NCBI RefSeq assembly: GCF_003856835.1
Contig: NZ_CP034145.1
Location: 930,001-994,000, forward strand
Reading direction: 5' to 3'
Origin: Haloplanus aerogenes
GTDB lineage: Archaea > Halobacteriota > Halobacteria > Halobacteriales > Haloferacaceae
DNA length: 64,000 nt
How positions within the stretch are numbered: position 1 is the stretch's first letter; the number at the start of each line of letters is the position of its first letter. A model generated the notes under the pieces. That model saw only the letters and a list, made by a program, of their open reading frames with translations, did no database searches and was not told the DNA's origin. Positions 1-64,000 of the stretch are shown in pieces. A program made the position numbers and the translations under genes.

Positions 1-498
1 GAACACGGGTAGCTTGTCCTGTTCGTACGATCCTCGTCCACGCGTGGAGAGCCCACGCGAGCGCGACGGTCGGTCGCGCTCGCGGCCTTTGAGCCCGGCT
101 TTCACGTACAGTTCGTCGATCTCAACTGGCCCTTCGAGTTGTGGTCGAGGCGCGTCCAGCGCTTCCTCCGGGCGCTGGACGCGCCGGTACACCGTTTTGT
201 AGGAGACATCGATTTCCACGTCTAACTGCCGAAGACTGGTGTTGAAGCGGATGTACGTGTAGACCGCGAGAAACCACTTCCTGAGTTCGACCGCTGAGTG
301 TTCGAAGACGGTGCCAGTTTGATCGTTGAATGTGCGGTCACAATTCTTACAGCAGTATCGCTGGAACACTCGATAGCTGCCGTACCGAATCACGGATTCG
401 GCACGGCAGCGTGGGCAATAGACGCCGTCACGCCAGCGAACCTGTGCCAGCAGGTTCGCGGCGCGACGCTCCGAGACGAACGTCTTGAGTGGAATCAT
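1..498 (-). CDS. IS1595-family transposase, N-terminal part, cut by the window edge
   Basis: The reverse strand is open for 166 codons from an ATG at 498 to the window edge, so the C-terminus is not visible. The N-terminus carries a zinc ribbon with CPRC near residue 29 and CKNC near residue 50. A helix-turn-helix-like stretch follows, then VEIDELYVK, which matches the start of the DDE/DDNK catalytic core of IS1595 (ISXO2-like) transposases. The family moves DNA by cut-and-paste using terminal inverted repeats. The upstream IS end must lie between this start and the next gene's stop at 578. No frameshift is seen in the visible part, so the copy may be intact. Confidence 0.8.
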   Translation of the reverse strand, partial: MIPLKTFVSERRAANLLAQVRWRDGVYCPRCRAESVIRYGSYRVFQRYCCKNCDRTFNDQTGTVFEHSAVELRKWFLAVYTYIRFNTSLRQLDVEIDVSYKTVYRRVQRPEEALDAPRPQLEGPVEIDELYVKAGLKGRERDRPSRSRGLSTRGRGSYEQDKLPVF

Positions 499-577
499 GC
501 TTTCGTCGGGTGGCGCGGACGCGCCACCCTTGCCCGCTACGACTTTCAGCTACAGCTGCGGCCTGACCAACAATCCT

Positions 578-1807
578 CTACCCATGAGCGATAGTATTAG
601 ACTGACTCGGGATTGCTTGACAACTTATAGCGAATCCTAGAGCTATCCATATAATATGCATACCCCAAAATGCATTACTCGGTGCGAAGCCTGCAATTAA
701 AAACGAAACCAACGTCAAAAATAATGGCAAAGCAATTTCATTTTTGCCAGAAAACCAGTGATAGGCGAGGACATCAATCGATTTCCCGATCACGATAATC
801 GCAAATAAAGCGCCAACAATGCCAAGCTCGGCAAGGAGTTGGAAGGCCCAATTATGTGGCGAGAAAACACCAGAAGTAGCAATAGGAATCTTCGCCACAG
901 TTGGTGGGATATTGCCGATCCCCACACCCATTGGCCATGACATCAACAGAGTGGGGGTTAACGTCAATAGTTGCCACCGAATCCATAGACTTGAACCGTA
1001 TAAAAAAGGATTCTCCAACAGAGGCACACAAATCACACCGAAGAGAATCGCAATTACGCTTAGAGTGCCGAATCGATAAACACGAAATGTGTGTCGAGTT
1101 GAAGAGCGCTGCTTGATAGCCGCAACGTAGAGGAGGCAAGACAAGACAAGAGCAAGAAATGCGCTTCTCGTTCCATTATATGCTATAATTGTTGCTACAA
1201 TTAGTACTACCAGTGCGCTTAATAAGTGATCAAATATGTTCGCATGTCTGACTTTGTAAATGACAATTGGAGTCGAAAGTGCAAGAAAATAACTGAAGTC
1301 ATTCCTATTATGCCATAGCGCCGTTGTTCCCCGAACTGTCGAGAAGTTATCCAACGCCAGTCGACTAAAGCCAAAATGTGTCCCCGTAGCTAATTCCCAA
1401 GTTGCCACCAATAGCGTGATCGCAACAGTCAATGGAATTATCCAGAGAGTTCGTTCCAGTTCAAGACGGGTGCGTAACATAAGAACAATCACAGCAAATT
1501 CGACTAGATGCTGCCCCATCTCAACAAGTACCGGGGTTTGCAATCCCGCTGGGGAAGCTATTACTGAAACAGACGAAGAATAAAGAAAGATTCCAATCGG
1601 TGCGAAAGATAACAATGACAAGCGAATACGAGGATTGCGAGATAGATGGACGCAAATGATGAGCGCCGCACCCACATAATTCCAAAATCCGAACAATTTG
1701 AATCCGATTAGGACCCAATCAGGAATTATAGGTTCAACTAACGCAGAGAGAAGAAATGCACTGACGAAAAGTGGGACGATCAGTGTCCGATTTTTGTGTT
1801 CGTTCAT
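578..1807 (-). CDS. O-antigen ligase/Wzy-like multi-spanning membrane protein
   Basis: This 409-residue protein is almost entirely hydrophobic with about ten to twelve predicted membrane segments. Near residue 215 it has YNGTRSAFLAL, and near residue 325 it has SPHNWAFQLLAELGI, which corresponds to the conserved H-containing loop of the Wzy_C/O-antigen-ligase family. Such enzymes polymerise or transfer lipid-linked glycans outside the membrane. Its ATG overlaps the stop of the upstream glycosyltransferase by one base (TAATG), so the two are translationally coupled. The stop lies only 80 bp from the IS1595 transposase start, so the last residues could have been altered by that insertion. Base composition is more AT-rich than the window average, as is common for such genes. 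Confidence 0.75.
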   Translation of the reverse strand: MNEHKNRTLIVPLFVSAFLLSALVEPIIPDWVLIGFKLFGFWNYVGAALIICVHLSRNPRIRLSLLSFAPIGIFLYSSSVSVIASPAGLQTPVLVEMGQHLVEFAVIVLMLRTRLELERTLWIIPLTVAITLLVATWELATGTHFGFSRLALDNFSTVRGTTALWHNRNDFSYFLALSTPIVIYKVRHANIFDHLLSALVVLIVATIIAYNGTRSAFLALVLSCLLYVAAIKQRSSTRHTFRVYRFGTLSVIAILFGVICVPLLENPFLYGSSLWIRWQLLTLTPTLLMSWPMGVGIGNIPPTVAKIPIATSGVFSPHNWAFQLLAELGIVGALFAIIVIGKSIDVLAYHWFSGKNEIALPLFLTLVSFLIAGFAPSNAFWGMHIIWIALGFAISCQAIPSQSNTIAHG

Positions 1808-2844
1808 TAGAGCTGGTCGCGATAGATGTTGATCAGTTGTTTTGCGACTTGCGCCTGATCGTGATGTTGTTCCACATAGTCACGACTTTGGCGTCCAATT
1901 TCGTTACGGAGATCTGGATCACCAATCAACGTAAGCAAATCCTCTTTAAGTGAATCTAAATTTGTGTTGACGATCGGGATGTTATCGGGATACCGACTCA
2001 TCAAGTCGCCGCGGACGTAAGCCATGACCGGCTTACCCAGTGCCCAACCCTCTAACGCGACAACTCCATACCAGCCCTGACGAAGAGCGTCAACGATGAT
2101 ATCTGCTTTGCTGAGTCGGTCCAGCGCTTCAGTATGCGACACTCCTTCAATTATGTCTAGTATCACCTCACCAGTTCTAAATGAACTGACAATTTCAATT
2201 AGTTCGTTTGTTCCCTTAAGATAACGATTGGTTGGGGCGTGAGCAATTCGAATTGGCCCTTTAGACTCGGGATAACATGGCTGAATAGACTGGGTATCGA
2301 CTGCCCGCGGCACGCGTTCAACTGTATCAAAATATGGCGCAATATAATCTTCGAGTTCATAGTACTGAATCAGCGCAACATCAATCACATCAGATAATTG
2401 TTTCAACCGGCTCTTCCGTCGAGCGTCTGTAATAGAGCTGGGATAGCGCTTTGAATCTAGATATGGATTCTTATCTGCACAATCGGCAATAATCCGAGAT
2501 GAACTTCCCGTAAAGGACATCACACGCAATTTGTTTAGCTTGCCTGCCAACCTCAGATCAAGATAGTTCGCGAAAATTGATTTTGAAGAAAAATAATGAA
2601 ATACATCAAATTTTGGCAGTATTTTCAGGGTTGTCATTAATCGATCCATGCGGGACTTCCATAAATTTGAACATTCCCCGTTCGGCCAAATTACGATGTC
2701 ATATTCATACTCAAATTCGTGCTCTGTTTTTGATAATGTCGAAACAGAGATGCCATGTTTGGTCAAGCCATCGGCATAGGCAACCAATTGCCCAGCAACA
2801 CCCTCTGGGCCTAAAAGAACTCTCATTAGAAGAATAGTCTTCAC
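1807..2844 (-). CDS. GT-B glycosyltransferase (family 4-like)
   Basis: This 345-residue protein is a probable cytoplasmic sugar transferase acting on a lipid-linked or surface glycan. The C-terminal half has the Rossmann-type donor domain of GT-B enzymes, with IRIAHAPTNRYLKGTNELIE near residue 197 and EGWALGKPVMAYVRGDL near residue 265. The N-terminal half has a glycine-rich loop (LLGPEGVAGQL) in the usual acceptor-side position. It is the first gene of a two-gene operon with the ligase-like protein. A 200-bp spacer separates it from a divergent glycosyltransferase. Donor and acceptor cannot be read from the sequence. Confidence 0.75.
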   Translation of the reverse strand: MKTILLMRVLLGPEGVAGQLVAYADGLTKHGISVSTLSKTEHEFEYEYDIVIWPNGECSNLWKSRMDRLMTTLKILPKFDVFHYFSSKSIFANYLDLRLAGKLNKLRVMSFTGSSSRIIADCADKNPYLDSKRYPSSITDARRKSRLKQLSDVIDVALIQYYELEDYIAPYFDTVERVPRAVDTQSIQPCYPESKGPIRIAHAPTNRYLKGTNELIEIVSSFRTGEVILDIIEGVSHTEALDRLSKADIIVDALRQGWYGVVALEGWALGKPVMAYVRGDLMSRYPDNIPIVNTNLDSLKEDLLTLIGDPDLRNEIGRQSRDYVEQHHDQAQVAKQLINIYRDQL

Positions 2845-3045
2845 TGATCTATCTAACAGTTGTGGTCTGTAAAGAAGATGCTAACTGGTTACAGCTTCAT
2901 TTGATCATGTCGTAATGCCTCTGTGAACTTGTCCAAATCTGATCGACGCTGGATGGAGACACTATTTGAATTTCTATCGATCACAAAATTGATGATCCAC
3001 AGAAAGAAATTTACTAAGTGGCATTGAAGAATAGAATGAATATTT

Positions 3046-4155
3046 ATGCACAGTCTGCACCTGACAACAGCACATACGCCGACGGACGTTCGTATCTTCA
3101 ATAAGGAGGCAATTAGTCTTGCAAACGAAGGATTCGATGTCGGTATCCTCGCTCATGACGCTCCAGCCCAAGATCAAAACAGAATCCAATTCTTCGATCT
3201 TGGATCGTCTCAAACACGCGTTGACCGGTGGAAGAACATCCCGAAGGTCGCTCAAATCGCGAAACGTCTCGACCCGTCAATCTACCACTTCCATGACCCG
3301 GAGCTGATCCCGGTCGGACTCTATCTCTCCCGAACGACGGATTCGGCCGTAGTGTACGATGTCCACGAGGATTACGGGCATATTGCTACGACACGAGAGT
3401 GGATTCCAAATCCTGTATCGGGACCGCTATCGTACATACTCCCCAAAATTGAAGGGGCCACAGCAGAGCGCTTCGACGCGATCGTAGCAGTTTCCGATTG
3501 GATCGCCACTCCGTTCCGCGATCGGGGGATCCCTGTTACGGTTGCACACAACTTTCCACGGACGGAATCGTTACCACCAGCTAACAATCTGGTAGAACGA
3601 GATCGGGAATATGTTCTCTGTTATGTTGGTGGGCTCCAAGAGTTGCGCGGGATCTATCGAATGCTTGAACTCCTTGAAACGTTATTGGAGCGTAACATCG
3701 ATGTCGAGTTATGGGCACTCGGGAAATGGTCACCGGACGAGAATCATGCACGCGTGGATCGATTTATCCAACAACGGAATCTCAAGCGATACGTTCGATT
3801 TCCCGGGTATCTTGCGTACGATGAGATGTTCCAGCACCTCCATTCGGCTGATGTGGGGCTCGCATTGCTTGACGTTGAACACTATAAGAAAGGTGTTCCG
3901 ACAAAATTCTTCGAATATCTCTATGCCGGATTACCGATCGTCACCACACCTGTCGACGCAGTAGACGCATTTATGCCGGAACAGTACTGCCACGTCGTTC
4001 CGCAAGGAGACACGGAGGCTACGGCAGATGCCGTCGAAACGGCCTTAGAACGAGATTACGATCCTGTTCAAATGCGCTCACTTGTCGAGGCAGAATATAG
4101 CTGGGAAACTGAAGCTGAGAAACTCGTTAACCTATATGAAGACCTACTCGGATGA
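3046..4155 (+). CDS. GT-B glycosyltransferase (family 4)
   Basis: The 369-residue protein has the GT4 two-domain layout. The N-terminal domain contains HLTTAHTPTDVRIFNKEA and YHFHDPELIPVG. The donor-binding domain has YVGGLQELRGIYRMLE near residue 193 and KFFEYLYAGLPIVTTP near residue 287, the usual E-x7-E-like region. It probably transfers a hexose or a uronic-acid-type sugar to a growing surface glycan. It is transcribed divergently from the preceding glycosyltransferase. Its last 12 bases overlap the 3' end of the convergent epimerase gene. The sugar specificity is not predictable. Confidence 0.8.
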   Translation: MHSLHLTTAHTPTDVRIFNKEAISLANEGFDVGILAHDAPAQDQNRIQFFDLGSSQTRVDRWKNIPKVAQIAKRLDPSIYHFHDPELIPVGLYLSRTTDSAVVYDVHEDYGHIATTREWIPNPVSGPLSYILPKIEGATAERFDAIVAVSDWIATPFRDRGIPVTVAHNFPRTESLPPANNLVERDREYVLCYVGGLQELRGIYRMLELLETLLERNIDVELWALGKWSPDENHARVDRFIQQRNLKRYVRFPGYLAYDEMFQHLHSADVGLALLDVEHYKKGVPTKFFEYLYAGLPIVTTPVDAVDAFMPEQYCHVVPQGDTEATADAVETALERDYDPVQMRSLVEAEYSWETEAEKLVNLYEDLLG

Positions 4156-5223
4156 TTTATTCAATACTTCCACGATCTTTTTACTTGCAGTTCCATCCCC
4201 GTACGGCTCGGAGTTTGAAGATAATTGAGGAGGATTCGCTAGTGCCTCACGAATCGCGCCGGCATCTGCTCCGACTAGAAGGTTTCCACCTGCCTCAATC
4301 GTCTCCGGCCACTCTGTCTCCTCACGTAATGTAATACAGGGGACATCAAGGAAGAACGCTTCCTTCTGGATCCCACCGGAGTCCGTTACGATGACCTCTG
4401 CACCGGCCTGAAGTGAGACAAAGTCCAGATAGCTGACTGGGTCGATGAGCGTAAGCTCTTCCTCCGTCATCGCCAGCAAATCATATCGCTTCAGCCGATC
4501 GATCGTCCGTGGATGTGCCGGGAACACGACGCGACGCTGATCAATAGCGAGACTCGTGATGATCGTTTTAAGTCGCTCCCGATCGTCGGTATTCCGAGGC
4601 CGATGCACCGTCGCAAGGAGATACTCCTCGTTCGCAACACCGAGATCCTCACGAATAGTCGAGCGATTCTTAGCTTCTTCGCGTGCCCACAGAAGTGAAT
4701 CATACATCACATCGCCGACATTGTATACCTTCTCTGTGATTCCCTCGCTTTGGAGATGATCAACAGCGCGTTCGCTTGGCGCAAACAGGATATCTGACGC
4801 GTGATCTGTCAGAATTCGATTTATTTCTTCGGGCATCCCGCGGTTGAAGCTTCGGAGTCCTGCCTCCACATGTGCCAATTCCAAATCAAACTTCGATGCA
4901 ACGATGGCAGCTGCAAGTGTTGAGTTTGTGTCTCCGTAACAGAGCAGGATATCTGGTGCATACTCCTCGACCACCTCTTCCAGTCCAATCATCATCCGCG
5001 CAGTTTGGGTCGCGTGACTCTCGGAACCGATTCCGAGGTCGTAATCCGGTTCCGGAATCCCCAGTTCTTCAAAGAATATGTCCGACAACTCTTCATCATA
5101 ATGCTGTCCGGTGTGAACGAGAACTTCGTCGTGTGTAGCCCGCAATTCGCGTGAGACTACGAATGCCTTGATGAATTGTGGTCGAGCACCGACGACGGAA
5201 AGTACATCCATAATAGGTAGCAT
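4144..5223 (-). CDS. wecB: UDP-N-acetylglucosamine 2-epimerase, non-hydrolysing
   Basis: The 359-residue length and motifs match WecB/WbpI enzymes, which interconvert UDP-GlcNAc-type and UDP-ManNAc-type nucleotides at C2. Visible signatures are VVGARPQFIKA at residue 10, YGDTNSTLA (Asp98), HVEAGLRS (Glu120), ATVHRP (His207) and TDSGGIQKEA near residue 274, with the nucleotide-binding LREETEWPE after it. Beside the WbpA/B/E/D-like genes it may act as a WbpI-type epimerase on UDP-GlcNAc(3NAc)A rather than on UDP-GlcNAc. Two in-frame starts exist, ATG at 5223 and ATG at 5211. The AT-rich box at 5240-5250 fits a leaderless transcript for either. Confidence 0.88.
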   Translation of the reverse strand: MLPIMDVLSVVGARPQFIKAFVVSRELRATHDEVLVHTGQHYDEELSDIFFEELGIPEPDYDLGIGSESHATQTARMMIGLEEVVEEYAPDILLCYGDTNSTLAAAIVASKFDLELAHVEAGLRSFNRGMPEEINRILTDHASDILFAPSERAVDHLQSEGITEKVYNVGDVMYDSLLWAREEAKNRSTIREDLGVANEEYLLATVHRPRNTDDRERLKTIITSLAIDQRRVVFPAHPRTIDRLKRYDLLAMTEEELTLIDPVSYLDFVSLQAGAEVIVTDSGGIQKEAFFLDVPCITLREETEWPETIEAGGNLLVGADAGAIREALANPPQLSSNSEPYGDGTASKKIVEVLNKSSE

Positions 5224-5237
5224 TAACCGCAGCGGCC

Positions 5238-5250
5238 AATTATATTATCC
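5238..5250 (-). promoter_or_regulatory. TATA-like promoter box of the epimerase gene
   Basis: On the reverse strand the run GATAATATAATT is centred about 21-33 nt ahead of the two candidate start codons of the epimerase gene. This is the spacing expected for an archaeal TATA box driving a leaderless mRNA. Confidence 0.5.
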
Positions 5251-5439
5251 GATATGGTTATCTCGTTCCATTTGAGGCAGGTCATTTTGAGTTGTTCAAA
5301 GGGATTCCTGGTAGACCGTATATGATTGCAGCTATCCTACCGGAATATTGCCGTTGATCCGTCACATATATTTGGCTTAAAAAGAGATATGCTCCCAACC
5401 TGCCAAATATATCTGAGTGCCAAAAATACCATCCATAAC

Positions 5440-5985
5440 ATGAACCACACGATAATTGGGTACGAATACACGGAAGATTCCGACGAGCCACACATTGGAT
5501 CTGACCCGACGATTCGAGCCGGGACGATCATCTACAACGATGTCGCCATCGGCGACCACTTCTCAACGGGCCACTATGCGCTTGTCAGAGAATTGACTGA
5601 GATCGGCGACGACGTCCTCGTTGGAACCAAGGCCGTCATTGACGGCCGCACGACTGTCGGATCAAACGTGAGTCTACAGACTGGCGTATACGTCCCATCC
5701 CACACGACGATCAAGGATCACGTCTTTCTCGGTCCACACGCCGTGTTGACCAACGATCCCTATCCAATTCGAGGGGATGCCGACCTCGCTGGACCGAAAA
5801 TCGAAGAACACGCGTCTATTGGCGCGAACGCGACTATTCTCTCAGACGTGACGGTCGGAACCAAATCATTTGTTGCGGCTGGTTCCGTTGTCGTTGATGA
5901 CGTACCGCCGGAAACTCTCGCGATTGGTGCACCCGCGGAACACCGATCGCTACCCGAAGAGGTCCCGCAGAGAAACAAGCTATGA
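5440..5985 (+). CDS. Left-handed beta-helix sugar N-acetyltransferase, WbpD-like
   Basis: The protein is a hexapeptide-repeat acyltransferase of 181 residues if translation starts at the ATG at 5440. The reading frame is open further upstream, but those 38 residues are not conserved-looking. A TATA-like CTTAAAAA near 5377 supports the later start. Repeats run from about IGSDPTIRAGTIIYND to VGTKSFVAAGSVV, followed by the typical DVPPETLAIGAPA tail. In the Wbp pathway this enzyme acetylates the 3-amino group of the UDP-linked uronic acid. It overlaps the next aminotransferase gene by 4 bases (ATGA) and so belongs to the same operon. Confidence 0.8.
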   Translation: MNHTIIGYEYTEDSDEPHIGSDPTIRAGTIIYNDVAIGDHFSTGHYALVRELTEIGDDVLVGTKAVIDGRTTVGSNVSLQTGVYVPSHTTIKDHVFLGPHAVLTNDPYPIRGDADLAGPKIEEHASIGANATILSDVTVGTKSFVAAGSVVVDDVPPETLAIGAPAEHRSLPEEVPQRNKL

Positions 5986-7061
5986 CGATACCAATCGCCA
6001 ACCCGACGATAAGTGAGAAGGCGAAAGCGCGTGTTGAGGCCGTCCTCGACAGCGGAATGATTGCGGACGGACCGGAAGTCCGCAAGTTCGAAGACGAATT
6101 CGCTGACTACTGCGAAGTCGAATATGGAGTCGCGACGGCAAATGGAACCGCCGCACTCCACGCTGCCCTCGAAGCACTCGGAATTGGCGAGGGAGATACT
6201 GTGTTGACAACTCCCCTTTCCTTTGTCGCCACCGCGAATGCAATCCGCTTTACCGGAGCAAAACCGGTATTCGCCGACATCAACCCGGAGACATACAACC
6301 TTGATCCCGACGCAGCTACGACAGTTGCACGCAAACACGATGTCGACGCGATCATGCCGGTTCACCTCTACGGACTGCCAGTAGCCATGAACCCGATCCA
6401 GGATCTCGCGAGCGACCTTGACATACCAATCGTTGAGGACGCAGCTCAGGCACATGGCGCGACCTATGGTGGCGATCCAGTAGGATCGCTTGGGGACGTG
6501 GCGTGCTTTTCGTTTTACCCGACGAAGAACATGACTACAGGAGAAGGCGGGATGATCGTCACCAATCGCGACGATATCTTCGAGGCAGCTTCCCAATTCG
6601 TCAATCATGGTCGGACCGAGTCGTATGAACATGCAATGCTCGGTCACAACTTCCGAATGACGAGTATGGCGGCGGCCATCGGACGTGTCCAGCTAGACCG
6701 CCTTCCCGAGTTCATTGAGACACGCCGAGAGAACGCCGCCAAACTGACTGAAGGTCTTACCGAAACAAGCGTCGCCACTCCAACTGAACCGGACGGGCTG
6801 AAACACGTATATCACCAGTACACAATTCGTACCGACAGCAGAGATGAATTACAAGATCACCTAGACGATCATGGGGTTGGAAACAACGTGTACTATCCGA
6901 AATGTATTCATGAGCAACCGGCTTATGATGGTATCAAGGTGACTGCACCCAAAGGCGAGGCTGCCGCGATGGAAGTTCTCTCACTTCCCGTTCATCCCTC
7001 CGTCTCGGCTGACGATCGCAATTGGATTATCGAGTCAATCCAAGACTATGACACGGAATAG
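5982..7061 (+). CDS. DegT/DnrJ/EryC1/StrS PLP-dependent sugar aminotransferase, WbpE-like
   Basis: The 359-residue protein has the full fold-type I layout of sugar-nucleotide aminotransferases. It shows ANGTAALHAAL near residue 53, VEDAAQAHGA near 151 and CFSFYPTKNMTTGEGG, with the Schiff-base lysine at residue 182. In the Wbp pathway it converts the 3-keto UDP-sugar acid to the 3-amino sugar using glutamate. It overlaps the acetyltransferase gene upstream and the oxidoreductase gene downstream, which supports a shared intermediate. A second paralogue lies at 11543-12646. Confidence 0.87.
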   Translation: MTIPIANPTISEKAKARVEAVLDSGMIADGPEVRKFEDEFADYCEVEYGVATANGTAALHAALEALGIGEGDTVLTTPLSFVATANAIRFTGAKPVFADINPETYNLDPDAATTVARKHDVDAIMPVHLYGLPVAMNPIQDLASDLDIPIVEDAAQAHGATYGGDPVGSLGDVACFSFYPTKNMTTGEGGMIVTNRDDIFEAASQFVNHGRTESYEHAMLGHNFRMTSMAAAIGRVQLDRLPEFIETRRENAAKLTEGLTETSVATPTEPDGLKHVYHQYTIRTDSRDELQDHLDDHGVGNNVYYPKCIHEQPAYDGIKVTAPKGEAAAMEVLSLPVHPSVSADDRNWIIESIQDYDTE

Positions 7062-8025
7062 AACTGATGTTGGCGTGATCGGCGTGGGGTCGATGGGCCA
7101 GCACCATGCACGCGTATATCGTGAGCTGAATGACGTGAACCTCGTCGGGGTTGCCGACGCTGATGCGGGGCGCGCGAGTGCGGTTGCCGAGAATCACAAC
7201 ACCGAGGCGATGGAAACGAAGGCTCTGTTGGAGCACGTGGACGCCGCCTCGGTTGTCGTCCCGACTCAGTATCACTACGAGATGGTGACAAGGTGTCTAG
7301 ACCAGAGTGTTGCGACCTTCGTCGAAAAGCCGGTTTTAGGGTCGCTTGAGCGTGCCAACGATCTCCTTAGCCAAGTTGAAAGGGCAGACGTGCCTCTCCA
7401 AGTAGGTCACATCGAGAGGTTCAATCCTGCCGTAATCGCTCTCTCTGAGATTGTCGAGGATCTGTCTCTCATCAGTGTTCGCGCTCGGCGACTCGGTCCA
7501 GAACCGGATCGGAAGATCAAGGATAACGCAGTGATCGATCTGATGATACACGACATCGATATTGCGCTGTTTTTGTTTGGCGAGACACCTATCTCAGTTT
7601 CTGGATCCAGTACTCGTGGGGGCCGCCATGCAAGTGCACTTCTTGAGTTTGATAACGACCGGGTGGCGTCACTTACTGCGAGTCGGAAGACGCAACGAAA
7701 AGTTCGAATGCTTGAAATCACCGCTGAAGAGTGTTTCATTGAGGTAGACTACCTCGACCAGTCAATTGAGATCCATCGAAACTCGATCCCGAGGTACATC
7801 GAAAAAGATGGCGATGTCCGGTTCAAACACGAGAGTATCATCGAGAGACCGGTCGTACAGAACGGAGAACCGTTACGGAAGGAACTCGAATCATTCATAG
7901 AGGTCGTCGAGACAGGAACGACGCCGGAGGTGACAATCAAAGACGGACTTGATGCGCTTTCAGTCGCACTGGAGATTGAGCAGAAAACTGGCCTCAAATC
8001 GCAGAGTGCCTCGACTGATGACTGA
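7048..8025 (+). CDS. Gfo/Idh/MocA-family NAD-dependent oxidoreductase, WbpB-like
   Basis: This 325-residue enzyme begins with a Rossmann motif, VGVIGVGSMGQHHARVY. It carries the family signature FVEKPVLGS near residue 93 and IDLMIHDIDIALFLFG near residue 165, where the catalytic His/Asp pair lies. The C-terminal domain is an alpha/beta sheet. Its likely role is oxidation at C3 of a UDP-N-acetyl-glycuronic acid, producing the keto sugar for the adjacent aminotransferase. It overlaps the aminotransferase upstream by 14 bases and the dehydrogenase downstream by 8 bases. Confidence 0.85.
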   Translation: MTRNRTDVGVIGVGSMGQHHARVYRELNDVNLVGVADADAGRASAVAENHNTEAMETKALLEHVDAASVVVPTQYHYEMVTRCLDQSVATFVEKPVLGSLERANDLLSQVERADVPLQVGHIERFNPAVIALSEIVEDLSLISVRARRLGPEPDRKIKDNAVIDLMIHDIDIALFLFGETPISVSGSSTRGGRHASALLEFDNDRVASLTASRKTQRKVRMLEITAEECFIEVDYLDQSIEIHRNSIPRYIEKDGDVRFKHESIIERPVVQNGEPLRKELESFIEVVETGTTPEVTIKDGLDALSVALEIEQKTGLKSQSASTDD

Positions 8026-9412
8026 CGCCAACAGCTCTCGAGAGGGCTTCGGATCACTATACGGAGCGTCCACAGATGAGGGCGCTCAAAAGGAAGCATT
8101 CACGAGTGGAAAATTTCCAGTTGCAGTCTACGGTCTCGGCAAAATGGGGCTTCCGCTGGCAGCTGTGTTCGCGGAGATTTGTGGGAATGTCATAGGGGTA
8201 GATATCGATCCCGATGTCGTTTCCAGTCTTCAGAACGGGGATTGTCATATTAAGCAGGAACCTGGTCTCGGTTCGCTCGTCGCCGATCTTGTTAATAATG
8301 ATTCGCTCCAAGCGACGACGGAGCCGCGTGAGGCAGCTCGAGATGCATCGATTCACGTCGTTATCGTTCCAACACCAATCACTGAACAAAAAGAGCCAGA
8401 TCTTGCAATCCTTGATACGGTGATCGCAGATATCGCAACCGGATTGACCGAAGGCGATATCGTGCTCGTCGAGTGTACAGTTCCTCCCAAGACCACTGAG
8501 ACGCGTGTTTTCGAGCGACTTCTCGGCGAATCGGATCTTAACCGAGGCGAATTCGGTGTCGCATTCTGTCCGGAGCGAACCTCTTCAGGACGAGCGCTTG
8601 AAGACATCCGCGGTGCGTATCCGAAAGTTGTTGGTGGGATAGATGATGAGAGTACTCGCGCCGCGAGCGTAATTTACGATACGATCAATTCGGAGGGAGT
8701 ACTCACGGTGTCAGATGCGACGACTGCAGAGGCAGTGAAACTATTTGAAGGACTCTACCGAGATGTCAATATAGCGCTCGCAAACGAACTGGGACAGTTT
8801 ACTGACGAATTAGGTATTGATGTTCGCGAAGCGATCGATATCGCCAACACACAGCCATTCTGTCACATACACAATCCGGGGCCTGGCGTCGGCGGACACT
8901 GTATCCCGTATTATCCGTATTTCTTGATCAAACCGTTCGAAACGCCTGCACCACTCCTCTCCGCCGCACGAGAAGTAAACGATTCGATGCCGTCGTTTAC
9001 CGTCGCCAAAGTTCGGGAAGGCCTAGAGTCTCAAGGGATCGCGATTGAAGATGCGAAAATCGTAATTCTGGGCTTAACATATCGTCCTGGCGTCAAGGAA
9101 ATTCGGGCTTCTCCAGCAATCTCCATTAGTCAGGAACTATCGGCTTTGGATGCTGAAGTGTTTGGAATTGATCCATTACTTGATTCATTTGAGGAGTTTG
9201 ATATCCAACCGATTGAACAGGACAAACTCTATGAACTTAGCGTAGACGGCCTTATCCTTGTGACACCACATGAAGAATTCGAACAAATTCAGTGGACAGA
9301 ACTTGATGATCCGGCCGTAATTATTGATGGGCGGGCATCACTAGAGAATCTAGAAACAGATTCCTGGGTATACACGATTGGTAGGGGAAAGCAGATTGGG
9401 AAATATTCGTAA
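8018..9412 (+). CDS. UDP-N-acetyl-sugar 6-dehydrogenase, WbpA/WecC type
   Basis: I place the start at the ATG at 8018, which overlaps the oxidoreductase stop by 8 bases, giving 464 residues. Longer in-frame starts would add a non-conserved N-terminus. The enzyme has YGLGKMGLPLAAVF for NAD binding near residue 38, FCPER near 183, AEAVKLFEGLYRD near 238 and the catalytic cysteine in GVGGHCIPYYP (Cys295). A C-terminal UDP-binding domain follows (LGLTYRPGVKEIRAS). It oxidises UDP-GlcNAc to UDP-GlcNAcA in the Wbp route, or UDP-ManNAc to UDP-ManNAcA if it works with WecB alone. The gene order favours the first. Confidence 0.85.
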   Translation: MTDANSSREGFGSLYGASTDEGAQKEAFTSGKFPVAVYGLGKMGLPLAAVFAEICGNVIGVDIDPDVVSSLQNGDCHIKQEPGLGSLVADLVNNDSLQATTEPREAARDASIHVVIVPTPITEQKEPDLAILDTVIADIATGLTEGDIVLVECTVPPKTTETRVFERLLGESDLNRGEFGVAFCPERTSSGRALEDIRGAYPKVVGGIDDESTRAASVIYDTINSEGVLTVSDATTAEAVKLFEGLYRDVNIALANELGQFTDELGIDVREAIDIANTQPFCHIHNPGPGVGGHCIPYYPYFLIKPFETPAPLLSAAREVNDSMPSFTVAKVREGLESQGIAIEDAKIVILGLTYRPGVKEIRASPAISISQELSALDAEVFGIDPLLDSFEEFDIQPIEQDKLYELSVDGLILVTPHEEFEQIQWTELDDPAVIIDGRASLENLETDSWVYTIGRGKQIGKYS

Positions 9413-9423
9413 AGTTGTAATTC

Positions 9424-10356
9424 CTGCCGTGTTGAATAGCGATCTAATCGGCTCATATCACGGAGTAGAAGGACGAAGCCGAGGAAATCGATTCTGTCTA
9501 TGGAAGTCGATCTCCTCGACTTCGTTGAGCAGTGTCGGCACCTAGCCAAACAAGCGTTGGGAAAGCACGCGGGCGAGCCCGCCAGCGGCGGGTTCGCCCG
9601 CTGGAAGCACGTCGTTCTCCACTGTTTCCGGCTTGAAGACGGCCACAGCTACCGTGAAACACCGAATCGGCTACAGTATATGACCGAGATTTGTGATGCA
9701 CTTGGTCTAGATCCGGACGATCTGCCTGACTTCACCACCCTCTACAAATCGTTCGACCGGCTGGAAATGTGGGTCTGGCGGGCGCGTTGCTGCGCGTTTC
9801 AGCGCAGCAACACCCGCAGTCTGGCCACGCTGCACTCGACAGCACGTTCTTCGACTGTCGCTCGGCCTCGTCGTATTACCGCCAGCGGTCGGGAAGTAAC
9901 GTCCAAACGCTGAAAGTGACGACGTTAACCGATAGAGAATCTCTTGTTGTCCTTGACGTACACATCTCTGCTCGGTGGAAACACGATACGAAGACCGGGC
10001 CGCAGGTCGTCCGCCGGAACGCGGACGACCTGCTATCGGTGGCCGCCGACAAAGCCTTCCACAGCTGGATCACGAAATACGAGTTCTACGCCCTCGGTGT
10101 CGAGCCACTCATCTTACAGCGTGGATCGAGACCGTTGACGCTAGGTCATAACGCGCTCATCCGGGCAAAAGGCTACTCTCAGCGCTGGATGGCCGAAACG
10201 TCGTATTCGACAACGAAGCGCTCGCTCGGCGATGCCGTGCGAGCGCTCGGCTGGTATCGACAGTTCCGTGAGATCGTCCTCATGTTCGCCATCTCCAACA
10301 TAGAACCGCTGTGTGACCCACTCTAACCGTGACTCAGCATCTATTCGACACGGCAG
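9424..10356 (+). mobile_element. IS5-family (ISH1-like) insertion sequence, transposase frameshifted
   Basis: The ends carry 16-bp inverted repeats that differ at one position: CTGCCGTGTTGAATAG at 9424-9439 and its near complement at 10341-10356. Flanks are TAATTC on the left and TAATCC on the right, an imperfect candidate target duplication. The element is 933 bp and encodes one transposase interrupted by a frameshift. It sits immediately after the UDP-sugar dehydrogenase gene and ahead of the methyltransferase gene. Confidence 0.75.
9500..10326 (+). pseudogene. Frameshifted IS5/ISH1-type transposase
   Basis: The N-terminal part starts at 9500 (MEVDLLDFVEQCRH) and stays in one frame to about 9775. 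The conserved continuation (HPQSGHAALDSTFFD, then QTLKVTTLTDRESLVVLDVH) lies in the next frame and runs to 10326. The C-terminus, with ETSYSTTKRSLGDAVRALGW, matches the DDE end of ISH1-group transposases. Rejoining the frames gives about 275 residues, near the family size. A single frameshift is therefore the simplest explanation. Programmed frameshifting is possible but no slippery run is obvious. Confidence 0.75.
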
Positions 10357-10361
10357 TAATC

Positions 10362-10490
10362 CTGCCCTGTTGAATAGCGGTGCTGGCGTGGATGGTTAGA
10401 ATTTGAGGTGGCTGGTGAGAGGTTGATGCCAGCGATCTCAAAATCGGCGCTGCTTCACCTCAGCTCGGAGGTAGCTATTCAAGACGGTAG
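10362..10490. mobile_element. MITE-like element of 129 bp beside the IS5 copy
   Basis: A 17-bp sequence at 10362-10378 (CTGCCCTGTTGAATAGC) pairs with 10474-10490 at 14 of 17 positions. Its outer end closely matches the terminal repeat of the adjacent IS5-type element. The 95-bp interior has no convincing gene and does not match the interior of the IS. This is the build of a miniature inverted-repeat element that the neighbouring transposase family could move. It lies directly upstream of the methyltransferase gene and may supply or disrupt its promoter. Confidence 0.5.
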
Positions 10491-10539
10491 CATTTGCAAC
10501 AGCACAGAATTCATAAAAAAGCCAAATCAATTCAAAGTC

Positions 10540-11277
10540 ATGCGTGCCACGCGGCTGAATGAGTTAGATGTAGATCCGGGTGCAATCTCAACAAACTTTA
10601 GTCATATCGATCACATGTATTCGGGCCGCCTATCTGAGTATTATTATGCTAGATTTGACCAAGCGCTGAATCAATCAGATCTCGCTCCAGATGATTCCGT
10701 TTTGGAGGTTGGAGGAGGCACAGGGGTTTTTTTATTGTCACTTCTGGGTATGGTTAATGAAGTACATTTCTCCGATATATCGCGAGAAAACCCTCACTTT
10801 TCAACACCTTCAGGATTGCTTGATATTGCTGGAAAAGACCCTAAAAAGGTGAGATTTACTGTTTCAGACGCAACAAAATTGCCATATTCAAGTAATTCAT
10901 TTGATAAGGTATTTGCACTTGATGTTCTAGAGCATATTCCCGAAGAGCAAGTTGCTATCCATGAATTAGGTCGGGTCACTGCTCCCAACGGCAGAGCCAT
11001 CATCTCTGCTCCTATCGAAGTTGGACCGCCAGTATTGGTTCGGGAGGTATACCGTTTTCTGGATGGAAACCGGCGTCAAACAGAATCGATCAAGGAACTC
11101 TTAGCAGCAGCATTCGGGAGCCCAATCCACGAAAGGAATGAAAACCATCGAGGATATGATTATAAACAAACAATTAGGTGGCTAAATAAGGAATTTACAC
11201 GGGTTTCCGTAGAATACTGCCCATATCCAAAGTTGGGTCGGCTGAATCCAACAGCAATAATCACGGCATTTTTGTGA
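10540..11277 (+). CDS. Class I SAM-dependent methyltransferase
   Basis: The protein carries the SAM-binding motif VLEVGGGTGVFLLSLLG and the acidic FALDVLEHIPEEQ region of Methyltransf_11/UbiE-like enzymes. It lies in a glycan locus and may O-methylate a sugar, as in known archaeal N-glycans, but the substrate is not shown by sequence. The reading frame is open upstream to 10408, but that part runs through the MITE. I therefore choose the ATG at 10540 (MRATRLNELDVD), giving 245 residues. Low GC sets it apart from its neighbours and suggests acquisition. Confidence 0.7.
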   Translation: MRATRLNELDVDPGAISTNFSHIDHMYSGRLSEYYYARFDQALNQSDLAPDDSVLEVGGGTGVFLLSLLGMVNEVHFSDISRENPHFSTPSGLLDIAGKDPKKVRFTVSDATKLPYSSNSFDKVFALDVLEHIPEEQVAIHELGRVTAPNGRAIISAPIEVGPPVLVREVYRFLDGNRRQTESIKELLAAAFGSPIHERNENHRGYDYKQTIRWLNKEFTRVSVEYCPYPKLGRLNPTAIITAFL

Positions 11278-11542
11278 CATCGTCAAGGGAGATACCAACG
11301 CTTATCAGCGTATAGATTGGTTAGGTCCCGTCGGAGCCCAACGATGCAAGTATCGTTCGCCACGGAGGCACCTAATCTGAGCTATTCATCTTTCCAGTGT
11401 TGTCAAGTCTGTCGAAAATAGCAGAGTAGGAGTTGAAGTCGTTCTTAATACCACGGCTAAACACACCACTAACCGTCATTAAGAGATCCTATTAGTTCGT
11501 CACCTCCGAAGATGATAAGTTGCTAAGAGCGAGTCATAACCT

Positions 11543-12646
11543 ATGGTAGATGAAGTTCCATTTGTAGACATCACAATCGATGACGAGATGATATCTGAGG
11601 CTGTAAACGTACTAGAAAGCGGACGTCTTGTAAAGGGCCCCGAATGCGAGGCTCTTGAAAATGCATTTGCTGATCTATGCTCAACCGATCATGCAATTGG
11701 TGTCTCGAACGGGACTGCAGCTCTTCTGTTGTCAATGAAGGCACTTGACATCAATCCGAGGGATCAAGTGTTTGTTCCGGGGCATACGTACTTTGCGACG
11801 GTTAGTCCTGTCCTTGAACTCGGGGCAGACCCCGTTTTTGTTGATGTTGATCCTGACCGCTACACGATGGATCCTGAGCTGTTGAAAGACGCCATAGATG
11901 AAGCTACGAATCCGGAGGCAATCGTCGTCACACATATGCACGGTCAACCGGCGGAAATGGATGCAATTCTTGAGATCGCTGATGAATATGGGCTTACAGT
12001 TATTGAGGACGCAGCCCAAGCGCATAGGGCGATATATGATGGTCAGCCAGTCGGATCATTCGGTGATGTTGGTTGTTTTTCTTTTTATCCCACGAAGAAT
12101 ATGACCGTTGGCGGTGATGGTGGCATGATTACGACGGATGATCCCGAACTCGCGGCTGAAGCCCGTGCTCTCAGAAATCATGGTCGCGATGAGAGCGGAA
12201 AGCACACTCATCTCGGATTAAATTACAGGCTAGATGAGGTCAAGGCAGCCATTGGTCGAGAACAACTCACACGTCTTCCTGACTGGATACAGGCTCGTAG
12301 AGAGGCAGCTTCACAGTATAATGAACGACTACAAGATATTAAGGAGGTCATCCTTCCAGAAACATATCCTCAGTCAAAACACGTGTATCATCACTATCCA
12401 GTATTAGTACCCGCAAGCGAACGGGCGGGGTTCAGAACACACCTTGACGAACACAGGATCGGTACCGGGATCCACTACGAGGAGGCAGTTCACCAACATA
12501 AAGCCGTTCGTGATCGGGTCAAGAACACTACCCTGCCAGTCGCGGAAGATATCTGCGCGCGGACCGTCTCTCTCCCCATGCATCCACAGTTGAGCGAACC
12601 AGAGGTTAAGTACGTCTGTAACCGAGTGGGGGGGTATTTCCAATGA
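11543..12646 (+). CDS. Second DegT/DnrJ/EryC1/StrS sugar aminotransferase
   Basis: This 367-residue protein is a clear paralogue of the enzyme at 5982-7061. It has SNGTAALLLSMKAL near residue 55, VIEDAAQAHRAIYDG near 153 and CFSFYPTKNMTVGGDGGM with the PLP lysine at residue 185. It should aminate a keto sugar nucleotide. Its stop overlaps the start of the next oxidoreductase by 4 bases (ATGA). The 265-bp spacer upstream contains no gene. Codon usage and GC are lower than in the first copy, so a separate origin is more likely than a recent duplication. Confidence 0.85.
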   Translation: MVDEVPFVDITIDDEMISEAVNVLESGRLVKGPECEALENAFADLCSTDHAIGVSNGTAALLLSMKALDINPRDQVFVPGHTYFATVSPVLELGADPVFVDVDPDRYTMDPELLKDAIDEATNPEAIVVTHMHGQPAEMDAILEIADEYGLTVIEDAAQAHRAIYDGQPVGSFGDVGCFSFYPTKNMTVGGDGGMITTDDPELAAEARALRNHGRDESGKHTHLGLNYRLDEVKAAIGREQLTRLPDWIQARREAASQYNERLQDIKEVILPETYPQSKHVYHHYPVLVPASERAGFRTHLDEHRIGTGIHYEEAVHQHKAVRDRVKNTTLPVAEDICARTVSLPMHPQLSEPEVKYVCNRVGGYFQ

Positions 12647-13650
12647 AACTTGGAGTGATCGGTACAGGGTATTGGGGGTCGAACCACGCACGCGTCGCCG
12701 TGGAACTTGAGGAAGATGGCCTCATAGAAGAGGTCATCTTTTGCGATCTTGATGAGGATCGCGTTACAGAACTCGCTTCTAATTATGGGGTTGAATTCGT
12801 CACCGATTATCGAGAATTGATCTCAAGAGTGGATGCTGCTGTTATTGCCACTCCATCGCATACCCATAGAGACATAGCTATAACGCTACTCTCAAACGGC
12901 GTAGATTGTCTTGTAGAGAAGCCATTAGCGATTCACAGTGATACAGCATGGGAAATCGTTGAGACCGCGAATCAAAATAATCGGACACTTGCCGTTGGAC
13001 ATATTTTTAGATATCATCCTGCGTTACAAGCTGTCAAAGAGCGGATCGATCGAGGAGAACTCGGTCATATCAAATATCTTCATACGAATCGGTATTCCTT
13101 CCGTGTTCCCCGGGAATCAAGTGGAGTCCTACATCAACTAGCAGTTCACGATGTCGACATTTATCGCTATCTTTTGGGAGGCCATCCCGATCGGATATTC
13201 TGCGCTACGAACTCTTGGATCCGGGACGATATTGAGGAGACAGCGACGCTAACACTCAACTATGAAAATACCATCGGCACGATTAATGAGTCGTGGCAAG
13301 TCCCCGTATTCGGAAAGAAGCGCGAACTTATTGTTATCGGCACGGAGAGATCAGCCTATATTGATTACTTGAAAGATACCGAATTCGAGATATTTGACTC
13401 CCGAATTCGGCGTGAAGATGGTGAGTACCGTGCGATGGAAGAAGGTCAGACAACTCATGAGACACGAAACGCGGAGCCTCTTCGAGAGGAAGTTACAGAC
13501 TTTCTTATGGCAATTGAGAATGACCGATCACCTCTTGCCAGTGGGCAGGTTGGAGCTGAAGCGATCTCGCTTTTGGAGCGGGCCGCTGAATCAGAGCGGA
13601 CGAATAGCGCCGTCTCTGTTGGAGCGGATCAATTCCGTATGAGTGAATAA
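12643..13650 (+). CDS. Second Gfo/Idh/MocA-family oxidoreductase
   Basis: The 335-residue enzyme opens with LGVIGTGYWGSNHARVAVEL and has DCLVEKPLAIHSDTAWEIV near residue 89 and LHQLAVHDVDIYRYLLGGHP near residue 163, the expected NAD and catalytic segments. Coupled to the aminotransferase before it, it probably supplies the keto sugar. It ends ten bases from the stop of a convergent acetyltransferase. Together the three genes reproduce the WbpB/WbpE/WbpD trio of the first cluster. Confidence 0.85.
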   Translation: MKLGVIGTGYWGSNHARVAVELEEDGLIEEVIFCDLDEDRVTELASNYGVEFVTDYRELISRVDAAVIATPSHTHRDIAITLLSNGVDCLVEKPLAIHSDTAWEIVETANQNNRTLAVGHIFRYHPALQAVKERIDRGELGHIKYLHTNRYSFRVPRESSGVLHQLAVHDVDIYRYLLGGHPDRIFCATNSWIRDDIEETATLTLNYENTIGTINESWQVPVFGKKRELIVIGTERSAYIDYLKDTEFEIFDSRIRREDGEYRAMEEGQTTHETRNAEPLREEVTDFLMAIENDRSPLASGQVGAEAISLLERAAESERTNSAVSVGADQFRMSE

Positions 13651-13660
13651 TATCAGCAGT

Positions 13661-14152
13661 TCAGTCCCGATAGTCGATAATCTTCGCTGGATTGCCCGCT
13701 ACAACAGCGTTTGGTGGGACATCGTCAACGACGACCGCCCCTGCCCCAACCATTGCGTTCTCTCCAATGTCAACAGGCATGATCACAGCACCGGTTCCAA
13801 GCGACGCTCCTTGACGGACCGTCGTTGATTCCCAAGCGTCTGAATTGCCACTTGGAGGGTACCGGTCATTAACAAATTTAACGCCATGGCTAACGAAGAC
13901 ATTCTCTTCTATTTCAACTTTTGAGCAAATGAATGCGTGTGATTGTATCCGCGTTTCTCGCCCGATTATTGCATTTTCCTGGATCTCTACTAAACTCCCG
14001 ACCATACACTCTGAACCGATCTTGCAACCATACATATTGACGAATCGCCAAATTCGGCAGTTAGACCCAATCTCTGAGTCTTTGATTGAAACGAAATCGC
14101 CAATCTCTGTCCCCTCTCCAATATCACAGTTTTTGATCTGTTTTGTCTCCAT
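13661..14152 (-). CDS. Second hexapeptide-repeat sugar acetyltransferase, WbpD-like
   Basis: I choose the ATG at 14152 (METKQIKNCDIGEGTEIGD), giving 163 residues. An in-frame ATG nine codons upstream is less typical. The protein is a left-handed beta-helix with repeats such as IGSNCRIWRFVNMYGCKIG and ends with DVPPNAVVAGNPAKI. A conserved His in FVSHGVKFVNDRYP fits the acetyl-transfer site of this group. It faces the oxidoreductase gene tail to tail and probably acetylates the amino sugar produced by the two preceding enzymes. Confidence 0.8.
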   Translation of the reverse strand: METKQIKNCDIGEGTEIGDFVSIKDSEIGSNCRIWRFVNMYGCKIGSECMVGSLVEIQENAIIGRETRIQSHAFICSKVEIEENVFVSHGVKFVNDRYPPSGNSDAWESTTVRQGASLGTGAVIMPVDIGENAMVGAGAVVVDDVPPNAVVAGNPAKIIDYRD

Positions 14153-14317
14153 ATCTATTTGTCTAACAGGATGGAACATATACGTTCGTACTCAGAGAGA
14201 TCATCAGGTGCAGCAGACTCACTACAGATTCCCTAAAAGAGGAAACCTGATTATCTGTGGGAGAAGATGCTCCACCGAACCAATATATTTATATTCAAAA
14301 AACGATCCTATCGATTG

Positions 14318-15283
14318 ATGACTACCGATAACTCTAAAATAACTTCGGTTTCAATTATTATTCCCACACATAATGAAGAACAGACTATCGAAAGCTGTTT
14401 GGATGCGTTAATTTCTGCAGATTGTGAAAGTCACAAAGAAATTTTAGTTGTTGACGGTCAAAGCGAAGACCGGACTCGAGAGCAGATTTCATCGTATGAG
14501 CAGGCCCATCAGTGTGTGTCATTATATGATAATCCTCAACAAACAACACCACACGGCATAAATATTGGTCTTGAAAACGCGACTGGTGAGGTCGTTTCTT
14601 TTATTAGTGGCCACAGCATCGTTTCCGAGCAATTTTTCAATCACATAATGACCGCATTTGATCGTGCGCCTGATGCTGATGTGGTTGGTGGTCGAATGGT
14701 TCCCTCCCCGGAGACCTACTTTGAACACTCAGTGGCAGCCGCACTCATCTCTCGATTAGGAGCAAGTAGTTCACGGTTCCGGCCTGTAGAAGGCTATGTT
14801 GAGACGGTGAACTTCGGGGCTTACCGACGTGAAGTTATTGAGACCGTTGGAAAAATGGATACTGACCTCCCACGGGCACAAGATTATGAGTATAACAAGC
14901 GAGTTCGTGCCGCTGGCTTCCGTCTCTATCAGTATCCAGAGTTACAAATTAGCTATGTCCCCAGATCAACTCCATTAGCACTTGCAAAACAGTATTATGG
15001 CAACGGGTACTGGAAAGCCAACGTCTTCAATAAATTAGACGAATATCCGCTTCCACCACGTGTTTGTGGCTTAGCTATGATCATACTTGGTAGCGTCACT
15101 ATTCCGTTGTGGCCACTGATGCTCGGAAGTTACCTTATCATTATTAATTTTGTAGCTATCTCATCGATTAGAACGTCGAAAGTAGGGACAGATATGAAGC
15201 ATATTCCCGGAGCTGTACTCGCATTGTTCATAATGCACTCCAGTTTTGCTTTAGGAATCCTGCACGGCTCGATTTCTCCATAG
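14318..15283 (+). CDS. Family 2 glycosyltransferase with C-terminal membrane segments
   Basis: The start is set at the ATG at 14318 because a TATA-like run (ATATATTTATATT) lies just upstream and the GT2 core begins at once with SVSIIIPTHNEEQTIESCL. Other signatures are EILVVDGQSEDRT, FISGHSIVSEQFF and the acceptor-side DLPRAQDYEYNKRVRAAGF. Two to three hydrophobic stretches follow residue 255, as in ExoA/succinoglycan-type transferases anchored to the membrane. It should add a sugar to a polyprenyl-linked glycan at the cytoplasmic face. It is about 321 residues and AT-rich. Confidence 0.8.
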   Translation: MTTDNSKITSVSIIIPTHNEEQTIESCLDALISADCESHKEILVVDGQSEDRTREQISSYEQAHQCVSLYDNPQQTTPHGINIGLENATGEVVSFISGHSIVSEQFFNHIMTAFDRAPDADVVGGRMVPSPETYFEHSVAAALISRLGASSSRFRPVEGYVETVNFGAYRREVIETVGKMDTDLPRAQDYEYNKRVRAAGFRLYQYPELQISYVPRSTPLALAKQYYGNGYWKANVFNKLDEYPLPPRVCGLAMIILGSVTIPLWPLMLGSYLIIINFVAISSIRTSKVGTDMKHIPGAVLALFIMHSSFALGILHGSISP

Positions 15284-15799
15284 AAGCTATATGAATTTTA
15301 ACTATTTCTATAACGGTGAGGAATAACGGGGGCAACAGGAAATTATGAATCATTTCAGAAAACAATGCCCAATTTGTAAGCTGCTCACTGTTCGTTCAGC
15401 GACATTCTCAAGCAACTTTCCGGGAAGTCCCGTCAATCGTGGAGACTATACCGTATCCACAAAGACAAACCTAAACGTGCAGACGACCAGTCAGGCAACA
15501 CTCGTGAATAGCCACCTTGTCTTCATTTAGACTGTCAATGAAAAAATGCATTTCGATGGGTGCGTATCATTCATCCGCAAATCACCTTCCTCTCTTGAGT
15601 CGGTAGTTTTTCCTATCGCCTGTGCAAGGCACTCCGGACTCCATTGTCCTACTCACGGAATGCCCTGTCGCTACGGAATCAGGGGTGTTCCTTTCGCAGT
15701 TATCACCGGTGATCTCAGTATCGGGATAAATTCCAAACCGGCTTAATCAACAGTGTCAATACAGAATTCTTATCGGCCCTGGAAAAAGAATTCGAGATC
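15284..15799. other. Spacer without a recognisable gene
   Basis: Only short frames without family signatures are present between the GT2 gene and the nucleotidyltransferase. An AT-rich stretch and a run of six A near 15540 are visible. Gene remnants are possible but I could not name one. Confidence 0.4.
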
Positions 15800-16573
15800 A
15801 TGAAAGCCGTTGTACTCGCGGCTGGGAAAGGCACGCGCCTCCGGCCGCTAACTGAAGATAAGCCCAAGGGAATGGTCGAAGTCAATGGGAAGCCACTCAT
15901 CACTCACTGTTTCGACAAGTTGATTGAACTTGGTGCGGACGAACTCATCGCCGTTGTCGGCTATATGAAGGAGGTCATCATCGATCACTACGGCGACGAG
16001 TACGATGGCATCCCGATTACCTACACCCACCAGCGAGAGCAGAGGGGACTCGCCCATGCCCTCCTGACAGTCGAAGAGTACATCGATGACGATTTCATGT
16101 TGATGCTCGGCGACAACATCTTCCGGGCGAATCTCCAGGACGTGGTCCGCCGACAGCACGAAGACCGTACGGACGCCGCTTTTCTCGTCGAGGAAGTGCC
16201 GTGGGAGGAGGCCTCCCGCTACGGCGTGTGTGACACCAACCCGTATGGAGAGATCACAGATGTAGTGGAGAAACCGGAAGATCCACCGAGCAACTTAGTG
16301 ATGACTGGATTCTATACCTTCTCGCCAGCAATCTTCCACGCGTGTCACCTCGTTCAACCATCGGAGCGCAACGAGTACGAAATATCCGATGCCATTGACC
16401 TTCTCATCCAGTCGGGGCGGACTATCGACGCTATTGGCCTCGACGGCTGGCGGATCGACATTGGGTACCCTGAAGACCGCGAGGAGGCTGAACGACGCCT
16501 CTCAAGTAGTGCGGACTCCAACGCCGTGACGACGACTAAGACAGCTGATCCAGCGGTTGAGACGGGAGAATAA
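15800..16573 (+). CDS. Sugar-1-phosphate nucleotidylyltransferase, RmlA/AglF-like
   Basis: The 257-residue protein begins with MKAVVLAAGKGTRLRPLTED, the nucleotide-binding loop of the NTP_transferase family. It has MLMLGDNIFRANL near residue 95 with the metal-binding Asp, and VEKPEDPPSNLVMTGFY near 155. It couples a sugar-1-phosphate to UTP or dTTP. AglF of Haloferax, which makes UDP-glucuronic-type precursors, has this size and start. The exact base and sugar are not readable. It stands alone, ahead of the GlmU-like gene by about 90 bp. Confidence 0.82.
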   Translation: MKAVVLAAGKGTRLRPLTEDKPKGMVEVNGKPLITHCFDKLIELGADELIAVVGYMKEVIIDHYGDEYDGIPITYTHQREQRGLAHALLTVEEYIDDDFMLMLGDNIFRANLQDVVRRQHEDRTDAAFLVEEVPWEEASRYGVCDTNPYGEITDVVEKPEDPPSNLVMTGFYTFSPAIFHACHLVQPSERNEYEISDAIDLLIQSGRTIDAIGLDGWRIDIGYPEDREEAERRLSSSADSNAVTTTKTADPAVETGE

Positions 16574-16636
16574 TACGCCGGATCATCTATTCTATCTTAA
16601 ACCTGTGTTGCGATTTCTGTAGACTCTCTGCCAAAG

Positions 16637-16646
16637 GTCTATATCT
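16637..16646 (+). promoter_or_regulatory. TATA-like box of the GlmU-like gene
   Basis: GTCTATATCT is centred about 26 nt ahead of the ATG at 16667. This spacing fits a leaderless transcript and supports that start. Confidence 0.45.
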
Positions 16647-16666
16647 CGTGGCGGAAACCAGTGCGT

Positions 16667-17830
16667 ATGAAAGCAGTCGTACTCGCAGCGGGGAAGGGAC
16701 GGCGACTCTGGCCGCTCACAGAGAACCGGCCAAAGCCAATGCTCCCTGTCGCAAACCGACCAATTCTTGAGCATATCATCGACGCCCTTGTGCAGACAGA
16801 GATCACCGAGGTGATTTTAGTTGTCGGCTCGAATCGAGATCGGATTCAAAGTCACTTCGAAGACATCTACGCCGGCTTGGATATCTCGTATGTTGTCCAA
16901 GAAACACAGTTAGGAACCGGACATGCGCTGCTACAGGCAGAATCACGACTCGGTGAATATTTTATAGCATTAAATGGCGACCGGATCATCGATACGGCAG
17001 TTATTGATGCAGTCATCGATCGCCGGGAAGAGACAAACAGGCCAGTAATGGCGATCACCCGCATTGAACGACCGAGTCGATACGGGGTCGTGGAACTTGA
17101 GGGCCAAACCGTCGTTGGGCTGGAAGAACAGCCACATCCCGACCTCACAAAATCAGATTACATCAACGCTGGCGTCTATGCCTTTGGTCCCGAAATCTTC
17201 GCTGGCATCCGTCGCATTGAGACGCACGGCGAACAGGCACTGACAGATGCGCTGGCCACATTTATTGACGACCGACGACTTGAAGCAGTTCGCTACCAAG
17301 GAACGTGGCTAGATGTCTCGGAACCGTGGGATTTACTCACAGTCAATAATGCGCTTCTTAGGGACCGATCAGAAGACGCTATCTCTGAGAGTGCTACGAT
17401 CGACACCTCGGCAGTAGTCAGAAATCCAGTAGCTATTGGGGAGAATACGGTTATTCATCCACAGGCAGTCGTGTTGGATGGCGTCAGTCTTGGTGACAAC
17501 GTTAGTATCGGCGCCGGTTCGATCTTAAAAAACACGATTATTTTATCTGATGTGACAATCAAGAGTGGAACTGTCATGACAGATTGTATCGTTGGGGCAA
17601 ATACGACACTCGGTCCAAACACGACAGTTGAGGGGGGACATGCTGACGTTGTCCTGTCGGATACAGTGCATCACGATGTCACACTTGGGGGCCTAATTGG
17701 CGATAACGTGGCTGGGGGAGGCAATGTTACCATTACCCCGGGGACGATCGTCGGGAACACCACCACACTCGACAGCGGGACCTACGTATCGGGCCGGATT
17801 GACGATGGCAGTCACGTACAACGGGGATAA
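16667..17830 (+). CDS. glmU: GlmU-like bifunctional nucleotidylyltransferase/acetyltransferase
   Basis: This 387-residue enzyme joins an N-terminal nucleotidyltransferase (KAVVLAAGKGRRLWPLTE, then FIALNGDRIIDTAV near residue 103) to a C-terminal left-handed beta-helix (IGENTVIHPQAVVLDGVSLG onward). That build fits archaeal enzymes that make UDP-GlcNAc from GlcN-1-P through GlcNAc-1-P. A GTG two codons upstream is also open, but the TATA spacing favours the ATG at 16667. glmS follows after 4 bp, so the two form an operon for UDP-GlcNAc. The phosphoglucosamine mutase (GlmM) is not in the window. Confidence 0.82.
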   Translation: MKAVVLAAGKGRRLWPLTENRPKPMLPVANRPILEHIIDALVQTEITEVILVVGSNRDRIQSHFEDIYAGLDISYVVQETQLGTGHALLQAESRLGEYFIALNGDRIIDTAVIDAVIDRREETNRPVMAITRIERPSRYGVVELEGQTVVGLEEQPHPDLTKSDYINAGVYAFGPEIFAGIRRIETHGEQALTDALATFIDDRRLEAVRYQGTWLDVSEPWDLLTVNNALLRDRSEDAISESATIDTSAVVRNPVAIGENTVIHPQAVVLDGVSLGDNVSIGAGSILKNTIILSDVTIKSGTVMTDCIVGANTTLGPNTTVEGGHADVVLSDTVHHDVTLGGLIGDNVAGGGNVTITPGTIVGNTTTLDSGTYVSGRIDDGSHVQRG

Positions 17831-17834
17831 TCGC

Positions 17835-19637
17835 ATGTGTGGAATTATTGGTTACATCGGCCCAGATAACACGGGACGGATCGTCCATCAGGGACTCAAA
17901 AATCTCGAATATCGAGGGTACGACTCAGCGGGAATCGCACTCACCGGCGAGACGCTTACGCTCGCCAAAACAGAGGGAGAAGTTGACGAACTCACAGCAC
18001 CACAGTCAGCTGACGCCACGATCGGGATTGGCCACACGCGGTGGAGTACGCATGGCGAGCCGACCGAAACAAACGCCCACCCACACACAGACTGTACTGG
18101 CGAGATCGCGGTCGTCCATAATGGGATCATCGAAAACTACGATGCCCTTAAACGGGAACTCAGCGAGCAACATGTCTTTCAGAGTGAGACCGACACCGAA
18201 GTGATTCCGCATCTCATCGAGACACATCTTGCTGACGGTATCTCCTTACTGAGCGCGGTTCAGCGAACGACCAAACAACTTGAGGGAAGCTACGCGATCG
18301 CTGCAACAGCAGCTGGTCACGATGGAATCGTCGTTGCACGCGAAGATAGTCCCCTGCTGATCGGGCACAGCGATAGCGCGACGTTCATCGGGAGTGACGC
18401 CACCGCGTTCATTGAGCATACGAATCGGGTTACCTACCTCGAATCAGGTGACATCGCTCACCTGACTACGGATGACATCGCGATCTATAACGACGGGGAA
18501 CCCGTTGAACGACCGACCGACACCCTGGACTGGGATGCCGAAGCCGCGGGCAAGAGTGGCTATGAGCATTATATGCTCAAAGAAATCCACGAACAGCCGC
18601 GCGCGCTTCGGCAGGCAATCTCCGGTCGAATCGACGACCTAGCTACGAGTGTTGACCTCGAAGTTGATCTCCCGACGGAGTATCTTCAGTCCATCGAAGA
18701 GATTCAGATTATCGCCTGTGGAACCTCATATCACGCCGGCCTCTATGCGAAAGAACTCCTCGAAACGCACGCCGAAGTCCCGGTTACTGTCCACATCGCC
18801 AGCGAATACGAGTTCAGGGGGGACCGCGATCCGTGGCGGACACTGGTGCTTGCCATCACGCAGAGTGGTGAGACAGCAGATACGCTCTCGGCACTCCGCG
18901 AGGCCATTCGGGCAGGCGCACGAACACTCGCACTCACCAACACGCTTGGGAGTACGGTGACCCGGGAAGCTGACGATACGATCTTTATTCGCGCCGGGCC
19001 GGAGATTGGCGTCGCAGCAACCAAGACCTTCGTCTCCCAAGTCGCGACCGCCACACTACTCACGGTATATTTAGGACAGGTTCGAGAGACGCTGACATCG
19101 CAAGCAGCGACGGAGTTTCTCGAAAGTCTCCGTGATCTTCCTGGGGCTGTCCAACAGGTGTTAGACCAAGAACCGACCATCAAACGCGCCGCCAAAACCT
19201 ACGCAGACAGTAAGGCGTTCTTCTATGTTGGCCGGAAAACAGGCTACCCAGTGGCGCTTGAAAGCGCCCTCAAACTCAAAGAGATCTCCTACGATCACGC
19301 AGAAGGCTTCGCCGCTGGCGAACTGAAACACGGACCACTCGCGCTAGTGACACCTGATACACCCGTTATCGCAATCCTTACTGACCAAGCGGCAGCCGAG
19401 AAGACCGTCAACAACGTCAAGGAGGTCGAATCCCGTGGTGCGGCAGTCATCGGCGTAGCTAGCGACCCAGCAATAACAACCAATGTCGATACTATGTTCG
19501 AGATTCCAGCCTGTGGGCCGTTAGAGCCAGTCGTTGCGAATGTCGCTCTCCAACTATTTGCGTACCATGTCGCAAACAAAAAAGGACGGCCGATCGACAA
19601 ACCGCGCAATCTCGCAAAGAGCGTGACCGTTGAGTAA
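17835..19637 (+). CDS. glmS: Glutamine-fructose-6-phosphate aminotransferase
   Basis: The mature N-terminal nucleophile follows directly from MCGIIGYIGPD, so translation must begin at 17835 and not at the longer in-frame starts. The glutaminase domain includes LEYRGYDSAGIAL and IGHTRWSTHGEPTETNAHPH. Two SIS sugar-isomerase domains follow, with CGTSYHAGLYAKELLE near residue 295 and the C-terminal KPRNLAKSVTVE. The 600-residue length is normal. It makes glucosamine-6-phosphate from fructose-6-phosphate and glutamine, the first step to UDP-GlcNAc, and sits 4 bp after the GlmU-like gene. Confidence 0.95.
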   Translation: MCGIIGYIGPDNTGRIVHQGLKNLEYRGYDSAGIALTGETLTLAKTEGEVDELTAPQSADATIGIGHTRWSTHGEPTETNAHPHTDCTGEIAVVHNGIIENYDALKRELSEQHVFQSETDTEVIPHLIETHLADGISLLSAVQRTTKQLEGSYAIAATAAGHDGIVVAREDSPLLIGHSDSATFIGSDATAFIEHTNRVTYLESGDIAHLTTDDIAIYNDGEPVERPTDTLDWDAEAAGKSGYEHYMLKEIHEQPRALRQAISGRIDDLATSVDLEVDLPTEYLQSIEEIQIIACGTSYHAGLYAKELLETHAEVPVTVHIASEYEFRGDRDPWRTLVLAITQSGETADTLSALREAIRAGARTLALTNTLGSTVTREADDTIFIRAGPEIGVAATKTFVSQVATATLLTVYLGQVRETLTSQAATEFLESLRDLPGAVQQVLDQEPTIKRAAKTYADSKAFFYVGRKTGYPVALESALKLKEISYDHAEGFAAGELKHGPLALVTPDTPVIAILTDQAAAEKTVNNVKEVESRGAAVIGVASDPAITTNVDTMFEIPACGPLEPVVANVALQLFAYHVANKKGRPIDKPRNLAKSVTVE

Positions 19638-19994
19638 GGGCACTCTGTTCAACGGTTCTAAATGACTGTCTCGTGGAGGCCCGCAGGCTTACCTCACTGT
19701 CACTCGCTAATCGGAGATGTTCGTGATCACGGGAGGTCTCGCCTCTCGAACGATCTCATTGGCCGGGCTACAGTCCTATACAGGGAATAAAACGAGCGTT
19801 TCACCAGCGTATCTCTGATGGCTTGGGACGAGTTGAATCTTGAACACCACTTTCGGTGGAAACTTCCAGAGCAGGATTTCACGGCGTGGCCATTTTAGTA
19901 GAGGTTACCGTCCGACTCTTTGGGAATCCAATTTCCGAAATGGTTTAGTCGCTCTGTTAGCCACTATCGGGCAACATGCGTACTGGTGGGTGCG
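19638..19994. other. Spacer downstream of glmS
   Basis: No gene is supported in these 357 bp. A frame open from 19920 joins the next gene, but its first 25 residues do not look conserved. TGGTTTAGTC near 19941 could belong to the promoter of the DUF4330-like gene. Confidence 0.4.
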
Positions 19995-21386
19995 ATGTCA
20001 TTGATTGATGACGACGGGAATCTATTTGGCGTTATTAATGTTATTGACGCACTCGTTGTACTCTTCGTCCTCGCCGTTATCGCTGCAGGGGCCGCGTTCC
20101 TACTGCAACCGGCTGACTCAGGGCCAGATCGCAGCTCAACCCATGTGACGCTTGAGTTAGGGACACAGCCAGACTATCTAATTGCTGCGATCAACGAGGG
20201 AGACACATACAGTCCGAATGGAAACACCCAACTCACAGTCACTGATGTCCATCTCACGCCGGCGGATGACGGCACACGGGTCATCGTCCGCGCGGAACTC
20301 CAAGGCCCGATGACCGAGGGGGGGGTCGTCTACGCCGATGCCCCACCGCGCTTAGGACGGAGCCTCGACATTCGAACGAATCGATACGTCGTGAGTGGAC
20401 AGATACGGGCGATCGGTGAACGCGATACGCTTGCGGTCGACACAGCGACGGTTGTCCTCCGAGATACGATGCCAGCCTCCGATGCCCGAGAAGTCGCGGT
20501 CGGTGATGAGATCCGCATCGCTGGCCGTACGGTCGCGACGATCAACGATGTTGCCGCCTATGCGACTGGCAATACTACCGAGCGGATGGTGTTCGTAGAA
20601 GCCACCCTGCAAACGCATCAAGAACAGGGGCAGGCCCAATTTGGTGGAACGCCACTCCGGCGTGGGCAAGTCGTTCCGCTCCCAACGGAGGACTACATGT
20701 ACAACGGCCGTGTTGAACGCGTTGGTGAGGGATTCGGCCGGGGGAGCGAAGACGTGTTACTTGAAACGGTTGTAGACGTTGAGACGGCCAACCGCATTGC
20801 CGAGGGAGATGTTGCCACCGTCGCGGGGCACCGAACAGCAGAGGTTGAGAGTGTCATGACCTATGCCACGCAGAATCCGGATCGAAAACGAGTATTCGTG
20901 GGCGTCTCGCTGAGGACACTCGGATATGGCGAGCGCGAACAGTTTGGGTCGACACCGATCCAACGGGGTAATACTATCAGTCTCGAGGCGGAGAGCTACC
21001 AGCTATCGAGTTCTATCGAACGTGTTGGGGCGGTTGAACCCCGGGGCACATCGACAACTCGCACCGTTGTCCTCCGGATGAACGAGGTTCGCGAAGAGTT
21101 TGCAGAGTCGATCCGACCAGGGATGACCGAGCGTGCAAATGGAAAGACGATTGCGAGGATTACCGATGTCAATGTGGATCCCTCACTCATTATCACCACC
21201 GGCCAAAACGGCTCGGTAAACGTTGTTGATCATCCCATTAACCGTGATGTGATGATCACTGCTGAACTCCGCGTCCGTGAGACGACCAGTGGCATCCGCT
21301 TCAAGGGCCAGAGTATCCGGCAACGATCACAAATCGTCATCGACTTGGGAACAATAACGATTGAGGCGACGGTCATCTCTGCGTAG
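19995..21386 (+). CDS. DUF4330-like single-span membrane protein
   Basis: From the ATG at 19995 the protein starts MSLIDDDGNLFGVINVIDAL and then has one membrane helix (residues 17-39), which is the hallmark of DUF4330 proteins. The rest (about 420 residues) lies outside or inside the membrane. It contains three repeated beta-rich units, each with a GxxVxLPxxxY-like turn (for example RRGQVVPLPTEDYMYNGRVE and QRGNTISLEAESYQLSSSIE). Its function is unknown. It is followed after 6 bp by a small conserved-looking gene and lies beside the glycan genes, so a role in surface-polymer assembly is only a guess. Confidence 0.65.
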   Translation: MSLIDDDGNLFGVINVIDALVVLFVLAVIAAGAAFLLQPADSGPDRSSTHVTLELGTQPDYLIAAINEGDTYSPNGNTQLTVTDVHLTPADDGTRVIVRAELQGPMTEGGVVYADAPPRLGRSLDIRTNRYVVSGQIRAIGERDTLAVDTATVVLRDTMPASDAREVAVGDEIRIAGRTVATINDVAAYATGNTTERMVFVEATLQTHQEQGQAQFGGTPLRRGQVVPLPTEDYMYNGRVERVGEGFGRGSEDVLLETVVDVETANRIAEGDVATVAGHRTAEVESVMTYATQNPDRKRVFVGVSLRTLGYGEREQFGSTPIQRGNTISLEAESYQLSSSIERVGAVEPRGTSTTRTVVLRMNEVREEFAESIRPGMTERANGKTIARITDVNVDPSLIITTGQNGSVNVVDHPINRDVMITAELRVRETTSGIRFKGQSIRQRSQIVIDLGTITIEATVISA

Positions 21387-21392
21387 GATAGT

Positions 21393-21830
21393 ATGCCGGC
21401 CCACGATTCAGACACGACACCGAAGTCCGATTTGCTGGCTGGTTCCAAGACCGTGGCTCTCTTGCAGTCGGTCCATGAGACGGCCGCCCCTCGACTCTCC
21501 ACGCTGGGGTCGTGGACGGGAAGCATTATCCGCAACTCTTTGATCTATCGCTGGTTGACCACGGAACCTGAGCCCGAAGTCATTGTCATTGATCTCCAAA
21601 ACACGCACACGATAGGACCGTTTATTACTCTCTTGGACAGTATTGTCGATGCGTTGGTTCCCTATTTTGAAGAATCGCACCTGAAATCCAGTATCGATGT
21701 CCTCGCTACTTGGGCAACTACGGTTGCTGACAGCCGTATCGGTCACCTGCTTGTGAGATTCTTTGAACCGCCAGCAGCTCCTGACCAGACAGAGCAGACG
21801 AATCACCACGACGATTCAGAGAGAAACTGA
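21393..21830 (+). CDS. Hypothetical protein paired with the DUF4330-like gene
   Basis: The 145-residue acidic protein has no family I can name. It has a central segment (EVIVIDLQNTHTIGPFITLL) followed by an amphipathic helix region and a C-terminal tail rich in D, E and H. There is no signal sequence or clear membrane helix. The 6-bp gap to the previous gene argues for co-transcription and for a linked role. The ISH3-like element starts 18 bp after its stop. Confidence 0.55.
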   Translation: MPAHDSDTTPKSDLLAGSKTVALLQSVHETAAPRLSTLGSWTGSIIRNSLIYRWLTTEPEPEVIVIDLQNTHTIGPFITLLDSIVDALVPYFEESHLKSSIDVLATWATTVADSRIGHLLVRFFEPPAAPDQTEQTNHHDDSERN

Positions 21831-21905
21831 CATCCTCCCACGACTGAACAGTAGGTGCCGAAGTAACTGAGTCGTCGTTTTCGTCGTCGGTGACCGACCA
21901 GCAGT

Positions 21906-22621
21906 ATGATCCACGTAACCGAGACGAAACAGCTGTCTCGTGCTGCTTCTTCGCTGCTATTCACGGGGCTCAACTTGACCACGAAACCGAACGGACAGTA
22001 TCCGAGCGAGGACTTCGAGAAAGTCCTCGCTCGGAGCATCTTCGACGATGAATTCGTCTATACGACCGCGAAAGAGCTTCAACTTGCTCGGTGTGAACAC
22101 ATCGATCACCAGCACCGCAGTCCCCTCGCGAAATCGCTTCTCTACCACCTTCGGAACCTCAGCCCGGACGCCATCGACGCTCAGTTCGATGGCGTCCGGG
22201 CAGCAACGTTCGCTCACGACCACCCTCAGCGGGCGTTCGCTCGGCCAGTCGACGTTGCACTCAACATTCACGAGTGGCTCTACTACGGCTCGGCCAACAC
22301 ACCGTACGTCTGCGCAATTAATCCAGACCGCAGAACGAATCTCGCCTACGCGTTCGTCACGCTCTGTATCGTCGATCCGGCTGTTCGGTTTACACTCGCG
22401 TGGGAGTCGATCGAGACGGATGACTCCCGCACGCTGCGGGAGTCCATCCCCCAAGTCATTACCACTGCACGGCAGTTCGTTCGAATTGTCTGGTGACCAA
22501 CCGTGATGTCTCGGTAGAATTCGCCGAACCGCTTGCGGAGGCGTACCGGCGTCGCTGCGGAATAGAGACGTCATACCGGAAAATCGGAGAGTTCCTTCCG
22601 CGAACGTCGTTGAGTGGTTAG
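21906..22621 (+). pseudogene. ISH3-like transposase, internally deleted and interrupted
   Basis: The N-terminal 196 residues (SLLYHLRNLSPDAIDAQF and later INPDRRTNLAYAF) lie in one frame ending at 22496. A C-terminal piece in another frame (22499-22621) reads AEAYRRRCGIETSYRKIGEF, the conserved end of the ISH3 DDE domain. The central catalytic part is missing between them. After the IS630 insertion the match resumes at about 23721 with SPTFAVRLFEGL and then stops. The gene is therefore broken at least twice. Confidence 0.65.
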
Positions 22622-23720
22622 CGTAACATCTGACCACTTGGGATGAACGTATCGATCCAGCCAACAGCGAAGCTCAGTCGGTAGCTCAACCGGAGGAACG
22701 TCTCGGTGAGGAACTCTCTGAAGTGATCTTTGTCCTCGAAGATCGTAGGTGAAATCTCGCGCTTGATATCCTTCCACAGCGGTTCGATTGCGTTCAACGT
22801 CGGCGAATACGGTGGGATGAAGACGAACTTGATGCCGAGTTCGTCGGCCCGTTCCTGTGTGACCCGCGCGTGATGGGAGCCGTAGTTGTCCGCCACGAGC
22901 AGAATCCGCCCCACCGGGTTCTGCTCGCGAATCTCCTTGAGTGCCACCACAATCGTCTCCTTCACCAACCGCTTTTTGAACGTGATCACGCTTTGGCCAG
23001 TCAGCGCGTAGAATCCGATCGACCGCCATGGAAACGTAACCAACGGCTTCTCAATCGTTACAGTCCGGTCGAACGACCACATTCGTTGAGAATTCTCGAA
23101 CGGTTGCAGCCACGACTCATCGAAAAAATCCGAAGACGACAGGCACCTCCTCGGCTTCATCGTCGTCCTCGCCGAGCGCCTGCACGAGGCGCTCGGCGAG
23201 CATCTCCTCTGCATGGTCGGGACGCTGGGTCCAGCGGACGTGGCTTTGCGTACTTCATCCCGGCACCCCGAAGCTTCCGGCTGAGGTGTGCCGGATGATA
23301 CGTGACGCCGTAGCGTTCCTCGATGAGCGCGTGAATCAATCGCGGCGTCCAGGGTTGGCCTGCCTCGAGAATCCCACAGAGTTCCTCGAATTGTGCTGCG
23401 GTGAGCTTCGGCGGCGGCCGGCCGCCGAAGCTCGGCCACAACCCGTCGACACCACCGTCATTCCACGCGTGTGCCCACCTGTGCGTCATGGATCAGGAGA
23501 TCCCGACGCGCTTGCCAGCCTCCTCGCGCGTATCGCCTTGGTAGAGGTTCTTGACGTAGCACAACCGCCGGACGAGACAAGTCTCGCCCGCCTTCTGTGC
23601 GTCCGTGATCGCCTGTTCGAGCTCTTCCTCCGACAGGTGCTTCACCAACTGCCCTCGCCGACTACTCTTCATCGGGAGATAGCCGCTCTCTCAAAGCTCA
23701 ACTCTTTCGCAGATCACTCA
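22611..23720 (-). mobile_element. IS630-family insertion sequence inside the ISH3-like element
   Basis: The ends TGAGTGGTTAGCGTAA (22611-22626) and the complement of 23705-23720 agree at 13 of 16 positions and bracket an IS630-type transposase on the reverse strand. The insertion separates FLPRTS from SPTFAVRLF of the host transposase, which would otherwise join. The exact ends are tentative. Confidence 0.6.
22618..23672 (-). pseudogene. Frameshifted IS630-family transposase
   Basis: The N-terminal part reads MKSSRRGQLVKHLSEEELEQ from 23672 and ends at a stop near 23494. The next part, starting RWAHAWNDGGVDGL, is in a second frame. The catalytic C-terminus (LLVADNYGSHHARVT and IPPYSPTLNAIEPLWKDIKR) is in a third frame running to 22618. 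At least two frameshifts divide a gene that would otherwise give about 350 residues of a DDE transposase with an N-terminal helix-turn-helix. The copy cannot make an intact protein. Confidence 0.75.
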
Positions 23721-23965
23721 CCGACGTTCGCGGTACGGTTGTTCGAGGGCCTCTGACCGTCTGACGAACGTGTGTGCATAGGGAGCGAACGCCGGTTGAT
23801 CGAGCTCGCTTCACTCTTCCCCGTTGGTGATCGATCAAATCCGTTCCGAACTTCGGCACCTACTGTGAAGCCAGGAGGTTCACCCACTGGGTAGTATTCA
23901 GGCAAACTCTGGGTGAATAAGCCCTTGGTGGGGTTGTCTTGACTGGAAGCCCCGAGTGAAGAGTT

Positions 23966-26689
23966 TTAGCTTAAATCGAAGCCACTGAACTCAACAGTGC
24001 CTTTCGTATCTGTGGAATAACTCCCTCGAACGAAGACACCAACGTCTTGTGTTGCCTGCGCATCAGGGATCGATACCGTATCGACTGTCGTCCAAGTAGC
24101 GCCACCATCAATCGAGTACTCCCCGGTGAATTCGGATCCAGATTTAGTCAGTCTGAGCTCCGCGGGATACATGGTTGAGTCAATATTCGTACTACTTTCA
24201 ATGAACCCATCACCGTCATTGTCCCATTGGAGTGCATAGCCATTCTCCGGCGTTGTTGCGAGAATGAGATCACCTTTCGAAGAGCCATCAGCCGTGATAT
24301 CGTTTGCTACCATTATTCCAGCTTTAGCCCACAGCCACGTATTCTCCTGACTCTCGACAGTGACCTGTGCGACCACGTCCCCGGACACACTCTCTTCATA
24401 CACTGCCGCATAATCGTCGTCGTACTTCCAGACATCCATCCCACCTGCCTCAATCGTGTAGTCACCATTCCCGCCAGAGAACGTCGCATCTCCAGCCGCC
24501 GTCGTGTCTACTGTGGGACGATTGAGTGACTGTACTGCCACATCGAAGCCACTAAACTCAACAGTACCTTTCGTATCGGTGGAATAGCTACCACGGACAA
24601 ATGGTCCAATATCCTGTGTCGTCTGTGCCTCAGGAATGGAAACTGTATCGATAGTCGTCCAAGTAGACCCGCCATCGGTCGAGTATTCTCCAGAGAACTC
24701 AGATCCAGACTTGGTGAGCCGTAATTCTGCAGGGTAGGAGGTGGAATCAATATTCGTACTACTTTCAATGAACCCATCACCGTCATTGTCCCATTGGAGT
24801 GCATAGCCATTCTCCGGCGTTGTTGCGAGAATGAGATCACCTTTCGAAGAGCCATCAGCCGTGATATCGTTTGCTACCATTATTCCAGCTTTAGCCCACA
24901 GCCACGTATTCTCCTGACTCTCGACAGTGACCTGTGCGACCACGTCCCCGGACACACTCTCTTCATACACTGCCGCATAATCGTCGTCGTACTTCCAGAC
25001 ATCCATCCCACCTGCCTCAATCGTGTAGTCACCATTCCCGCCAGAGAACGTCGCATCTCCAGCCGCTGTCGTATCCACTGTAGGATTGGCCAAGATAGAA
25101 ACGGTGATTGACAAACTGTGAGCGGATTCAGTCCCTGAGCTATCGACAGCAGTCACGGAGAACTCGTACGACGTCCCACTTGATAATCCACTTACGGTGG
25201 CTGACGTACTGCTCGCTTCAGTCTCCTTCGAGCCGTCAAGGTATACGTTGTAGTGAGTCACGCCAGTCCCATCGTCGGTGGGTGCGTCCCAAGTCAGATC
25301 AGCCGTTGAATCAGTCGTACTGAGTCGTGTCAGATTCGTCGGTGCTGAAGGGACGGTCGTCCCGACAGTTGCTTCTGCATCCAGCAACCCACTCCCACTA
25401 TCCGATCCCGACAGTCCGATGTCTTCCGTATTATTCTGCAACGCCGCCCGTGCCTCTGAACCAGTATATCCGTTCGCCATCAGCAGTCCACCGACCCCAC
25501 TCACGTGCGGACACGCCATCGACGTCCCGGAGTAGTACGCGTAGCCGCCCGGAATCGTCGATCGGATTGACGAGCCGGGCGCCGCGATGTCGATCTCCGG
25601 CCCGGTCGACGAAAAGGACGCCAGATCGTCCGAACTGTCGGTCGCGCTCACGGCGACGACCGAACTGTACTTCGCAGGGTAGGACACACAGTCCGAACAG
25701 GGGCCGTCGTTACCCGCGGCAGCGACGACCAGCACGCCCTGATCCGCGGCGTACTGACACGCGTCCTTGAGCGTCGAGTAGTCCGACGAGGAGCCGAGAC
25801 TCATGCTCGCTACGTCCCAGCCCTGATTCGCCGTATATTCGACGCCGGCGGCGATGTCGGAGAGATAGCCCATCCCGTCGCAGCCGAGGGCCTTGACCGC
25901 GTGGAGTGTCACGCCCGGCGCGACGCCAACGACGCCCTCGCTGTTGTCGACGCCGGCAGCGGTGCCCGCGCAGTGGGTGCCGTGGTCGTTGTCGTCGTCC
26001 CAGGGTTCGTGGTACGTGTTGCCGTTGCCGCTACAGCTACTCCCGTCGGCGTTCATGCCGGCCTCCACGTACGCCTTGCCCGACCCGAGGTTGTCGTCGA
26101 GGTCGGGGTGGTCGCTGTCGATGCCCGTATCGATGATCGCGACGTGCGCGCCGTCGCCGGTGGTGCCGTTATCGTGGACGACATCCGCGTCGATGCGGTC
26201 GACGCCCCAGGGGAGCGTCTCGGCGATGGCCTCGAACGTCGCGTCGGGTTCGACGTAGCGGACGTCCGGTCGCTTTTCGAGGCCCTTCCGTGCTTGCTCG
26301 GGGAACCGGCCCGCGACAGCCTTGCCCTTGTCGCCGAAGTCGAACCGGTGGCGGACCTCCCGTGCCTGCCGTGCCGCTTCGTCGGCCGCGGCCTTCGTCT
26401 TCGTCCCGACGATGACCTGATCCGGCGGCCCGCGGCCCTGGCCGACGCGGTCGTTGTTGCCCGCGGCGCGGTCGTTCCCGACGCCCTCGTTGTTGCCGGC
26501 GTGCGACGGCGGTCCGCGTGCCGTCGCCGCGGCGCCGAGCCCGAGCGCGCCGGTGCCGGTCGTGAGTCCGATGAGTAGTCCGCGCCGCGTCGTTCCGAGA
26601 CGCGACGAGCTGTCGTCAGAATCGACCGACACCTCGTCGCCTGCGTCGCCAGAATTCGTGCCCGATGTATTGGGTGCCTCTGATCCCAT
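23966..26689 (-). CDS. Secreted subtilisin-like serine protease with FnIII and two tandem C-terminal modules
   Basis: This 907-residue protein starts with an acidic region and a twin-arginine signal (TTRRGLLIGLTTGTGALG), so it should leave the cell folded via Tat. An inhibitor-like propeptide follows. The S8 catalytic domain has VAIIDTGIDSDHPDL (Asp), HGTHCAGTAAG (His) and GTSMACPHVSG (Ser). A fibronectin type III domain lies near residues 455-540. Two modules of about 180 residues follow, resembling DUF1349/laminin-G-like sugar-binding sandwiches. A TATA-like box near 26716 suggests leaderless transcription. Known halolysins are far shorter. The C-terminal modules may anchor the enzyme to surface glycan or substrate. 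Confidence 0.88.
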   Translation of the reverse strand: MGSEAPNTSGTNSGDAGDEVSVDSDDSSSRLGTTRRGLLIGLTTGTGALGLGAAATARGPPSHAGNNEGVGNDRAAGNNDRVGQGRGPPDQVIVGTKTKAAADEAARQAREVRHRFDFGDKGKAVAGRFPEQARKGLEKRPDVRYVEPDATFEAIAETLPWGVDRIDADVVHDNGTTGDGAHVAIIDTGIDSDHPDLDDNLGSGKAYVEAGMNADGSSCSGNGNTYHEPWDDDNDHGTHCAGTAAGVDNSEGVVGVAPGVTLHAVKALGCDGMGYLSDIAAGVEYTANQGWDVASMSLGSSSDYSTLKDACQYAADQGVLVVAAAGNDGPCSDCVSYPAKYSSVVAVSATDSSDDLASFSSTGPEIDIAAPGSSIRSTIPGGYAYYSGTSMACPHVSGVGGLLMANGYTGSEARAALQNNTEDIGLSGSDSGSGLLDAEATVGTTVPSAPTNLTRLSTTDSTADLTWDAPTDDGTGVTHYNVYLDGSKETEASSTSATVSGLSSGTSYEFSVTAVDSSGTESAHSLSITVSILANPTVDTTAAGDATFSGGNGDYTIEAGGMDVWKYDDDYAAVYEESVSGDVVAQVTVESQENTWLWAKAGIMVANDITADGSSKGDLILATTPENGYALQWDNDGDGFIESSTNIDSTSYPAELRLTKSGSEFSGEYSTDGGSTWTTIDTVSIPEAQTTQDIGPFVRGSYSTDTKGTVEFSGFDVAVQSLNRPTVDTTAAGDATFSGGNGDYTIEAGGMDVWKYDDDYAAVYEESVSGDVVAQVTVESQENTWLWAKAGIMVANDITADGSSKGDLILATTPENGYALQWDNDGDGFIESSTNIDSTMYPAELRLTKSGSEFTGEYSIDGGATWTTVDTVSIPDAQATQDVGVFVRGSYSTDTKGTVEFSGFDLS
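23969..25092 (-). repeat. Tandem 567-bp duplication inside the protease gene
   Basis: Two copies of the C-terminal module lie head to tail with a period of 567 bp. From about 24178-24500 and 24745-25067 they are identical over roughly 320 bp by eye, and differences cluster at the edges. Both begin PTVDTTAAGDATFSGGNGDY. Such near-identity points to a recent duplication or ongoing gene conversion. Confidence 0.85.
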
Positions 26690-28034
26690 ACACTACTCAA
26701 TCGAGAGCGAGGTTTAGAGATGACGGCCCAACTCTCAACCGTGATAACCCGTTCACAGGTTGGGCCTGAAACGGCGATACTGTGTGGCAGTCTGTCATAC
26801 ACTCCAATTCTCACGAAATATGATTCAGAGCATCTCACGCCGGTGATTCGGGCGCAACAGGCAGGGTCTGAGAGTGTCGATTGGCGTCGAAGGGGGTGCC
26901 AGAAACGGGGCGTGAGTGGCGATGGGGACGGCGGTCCGATGGGGCTCTCCAGTGCCACGACGATCGGGGATGGCGATCGGTTCACGACGCCGTTCGGACC
27001 CCGAAATGTCGGTTGGCGACGGGCACCCATGTCGGCCGACAGTCGACGATCGGAGTGAGCGCCCGATCGGGCCCCACGCTGAACCGATGACCTGCGCCAC
27101 GACAGTGTCACTAACGTTCTGATTGACTGACCGAATCGGCTCACTGTCGAGATGGGTCTACGGTTAAACGTGAGACACGGATGCACACGAATACGTGCGC
27201 CCGTCCACACTGATTGCATCGGCGTGAACAATAGCATCGGTTGTTGCTGGATCACGATGGCTCTCACGTCCCGAGTTCCGTGGCCAGTCGGCCTCCTCAA
27301 TCTCATGCACCTCGCAGAGCAGTTCGTTGAGTCAGAGGAGTGAGAACGGTGACTAGACGCGTCAACCGCACCAATCAGGTTGGGGGACCAGTAGCAACGT
27401 GAAGGAGTTCTTCGCAGATCTACTTATCAACGCGTTCAGTCAGTTCTACATCGAAAATACCTATCTTGTAAATAGTTCTCTGACACCCTCTCTAATGGCG
27501 GTATTCATAATAGCAACCTGTCCCAGAGAGGTAATGACGGAGCGTCTCGGGCTGTTCGTGCCCGCCGAACGGGGTTCATAATCAGGATTCAACCCCGGAA
27601 ACGAGAGTAGAGGAGCCAAAACAGGGGCAACTAGGAAGAGCGACGCCAGTGGGAACGGGGTCACCGCAGTCGCGAAAACGAGAGGAACAAGGCCACAGGG
27701 AGAGGGAAGACAGTGAACCAGCTTCCCAAAGGCCTCACCCAGTCAACCAGCGAAGAATCATAAACGGTTCTCGTCTGCTGATTTTGAGTGGAAGGCAGTG
27801 TGTACCTGTTAATCCTGCGCTGAATCGACTATCGAAATCTGCCGCTACAGTGCCTGAACAGCCCCTCTTGGACATATTACCAATAGCGATGATCCCACAC
27901 GAGTTGGTTTCATACTCGCTCCTCGATCACAGTCATACGCCACCTTGCGGGACTCTGAGCCGATTATGACTCTCAAACGAACTCCCTGTCACTTCCAAGC
28001 GACGCTCTCCTCACCGGAACTCGCGCTATGCTGA
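26690..28034. other. Long stretch without a convincing gene
   Basis: Only short, signature-less frames occur. The reverse-strand frames here are tails of shadows of the protease gene or lack ribosome or promoter signals. A reverse-strand stretch near 27170-27340 reads EADWPRNSGRESHRDP and VHADAISVDGRTYSC and could be a decayed small gene. Nothing else is supported. This gap separates the protease from the conjugation-like region and could hold its boundary. Confidence 0.4.
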
Positions 28035-31000
28035 CTATGACTCTTCCAGCCGGTCTCGTAACCACTCGGCGGGATACATGGCGGTCAAGCCTGGCGTCTG
28101 GATTCGGAACTGTTGCGGGGGCGTGGTTCCTGCATAGGTCTTCGTAACGCGCGGCTCTCCATCAGGGGGATTGTTCAGCGCCTGTAACACGTCATGCCCG
28201 GCAGATTGCGTCATCACCACCCAGATTGCCTCCTCCACGTCACAGGAAGCGATTTTATCGAAATCTTCGGGGACTGCGCGTAACACGTCGTGATTAACCC
28301 GCTCTGCCTCGACGGCGACGACAATGTCACCCTCGGCGTCCAGCCCCGCAACATCGAGTCGATGCTGATCGTCGAGATCGTAGTACGGAATCACGGTATC
28401 AACGCGTGAATCCGGATCTGCGACATATTCTTGTTCGAGATACTGCCGCGCCACCTCGACGGCGAACACATGCTGACTCGATTCTTCGAGATCACCAGCG
28501 CCATGACCGTAATCGACGCCCTGCCGATAACTCTCGCCGATAAGCTGTCGACCGTCGGGTGTCACCGTGTAGAGCCGATGGGGATGATCCGTATCGTGGC
28601 GTAACACATCCGCATCGACGAGGTCTTGCACGGCTGCAGCATCGATGCCGACGTATTCCTGCAGTCGGATCATCGAATCGTAGAGCAAGTCGTATTCGAG
28701 GGGGTCGTACCGCAATTGCTGGGCGTTATAGACGGCTTGAAGGAAGAGCAGCTGGCGGTCGGACCAGTCGGAGACGACCCGTTCCTCAGCAGTCAGCTTC
28801 AGATTCAAGTCACAGACCGGAATATCATCGCGATCCGTCTCGGCCAATGACGAACAGCACGCTATGGCGCGCTTCATCCCCGTGATATCCGGATCGTAGC
28901 GATTCTGGCACGTCGCACAGCGAAGCGCGTGGAGTGAGGCCACGTACTGCACCGTGGGCGGCAGCCGTTTCGTGTGGGGGAGAGCAGAATCGACGCGGAG
29001 GGCGGGCGGCTCCACCTCCTCGTCGGTCTCGGCTTCGTCTCGCTGCGCAACCGTCGGTTCCCCCAGTGTCAATCCAGCGGTGACCATCGTTCGCTCTCGA
29101 GCGGCAACCAGTGTCTCGTCAAACGCCTGTTGCTCAGCCGGTGAGAGCGGCCGGTCGCCAGCTGGGTCACCGGGGGGGAGTGGTGCCGACCGGAGGAGAA
29201 ACGGCCGCGGTTCGGGGCTATCGAAGCCGGCTGGCAGGCTGACGAACCACTGCCCGCGGCGGAGCGCCCGAAGACGATTGCCAACCAGCTGTGGACTCAT
29301 ATCGGTCGTGGCCAGGCGCTCGGCCAGCCGAGGATCGATCGGGACGTTTCCCGTCAGGAAGGTCGAAATATTGTTCAACACCTCCTCGTAGAGATCGGAC
29401 CCATAGCTTCGCAACTGTGCGGGAAATTGCATCGAGAGCGTGATTGAGCAATCGAAGCCACGCGACTGGGCAAGGAGTTGTTTCAGTAATGCCGAGACAG
29501 CGATGCTCGCGGCCTCCTCGATGTAGAGATTCACCAGCGGTTGGGTCCCCTCCGAACGCCGTGTGCGACGACGAAGGGCCGTCCACAGGTTCGAGAGGAT
29601 GACCAGCGTCAGCACCCGTTGTGCCTCCGTGCGGAGGGACCCCGTATCGAAGACGATCACGACATCCTCATTGAGGTAGTCGGCAAGGTCGAAGTGTGGA
29701 TCGTCACCCTCAGGCACGTGATTGAAGATACGGGCCAATCGCTGATCGACGGGAATTTTCTCGATGCGATTGGCCACTCCCTGCATGATCTCGTCGAACG
29801 AGCGGGCACGATTGGCGACCACACCAGCCAGCATCCGTTCGAGATCCGAATCCGCGACGACGGGTGCAGTCTGGCGTTCATGCATCGTCCGCACAGCCGT
29901 GTGGAGATCGCGATGTGAGAAGGCCTCGTACCCACTGACTGGGTCGAACATCGCCTTCACGAGATAGCGGATGACATCCGGCGACCGCACGGCCTGCTCG
30001 AAGCGCTCCCGCCCCATGATCTGGGTGAGGATCTCGAGATAGTGATCGACCGTATCCTCGACCGCCGTCTGCCGCGGAACGCCTGCCGCCAGTTCATCAC
30101 GAATATCGAAGAAGCCGAACGCCGGCAACACAGTCGCACAGTCGAAATACAGGACATTGTCTAGCGTGCCATATCGTGCATAGTGGGCGCGAAGGTACTC
30201 CGTGGCCATCCCGTCGCCTTTCGGATCGATCAGGATATCCGCACCTGCAGTCGCCGTGTGATTGGTGAGGATGGCGTTGACCAGACTGGTTGACTTCCCC
30301 GACCCCGTCTTGCCAAACCACGCGACATGGAGCGGCTGGAGGGCTGGTGGGAGTACCAGCGGGTCTGCGGCAGGTGTGCCGTCCTGAGTGAGCGGCGTCC
30401 CAAGGAGCAACCCCTTACCACGATAGTGCGTGAGCTGTTCGAACGGTGGCCGCGGGAGTGCTGTGCGCTCACCAGGTGTGGGAGCGAGTGCGCGTGCCCC
30501 TGCCGCGGTGAGTACATCGCCACCGAGGAGACAGAAATTCGGCGCTTCCGCAGTATCTGCGACGATCCCTCGACTGCGGTTTCTCGTCCACGGAAGATAT
30601 GCCCGGAGTCCGGTGTAGGACGGCGGATGAATCGTTCGTGAACGGATCTCGTGCGAGAGATTTTCTGCTCTCCCGTTACGGTGCAGTCCCGTGATCTCGT
30701 AGCAGGTATGACTGACGCCAGCGAAGGTAGCGGCGAGTTCGCTGACCGCTCGCTCAGCCTGATCAGCGGATGTTTCGGCGTCAGCAATCGCTATGACGCG
30801 GGCATTCACGGTGAACGAGTGGCGTGTATCACGAAGCGCAATCTCGTCGAGTCGAGACTCATCTGCCGGAGCGAGGTGCTGGTCGTGATCCGTCGAGGAG
30901 CCATAGATGGCCGTTGCCACCTGATCGCTGAGTGTGTCCTGCTTCGCGGCTATCGCGGCACTTCGAGTCGCTGCGTGCGGTGACCAATCTGGATGAGGCT

Positions 31001-31568
31001 GGAGCAGTGCCTGGTACACCATCGGACAATCAGCAGTCGACATGACCTCAACGACAGCGGCCAGCGGGACGCGCCCGCTATCGGCAGCCTGAAAGTCGCT
31101 GAATGGAGTGAGGCGTGTCTGCCAATCACGCCGCCGAGTGACCTGCCCGTAGAATTCAACGGCTGCAATCTGTTCATCAGCCGATTGCGAGAGGAGATCC
31201 AGGTCGGGAGCGCGCCGAATTCGCTCAAGTTCGTACGTGTCAGGAAACAATCCGCGGAGAATGCGTTCGAAGGCGTCGAACGCCTCGGTATCAGTTAGTC
31301 CGAACAGATACTCGACGGAGCAAGTAGCCTCACCTGTGGAAATAAGCAGGCACTCGATCGTTGGTGGTGGCTGGTTGTTCAGCAGCCGGCCGAAGAACGT
31401 CGATGAAGCATCTGCCTCAAGTTGGTGCAGTTGGCGGAAATGTGTCTGCACGACTTCGGGCGAGAGTGGTTCGTCCGTTGGGCGAACACGAAGGTAGGTT
31501 CGTGTCGGGTCGGTAGGAACCGGCAGGGACGATCGATCAACATCCGGAGACTGGTCGGCGGCCGGCAT
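28035..31568 (-). CDS. VirD4/TraG-like conjugative coupling ATPase with C-terminal extension
   Basis: The 1177-residue protein has a Walker A motif GKTGSGKST at residues 419-427, DPKGD near residue 449 and a Walker B-type LVNLYIEEAAS near residue 680, as in type IV coupling proteins. Residues 1-400 are a family-specific N-terminal domain with no obvious membrane helices. After residue 850 there is a cysteine cluster (CATCQNRYDPDITGMKR) and then a region with LDVAGLDAEGDIVVAVEAE that resembles a PD-(D/E)xK nuclease core. Its role would be to select DNA and feed it to the secretion channel encoded at 51-58 kb. It lies 20 kb from those genes and on the opposite strand. Confidence 0.8.
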   Translation of the reverse strand: MPAADQSPDVDRSSLPVPTDPTRTYLRVRPTDEPLSPEVVQTHFRQLHQLEADASSTFFGRLLNNQPPPTIECLLISTGEATCSVEYLFGLTDTEAFDAFERILRGLFPDTYELERIRRAPDLDLLSQSADEQIAAVEFYGQVTRRRDWQTRLTPFSDFQAADSGRVPLAAVVEVMSTADCPMVYQALLQPHPDWSPHAATRSAAIAAKQDTLSDQVATAIYGSSTDHDQHLAPADESRLDEIALRDTRHSFTVNARVIAIADAETSADQAERAVSELAATFAGVSHTCYEITGLHRNGRAENLSHEIRSRTIHPPSYTGLRAYLPWTRNRSRGIVADTAEAPNFCLLGGDVLTAAGARALAPTPGERTALPRPPFEQLTHYRGKGLLLGTPLTQDGTPAADPLVLPPALQPLHVAWFGKTGSGKSTSLVNAILTNHTATAGADILIDPKGDGMATEYLRAHYARYGTLDNVLYFDCATVLPAFGFFDIRDELAAGVPRQTAVEDTVDHYLEILTQIMGRERFEQAVRSPDVIRYLVKAMFDPVSGYEAFSHRDLHTAVRTMHERQTAPVVADSDLERMLAGVVANRARSFDEIMQGVANRIEKIPVDQRLARIFNHVPEGDDPHFDLADYLNEDVVIVFDTGSLRTEAQRVLTLVILSNLWTALRRRTRRSEGTQPLVNLYIEEAASIAVSALLKQLLAQSRGFDCSITLSMQFPAQLRSYGSDLYEEVLNNISTFLTGNVPIDPRLAERLATTDMSPQLVGNRLRALRRGQWFVSLPAGFDSPEPRPFLLRSAPLPPGDPAGDRPLSPAEQQAFDETLVAARERTMVTAGLTLGEPTVAQRDEAETDEEVEPPALRVDSALPHTKRLPPTVQYVASLHALRCATCQNRYDPDITGMKRAIACCSSLAETDRDDIPVCDLNLKLTAEERVVSDWSDRQLLFLQAVYNAQQLRYDPLEYDLLYDSMIRLQEYVGIDAAAVQDLVDADVLRHDTDHPHRLYTVTPDGRQLIGESYRQGVDYGHGAGDLEESSQHVFAVEVARQYLEQEYVADPDSRVDTVIPYYDLDDQHRLDVAGLDAEGDIVVAVEAERVNHDVLRAVPEDFDKIASCDVEEAIWVVMTQSAGHDVLQALNNPPDGEPRVTKTYAGTTPPQQFRIQTPGLTAMYPAEWLRDRLEES

Positions 31569-31581
31569 GGTGGCGGGCAGG

Positions 31582-31602
31582 CACCGCCCTGACAGGACGG
31601 TG
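31582..31602 (-). promoter_or_regulatory. Near-perfect palindrome ahead of the coupling-protein start
   Basis: A 21-bp dyad (CACCG, one G-T pair, CCTG and complement) ends 13 nt before the ATG at 31568. A very AT-rich block at 31620-31660 lies behind it and probably holds the promoter. The palindrome could be an operator or a leader hairpin that limits translation. Confidence 0.45.
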
Positions 31603-31873
31603 TGTGCTGGCTCTCAATTCGAATCAACAATAATAAATCATAATTATCTAAAATTGACTAGTTAGCTCCCCTCAACTATCGAGACTAAATACACTCACCT
31701 GCAAAATCGGATCATCCTGCGGTGGGAATCAGCAATCAGACAGCGAGTAGTTACAGCTGTACGAGAACGCGGTCGCACGACAGGCGACAACGACGCCACG
31801 TTGTGTGTCCGTGACGGGACGGACTGGACTCTGTGGAGAGAGCGTGTCGAACGGCGGGGGCACCGTCTATGGC

Positions 31874-31884
31874 GATATTACTAT
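31874..31884 (+). promoter_or_regulatory. TATA-like box ahead of the leader ORF and DUF4326 gene
   Basis: GATATTACTATAGG is centred about 30 nt before the ATG of a 14-codon leader ORF at 31913. This is typical leaderless spacing and makes transcription start at the mini-ORF plausible. Confidence 0.45.
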
Positions 31885-31912
31885 AGGCCGGTGGACTGCT
31901 CGATTCGAGCGT

Positions 31913-31957
31913 ATGACCGACATCCCGCAGAGCCATCGCAAGTTCAGCGATGAGTGA
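31913..31957 (+). CDS. 14-residue leader ORF coupled to the DUF4326 gene
   Basis: ATG at 31913 reads MTDIPQSHRKFSDE and stops at 31957. Its stop overlaps the start of the DUF4326 gene in the string ATGAGTGA. With the TATA-like box 30 nt upstream, ribosomes could begin here and restart on the main gene. The degenerate DUF4326 copy at 43595-43999 has a longer upstream ORF that ends with the same overlap and the same final residues (DE). Confidence 0.4.
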   Translation: MTDIPQSHRKFSDE

Positions 31958-32357
31958 TACACACACTCTACCTGACGATCCCGTCGAAGCGGTTCGCGCT
32001 CGGGTGCGTGGTAACCTCCATGTCCCCGAGACAGATCACGGCCGACGCATCGTTCACGAACCCAGTGGCACCGAACTTGTCTCTGGTCGACGATTCGAAC
32101 CGACGAAGTGGATCGATCGACGCTCACAGTTCGGTAATCCCTTCACACTTACCGAGGATGGAGGCGACGTTGACTCGCGTGAACGGGCGATCGCACTCTA
32201 CAAAGGCTGGTTTCGAGGACAGCTTGCCGAGAACAGTGACTTTGCCCACGCGGTCCACGACCTCTACGGCGAGCGGTTGGGCTGTTGGTGTCTCCCGAGG
32301 AAATGCCACGGCGAGGTGATTCTCGAGCATCTCGCGACAGCGTATGGTTCACAGTAG
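31950..32357 (+). CDS. DUF4326 protein
   Basis: The 135-residue protein matches DUF4326, which has a conserved core RRSQFGNPFTL, an RERAIALYKGWF helix and the cysteine motif CWCLPRKCHGEVILEHL near residues 111-128. The three cysteines and a histidine could bind a metal or form a catalytic site. The family is common in phage and plasmid genomes and has no known biochemical role. It lies just outside the coupling-protein gene and is divergent from it. A second copy at 43595-43999 is broken. Confidence 0.8.
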   Translation: MSDTHTLPDDPVEAVRARVRGNLHVPETDHGRRIVHEPSGTELVSGRRFEPTKWIDRRSQFGNPFTLTEDGGDVDSRERAIALYKGWFRGQLAENSDFAHAVHDLYGERLGCWCLPRKCHGEVILEHLATAYGSQ

Positions 32358-32613
32358 ATCGCCAGATCGAGACTCGTCCGTGAAAGGGTCCATACCAGCG
32401 GCGGTGCCGACATATGCTCCACGTCCGTCGTCTCGGCGCTCACGGTCAGTATGGTCTACACTTGTGAGGCCTCACCGGTATGCGCAGGGCGCGGCTCGGC
32501 ACCCAGCACGCGCGGGTTCCCACCACCATCGTCAATCTAGAACAAACGCTCAGAGTAGATGGTGCAAGCAGTCACAAGTCGGCCACTGGCTCAACGCATT
32601 CTAGCGGAAACGA

Positions 32614-33408
32614 TTAAGCGGCCTGCACCCAGGTTGGTTCACTCACGCTCGTTTCCCCAAGATCGGTCTGGGTATACCGGTACGCCAGTGTCCCGTTTGC
32701 GTATGTGACGGTCGTTTCGATTTCGAGAATACGGCCGCTCTCGGCGACAACAATATGTCCGGTGGCGTTGGTTGCCGCACCGTAGGACTGCGAAACCGCA
32801 TTCGGGTAGACGCCGGTAACTATGTACACAAGCGCTGTCCGCCCCTGCTGTGTTCGGGTTGCGGTGTGTTCGAGCTTGTACGTCAACAGTTGCGATTTGA
32901 GAACGCGACTATCGAACGATTGAGCAACGCGGATGAACGACGCCTCTGATTGGCCAACGAGTGTCTGATTCTGCACACTCCACGTCGAGAGCGTTCCATC
33001 AGCGAAATAGAATTCGCGATGAGCTGTCTTCCCATCAATAGCGGCGTACACGTGTTGCTCGCCCGTATCGACCGCCATATCCAGCGTGGTGTTCGTCCGC
33101 GGCTCCGTGGATTCAATTACGCGAGACTGATAGGCAATCGTCGCCGATGGCCCGGTTAGTAGTGTGCGATAGTGAGACTGGAACGCAACGGTCGTATTCT
33201 CGACTCCCCGTTCCGACCAGCCTGCAGGATAGGCTGCCCCCTCAGAAGTGGAGGGTGACGTTGCAGTGGGAGTGGTAGCTCCTGTCGATGAAGGAGCCGG
33301 AGACCCGGTTGAGGTTGGTGTCTCTTGATTGGCTCCTGTGAAGCCAGCACACCCCGCGGTGAACAGGAGGACGGCGATCGCGACAGAGATCCACAGCCGC
33401 TGAGCCAT
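32614..33408 (-). CDS. Haloarchaeal lipoprotein of unknown function
   Basis: I choose the ATG at 33408, because the protein then begins MAQRLWISVAIAVLLFTAGC, a Sec-type signal with a lipobox. Two upstream in-frame ATGs would bury the signal. After the lipid-anchored cysteine comes a serine/threonine/proline linker, then about 200 residues of beta-rich sequence (TLLTGPSATIAYQSRVIEST onward). Many haloarchaeal surface lipoproteins have this build. I do not recognise a domain. It may be a surface component carried by the mobile region. Confidence 0.65.
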   Translation of the reverse strand: MAQRLWISVAIAVLLFTAGCAGFTGANQETPTSTGSPAPSSTGATTPTATSPSTSEGAAYPAGWSERGVENTTVAFQSHYRTLLTGPSATIAYQSRVIESTEPRTNTTLDMAVDTGEQHVYAAIDGKTAHREFYFADGTLSTWSVQNQTLVGQSEASFIRVAQSFDSRVLKSQLLTYKLEHTATRTQQGRTALVYIVTGVYPNAVSQSYGAATNATGHIVVAESGRILEIETTVTYANGTLAYRYTQTDLGETSVSEPTWVQAA

Positions 33409-33564
33409 AGGAAAACACGATGAAGCAGCCATATCAGAATCACGATTCAGGCTCGTCGTGCTTCTGGAGAGGACCAGTCTGAAACGACGGTTAGTCGCCG
33501 GTGAGCTGGCAGCCTCACCGATGTCGATACATGTCGCACCGACAGCGAGCGGCAGATGCACGAA

Positions 33565-33638
33565 AGCCTGCCCCCCCTAGAGGCAGGCTCGCAAAACATG
33601 ACAGACTATACTGTCTGTCTGGCAGCGACTGCTGCCAG
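33565..33638. repeat. Three consecutive perfect palindromes
   Basis: Stem 1 is AGCCTGCC/GGCAGGCT (33565-33589, 9-nt loop). Stem 2 is ACAGAC/GTCTGT (33601-33618, 6-nt loop). Stem 3 is CTGGCAGC/GCTGCCAG (33619-33638, 4-nt loop). All pair perfectly and are almost contiguous. Confidence 0.75.
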
Positions 33639-33724
33639 TGAAGTTTCGAGCGTCGACAAGATAAACATTGATGCCACGGTCAGACGGAATTGTCCCGAGG
33701 AGAGCGACCAGAGGGAAGATATCT

Positions 33725-33930
33725 TGAAAGCCCCCGCGCGCTCGCCACCTGCGACTCGCTGTGCTCCTCACTGCGTTGCGGTGCTTGCATCGTCACCAGA
33801 ACGCTTCGCGTTCTGGTTGGCTCACGAGAGCTCCGCTCTCGTGAACGTCTCGGCTGGCGAGCGTGCGGCCCCTTTCAGTCCCACCCAGCAGCGACTGACC
33901 GGCCAACCGATGCGGGAGGGACTGGAAGGG
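33725..33930. repeat. Large branched inverted-repeat structure
   Basis: An outer stem pairs 33734-33747 with 33855-33868 (14 bp, one G-T), extended by TGAAAG/CTTTCA at 33725-33730 and 33872-33877. Inside are two perfect snap-back hairpins, 33796-33816 (9 bp, 3-nt loop) and 33822-33844 (10 bp, 3-nt loop). An alternative stem pairs 33870-33882 with 33918-33930 (13 bp, one G-T). The layout suggests a structured RNA, a protein-bound DNA site or a repeat-family member. Confidence 0.6.
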
Positions 33931-34517
33931 CGTCTCGCTGGAGGAAAGCGACCGACGTACGCACCGCAGGCCGAAGGCCGAGGAGCACAACGAGACCCCC
34001 GACTTCAGCGAGGCGGGGTGATCAAGGTGGTGCCAGTTTCGCCGGCGTATCTGAACATCAGTTGGTCAGACATCCCAGTACGATCTTGACGGTAAACGAC
34101 CTCATCCCCCCACTCACGGCTGAATCTCCGATCCGTGAAAGGGGCTACCTGTTTCTATCGCGCACTATGCAGAATACAGGTGTATCCACAGGGAGGGTAG
34201 TCTCCGCAGGCGTGGACGAATCACTCTGCCGTGCGTTCGCACTCAAAACGCTTCGATTTCTGGGATGTTGCTTCGGAGTAAACCACTGCAATGTCTTCAG
34301 GATCGCGAAAGAGGCTGTTCCACACAGTGTTCGCATCGCTATCCGTGTCACAGTTACCTGACGCTCGGCGCTCAGGTAGAGTCGACCCATAATGCTGGTC
34401 AATCTCGTATCTGCGGTCGACGGGGGAGCCGTCCGCTCACATCGTGGTTTGTGTGGAGCTATACCGAACGCCCCGCTCGCCGCTGCTCACCGTCTGCTCG
34501 CTCGCCCGTTTGGGACG

Positions 34518-34586
34518 CCAGCGGGTGAGTCGGGTGGTTCCTGCGCGCCTGTCGGTGCTCGGAACCCACCAGACTCACTCCGCTGG
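34518..34586. repeat. Long imperfect inverted repeat
   Basis: Bases 34518-34541 pair with 34561-34586 over about 24 positions with two single-base bulges and one mismatch, leaving a 19-nt loop. It lies 200 bp ahead of the OB-fold gene. Confidence 0.65.
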
Positions 34587-34637
34587 CCGCTCGCTCCAGG
34601 TGGCGACGGCGCGCGTGGCTCTTTTCTCGGGTCCATC

Positions 34638-34689
34638 GGCACGCGCCGCTCGCGCCCAGGGGCGCTCGCGAAGGCGCGAGCGGCGCGTG
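34638..34689. repeat. Perfect 18-bp inverted repeat
   Basis: Bases 34638-34655 pair perfectly with 34672-34689 around a 16-nt loop. The stem is almost pure G and C and ends 93 bp before the OB-fold gene start. It could be a terminator-like stem, an operator or part of an origin. Confidence 0.75.
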
Positions 34690-34782
34690 CAGCAGTCACT
34701 GTCGGAGCGTGAACGCAGAAAACCGCGAGGACCAGTCGCGGTTGTCGGGCGTCGTGAAACGCCTGTGGAGTGGTATGCCCCA

Positions 34783-35640
34783 ATGTCAACTAAGACCCCA
34801 TTCGGAGAAGAAGTTTCGGGAGCGGAACAGGAACCGAACAAACACGAAGAGCGCTGGAGCGTCGAGGAAAGTCCCGACCTGCGACCCTCGGTCGAACAGG
34901 AAATTCAGGCGACGGTGGATACGAATCACCCGGATGCAACCCCAAGTGGGTTAACACTCGCGGAAGAAGAGCGGTGGAATGCCTGGGAGTGGGAGATCGA
35001 GCGAACGCGGGCACGATTCGACCGACGACAGGACTCGGATCGAGAAGCGCGGTCACGGCGGGCGGCAACCCAGATGAGCAGTGAGTGGCAGCGAACGTTC
35101 GCCAAGCGGCGGGCAAGCGTCGATCCGTGGGCCGATCCAGACAGAATCGATCCTCGAGAGCAGTTATCCCGTGCAGAACTGGGCGCGGTGAACCGGGAAG
35201 CAATGCGATTGGCTGAGCAATTGCCGCGGTGGTCGCGGTCGAAGCTCAGTCGGCGGCTGGCTGAGCGGGTCGTCGACGGGAACGATGTGGCGAGTGCAGT
35301 CATCGGGGTATTTGAGGAATTACGGTGGGCGCCCGGACAGGTGATTCCGATTGCAGCGGTCGGAGAGGTGTCTCGGCGCGAGGTCGATATCTGCGGAGAG
35401 ATCGCCGTGCTGTGGGAACCGTCGCATCCAGCTATCGCGCAAGTGGGGCTGATCGAAGACGAAACGGGACAAACGCGGTTCACAGCGTGGAAGCGATCCG
35501 GAGTGCCATCGGTCAGGGAGGGCGAACAAGTGGTGTTCCGAACCGTCGCGACGAACTGGTATCAGGGACGCGTCTCAGTGGCGCTGACGGGGCGCTCAAC
35601 AATCGCGTTCCCCGAGCGCGAGCGCTGGTGGGCGGAGTAG
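34783..35640 (+). CDS. Predicted OB-fold single-strand DNA-binding protein
   Basis: From the ATG at 34783 the protein has 285 residues. The first 180 are charged and mostly helical (EEERWNAWEWEIERTRARFD). The C-terminal 100 residues resemble the RPA/SSB OB-fold, with CGEIAVLWEPSHPAIAQVGL, then FTAWKRSGVPSVREGEQVVF and YQGRVSVALTGRSTI. Such plasmid-borne haloarchaeal proteins bind single-stranded DNA, which fits replication or conjugative transfer. The frame is open upstream to 34444, but that segment overlaps inverted repeats and lacks conserved features. Confidence 0.65.
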   Translation: MSTKTPFGEEVSGAEQEPNKHEERWSVEESPDLRPSVEQEIQATVDTNHPDATPSGLTLAEEERWNAWEWEIERTRARFDRRQDSDREARSRRAATQMSSEWQRTFAKRRASVDPWADPDRIDPREQLSRAELGAVNREAMRLAEQLPRWSRSKLSRRLAERVVDGNDVASAVIGVFEELRWAPGQVIPIAAVGEVSRREVDICGEIAVLWEPSHPAIAQVGLIEDETGQTRFTAWKRSGVPSVREGEQVVFRTVATNWYQGRVSVALTGRSTIAFPERERWWAE

Positions 35641-35826
35641 CGACTCACGCGGTCTTTTTTGATTGTGAAAGTGACGGCGGTCCATCTGGCGGGGAGTGAA
35701 GCGTAACGATTTCCCTCCCCGACCGACGGCGCCTCCGCGTCGCTCCGGCCCCGCCCCTCGCGCGGTCTCGGTGTCCGAAGACACCGACTCCTCGCATGCC
35801 ACGTTCGCGTCTGGGGAGTGTTTATC

Positions 35827-35849
35827 TGCCCCAAAGGGAGTGCGGGGCA
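35827..35849 (+). promoter_or_regulatory. Shared upstream hairpin module, copy A
   Basis: TGCCCC (35827-35832) pairs with GGGGCA (35844-35849) around the 11-nt loop AAAGGGAGTGC. TTTAT lies just before the stem, and the SWIM-protein ATG lies 23 nt after it. The same build occurs at 47040 and 48232 with compensating stem changes. Confidence 0.6.
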
Positions 35850-35872
35850 TCTTTGACAGCCCCCCGCACACC

Positions 35873-36235
35873 ATGGCCGACCCACACCCACTCACCCAGT
35901 TAGATGTATCGACGCGCGTCCTGAAGCGGGCGCAGTACGAAGCCTTCGAGTTCACACTTGAGCCTGACGGAGTGCGCGTCAGAAACGGGAGCTACGCCGA
36001 TCCCGAGAATCACGAATATCTCGTGCGTGTTGCCGACGGGCTGCCAATCTCGTGTACGTGTCCAGCCGATGCGCGCTTTGCAGGGGCCTGCAAACATCGG
36101 CTCGCCGTGGCGATCCGACGCCCAATTCTCACCGCAGCACTGAATGACGCTGGCAGGTCTCGCGATGACAGCAAGACTGACCGGACAGTTGACACGGAGA
36201 AGTCCGTCACACCAACCAGCGGAGCAGATACGTAG
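35873..36235 (+). CDS. SWIM-type zinc-finger protein
   Basis: Starting at the ATG at 35873, directly after the shared hairpin module, the protein has 120 residues. It contains the SWIM signature CTCPADARFAGACKHRLAVA (CxC, then CxH) near residues 61-80, which binds zinc and nucleic acid or protein. A beta-rich segment precedes it, and the tail is polar and probably disordered. Small SWIM proteins are common on haloarchaeal plasmids, but their role is unknown. The longer frame from 35696 crosses the hairpin and is unlikely. Confidence 0.8.
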   Translation: MADPHPLTQLDVSTRVLKRAQYEAFEFTLEPDGVRVRNGSYADPENHEYLVRVADGLPISCTCPADARFAGACKHRLAVAIRRPILTAALNDAGRSRDDSKTDRTVDTEKSVTPTSGADT

Positions 36236-36349
36236 TGCGAGTGCATACTAGCGTCTGCAGACATGGAGCAAGGTGAACTACCGGCGATAGTTACGACGTG
36301 ATACCATCCGAGACGTTGCTAGGCGTCGCTAAACTTCCCAGCTGAGAGT

Positions 36350-36604
36350 TCACCGGTTCCGATTAATCCATCGGCAGAATTCCTTGAAATCCTTGGCGCC
36401 CGCGTCGTCAGCGATGTCATGGAGCGTCCCAATACTCACGCTATCATGATATGGGACTGAAACAGTGCGGGATTCGACATCTGCGCCATCTGGGTGTTCC
36501 CACTTGAGAATGTAGTGATCGCCAGCAATCCGATCAACCCAGAAATTCCCCTTGTTGCAGAGGACCTTGACGATCTCCTCCCCGGAGAAATCCCGCGTGA
36601 CCAT
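36350..36604 (-). CDS. hicA: HicA-family toxin (mRNA interferase)
   Basis: The 84-residue protein fits haloarchaeal HicA: TRDFSGEEIVKVLCNKGNFW, the catalytic histidine in RIAGDHYILKWEHP (His30), TVSVPYHDSVSIGTLHDIAD and the C-terminal FCRWINRNR. HicA has a double-stranded-RNA-binding fold and cleaves mRNA. Its antitoxin gene hicB is found 1.4 kb upstream, beyond a TnpB-type element that lies exactly between the two. The ATG at 36604 is preceded by the end of that element, so the original operon promoter may no longer reach the toxin. Confidence 0.85.
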   Translation of the reverse strand: MVTRDFSGEEIVKVLCNKGNFWVDRIAGDHYILKWEHPDGADVESRTVSVPYHDSVSIGTLHDIADDAGAKDFKEFCRWINRNR

Positions 36605-38016
36605 TCGAATTACGTCAACTACCCCACCCTACTTTGCTCACCCTGACGGGGTCGCTCGTGGAGGGTGGGACTTGTCCGTGAACTCGGCCTCGAACCCTTC
36701 CGGGTGGGCGGTGAATCCACCACTCGGCGTCATTGTTCCAGACTTCAGGGCAAGCTGACTATTGCCCGTCCGCCGAGACGACTGTTGGCCCCGACGGACG
36801 TACCGCAGTCCGATGTTCTTCGCGGCGTTGTAGTCCGCGTTCGCTTCCGACTCGCACTTCACACACCGGAAGTCGTTGCGAGTCGGGCGATTCTCGTCTG
36901 CCGTGAACCCACACTCTGCGCATCGCTTCGACGTGCACGCCGAACCCACCTGCTTCACCGAGACACCGACCGATTCGGCTTTGTACTCCACCTGCTCGTA
37001 CAGCGTTCGGAACGCCCACTTGTGCCCCCACGACGCTCCCGTGCGGTCACGGATATTGGTTAAGTCCTCGAACGCGATTACGTCACAGCCGTAGCGGAGT
37101 GCTTCATCCACAATTGCGTTCGACGCTCGGTGGAGCACATCCCGGACGTAGCGAAGCTCGCGGCCACTCGACTGTTCGAGCGTCCGGTGGGCGCTTCGGG
37201 TGCCGGTCTGTTGGAGTCCGGCGCGAACCGTCTCGAACTCGCGGAGGTTGTGGGTCAACTCCCGCCCGCTGAAGAAGTAGGCGGTGCTCGTGACGGCGAG
37301 GTTTTCGACACCGAGGTCAACCCCGAGAACCGTTCCGTCCTCGGCGGTGTTCCGTTCGGTGTCAGTCTTGTGTCTGCGGAAGCCGATGTGCAAGAAGTAG
37401 TCGCCGTCACGAGCGGTGAGCGTGCTTTCCGTGACGCTCCACGTGTCTGAATCAAGGTACTGCCGCTGGTAGCCATCGTCGGCGTCGGGGAGGGCAAGGT
37501 CACATCGGATTCGACTCTCTGTGGTGGAGAGCGACACCGTGTCGTCATCGAACAGCGTCATGGTCCGGATGTCGTACTTCACCGTGGGTGCGGTGAAGGT
37601 GGGCTTGCTCACCTTCTTGCCGTTGGACCGGCGTTCGATACAGCCGGTGATGGCCTGAGCAGCCTGGTGGGTGGCGAGAATCGCGTGCTGACTCCCGAGG
37701 TCGGTCTGCTCGCGCACGGTATCGTAGGCGAGGGGTTGCACGTCGCTTTTCGCGTTGTACTTGCCCCACGCCATGTCGGTGGCGAGTTGGCAACCACGCT
37801 TCCACTCGGAGATAGTGTCTTCGAGGAGGTCGCGTTGCTCGTCCGTGACTTCAAGACGAGTGATTGCCGTCCGACGCACGTAGTCGTCTGCCACACTTCA
37901 ATGTGATTGAGGGGCTATTTATAGATTGATATTTGTGCCCTGCTTCGCCACGCGCTCCTCCCCTCCCTACCGCTCGCTTCGCTCGCGCTTGAGGAAGGGG
38001 ACTCCGCGCTACCGCT
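36605..38016 (-). mobile_element. TnpB-only IS200/IS605-family (IS1341-type) element between hicB and hicA
   Basis: The segment between the two toxin-antitoxin genes contains tnpB and about 120 bp of GC-rich, hairpin-prone sequence at its left side (37920-38016). No TnpA transposase is present, so movement would need one in trans. The right end, just after tnpB, is expected to encode the guide (omega) RNA. Exact ends are not determined, because this family leaves no inverted repeats or target duplication. Confidence 0.65.
36638..37894 (-). CDS. tnpB: TnpB RNA-guided endonuclease-like protein
   Basis: The 418-residue protein starts with GTG at 37894 (MADDYVRRTAITRLEVTDEQ). It has the RuvC-like active site in three parts: VLGVDLGVENLAV (Asp near residue 192), IAFEDLTNIR (Glu) and ADYNAAKNIGLRY (Asp). 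The zinc finger reads CTSKRCAECG and later CVKC. TnpB proteins use an RNA copied from the element's 3' end to cut DNA, which helps the element persist. No frameshift is seen. It interrupts the hicBA operon in the same orientation. Confidence 0.88.
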   Translation of the reverse strand: MADDYVRRTAITRLEVTDEQRDLLEDTISEWKRGCQLATDMAWGKYNAKSDVQPLAYDTVREQTDLGSQHAILATHQAAQAITGCIERRSNGKKVSKPTFTAPTVKYDIRTMTLFDDDTVSLSTTESRIRCDLALPDADDGYQRQYLDSDTWSVTESTLTARDGDYFLHIGFRRHKTDTERNTAEDGTVLGVDLGVENLAVTSTAYFFSGRELTHNLREFETVRAGLQQTGTRSAHRTLEQSSGRELRYVRDVLHRASNAIVDEALRYGCDVIAFEDLTNIRDRTGASWGHKWAFRTLYEQVEYKAESVGVSVKQVGSACTSKRCAECGFTADENRPTRNDFRCVKCESEANADYNAAKNIGLRYVRRGQQSSRRTGNSQLALKSGTMTPSGGFTAHPEGFEAEFTDKSHPPRATPSG

Positions 38017-38289
38017 TTACTTGAGAACGTCCGGCAGCTCGCCACGTCCGAGTGTGTTCTCGTCGGGATCGATTCCGAGGTCTTGCAGCTCCTCAGCAGT
38101 GGGTTCACGCCCACCGTCATGTTCGAGCGCGTCGACGACAGCATCAAGATTTTCGAGGGCTTCGTCTCGCGTCTCGCCTTGAGCGGACACCTCGACTTCG
38201 AGGTCTCGGGCGGTCCAGGTCCCGTCCTCGTTGTGGGTTAGAGTGATCCGCGGTTCCCGGCCAGCTTCTTGCTCGGAATCGATGCTCAT
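38017..38289 (-). CDS. hicB: HicB-family antitoxin
   Basis: I choose the ATG at 38289 (MSIDSEQEAGREPRITLTHN), giving 90 residues. A longer frame to 38412 lacks conserved content. The partial RNase H-like fold shows ITLTHNEDGTWTARDLEVEV and GETRDEALENLDAVVDALEH. The C-terminal part is acidic. HicB neutralises HicA and usually represses the operon. The gene order hicB-hicA is normal except for the inserted TnpB element. The antitoxin keeps its own upstream region and should still be expressed. Confidence 0.8.
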   Translation of the reverse strand: MSIDSEQEAGREPRITLTHNEDGTWTARDLEVEVSAQGETRDEALENLDAVVDALEHDGGREPTAEELQDLGIDPDENTLGRGELPDVLK

Positions 38290-38581
38290 GCCCACAGTAC
38301 ATGTGGAGAACGGATAAATTCTCTCTCCTCTGTAATTCGTGTGGTGTCGGTATTCTAAGCGTGATCCCTCCGGGTTCGACATGGATGTAGTCACTACCGT
38401 CGGGGTATGCACGGTTCAGCCGTTGCAAGATGGATCACCATCCAGATGACGATGTCGTCCGACGCCTGCTCCCCAGTGCTGAATGAATTCTGTGTATTCC
38501 ACACCGTACTCCGATCACGTCTTGAGGTTTCAATTGTTACCTTCCACGAGGCTTATTGGTACACACAGCCAACTATAGGGA

Positions 38582-39976
38582 ATGACACAGTCCGACTCTC
38601 GCGGGCTGTTACTCGATCAGTCACAGGACAAAATTTCTCTGATAGACGAACACGGTACATTTACGTATGTCAATGGTGCCGTGCGCCGCATCCTCGGATT
38701 CGATCCTGCCGACCTCGTCGGTGAGACTGCCTTCGAGTATATCCATCCCGACGACGTAGAGACGATTCGCCGCGTTTTCGAGCGGACGCTTCGAAGTGAG
38801 TCGTTCACCGAAGCAACGGTCGAATATCGGTTTCGTGCGGCTGACGACTCGTGGGTGTGGCTCGAGAGTCGGATGTCGAATCTCACGGATACCGAACTTG
38901 ACGGGTTCGTCGTCAGCTCCCGAGATGTGACTGACCGGGTTCGAGCCGAACACGAATACGCTGAGACGGCGAGCCGCTTGGAAGAAATCGCCGCTGCCTC
39001 CGGGGATGCGCTCTGGATGTTCAATGCCGATTGGTCCGAATTGCTGTTCATGAATCCTGCCTACGAGGAAATTTACGGAATGCCTGTCGAGGAAGTGAAA
39101 GCGTCGCCCGAGGCATTTCTGGAGACAATCCATCCAGACGATGTCGTCGCTGTAGAGGACGCTATGGAGTGCCTCTCGGCGGGGAACGCCGTCGATATCG
39201 AGTATCGCGTGAATCCCCAGGAACACTACAAACGCTGGGTCTGGGTGCAGGGGCAACCCATCACGCAGGACGGTGAAATCGTTCGGATCGCGGGCTTTAC
39301 CCGGGATATCACGGATCGGAAGCGGCGGGAGCGGCAATTGTTCGTGATGGACAATCTCCTTCGACACAATCTCCGAAACGATCTGAATGTCATCCTTGGG
39401 ACGGCGGACCTCATTGAGGGGACCGTGCCGGAGGTAGACGACCAAACGGCGATCATCCGTCGGACGGCCGAGAATCTCCTGCGGAGCGCCCAGAAACAAC
39501 GTGAGATCATCGAGCTCGTCACGGGACAGGAGCGACGTGAACGGATCGACCTTCAGGAAGTCGTCTCAGAGAGCATCGCAACCGTTCGCGATCGGTATCC
39601 GACTGCGACGGTCTCCGTCACGACGTTCGACGCCGTTACCGTGCGAGGCCGACCGGAACTAAAAGCGGCTGTGATCGAACTCCTCGAGAACGCGATTCAG
39701 AATTCTGAAGCTGTGAACCCAACGGTGATGGTTCGGTTACAGCAAGTGGGCCACCATGCAGAGCTGAGCGTTGAAGACGAAGCAACACCGATTCCACCGA
39801 TTGAAGCGGCTGTACTCAAGGGCGAACACGAGATGACCGACGTGTATCACAGCAGTGGACTCGGCTTCTGGCTGGTCTACTGGAGCGTCGAACTCTCGAA
39901 CGGCACCATTTCCGTTCACTCCGAAGATGGACGAGGTAATCGCATTACTGTCTCGCTCCCCCGAGCAATGGAGTGA
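38582..39976 (+). CDS. PAS-domain sensor histidine kinase
   Basis: The 464-residue protein has no membrane segment, so it is probably a cytoplasmic sensor. Two PAS domains occupy about residues 10-125 (FTYVNGAVRRILGF, VVSSRDVTDRV) and 130-250 (FMNPAYEEIYGMPVEEV, IAGFTRDITDRK). The H-box is LLRHNLRNDLNVILG near residue 260, typical of haloarchaeal kinases. The ATPase domain has ELLENAIQNSE and GLGFWLVYWSVELSNG. TTATTG about 30 nt before the ATG fits a TATA box. No response regulator lies beside it. The ligand and output are unknown. Confidence 0.85.
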   Translation: MTQSDSRGLLLDQSQDKISLIDEHGTFTYVNGAVRRILGFDPADLVGETAFEYIHPDDVETIRRVFERTLRSESFTEATVEYRFRAADDSWVWLESRMSNLTDTELDGFVVSSRDVTDRVRAEHEYAETASRLEEIAAASGDALWMFNADWSELLFMNPAYEEIYGMPVEEVKASPEAFLETIHPDDVVAVEDAMECLSAGNAVDIEYRVNPQEHYKRWVWVQGQPITQDGEIVRIAGFTRDITDRKRRERQLFVMDNLLRHNLRNDLNVILGTADLIEGTVPEVDDQTAIIRRTAENLLRSAQKQREIIELVTGQERRERIDLQEVVSESIATVRDRYPTATVSVTTFDAVTVRGRPELKAAVIELLENAIQNSEAVNPTVMVRLQQVGHHAELSVEDEATPIPPIEAAVLKGEHEMTDVYHSSGLGFWLVYWSVELSNGTISVHSEDGRGNRITVSLPRAME

Positions 39977-40197
39977 CAGCACCCGCTACGCGCTCCAGCA
40001 ACTATCGCAGTGCGGCATTCTCCGTTCATTTAGCCATCTCTGGTAGCTTCGGAGAATTCCATAGCATTCCTCAACAACAATACCCGGTGCTGCGAATAGT
40101 CGACATATCCGTGGGGAACACGGAACGGTCCCTGGCGAGTGGAAGGAGAGATGGTGGCACCCGCTAATTCTTGGCAGTTGCTTCGTAAACAGGTGCT

Positions 40198-41664
40198 ATG
40201 TCGACCTATCGGACCGCGATCCTCGTCTTGCTACTCGTCTTCGCGGGCTGTAGCGGCACGGGCGGCGATACCGGCAGTCAGTCCGTTGATTCGACCACTG
40301 CCACGGACACACCGCCTCCAGCAGCGACGACCACCGCAACAGAGACATCGGAGACGCCGTCCGGGACGCTTGAGATTCATTTCATCAACGTCGATCAATC
40401 GGTCAGTACGCTCATTATCGCGCCCTCAGGAGAGACGATGCTCATCGATACCGGCGATTTCAACGACGATGGGGAGTATGTCCTTCAGTATCTCCAGCGT
40501 CACGATATCAGGCGAATCGATCATCTGGTCGTGAGCCACAACGACGCCGACCACATCGGCGGGAATGCCGCCGTGATCGACTACTTCGAAACGCAAGCCG
40601 ATGGGATCGGCGTGATTCACGACCCCGGCATCGCAGCGAGTACGCAAACCTATACCGAGTACCTCGATGCCGTCGAAGCACACGATGTTCGACTCGTCGA
40701 GACGCGTGAAGGAGACACGCTGTCGTTCGGTGGCGACGCGGTTGGAGTGCAGGTTCTCGGCCCACCAGATCCATACCTCGAAAATAGCGCCCGCAACGAG
40801 AACAGTATCATCCTCCGGTTTACGTTCGGCTCAACGAGCTTCCTGTCTACCGGTGATGCCGAGGACGATCAAGAAGCGTACCTTGTCGATCAGTACGGGA
40901 CACAGCTCCGCGCTACGGTCCTGAAAGCCGGTCACCACGGGAGCAAAACGAGCACGAGTGGTGCCCTCCTAGACACCGTCAAGCCCGAGACAGTCGTTAT
41001 TTCGAGTGCGTATGACTCGCGATACGACCATCCAAGCGAGGAGACACTCCAGCGGTTGGCCGAGCGGTCGATACCCACCTACTGGACGGCGACCCACGGC
41101 GATATCGTTGTTGTCAGCGACGGTCGCGGTATCTCGGTTCGCACCCAGCAGGCGGCCCCGACCGATCCGCTCGCGCTCCGAGGTGGGAGTGCGGTTGCGC
41201 CTGGGACCTCGAACCCGGTCACTGAGCGGGCACGCTTCGGTGGCAGTCCGGTCGCCGAGACGACGGCGACTCCCGACGGTCGTACGTCCTCGACGGCGAC
41301 CACGACGATGACTGACGGCGGAGCAGCTCCGGGCGAGGCGATCGCCCTCGTCGATATCAACGCCGATGCCGACGGCAACGATAACGAGCATCTGAACGAC
41401 GAGTACATTATCCTCGAAAACACGGGCGACACAGCTGTCGACCTGTCGGGGTGGACGCTCGCGGATGCAGCGGGCCACACTTATACGTTCCCCGATGGAG
41501 TTACCCTCCCCGCTGGCGGACAGGTCACGATACACACTGGGAGCGGAATCGACACTGACACCGATCTTTACTGGGGGCAGGGGTCGGCCGTCTGGAACAA
41601 CGGTGGCGATACAGTCACTGTTCGGACTGCTGATGGAACTATTGTGCTTGAGGAGGAATACTGA
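40198..41664 (+). CDS. Lipid-anchored metallo-beta-lactamase-fold hydrolase with lamin-tail domain
   Basis: The N-terminus (TAILVLLLVFAGCSG, Cys18) is a lipobox signal, followed by a Thr/Ser-rich linker. The hydrolase domain resembles the soluble part of ComEC/Rec2, with MLIDTGDFNDDG, the metal motif SHNDADHIGGN near residues 113-123 and VLKAGHHGSKTSTSG. A second low-complexity linker leads to a lamin-tail domain near residues 380-488 (YIILENTGDTAVDLSGWTL). ComEC-like domains are predicted nucleases that process incoming DNA, and lamin-tail domains often accompany extracellular nucleases. A DUF3006 gene follows after 2 bp. Confidence 0.82.
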   Translation: MSTYRTAILVLLLVFAGCSGTGGDTGSQSVDSTTATDTPPPAATTTATETSETPSGTLEIHFINVDQSVSTLIIAPSGETMLIDTGDFNDDGEYVLQYLQRHDIRRIDHLVVSHNDADHIGGNAAVIDYFETQADGIGVIHDPGIAASTQTYTEYLDAVEAHDVRLVETREGDTLSFGGDAVGVQVLGPPDPYLENSARNENSIILRFTFGSTSFLSTGDAEDDQEAYLVDQYGTQLRATVLKAGHHGSKTSTSGALLDTVKPETVVISSAYDSRYDHPSEETLQRLAERSIPTYWTATHGDIVVVSDGRGISVRTQQAAPTDPLALRGGSAVAPGTSNPVTERARFGGSPVAETTATPDGRTSSTATTTMTDGGAAPGEAIALVDINADADGNDNEHLNDEYIILENTGDTAVDLSGWTLADAAGHTYTFPDGVTLPAGGQVTIHTGSGIDTDTDLYWGQGSAVWNNGGDTVTVRTADGTIVLEEEY

Positions 41665-41666
41665 CT

Positions 41667-41945
41667 ATGGTCACCGATGGCACCTACACCGCAGTCCTTG
41701 ATCGGTTCGAGGATGACGTGGCAGTGTTAGTGCTTGAATCGGATGACGAAACACTTGGGCAAGTAGTGGTCGACGCCGAAACGATTCCTGCGGAGGGCCA
41801 GCATCAAGACGCACTCTTCACTGTCGTGATGTGTGGGGGTGAACTTGCAGAGGTGACGTACCACCCGGACCAAACTGAAGAACGCCGGGAGACCGCACAG
41901 TCTCGATTCGATCGGCTTTCGGAGCGATCCGACTCGGACAAGTAA
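41667..41945 (+). CDS. DUF3006 small protein
   Basis: This 92-residue acidic protein has the DUF3006 pattern YTAVLDRFEDDVAVLVLES. DUF3006 is a small beta-barrel family of unknown function often found next to MBL-fold/ComEC-like hydrolases. Here it follows such a gene with a 2-bp gap, which implies co-translation. It has no signal peptide, so it probably acts inside the cell. Confidence 0.75.
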   Translation: MVTDGTYTAVLDRFEDDVAVLVLESDDETLGQVVVDAETIPAEGQHQDALFTVVMCGGELAEVTYHPDQTEERRETAQSRFDRLSERSDSDK

Positions 41946-42367
41946 GCGTCGGTGTCTGGCAGGAAGTGGATTCAACCGGCCTTGTTTGGCCAACGACAGG
42001 CTCTAGTGACTATATCAGACTCAGACACACACTCTAGTCACCATACAATCACTTTCGCTTATTAAGAATCTCGACAGGGCCTCCCTCAACACGGAGATAG
42101 TCAAAATACGCGAATACAGCCGCGCTAAAGTTTCACTACAAATACACCTTGTGGATGGGTGCTGAATCAGCCGGTACTCGACGACCACTCCCGCTCCCAC
42201 TCCTTGATCAACGGGCCGTATTTGAAACTGATATGCTGGGGACTGGCTAGACGACGATTGAATCCCTGCCCACTGAACCAGCGCCTGTATTCACCGAACC
42301 CCGAACGGGAGATATCGCAAGTCGGTGGGGCGAGGTTCGAGCCAACGAGACAGAAATCAAAACCTCG

Positions 42368-43138
42368 GTGGCAGTGCAAAACGAGAACGACGAGGCCTTT
42401 ACCGATCTGCTATCGCTCAATATCCAACAGGAAACCTCTATCGCGGGTGTCACAGTCGCCACAGGCATGAGTCGGATAGCGGAACTCCCAACCGGCGAAG
42501 GACAAATCGAGGTCACAGCGACCAAATCGCATGCGCTCGTCCCGAACTGGTGGGCTGCACATCTCCGAAACGGCGAGCGCTCAGTGATTCACACGGAACT
42601 GAATGCTGAGGCTGATCTCTCCGTGACGACGCTTCCGTTAGTCCTCGATGATCGGGTCAGCACCGTTGAAACCACGCTACTCACAGATCTCAATACGACA
42701 TCACGACAGGCAGTCACCGACGATACAACAGGGCAGTCCCTATTTATCAGCCACAAAACGAGTGCTGAGTGGATTGACCCGACACCCACAGAGGCAACGG
42801 TACTGATCAGAGCTGATGTTGAAAACATTCGCCCAGTGCCGCTGACGCTACGAGAGTTCAATGTTCAGGTCGAACTTAATGATGTGGCGCTGACGGATGC
42901 GCGCTTATCCGAAGAATATGTGTTCATTCTTGGCGAGCGTAAATCAATCACGCTCAGATTCCCTGTTGACAATTCACAAATGGCCGCTTGGTGGCCAACA
43001 CACATCCGGAACGGAGAGCGATCCACCTTGGATAGCCACGTAACTGCAACAGTAAGCAGCAGGAACATCCGCGGACGACAACCATTGGAATTCCTGTCGG
43101 CGACTGGTGAGATCACAACCAATCTCTTAGACGGGTGA
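42368..43138 (+). CDS. LEA type 2/WHy-like protein, possibly 5'-truncated
   Basis: The protein shows two repeats of a water-stress (LEA14/WHy)-like domain. Each ends in a related motif, NWWAAHLRNGERSVI and AWWPTHIRNGERSTL. The best remaining start is GTG at 42368, but the same frame continues upstream with homologous-looking residues (ASRWGEVRANETEIKTS). It is open from an ATG at 42155 except for a single TAG at 42248-42250. The original N-terminus, usually a membrane anchor in this family, is not seen. The gene may thus be a recent pseudogene or begin at a non-standard start. Confidence 0.5.
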   Translation: MAVQNENDEAFTDLLSLNIQQETSIAGVTVATGMSRIAELPTGEGQIEVTATKSHALVPNWWAAHLRNGERSVIHTELNAEADLSVTTLPLVLDDRVSTVETTLLTDLNTTSRQAVTDDTTGQSLFISHKTSAEWIDPTPTEATVLIRADVENIRPVPLTLREFNVQVELNDVALTDARLSEEYVFILGERKSITLRFPVDNSQMAAWWPTHIRNGERSTLDSHVTATVSSRNIRGRQPLEFLSATGEITTNLLDG

Positions 43139-43594
43139 CCTCAATCCACCCATTTAAGTTCGAACTCGATACTCAACGCATCGGGTTCGCCCGTCGGCCC
43201 TCTCACGTTCGGCTTTGACCTCGTGCGGGGGGAAGCGCCGCAGCTGTCTGGATTTACTCACCGTCATCATCACCGCATTCCGATCACCGCACACTGATTT
43301 CACCGGGACCACTTCGATTGACCAGTGGGCAACGACACCCCCGATCAGCGGGGAAGGGGAGGGAAGGTATGGCGACGACGATCGTCTCGCAGGGACCGTG
43401 GGTGCTGGACGATACAGCCGTGGTATGTGCCCTGTCGCGGGCATGTATTGATATGCCTAGTGACATTATAAAATTTCGTCAGACAGGCGTCAGCGTACAG
43501 TTGAAACAGTGGGATGAGGTGGTGCTTGAACTCAAGAGATACATTCGGAGTGATCACCCGTCAGCACACACCGCGAGATCTCCCCGGGCATCTG
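43139..43594. other. Spacer with a possible gene remnant
   Basis: No confident gene is present. A forward frame from 43452 reads MPSDIIKFRQTGVSVQLKQW and looks protein-like for about 45 codons. It then runs antisense through the broken DUF4326 gene, so it may be the 5' end of a small gene cut at that junction. Confidence 0.3.
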
Positions 43595-43999
43595 CTACGA
43601 ATCGTACGCTCCGGCGAGATGCTCGAGGATCACCTCGCCGTGGCGCTGCTGCGGCAGGCACCAACACCCCAGCCGTTCGCCGTACAACTTTTCGACAGCC
43701 TTGGCGAACTCATTGTTCTCGACGAGATTCCCACGGAACCAGCCCTCATACAGTGCGACCGACTGCTAGTGAGCGTCGACCTCACCACCGCCCTCAACGA
43801 GTGTGAACGGATTCCCGAATCGTGAGCGACGGTCGATCCATCGGGTCGGATCGAATCGGCGCCCCGAAACAAGTTCGGTGCCGCTGGGTTCGTGGACGAT
43901 GCGCCGGCCACGATCGGCCTCGGGGACGTGGAGATCACCACAGACGCGGGCCCGGACCGCGTTGAGTTGGTTCTCGGTCGGTTCAGGAGTCTCACTCAT
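43595..43999 (-). pseudogene. Degenerate DUF4326 gene with in-frame TAG
   Basis: The frame starts MSETPEPTENQLNAVRARVC and is close to the intact copy at 31950-32357, including RRIVHEPSGTELVSGRRF. A TAG interrupts it at codon 78, right after EVDAH. The same frame then continues with SVALYEGWFRGNLVENNEF and ends at the expected length. The cysteine motif has also decayed from CWCLPRKCHG to CWCLPQQRHG, with loss of the third cysteine. Both changes point to a non-functional copy. Confidence 0.75.
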
Positions 44000-44168
44000 C
44001 GGCAGCTTCCTGCATGACTATCTTGAGTGGTCGTACCCGGTACTCGCCCGTTTCAGTCTGCTGTTCGAGGACTACCTGCTCGGTCTCTGCCGGGGTTGTG
44101 ATCATCGGGCCTGGGATCTTCGTCCGCTCGATAACCTCGCAGAACTGCCAGTAGCCCGAGTCAGACAT
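43992..44168 (-). CDS. 58-residue protein coupled to the degenerate DUF4326 gene
   Basis: This short frame reads MSDSGYWQFCEVIERTKIPG and ends in QEAADE. Its stop overlaps the DUF4326 start in ATGAGTGA. The start overlaps the stop of a 40-residue frame upstream by 8 bases. Acidic composition and chained overlaps support real translation. No family is recognised. Its position suggests a partner of DUF4326, although the intact DUF4326 gene has only a 14-residue leader there. Confidence 0.5.
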   Translation of the reverse strand: MSDSGYWQFCEVIERTKIPGPMITTPAETEQVVLEQQTETGEYRVRPLKIVMQEAADE

Positions 44169-44283
44169 CGCTGCCCTCTCGGTGAGACTCGTCTCTCTGC
44201 TGGCGCTTTGTGTGCTCGACGAGGTCGGTTAGGGTCCCTGGATGGGTGGATTCGACGTTGTCGTCCGTGAGGGGAAACAGCAT
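44161..44283 (-). CDS. 40-residue acidic mini-protein at the head of the small-ORF chain
   Basis: The frame reads MLFPLTDDNVESTHPGTLTD and ends in REGSDV. Its stop overlaps the next small gene by 8 bases. It is strongly charged and has no recognised domain. Only the overlap pattern and composition support it. The nearest upstream gene on the strand ends at 44442. Confidence 0.35.
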   Translation of the reverse strand: MLFPLTDDNVESTHPGTLTDLVEHTKRQQRDESHREGSDV

Positions 44284-44441
44284 ATCTCAGTAGTCCCTGG
44301 TGGCGAACTTAGCATTCTCGGCGACTACCGGACGGTCTGTTCACTCTCCGTACAGATTCCAAATCGCCGCACTACGGGCCGCTCGAGACTCATCACTAAG
44401 ATGGACTGGTCGCCCGGTGCCCGGTGTAAGAGTGCGTCGTG

Positions 44442-45548
44442 CTACTTGACGACCAACCGATCGACGGCCTGCGCCATATACTCCCGTGCGGGCCCAAGCG
44501 TCGTGTCGCCCTTCTTCGCAGCTGTCTTCGCTGTTCCGAGCGGCGCACGCTGCACCCCAGCGGCCACGACGTAGTCGTCGACCGTGACACGGGCGACATG
44601 GACGGCGACCCACCACGGCCCGTTCTCACCACTGACGACGCCCTGGAAGCTCTCCAGTTGAGTTTTCTCCTCGAGGAGTGTGATCTCTATCTCGCCTTGG
44701 ATGTCGGAGACTGCCGTCGGTCCGGAGATCCATTCCACCTCGTCGGCGTCGGTGACACCGGCTCGCCTGAGCATTCGCCGAGTCTCCTCACGCTGGAGCA
44801 ACGCTTTCGTTTCGACCCCGACCAACGGGTTGGCCGACTCCCCGGCGACCGAAGCATTCGGCGTCGACAGGACACCCATCCCGAAGGTAGCACCACCCAG
44901 TGGAGCCGGCTGGCCAGCGTCGAACAGTTCGGCAGGGACGAATGGTTGCCCGAGAGTGATCGCGACGAACCGATTTCCAGAGATCCCAACTAGGAAGGGG
45001 TTGTTCCCCGTGTCGAACGGATTGTTCCCTGTGTTGAACGGGTTATTTCCCGTATCGAATGGATTGTTCCCCGTGTCGGCAGCACTGAACACCTCCGCCG
45101 GCTCTTGGTCCCCGACCGCGAGCAGCACTTTTCCCTCCCCCTCATACATCGAGGAGGAGTCGTACCGCTTCGGCCACCAGCGTTCGCTCGGTTCGAACGG
45201 GGTGTCTTGGTGGAGCCAGGTTCGATAGGGGAAAAACGAGGAGACAGGGCCCTCATAGAACGAGCCCTCGTTGACGGAAATCTCGTCGCTACGGGACCCA
45301 GATCCAGGGACGAGTACCAGCAGGTCGCCGGGGTCAACCTCACCGTCGCCGCGGATGCCAGCGGGTGCGAGGATACTCACCTGCTCCCCTGGGACTGGGC
45401 CGAACCCTTCTAGAAACGGCAGTTCGACTTCCTCAAGACCGAGATCATCTCCGTAGGCAACAACTGCGCCCTCGCTGATGGCACCGCCGTTGACCCGCTC
45501 GGTGAACCACCCGATGGGAGTGCGGAGCGGACCGTGTCTGTCGGGCAT
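44442..45548 (-). CDS. DUF6517-like protein with NTGNNPF repeats
   Basis: I choose the ATG at 45548, one base after the stop of the upstream lipoprotein frame (TGAgATG). A GTG at 45560 is also possible. The protein has about 368 residues and no signal of its own. Its N-terminal half includes GPVPGEQVSILAPAGI. The middle holds four 7-residue repeats, DTGNNPF. The C-terminal part (GVLSTPNASVAGESANPLVG, and later WVAVHVARVTVDDYVVAAGV) resembles haloarchaeal DUF6517 surface proteins. The upstream frame carries the signal and N-terminus expected of that family. The pair may be one gene split by a mutation, or two coupled genes. Confidence 0.55.
   Translation of the reverse strand: MPDRHGPLRTPIGWFTERVNGGAISEGAVVAYGDDLGLEEVELPFLEGFGPVPGEQVSILAPAGIRGDGEVDPGDLLVLVPGSGSRSDEISVNEGSFYEGPVSSFFPYRTWLHQDTPFEPSERWWPKRYDSSSMYEGEGKVLLAVGDQEPAEVFSAADTGNNPFDTGNNPFNTGNNPFDTGNNPFLVGISGNRFVAITLGQPFVPAELFDAGQPAPLGGATFGMGVLSTPNASVAGESANPLVGVETKALLQREETRRMLRRAGVTDADEVEWISGPTAVSDIQGEIEITLLEEKTQLESFQGVVSGENGPWWVAVHVARVTVDDYVVAAGVQRAPLGTAKTAAKKGDTTLGPAREYMAQAVDRLVVK
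45001..45081 (-). repeat. Four 21-bp coding repeats
   Basis: A 21-bp unit encoding DTGNNPF (one copy reads NTGNNPF) occurs four times in a row. The units differ by a few bases each, so the array is not brand new. Its length is a multiple of three and keeps the frame. Confidence 0.8.
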
Positions 45549-45549
45549 C

Positions 45550-45843
45550 TCACTGCCCACCGATCCCGTTCGCGCGTTTGTGGATGCTAGTGTGATTCGT
45601 TAATTCGACTTTACTGCCGCCCGGGCCGCTCCGCGTGATGGTCTGCGAGTCTCGTCTCGTCTCAGCGAGTCTCACCGCTTCCTGATCGCTGTCCGGTAGT
45701 ATCACCGGTGACGCCGCAAACGACTGGCTGGTCACACCCGAACAGCCTGCAAGGGCGACTCCCGTAGTCGTCCCTGCGACCGTGAGGAGACGGCGACGGC
45801 TCCAGCCTTCGTCATTGCTGGATAAGAACTCCGATCCTATCAT
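45550..45843 (-). CDS. Short Tat-type lipoprotein, probable N-terminal part of a DUF6517 protein
   Basis: The 97-residue product has a twin-arginine lipoprotein signal (SRRRLLTVAGTTTGVALAGC). A mature part follows (ASPVILPDSDQEAVRLAETR, SKVELTNHTSIHKRANGIGG) that looks like the first third of DUF6517 proteins. The following gene starts one base after its stop. In a typical DUF6517 protein these parts would be joined, so a frame-breaking change is likely. Tat export would place it on the outer face of the membrane, lipid-anchored. Confidence 0.6.
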   Translation of the reverse strand: MIGSEFLSSNDEGWSRRRLLTVAGTTTGVALAGCSGVTSQSFAASPVILPDSDQEAVRLAETRRDSQTITRSGPGGSKVELTNHTSIHKRANGIGGQ

Positions 45844-46033
45844 TAGGCTGGTATTCAGCTGGAATATAATAAAAGTCAGGGTGCTGATGTCCTCTTTTTC
45901 CGCTTCAGTGCGGAATAAGCGCTTTGTATTCAGCCGGACTCTGAAAATTATCAGAAATATATGGTTTTCAACAGGGCCGCTTAGTTATAGACATAATGGA
46001 CTCTGCGTCGGGCTGCGGACAGTGATGCCTGGC

Positions 46034-46222
46034 TCATTCGATAACCTCTGTCGGCTCCTGGAAATCGAGGACATATAGGTCGGCGCCACACTTGCCACAG
46101 CCTGGCCACGCTTCCACGAGATCGTCCAGGACATCGTCGTCGACGGAGGTCTCGTAGTCTCCCTTGATGCGGAGATGCTCCTCCGGCGTCTCGTTGAGGT
46201 TCGGACACTCCGCGATGATCAT
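46034..46222 (-). CDS. Small zinc-ribbon-like protein
   Basis: The 62-residue acidic protein starts MIIAECPNLNETPEEHLRIK and has CGKCGADLYVLDF near the C-terminus, a possible half zinc ribbon with Cys6 as a further ligand. Its ATG overlaps the stop of the PKD-domain gene upstream by 4 bases, so it is translationally coupled to it. No family is recognised, and its function is unknown. Confidence 0.55.
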   Translation of the reverse strand: MIIAECPNLNETPEEHLRIKGDYETSVDDDVLDDLVEAWPGCGKCGADLYVLDFQEPTEVIE

Positions 46223-46716
46223 GCCGTCGACTCGGTCACGGTGATGGTACCACAGGCGGCGACATCACTATCTTCCCCACCGCTGTACGACCAGACTTTC
46301 ACTTGCGGATCGTAGGTTCTTGGTTCGGCGTACGAGACCGACCACGAACTCTGGCTCGTGAACTCGCCGAACGAGCCGCCACCGTACTTGTCGTATTGGT
46401 AGTCGTCGGCATTTGCCGATTCCGAAGCGTCGATCGTCACCGACTCGCCAACTTGGATGCTCGTCTCCGAGACTGTACACCGGGCGACGGGATCGGTGTT
46501 CGTGGCGAACACCAGATTCAGCCCCCCATCGCCACTATACAGCGTATTGCTCGTCGCACCCGCACCGACGGCAGGGCTCGCGCCGAACATGGTGACGCCG
46601 ATCAGCGTCAGCAAAACGAGGGCAATCCCCCAGTAGCGGCGTGTCGAGTGACTGCTCGACGTTGACCCGTCACGGTGAGTACACTCCTCTGTCTCGTCGT
46701 CAGTCGGTGGATTCAT
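46219..46716 (-). CDS. Exported PKD-like domain protein
   Basis: The 165-residue protein has a polar N-terminus and then a hydrophobic segment (WGIALVLLTLIGVTMFGASP, residues 29-48) that acts as a signal or anchor. The exported part has PVARCTVSETSIQVGESVTI and YDPQVKVWSYSGG, which fit a PKD/Ig-like beta sandwich found in many haloarchaeal surface proteins. It precedes a small zinc-ribbon gene with overlapping stop and start. It may be part of the surface cargo of the conjugation-like region. Confidence 0.6.
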   Translation of the reverse strand: MNPPTDDETEECTHRDGSTSSSHSTRRYWGIALVLLTLIGVTMFGASPAVGAGATSNTLYSGDGGLNLVFATNTDPVARCTVSETSIQVGESVTIDASESANADDYQYDKYGGGSFGEFTSQSSWSVSYAEPRTYDPQVKVWSYSGGEDSDVAACGTITVTESTA

Positions 46717-47039
46717 TAGTGGTCACTATGTCCGAATCCCGCCCAATCACCCGTCGCTCACCAAAAAACCGCATCTGGACGCTGTCTGTGTCGGGTGCTG
46801 TCATGGCGGCCCTGTCTGCCGACCGTCGACCGTTCAGGTTCTCGCGAGCGAACCGATGCGGTCGACTCACCTACTTACCGTCGGTCGTTATGACGGGATC
46901 ATTGTACACTGATAAAAATACCACTGTTACGTGTCATGAGTATACTATTATGGTGGAGGTAGCTGATTTTCCGTCTCCTAAAACCAGCGTGGAATTCACA
47001 CAGGAGTCCTCGGCTTCCTGAACGACCGATTCATTTTTT
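46717..47039. other. Divergent promoter region
   Basis: This gap lies between the PKD gene and the TFB gene, which point away from each other. It contains AT-rich stretches (GATAAAAATACC near 46912, and a T-run at 47035-47039) but no gene. Confidence 0.4.
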
Positions 47040-47062
47040 CGCCCCCTGAAGGGTGCGGGGCG
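47040..47062 (+). promoter_or_regulatory. Shared upstream hairpin module, copy B
   Basis: CGCCCC (47040-47045) pairs with GGGGCG (47057-47062) around the 11-nt loop CTGAAGGGTGC. A run of six T lies just before it. The TFB ATG lies 28 nt after the stem. Compared with copy A, the outer pair changes from T-A to C-G, preserving pairing. Confidence 0.6.
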
Positions 47063-47090
47063 ACTCCAAACCGAGTGCCTCGCGTGTTCT

Positions 47091-48050
47091 ATGGCCAAGA
47101 CAGCAATCTACGAGCGTAGTTTCGATGAAGAGAGTGGCAAGACAATTGCGACGAAGACCTGTCCGGAATGTGCAGGCACCCTCGTCACGGAGAGTGCGGA
47201 AGTCAGTTGTGCGGACTGTGGACTCGTTATCGACGAGTATCTCCTCGATCACCGACCTGACTGGAACGTATTCGACCGCGATACTGATTCCGAGCGAACG
47301 GGTGCACCACTAACACCGACCCGTCACGACTGGGGCCTCTCGAGTGAGATTGGCTACGGTGGTGATGCACAGGGAACGCCACTATCGGGAGCGAAGCGTC
47401 GGCAGATTGCCCGGCTACGACAACAGCATCAGCGGGCACAGTGGCAAACCACAGCAGAGCGGAACCTCGCCTACGCCTGCAGCGAAATCAGGCGGATGGC
47501 GGGTGCCCTTGATCTTCCGAGATCCGTATGTGAGGAAGCCAGTCTCCTCTATCGGAGGGCACAGCGAAAGCGACTCATCCGCGGTCGATCAATCGAGATG
47601 CTGGCGGCAGGCAGCCTGTACGCGACCTGTCGCTGCCGAGGCTATCCGCGCACGATTGCCGAAGTCGCGGAGGTGACCCACTGTGACCAGCCACGTGTCG
47701 CACGTAGTTACCGGGTACTGAACACCGAACTCGGGCTAGACGCTCAACTCGTTACGCCAATGAAGCAACTCTCACGATTCGCGGCCGAATGTGAGGCCTC
47801 AGCGGATGTCCGGCATCGAGCCCGTGAACTCGCATGCCTGGCGGAGGAACACGGGCTTGCCAATGGCCGGCATCCAGCAGGTGTCGCCGCAGCGTGTCTG
47901 TACGTCGCCGGTCTGGACTGTCACGTCAACTACACACAGGTAGAACTCGCAGAGATTGCAGGCGTGACTCCAGTAACCCTTCGCGACCGCTATTATGAAC
48001 TCCGAGACGTACTCAGTGCGGAACCAACAGACGGGACTACTTCTTCGTGA
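47091..48050 (+). CDS. tfb: Transcription initiation factor IIB (TFB)
   Basis: The 319-residue protein has the N-terminal zinc ribbon CPECAGTLVTESAEVSCADC (residues 24-43), the B-finger region and two cyclin-like repeats with AAGSLYATCRCRGYPRTIAEV near residue 182 and AAACLYVAGLDCHVNYTQVE near 275. TFB recruits RNA polymerase to TATA-bound TBP. Haloarchaea hold many TFBs, and element-borne copies can redirect transcription towards element promoters. The gene starts right after the shared hairpin module. It is intact and of normal length. Confidence 0.92.
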   Translation: MAKTAIYERSFDEESGKTIATKTCPECAGTLVTESAEVSCADCGLVIDEYLLDHRPDWNVFDRDTDSERTGAPLTPTRHDWGLSSEIGYGGDAQGTPLSGAKRRQIARLRQQHQRAQWQTTAERNLAYACSEIRRMAGALDLPRSVCEEASLLYRRAQRKRLIRGRSIEMLAAGSLYATCRCRGYPRTIAEVAEVTHCDQPRVARSYRVLNTELGLDAQLVTPMKQLSRFAAECEASADVRHRARELACLAEEHGLANGRHPAGVAAACLYVAGLDCHVNYTQVELAEIAGVTPVTLRDRYYELRDVLSAEPTDGTTSS

Positions 48051-48231
48051 GGGTGTTCGGATGTTTCCCGGCAAGAGTCGGTATCGGACTGCTAGATCGA
48101 TCCGACTGGATCGGTGCGCGCGTGGGTACGATCGGGCGTACACTACACCGACGGGGTTTCCAGCGAGCAAGCCAGTGTCTCGGGGAGCGACGCCGAGACG
48201 GTTCACGGGAGACCGAGCCTGCCAATTTTTG

Positions 48232-48255
48232 TGCGCCCTGACGGGTGCGGGCGCA
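48232..48255 (+). promoter_or_regulatory. Shared upstream hairpin module, copy C
   Basis: TGCGCCC (48232-48238) pairs with GGGCGCA (48249-48255) around the 10-nt loop TGACGGGTGC. ATTTTT lies just before it. The start codon of the DUF932-like gene lies 24 nt after the stem. The stem differs from copies A and B by paired changes, while the loop end GGGTGC is kept from copy B. Confidence 0.6.
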
Positions 48256-48279
48256 ACCACGGAATGCCCGTAGACAACC

Positions 48280-49437
48280 ATGACACCGCCAGAGCAAACA
48301 ATCATATTCGCCGGTGTGGACGGCCGAACACGCACCGCCTTTCCAGCGTGGTACGCCCAACGACACTCAGATGCCGACCCCGTCTCGTTCGCGGAAGCGA
48401 TCCGGGCCCTGCCACGAGCTGTTGACACGAAAATTGCGTACAACAACCCCTATACGGACGAGTGGATCCCGACCGACCGATTCAACGCAATCGTGGATCC
48501 CGAGCGACTCGAACGCCAAGCTGCGGGCGATACTGACACCGACCCGCTCTTTCACGTCCCGACAGACTCGTATGCCGTCATTACGCCGACAGACGTGTAC
48601 GCACCGCTTGAAGAGGTCCTCCGAGCGGAAACCCACGAGGGACGCACGCTCGGCGAACTCGTCTTTGGCGAGATTCGACAGTACCGTGGCGGTGGCGAGA
48701 TCCATATGGACATCTTGTTCGATGGACTCTCCGTCACCCTTCCTGAACGAAATGAGCCGATCACGATGGGCGTCACCTCGGGCTATGACTTCTTCGGTGG
48801 GCATGCGGTGTACGTCGAAGGCTTCGCCCGCGATAGCTACTGTGCGAACTCGATTCGCCAGCTGACTGATCGGCAGACCGTGAAACACGTCGGGGAAGTG
48901 GGCGACTTTCGGAGTTGGTGGGAGACCGTACTCGCACAGCTCGGTCTCATTGCCGACGATCTCGCGGCGTTCATCGACGATGCCAGTGAGATTACGGTTG
49001 ACTTCACGCAGGTGCCATTCGATGTGACGGAATTCTACGAGCTGCTTGAGTTCCCTACCTATCTCGCCACCCAAGCGGCGAGCGATGCGCGGGCAGCGGC
49101 GACGACACCGACCGAAATCGATCTGTGGACACTCCACTCAGGAGCAACCTACGCCCTGACGCACTTCTTCAACGGAAAGGAAGGAGCCGCACTGGATCGG
49201 TACGTCCGGCGAGCCAACGACATTCTGTTCAATCCCGAAGCGACCGTGAACGCCGTCACGCAGACGTACGAACAGCAGGCAGTAGACGCAACGACACATG
49301 ACGGGCAGACGGGGCTGGATAGCCAGGTGGCACTCGCACAACTTGACCGCGTCGGACAAGAAGTTCGTGCGAAAGCTACCCGATTCGAACGACGCGAGGC
49401 AGCCCTCCGGGCGCGACTATCTACGATTACCGAGTAG
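48280..49437 (+). CDS. DUF932-like protein of plasmids and viruses
   Basis: The 385-residue protein has DSYAVITPTDVYAPLEEVLR near residue 95, RGGGEIHMDILFDGLSVTLP near 138 and MGVTSGYDFFGGHAVYVEGF near 165, followed by YCANSIRQLTDRQTVKHVG. These align with the order of motifs in DUF932, a family of phage/plasmid proteins of unknown function. A coiled, charged C-terminus closes the protein. It is preceded by hairpin module C, as the TFB and SWIM genes are by copies B and A, which suggests joint control. The family call is made by motif order only. Confidence 0.5.
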   Translation: MTPPEQTIIFAGVDGRTRTAFPAWYAQRHSDADPVSFAEAIRALPRAVDTKIAYNNPYTDEWIPTDRFNAIVDPERLERQAAGDTDTDPLFHVPTDSYAVITPTDVYAPLEEVLRAETHEGRTLGELVFGEIRQYRGGGEIHMDILFDGLSVTLPERNEPITMGVTSGYDFFGGHAVYVEGFARDSYCANSIRQLTDRQTVKHVGEVGDFRSWWETVLAQLGLIADDLAAFIDDASEITVDFTQVPFDVTEFYELLEFPTYLATQAASDARAAATTPTEIDLWTLHSGATYALTHFFNGKEGAALDRYVRRANDILFNPEATVNAVTQTYEQQAVDATTHDGQTGLDSQVALAQLDRVGQEVRAKATRFERREAALRARLSTITE

Positions 49438-49486
49438 CCGTTCTCCGATTCCTCTACTTCTTGCGGAGCCGAGCGAAGCCAAGAGA

Positions 49487-49496
49487 TATTTATAAT
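49487..49496 (+). promoter_or_regulatory. TATA box of the HalOD1 gene
   Basis: ATTTATAATA lies 27 nt before the ATG at 49519, the classic spacing for a leaderless haloarchaeal transcript. Confidence 0.6.
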
Positions 49497-49518
49497 ACAC
49501 TGTCTCAACCGACTACTG

Positions 49519-49794
49519 ATGGATGTTACAGAGGAAGTGTCTCAATTTGAGTTCGATCTGTCTACAGTGCGGCCGAGTGTTGCGGTAGTCGAAGCGCTTG
49601 CTGACGCAGAACACGTCGATTCAGCGGAACTCTTCAAGGAGGGAACCACGCTCTACGAGTATATCAATCCGGACGCCCTCAATAGACTGTTCACAGGCCC
49701 GCAGTCGGATACTGTCGACGTATCCTTTACCATCAACAAAATCGATGTACAGATACGGGGAGACGGAACCATCGAAATTGAAAAGACGCGCTAA
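49519..49794 (+). CDS. HalOD1 output-domain protein
   Basis: The 91-residue acidic protein fits HalOD1, a haloarchaeal signalling output domain. It has VAVVEALADAEHVDSAELFK, LYEYINPDALNRLFTGPQSD and the closing VSFTINKIDVQIRGDGTIEI. Stand-alone HalOD1 proteins are abundant in haloarchaea, and their molecular role is unclear. The gene has its own promoter. Confidence 0.85.
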   Translation: MDVTEEVSQFEFDLSTVRPSVAVVEALADAEHVDSAELFKEGTTLYEYINPDALNRLFTGPQSDTVDVSFTINKIDVQIRGDGTIEIEKTR

Positions 49795-50033
49795 CTCTGG
49801 GATCTTATCCTACCACCACTCTTCGCGTTTCAGTCACGTCTCGGCCGCATCACGCCCCCACAATGAAAACAGACACCCCCTCTCGGTGAGTTCCATGAAC
49901 AGTCTGGTGGAGATGCCGATCTACACGTCGCACCTAGTGATACGCTGGATGGATGCTCTACAGATTTAGCTGAGTCAGCGGCGGTGTCTCGGCTGTCATA
50001 ATCTCTTTACTCATGGCCGAAAATGGGTGACCG

Positions 50034-50444
50034 ATGAATCGCGTTCCTGCTCCGCTGCTGCCGGCATGGACACGCTGGGGGAGCGTACTCGCTGTAGCCG
50101 GAATCATTGGCTATTTTTCGGTCGTGGCAACCGCACCAGCCCCACCCCAACCAGGATCGCTCTGGGACAAGAAGCTGCATTTTGTGGCTTATGCAGGGCT
50201 CGCGCTGACACTGGCCTATGCGACGGCACCGCCTCACTCACGTGGATTCAAACGGGCGGGACTTGTCCTTGTCACGGCCATCGGCTATGGGGTGCTGGTC
50301 GAGTTGATTCAGGCCCCTCTCTCCAACCGCTACTTTGCACTCCTCGATGTACTTGCTAATATCGTCGGGGCACTCCTTGGGATGATCTGGTTCGGTATTG
50401 AACGGCGACTCCGATACATCCCTGTCCCGGATGCCAATCTCTGA
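50034..50444 (+). CDS. VanZ-family membrane protein
   Basis: The 136-residue protein has four predicted membrane helices and VanZ motifs: WDKKLHFVAYAGLALTLAYA, with the conserved D/K-K-x-x-H, and GVLVELIQAPLSNRYFALLD, with E-x-x-Q and D. VanZ proteins are small membrane proteins linked to glycopeptide resistance in bacteria, with unknown activity in archaea. It stands alone and is followed by a MITE-containing spacer. Confidence 0.8.
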   Translation: MNRVPAPLLPAWTRWGSVLAVAGIIGYFSVVATAPAPPQPGSLWDKKLHFVAYAGLALTLAYATAPPHSRGFKRAGLVLVTAIGYGVLVELIQAPLSNRYFALLDVLANIVGALLGMIWFGIERRLRYIPVPDANL

Positions 50445-50580
50445 CGAGGCAGTGCTTGCAGACGCCGAATACTCGATCAACTGCTTCCGCTTAAGACAAG
50501 CGGACTCAGTTTTGTCTAGCAACAGATGCTATCGCGTACTATGTCCCGAACGTGCGAAATAAAACTACCCACACTGTGCC

Positions 50581-50721
50581 AGCCTTGTTTAGACGCGATG
50601 TAGATCGCCTTCCCCGGTCAATATTTGAACGACAAAATCAGCTTGAGAGGCACTCACGGGATGATTCTGTTCACCGAGTATTGCCACTAACTCGCGCCTT
50701 CAGGAGCGTCTAAACAAGGCC
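50581..50721. mobile_element. MITE of 141 bp with perfect target duplication
   Basis: Inverted repeats of 16 bp (AGCCTTGTTTAGACGC, one terminal mismatch) bound the element. A 9-bp direct repeat, CACTGTGCC, flanks it at 50572-50580 and 50722-50730. The interior has no gene. The GCCTTGTT end resembles ISH1-group IS5 elements, which could mobilise it. The rest of the 50445-51031 spacer holds an AT-rich block (AATATTTATACA near 50930) that may be the promoter of the secretion operon, and nothing else I can name. Confidence 0.85.
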
Positions 50722-51031
50722 CACTGTGCCGAGGCACAACTCCCATCCACAGACATCGACGAGTGTCGACGATTCCACTCATCGATCCCCGAAAGAAGCC
50801 ACAAAATCTGATGCGAAACCAGTACGCCAGCACGCCTTCGGTCGGCCGTACCCGCCCTAGTTCTGGATGGAAGACCCACCAGCTTAGAACGCTGCCTGAA
50901 AAAGTATGTAAGAATACATAATATTTATACATGATTAATGCGCTCAGGACATCGGATACAATCGCTCACACTCATCGCCTCTCCTTGCCAGAGACACGCG
51001 TCCGATGTGCTGACCGAGTATCCTCAAAGAT

Positions 51032-51442
51032 ATGGATAAATCTGCCAACCCGGATTCAGACCCGGAACGATCCAGCCGTATCGCGTTCGTGACCAACAGT
51101 TTCCGTACGCCGCTCTGTGTCACCCTTCTTTTACTCCTCTTCGCGACTGGGCCGGTTACCGCGCAGTCAGTCGGACCCGCCTTCTGTACCTCAGATATGG
51201 CGGAGACGATCAAGAACCTCTTCACACTCATTCAGTTCGGAGGGCCACTGCTCGGTGGGGTGATCGCCCTGGGAGCAACAGTTGTACTCCCAACGGTTCG
51301 CCGCGTAGATATGAAGCGCGAACTCAAAGAGATGCGCAATCAGGCCGTCCTGTGGGGGGTGATCGTCGCTCCACTCGGAACCGCAATCGTCGGATTCCTG
51401 CTCAATAACGTTGTGGCAGGAGGCGCAAGTTGCGGCTTCTGA
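51032..51442 (+). CDS. VirB2-like small membrane protein, candidate pilin
   Basis: The 136-residue protein has a long signal-like segment (PLCVTLLLLLFATGPVTAQS, cut after AQS likely) and then two hydrophobic helices (LIQFGGPLLGGVIALGATVV and NQAVLWGVIVAPLGTAIVGF) joined by a short basic loop. That is the layout of VirB2/TrbC conjugative pilins. It is the first gene of the overlapping secretion operon, and the next gene begins 13 bases before its stop. Family membership rests on topology and context, not on sequence motifs. Two cysteines flank the mature region. Confidence 0.5.
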   Translation: MDKSANPDSDPERSSRIAFVTNSFRTPLCVTLLLLLFATGPVTAQSVGPAFCTSDMAETIKNLFTLIQFGGPLLGGVIALGATVVLPTVRRVDMKRELKEMRNQAVLWGVIVAPLGTAIVGFLLNNVVAGGASCGF

Positions 51443-61062: not shown

Positions 61063-63423
61063 TCAGGAGAGCGCCACCGTCTCATTCTGCATGACTGCGG
61101 ATTCTGAAACATGCACAGGATTTCCATTGACAGTATAATTCCCGGGATAGGGTACCGTAACGGCATAGCGGCCAGCAGCGGAGGATTCCACGGTTCGTGA
61201 ATAGGTGAATTGCTGACCACTAACCGACTGTGTCGTCGTAATTGAGATCTCGGTAGATGGTGGAGCAGTGCCAACGAGCCGGGCGCCGGAGACAAGTGCA
61301 AACGCCTTCACGGAGCCATCTGGACTCACGTAGATTGCACGGTAGTGCGAAAGAGCAGGAGCGGATCTCGTCTCACTTCCATAGTGTGTCTGCAGACGGG
61401 TTTGAAGGGATCGTTCGTCAAATTCTGCAATCTCTGGTGAAAACTCAACTGTGACAACGAAGCCAGCACGGTCACGAAGTGTCCGATACCATTTCTCGCC
61501 ATTTGTCGCGACAAGAAAGTCCCCATAATTCGACTGGGCATAGCTATAGGATCTAGCCTGTCCGTTGACGAAGTAATTGTACATTCGGTTGCGATCCCAC
61601 TGACTGAACACGTAATTCTCGGGATACTCCCAGCCCTGCTCAGCGGCGAATCCCTCCATCTGTTGTGCCGCCTGATACTGACTATCGGAGATAGCAAGCT
61701 GGTTTGATTTAATCGGGATCTGAACGAAGCTCATACTCCCCAGCAAGAGAAAAATGACGAGTAGTGAGACAGTCGTGTGTCTGTCTGGAAGCTGCGGAGA
61801 GAGAACAGTCGATTGCTGTCGATCATGCGCTTCGGGACGAGAGGCGTCTTCTCCGTAGGATAAGGGACGAGCAATATCGACGCGAGACGCGAGATGAACA
61901 AATCCAACGCCCGCAACCACAGCAATCGGGATTGCTAATTCGCCCGCGAAGCGGAGCTGAATCACTGCTAACACAAGCAAAAACCATCCATACACGACCG
62001 GGACAAGGATGGCCGAATCGTGATCCCGGTAAGCCCGGAACGACAACCAGCCGAGGTAGGGGAGTGCCAAGAATAGAACCCATCCAAAGAGGAACGCCGG
62101 CCCGAAAATAGAGCCAAGCCGTCCACTAATGAGCGAGGCAGTCTCTGCGATACCCTCAGTCTCCAAGAGAAAATCGATCCCCCGATTCAGTCCGACCGCC
62201 AACGCGGGGAATATCTCGGGCAATATAATGAACAATACACCAACGGTGCCGAGTTCCACGCCACCCAAGAGCCGAGCGGAGATTCCGATTCGGCTTGCAA
62301 TGAGGCTCAGCACGAGGAGGCCGGCACTGCCGACAAAGAGCAACAACGGTGCCGAGGCCACGACAAGCGTGTGCCATCCCAAGCTCTGATGGACCAGATA
62401 GGTGAGTAGGGAACCAAGGGCAAGACCGCTCACCAGCGGCAGCTCAGCCCGAAGCAGCGAACGCTTTGCGTGAAGAGTGATCAGCGAGCGGACAAAGATA
62501 TAGAATCCGAGTGGGAGCAAGAGGAGTGGGCCCGCCTCCCACGCCAACGTCTGCCCGGCCACAGCAATCCCAAGTCCTGCAGACGCGATCCATGTCGACC
62601 GGTTACGGAAATCGTTGTCTTCAGCGAGCACCACCAGCGCCAGCATCGTCAGTGCCAGCCAGACGTAATCGAATGCGTGATGGTCCGCAAAGCCAAGGGC
62701 AGTGCGCAATACGTGCATCGGGGTGATTGCGAGCATACCGACTGCTGCCAATCCAACGCGCCGATCAGCGAAGAGTCGCGTGCCGAGTACGTACAGAATA
62801 GCCCCGACGCTAACTGCTGACACAACAGGATACCACGCAAGCACAGTCCCAGCAGCGACGCTATCGCCACCGAGAAGGCGAGAACCGAGCCAGAGCGTCG
62901 CTAGCAGGAGTGGTTCGCCCTTGCTGATCGTCTCCGGGAATGAAGAGAGAATCTCGAGTGTCGTGACCCCATTGGACTGTGTAAGCAACTGCTCCAGCCA
63001 ATAGCGATAGTAGTATGGATCGTTCGCGAGTAGGACGATATCATCACCGCGAAACACGTGTGAATACGGCAGTAGGCGGAGTACGACGAGAAATAGTAAC
63101 GCACCGAAGACCATACTGGTACTCTCTATGTCTACGTCCGGGATCGTTATCCGGGGACTCGTAGTTTCCTCGGTCGGTGTCGTAGGGGCTGACTCACCGC
63201 TGAGAGCGGCCTTAACAGCCTGTCGATCAGAGAGTTGATAGCCATTGTCTGATTGCTCGGCAATCCCCCGAGACACAAGCTCACCAAATAACCCCGAGTC
63301 AAATGGAATCTCCTCAAATGTCCATTCGCCTCGCTGATCTATTTCAAGAAGCGTCTGGAGATCTTCCTCAGCATCAGGATGGTCGTCCAGAAAGGACGCC
63401 GTCGCCTCACGCGCGCCAGACAT
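61063..63423 (-). CDS. STT3/AglB-like membrane protein with divergent catalytic motif
   Basis: The 786-residue protein starts with a winged-helix-like cytoplasmic segment of about 75 residues, has 11-13 membrane helices and ends with a soluble domain. The first extracellular loop has LLANDPYYYRYWLEQLL, the metal-binding region of oligosaccharyltransferases, and the next has LGFADHHAFDYVWL. Where AglB proteins carry WWDYG, this one reads FSQWDRNRMYNYFVNGQARS. It may be a distinct transferase subfamily or a catalytically altered paralogue. A TATA-like TTTTATG lies about 30 nt before the start. Confidence 0.75.
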   Translation of the reverse strand: MSGAREATASFLDDHPDAEEDLQTLLEIDQRGEWTFEEIPFDSGLFGELVSRGIAEQSDNGYQLSDRQAVKAALSGESAPTTPTEETTSPRITIPDVDIESTSMVFGALLFLVVLRLLPYSHVFRGDDIVLLANDPYYYRYWLEQLLTQSNGVTTLEILSSFPETISKGEPLLLATLWLGSRLLGGDSVAAGTVLAWYPVVSAVSVGAILYVLGTRLFADRRVGLAAVGMLAITPMHVLRTALGFADHHAFDYVWLALTMLALVVLAEDNDFRNRSTWIASAGLGIAVAGQTLAWEAGPLLLLPLGFYIFVRSLITLHAKRSLLRAELPLVSGLALGSLLTYLVHQSLGWHTLVVASAPLLLFVGSAGLLVLSLIASRIGISARLLGGVELGTVGVLFIILPEIFPALAVGLNRGIDFLLETEGIAETASLISGRLGSIFGPAFLFGWVLFLALPYLGWLSFRAYRDHDSAILVPVVYGWFLLVLAVIQLRFAGELAIPIAVVAGVGFVHLASRVDIARPLSYGEDASRPEAHDRQQSTVLSPQLPDRHTTVSLLVIFLLLGSMSFVQIPIKSNQLAISDSQYQAAQQMEGFAAEQGWEYPENYVFSQWDRNRMYNYFVNGQARSYSYAQSNYGDFLVATNGEKWYRTLRDRAGFVVTVEFSPEIAEFDERSLQTRLQTHYGSETRSAPALSHYRAIYVSPDGSVKAFALVSGARLVGTAPPSTEISITTTQSVSGQQFTYSRTVESSAAGRYAVTVPYPGNYTVNGNPVHVSESAVMQNETVALS

Positions 63424-63728
63424 TACTCACGGAGATAATAGAATCGAGCGCATAAAACCCGCGGCATTCCCCACGACTGACACAGCTCCGCCTCATCTAC
63501 ACCAGTCCACCAACTTCGTGAACCGCTCTGCATCTCGGCCACACTCTCCGCGAACTATGGTGATAGGAGTTGTGGGTAAGAGACAGGTCTTTAGGCGCGG
63601 GAGGAGGCCAAACGGAGAAAATGCCCGCTTGCCAAGCCATCGATTCATCATGGCCACTCGAAGGCGAGTGAGAAATGAGTCAAAGTAGCCCCGTAAGACT
63701 CTTAGACGCATATATCCTAATATATCGT
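63424..63728. other. Divergent promoter region of the STT3-like and VapB genes
   Basis: No gene is supported. AT-rich boxes lie at 63452-63457 (for the STT3-like gene) and at 63709-63726 (ATATATCCTAATATATC, a possible operator or promoter of the toxin-antitoxin pair). Confidence 0.45.
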
Positions 63729-63977
63729 ATGGTCAAAACCATTCGAGTCTCGGAGGAGTACCACAAGTGGCTCAGCGCCCACAAGGAGGGCGACGAGACG
63801 ATGGAGGAAACGCTGCGCCGGATGACGCGCGGCCCTCACCCTGGCGACGTTGCCGGCCTCTTGACCGAGGAGGAAGCCGAGGACGCCAAGGAAGCGGTGA
63901 ACCGCCTGCGCGGGCGTGACCGCGACCGCTTCGATACCGCCCGCAGCGCATTTGAAAGCGAGGGCACAGACGAATGA
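63729..63977 (+). CDS. vapB: VapB-like antitoxin
   Basis: The start is taken at the ATG at 63729 (MVKTIRVSEEYHKWLSAHKE), giving 82 residues. The first 50 residues resemble the ribbon-helix-helix antitoxins that pair with PIN toxins. The rest is acidic and helical (LTEEEAEDAKEAVNRLRGRD), the part that wraps the toxin. Its stop overlaps the start of a PIN-domain gene by 3 bases. An AT-rich imperfect palindrome just upstream may be its operator. Confidence 0.75.
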   Translation: MVKTIRVSEEYHKWLSAHKEGDETMEETLRRMTRGPHPGDVAGLLTEEEAEDAKEAVNRLRGRDRDRFDTARSAFESEGTDE

Positions 63978-64000
63978 TCATCGATTCCTCGTATCTCTTC
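63974..64000 (+). CDS. vapC: VapC PIN-domain toxin, first nine codons only
   Basis: ATG at 63974 reads MIIDSSYLF to the window edge. This is the usual beginning of PIN-domain ribonucleases, with the first active-site aspartate at residue 4. The overlap with the VapB gene (ATGA) supports the pair. The rest of the gene lies outside the window. Confidence 0.7.

Follow-up and report, generated by a model that had tools for sequence, protein, structure and literature searches.

A covarying hairpin module ahead of genes on haloarchaeal mobile elements, probably embedded in their promoters

Why should three dissimilar genes in one stretch of haloarchaeal DNA each begin behind the same kind of hairpin, with stem letters that change from copy to copy? 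We analysed a 64,000-nucleotide window of the Haloplanus aerogenes genome in which a sequence-only reading had placed such hairpins 23-28 nt ahead of the ATG of three genes, and inspection of the sequence confirmed their places, stems and spacing. All features of the three copies lie on the plus strand, and in each copy a TATA-like tract matches the only conserved AT-rich feature of the family logo. In the first, the tract TTTAT (35821..35825) is followed by the hairpin TGCCCC-AAAGGGAGTGC-GGGGCA (35827..35849; found by mechanical scan, covariance-model match E=0.05) and, 23 nt past its end, by the ATG at 35873 of a SWIM zinc-finger gene (35873..36235; Pfam SWIM, E=2.4e-7). The second consists of TTTTTT (47034..47039) and the hairpin CGCCCC-CTGAAGGGTGC-GGGGCG (47040..47062; found by the scan and part of the model's training set, E=1e-8), 28 nt ahead of the ATG at 47091 of an element-encoded transcription factor B (TFB) gene (47091..48050; Pfam TFIIB, E=1.9e-35, and Zn_Ribbon_TF). 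The third has TTTTT (48226..48230) and the hairpin TGCGCCC-TGACGGGTGC-GGGCGCA (48232..48255; found by the scan, outside the training set, E=4e-5), 24 nt from the ATG at 48280 of a conserved plasmid gene of 385 aa (48280..49437).

Scanning the full 64 kb for an AT tract, a stem of 5 bp or more and a GGG loop, with no gene start required, returned these three hairpins and one spurious site, against a mean of about 0.5 sites in Markov sequences. The proposed T-rich tract is present ahead of the TFB gene and the third gene, but at the SWIM gene it is TTTAT and not a pure T run. Likewise, the SWIM and TFB labels are backed by Pfam, but no Pfam family matches the third gene, which leaves its label 'DUF932-like' without support. 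To call the genes unlinked was too strong; they are better described as scattered, since all three share a single integrated element with type IV secretion system (T4SS)-like genes. The latter (54026..58316, plus strand) encode a TrbL/VirB6-like protein (Pfam TrbL_3, E=3.5e-21) and an AAA/TraG-like ATPase (weak AAA_10, TraG and TrwB matches). Adjoining the ATPase gene, 58316-59209 (plus strand) encodes a protein whose C-terminus carries an NrS-1 polymerase-like helix-bundle domain (E=1.3e-29), possibly a primase-polymerase of the element. A 1177-aa protein with weak similarity to TrwB/TraG coupling proteins is encoded at 28035-31568 on the minus strand, opposite to the hairpin genes, and a TnpB/OrfB_IS605-type gene (36638-37894, minus strand) separates the SWIM gene from the other two.

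The module belongs to a large family that extends far beyond the three window copies. Its members share an AT tract, a stem of 5-11 bp, a loop near RANGGGTGC and a start codon usually 15-50 nt downstream. A single fixed DNA pattern proved too strict because the stems vary; the family was instead surveyed with a covariance model (37 positions, 8 pairs) built from ten register-matched copies. With a cut-off of E up to 1e-3 per genome, the model matches 147 of 292 Halobacteria genomes and 52 of 77 genera, mainly on plasmid-size contigs, with 3-15 copies per element. The family is restricted to Halobacteria: in a phylum-wide sample of 197 genomes, every match but a single weak one fell within this class. 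Several copies each occur on the annotated plasmids pCBA1220-01 of Halarchaeum, pCBA1232-01 of Halorubrum and pJ7-1 of Natrinema, and a 39-base probe matched 81 plasmid records, all of them haloarchaeal among the matches listed. Within the host's family, Haloferacaceae, 55 of 148 genomes contain a match to the third gene itself. Nearly all full-length homologues among those listed have an AT tract and a hairpin before the ATG, with stems as different as GCGCCT/AGGCGC, GCGCCCGC/GCGGGCGC and CGCCCCC/GGGGGCG. Ahead of the third gene we also observed a subclass (L040, 32716-32753, and its homologues) in which the 3' arm is doubled (GGGCGCAGGGCGC) and the ATG lies further away. With E values of up to 1 admitted, no Rfam covariance model has a match that overlaps the hairpins of the window region or of loci L038 and L035, and viral contigs gave no match to two exact patterns, which variants would escape. 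Within the open-access full-text literature, we found no account of the module.

Copies of the module lie at gene starts. On pJ7-1, all 11 matches sit 16-48 nt ahead of same-strand annotated genes. The corresponding figure on pCBA1232-01 is 10 of 15; of the remaining five, one runs into an annotated start that seems to be placed too far upstream, two lack a gene among those listed, one lies 86 nt before a gene and one is a weak match. The fairest test of position is PHS1 of Halobacterium salinarum R1, an out-of-sample plasmid absent from model training, where all 10 plus-strand matches precede same-strand annotated genes, including DUF6166, DUF6610 and ArdC-like genes. The downstream proteins cluster into about 29 unrelated families, among them TFB (a 31-member cluster), SWIM-like (also on pJ7-1 and pCBA1220-01), DUF6166, DUF6735, DUF7567, DUF6610, ArdC-like and C2H2 zinc-finger proteins. 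One locus (L246, 12637-13330) packs three hairpins into some 700 bp. At least two of the three immediately precede a small gene, and the row may represent a cassette-like run of individually controlled genes.

The module is a conserved structured element with covariation. In three alignments, standard pairs fill 87.7-95.2% of cells, compared with 66-79% in shuffled alignments and at most 58% when the partner positions are slid, and the covariation score is 0.38-0.48 compared with 0.11-0.15 after shuffling; none of 500 shuffles matches the real alignments on either measure. These alignments were fitted to the covariance model, which favours pairing, but the stems are nonetheless plain in the raw sequence. 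Two C-G pairs in mid-stem are nearly invariant, the flanking pairs change in step, and single plasmids bear about nine differing stems (locus L246). Orthologous genes of 70-73 aa illustrate the change directly: one genome has the stem CGCCTCCA/TGGAGGCG, whereas two others have GCCCTC/GAGGGC. The compensating stem changes claimed from the window alone thus hold across the family, where stems vary and pairing is kept. The broader proposal, of a shared module marking a set of mobile-element genes, is borne out by further copies at gene starts in other genomes, recovered with the covariance model, and by the covariation.

Does the hairpin act in DNA or in a transcript? The sequence-only reading had left the choice between a leader RNA element and an operator between TATA box and start site, and the latter fits better because of the bare upstream region, the spacing and the position of some start codons. 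In the family logo, almost no information lies between -65 and -21, counted from the loop, and the AT tract is the sole promoter-like feature. From the centre of this tract to where the 3' arm ends, the median distance is 27 nt (24-29 nt in 69 of 79 copies), a spacing partly produced by anchoring the alignment on the loop. A TATA box at -26 has been reported for H. salinarum (PMC6523106), and TTWT is a proposed haloarchaeal TATA motif (PMC4983044). The tract fits a TTWT-like motif, and its spacing fits the haloarchaeal distance from TATA to the predicted start. In the orthologous 70-73 aa genes the start codon lies only 4-7 nt past the stem, which is changed but still paired; a nearly leaderless transcript fits this gap, and a structured leader does not. 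An intrinsic terminator was rejected, as the T run precedes the hairpin and reads as A on the other strand.

We favour a promoter-embedded hairpin element that acts at the DNA level and is common to genes of a broad class of conjugative plasmids and integrated elements in haloarchaea, a reading to which we assign a probability of roughly 0.6. Its TATA role, start site, level of action and regulon function are what we infer, as follows. The AT tract would serve as a TATA-like box, and the inverted repeat with its RANGGGTGC loop would occupy the approximately 27 bp between this box and the transcription start. Transcription would begin at or shortly past the 3' arm, giving short leaders of about 4-50 nt; because of this proposed start, the hairpin would have to act at the level of DNA, either as an operator or as a structured promoter, in the form of a dyad, cruciform or hairpin. 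Through it, a putative element-encoded factor could jointly control about 10-15 scattered promoters. Since the stem letters vary within a plasmid while pairing and loop stay, such a factor would recognise not those letters but the fold, the loop and the constant CC/GG pairs. Some observations count against a DNA-level element. Stem letters that covary are not what a double-stranded operator usually shows. The logo shows no BRE of the CGAAA type ahead of the AT tract, where there is no A enrichment and the sequence is G-rich instead. Nor is there a purine peak at the predicted start when copies are aligned on the AT tract, for which reason we dropped the purine-rich position +12 of the loop-anchored logo as evidence.

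A third arm also speaks against it. A direct repeat (C) of the 5' arm (A) is often found 3' of the 3' arm (B), usually beginning 4-14 nt on. Arm C could pair with B in place of A, which would make A:B and B:C mutually exclusive and looks more like an RNA switch. In the window, arm C is CCCCGCAC at 35862..35869 for the SWIM module, complementary to GTGCGGGG at 35840-35847 in the favoured DNA-strand fold; TGCCTCGC at 47076..47083 for the TFB module, pairing with GCGGGGCG through two G-U pairs among others; and, as a weaker match, ATGCCCGT at 48264..48271 for the third gene. The predicted single-strand fold, computed as DNA, prefers B:C at the SWIM and TFB genes and A:B at the third gene.

These data bear on the possibility of a transcribed leader switch, in which transcription starts upstream, the mRNA holds A, B and C, and translation or elongation is controlled through the balance between A:B and B:C, which a plasmid protein or some condition would shift. 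The match of arm C is directional and exceeds all 500 shuffles, two of the three window copies prefer the B:C fold, and a constant loop with variable stems is typical of RNA elements. In B:C, G-U accounts for 60 of 154 non-Watson-Crick cells, compared with about 25% in the null. However, the ratio of G-U to A-C there is only modestly above the null and A:B shows no excess of G-U pairs. Arm C is common but not universal, since by a pairing score of at least 6 it occurs in 43 of 74 copies, against 22 expected. Furthermore, the region upstream of the AT tract carries no promoter signal, and a start codon 4-7 nt past a GC stem of 6-8 bp would make a poor mRNA start. A leader switch is, in our judgement, unlikely, at somewhat worse than one chance in four.

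The orientation of the copies raises a different possibility, namely that the hairpin is a promoter or priming site in single-stranded DNA: the strand entering during conjugation would fold and allow expression or priming before it becomes double-stranded, like Frpo of F. In loci with at least two matches, many of which have common ancestry, all copies lie on one strand (43 of 43 loci, 215 matches), and TFB and hairpins share a strand in 67 of 68 contigs. The hairpins occur on T4SS-bearing elements ahead of genes that include an ArdC-like one, and the window element encodes the NrS-1 polymerase-like domain protein. Bacterial leading-region genes are placed on the T-strand with Frpo promoters (PMC11541004). 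However, the core genes of hairpin-bearing elements are mostly co-oriented anyway, and the single orientation is only suggestive for that reason. The GC stem moreover contains no TATA box, and a site for TBP would therefore not be double-stranded in the folded single strand. We consider a single-stranded role quite improbable.

Control by the element's own TFB, also suggested from the window, is supported as an association but not as a necessity. A distinct plasmid TFB clade, about 60-97% identical to the TFB of pJ7-1, is spread across the class. The close clade is present in 98 of 292 Halobacteria genomes, and 89 of these 98 also have hairpins (odds ratio 23). It is absent from 58 of the 147 hairpin genomes, which leaves TFB unsupported as the necessary factor; some of the 58 carry only more distant TFBs on hairpin contigs, as does the window. 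A promoter class dedicated to this TFB, with the hairpin incidental, would agree with the co-occurrence, with the module ahead of the TFB gene itself and with a G-rich, not CGAAA-like, sequence ahead of the AT tract. It is nevertheless very improbable: besides the hairpin genomes that lack the close clade, the association could be explained by linkage on the same plasmids, and compensating stem changes would be superfluous. That the fold has no role at all, with quasi-palindrome correction in replication keeping the arms complementary and only AT tract, CC/GG pairs and loop under selection, is scarcely credible: template switching readily arises at short inverted repeats that lie close together and the CC/GG pairs are nearly invariant, but the process would have to act alike at some 29 gene families, class-wide.

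The module could be part of a class-wide regulatory system of haloarchaeal conjugative elements in which promoters are recognised, whatever their stem letters, by the fold of a DNA hairpin with a constant loop, present as a cruciform or in the entering single strand. Dozens of unrelated gene families would then be switched in concert, perhaps when the element enters a new cell; we regard this reading as tentative and rather doubtful. Regulation and conjugation of haloarchaeal mobile elements are poorly understood, and the module provides a putative shared regulatory signal, defined by sequence alone, on the mobile elements of about half of the sampled haloarchaeal genomes. It marks some 29 families, mostly without known function, as core genes that these elements are likely to control jointly, and it aids the location of true gene starts. 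Whether a promoter can be recognised by its structure could also be tested directly on it, among other hosts in the laboratory strain Halobacterium salinarum R1.

Archaeal repressors commonly act between TATA box and start site, and ordinary operators keep the sequence of their half-sites; the dyad of the module occupies the same interval, but its half-sites change in pairs between promoters. In integron attC sites the fold is kept and the sequence is free, and these too accompany co-oriented small genes on mobile DNA. The module resembles them in fold and free sequence, but it keeps a fixed distance to the following start codon and not to the preceding stop, and we dropped an attC-like reading because of this spacing. 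The hairpin promoters of phage N4 virion RNA polymerase place a short GC hairpin with a conserved loop closely upstream of the start site. The module shares the short GC hairpin and the conserved loop near a predicted start; unlike in N4, its stems vary widely and we assume the host's archaeal RNA polymerase. Halovirus HF2 likewise carries promoter-bearing repeats on a haloarchaeal mobile genome, intergenic repeats of 58 bp and 29 bp with AT-rich motifs, and the abstract of that account describes no such hairpin family (PMC8707807). The nearest functional analogue is Frpo/ssi of F-like plasmids, which likewise places hairpins ahead of co-oriented genes of conjugative elements, some of them anti-restriction-like. 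The folded strand of Frpo mimics a duplex -35/-10 promoter (PMC11541004), whereas the module's stem is short, GC-rich and free of TATA, with the AT tract outside it, and thus forms no duplex promoter of that kind. Set beside these systems, the hairpin module looks like an undescribed shared switch of haloarchaeal mobile elements.
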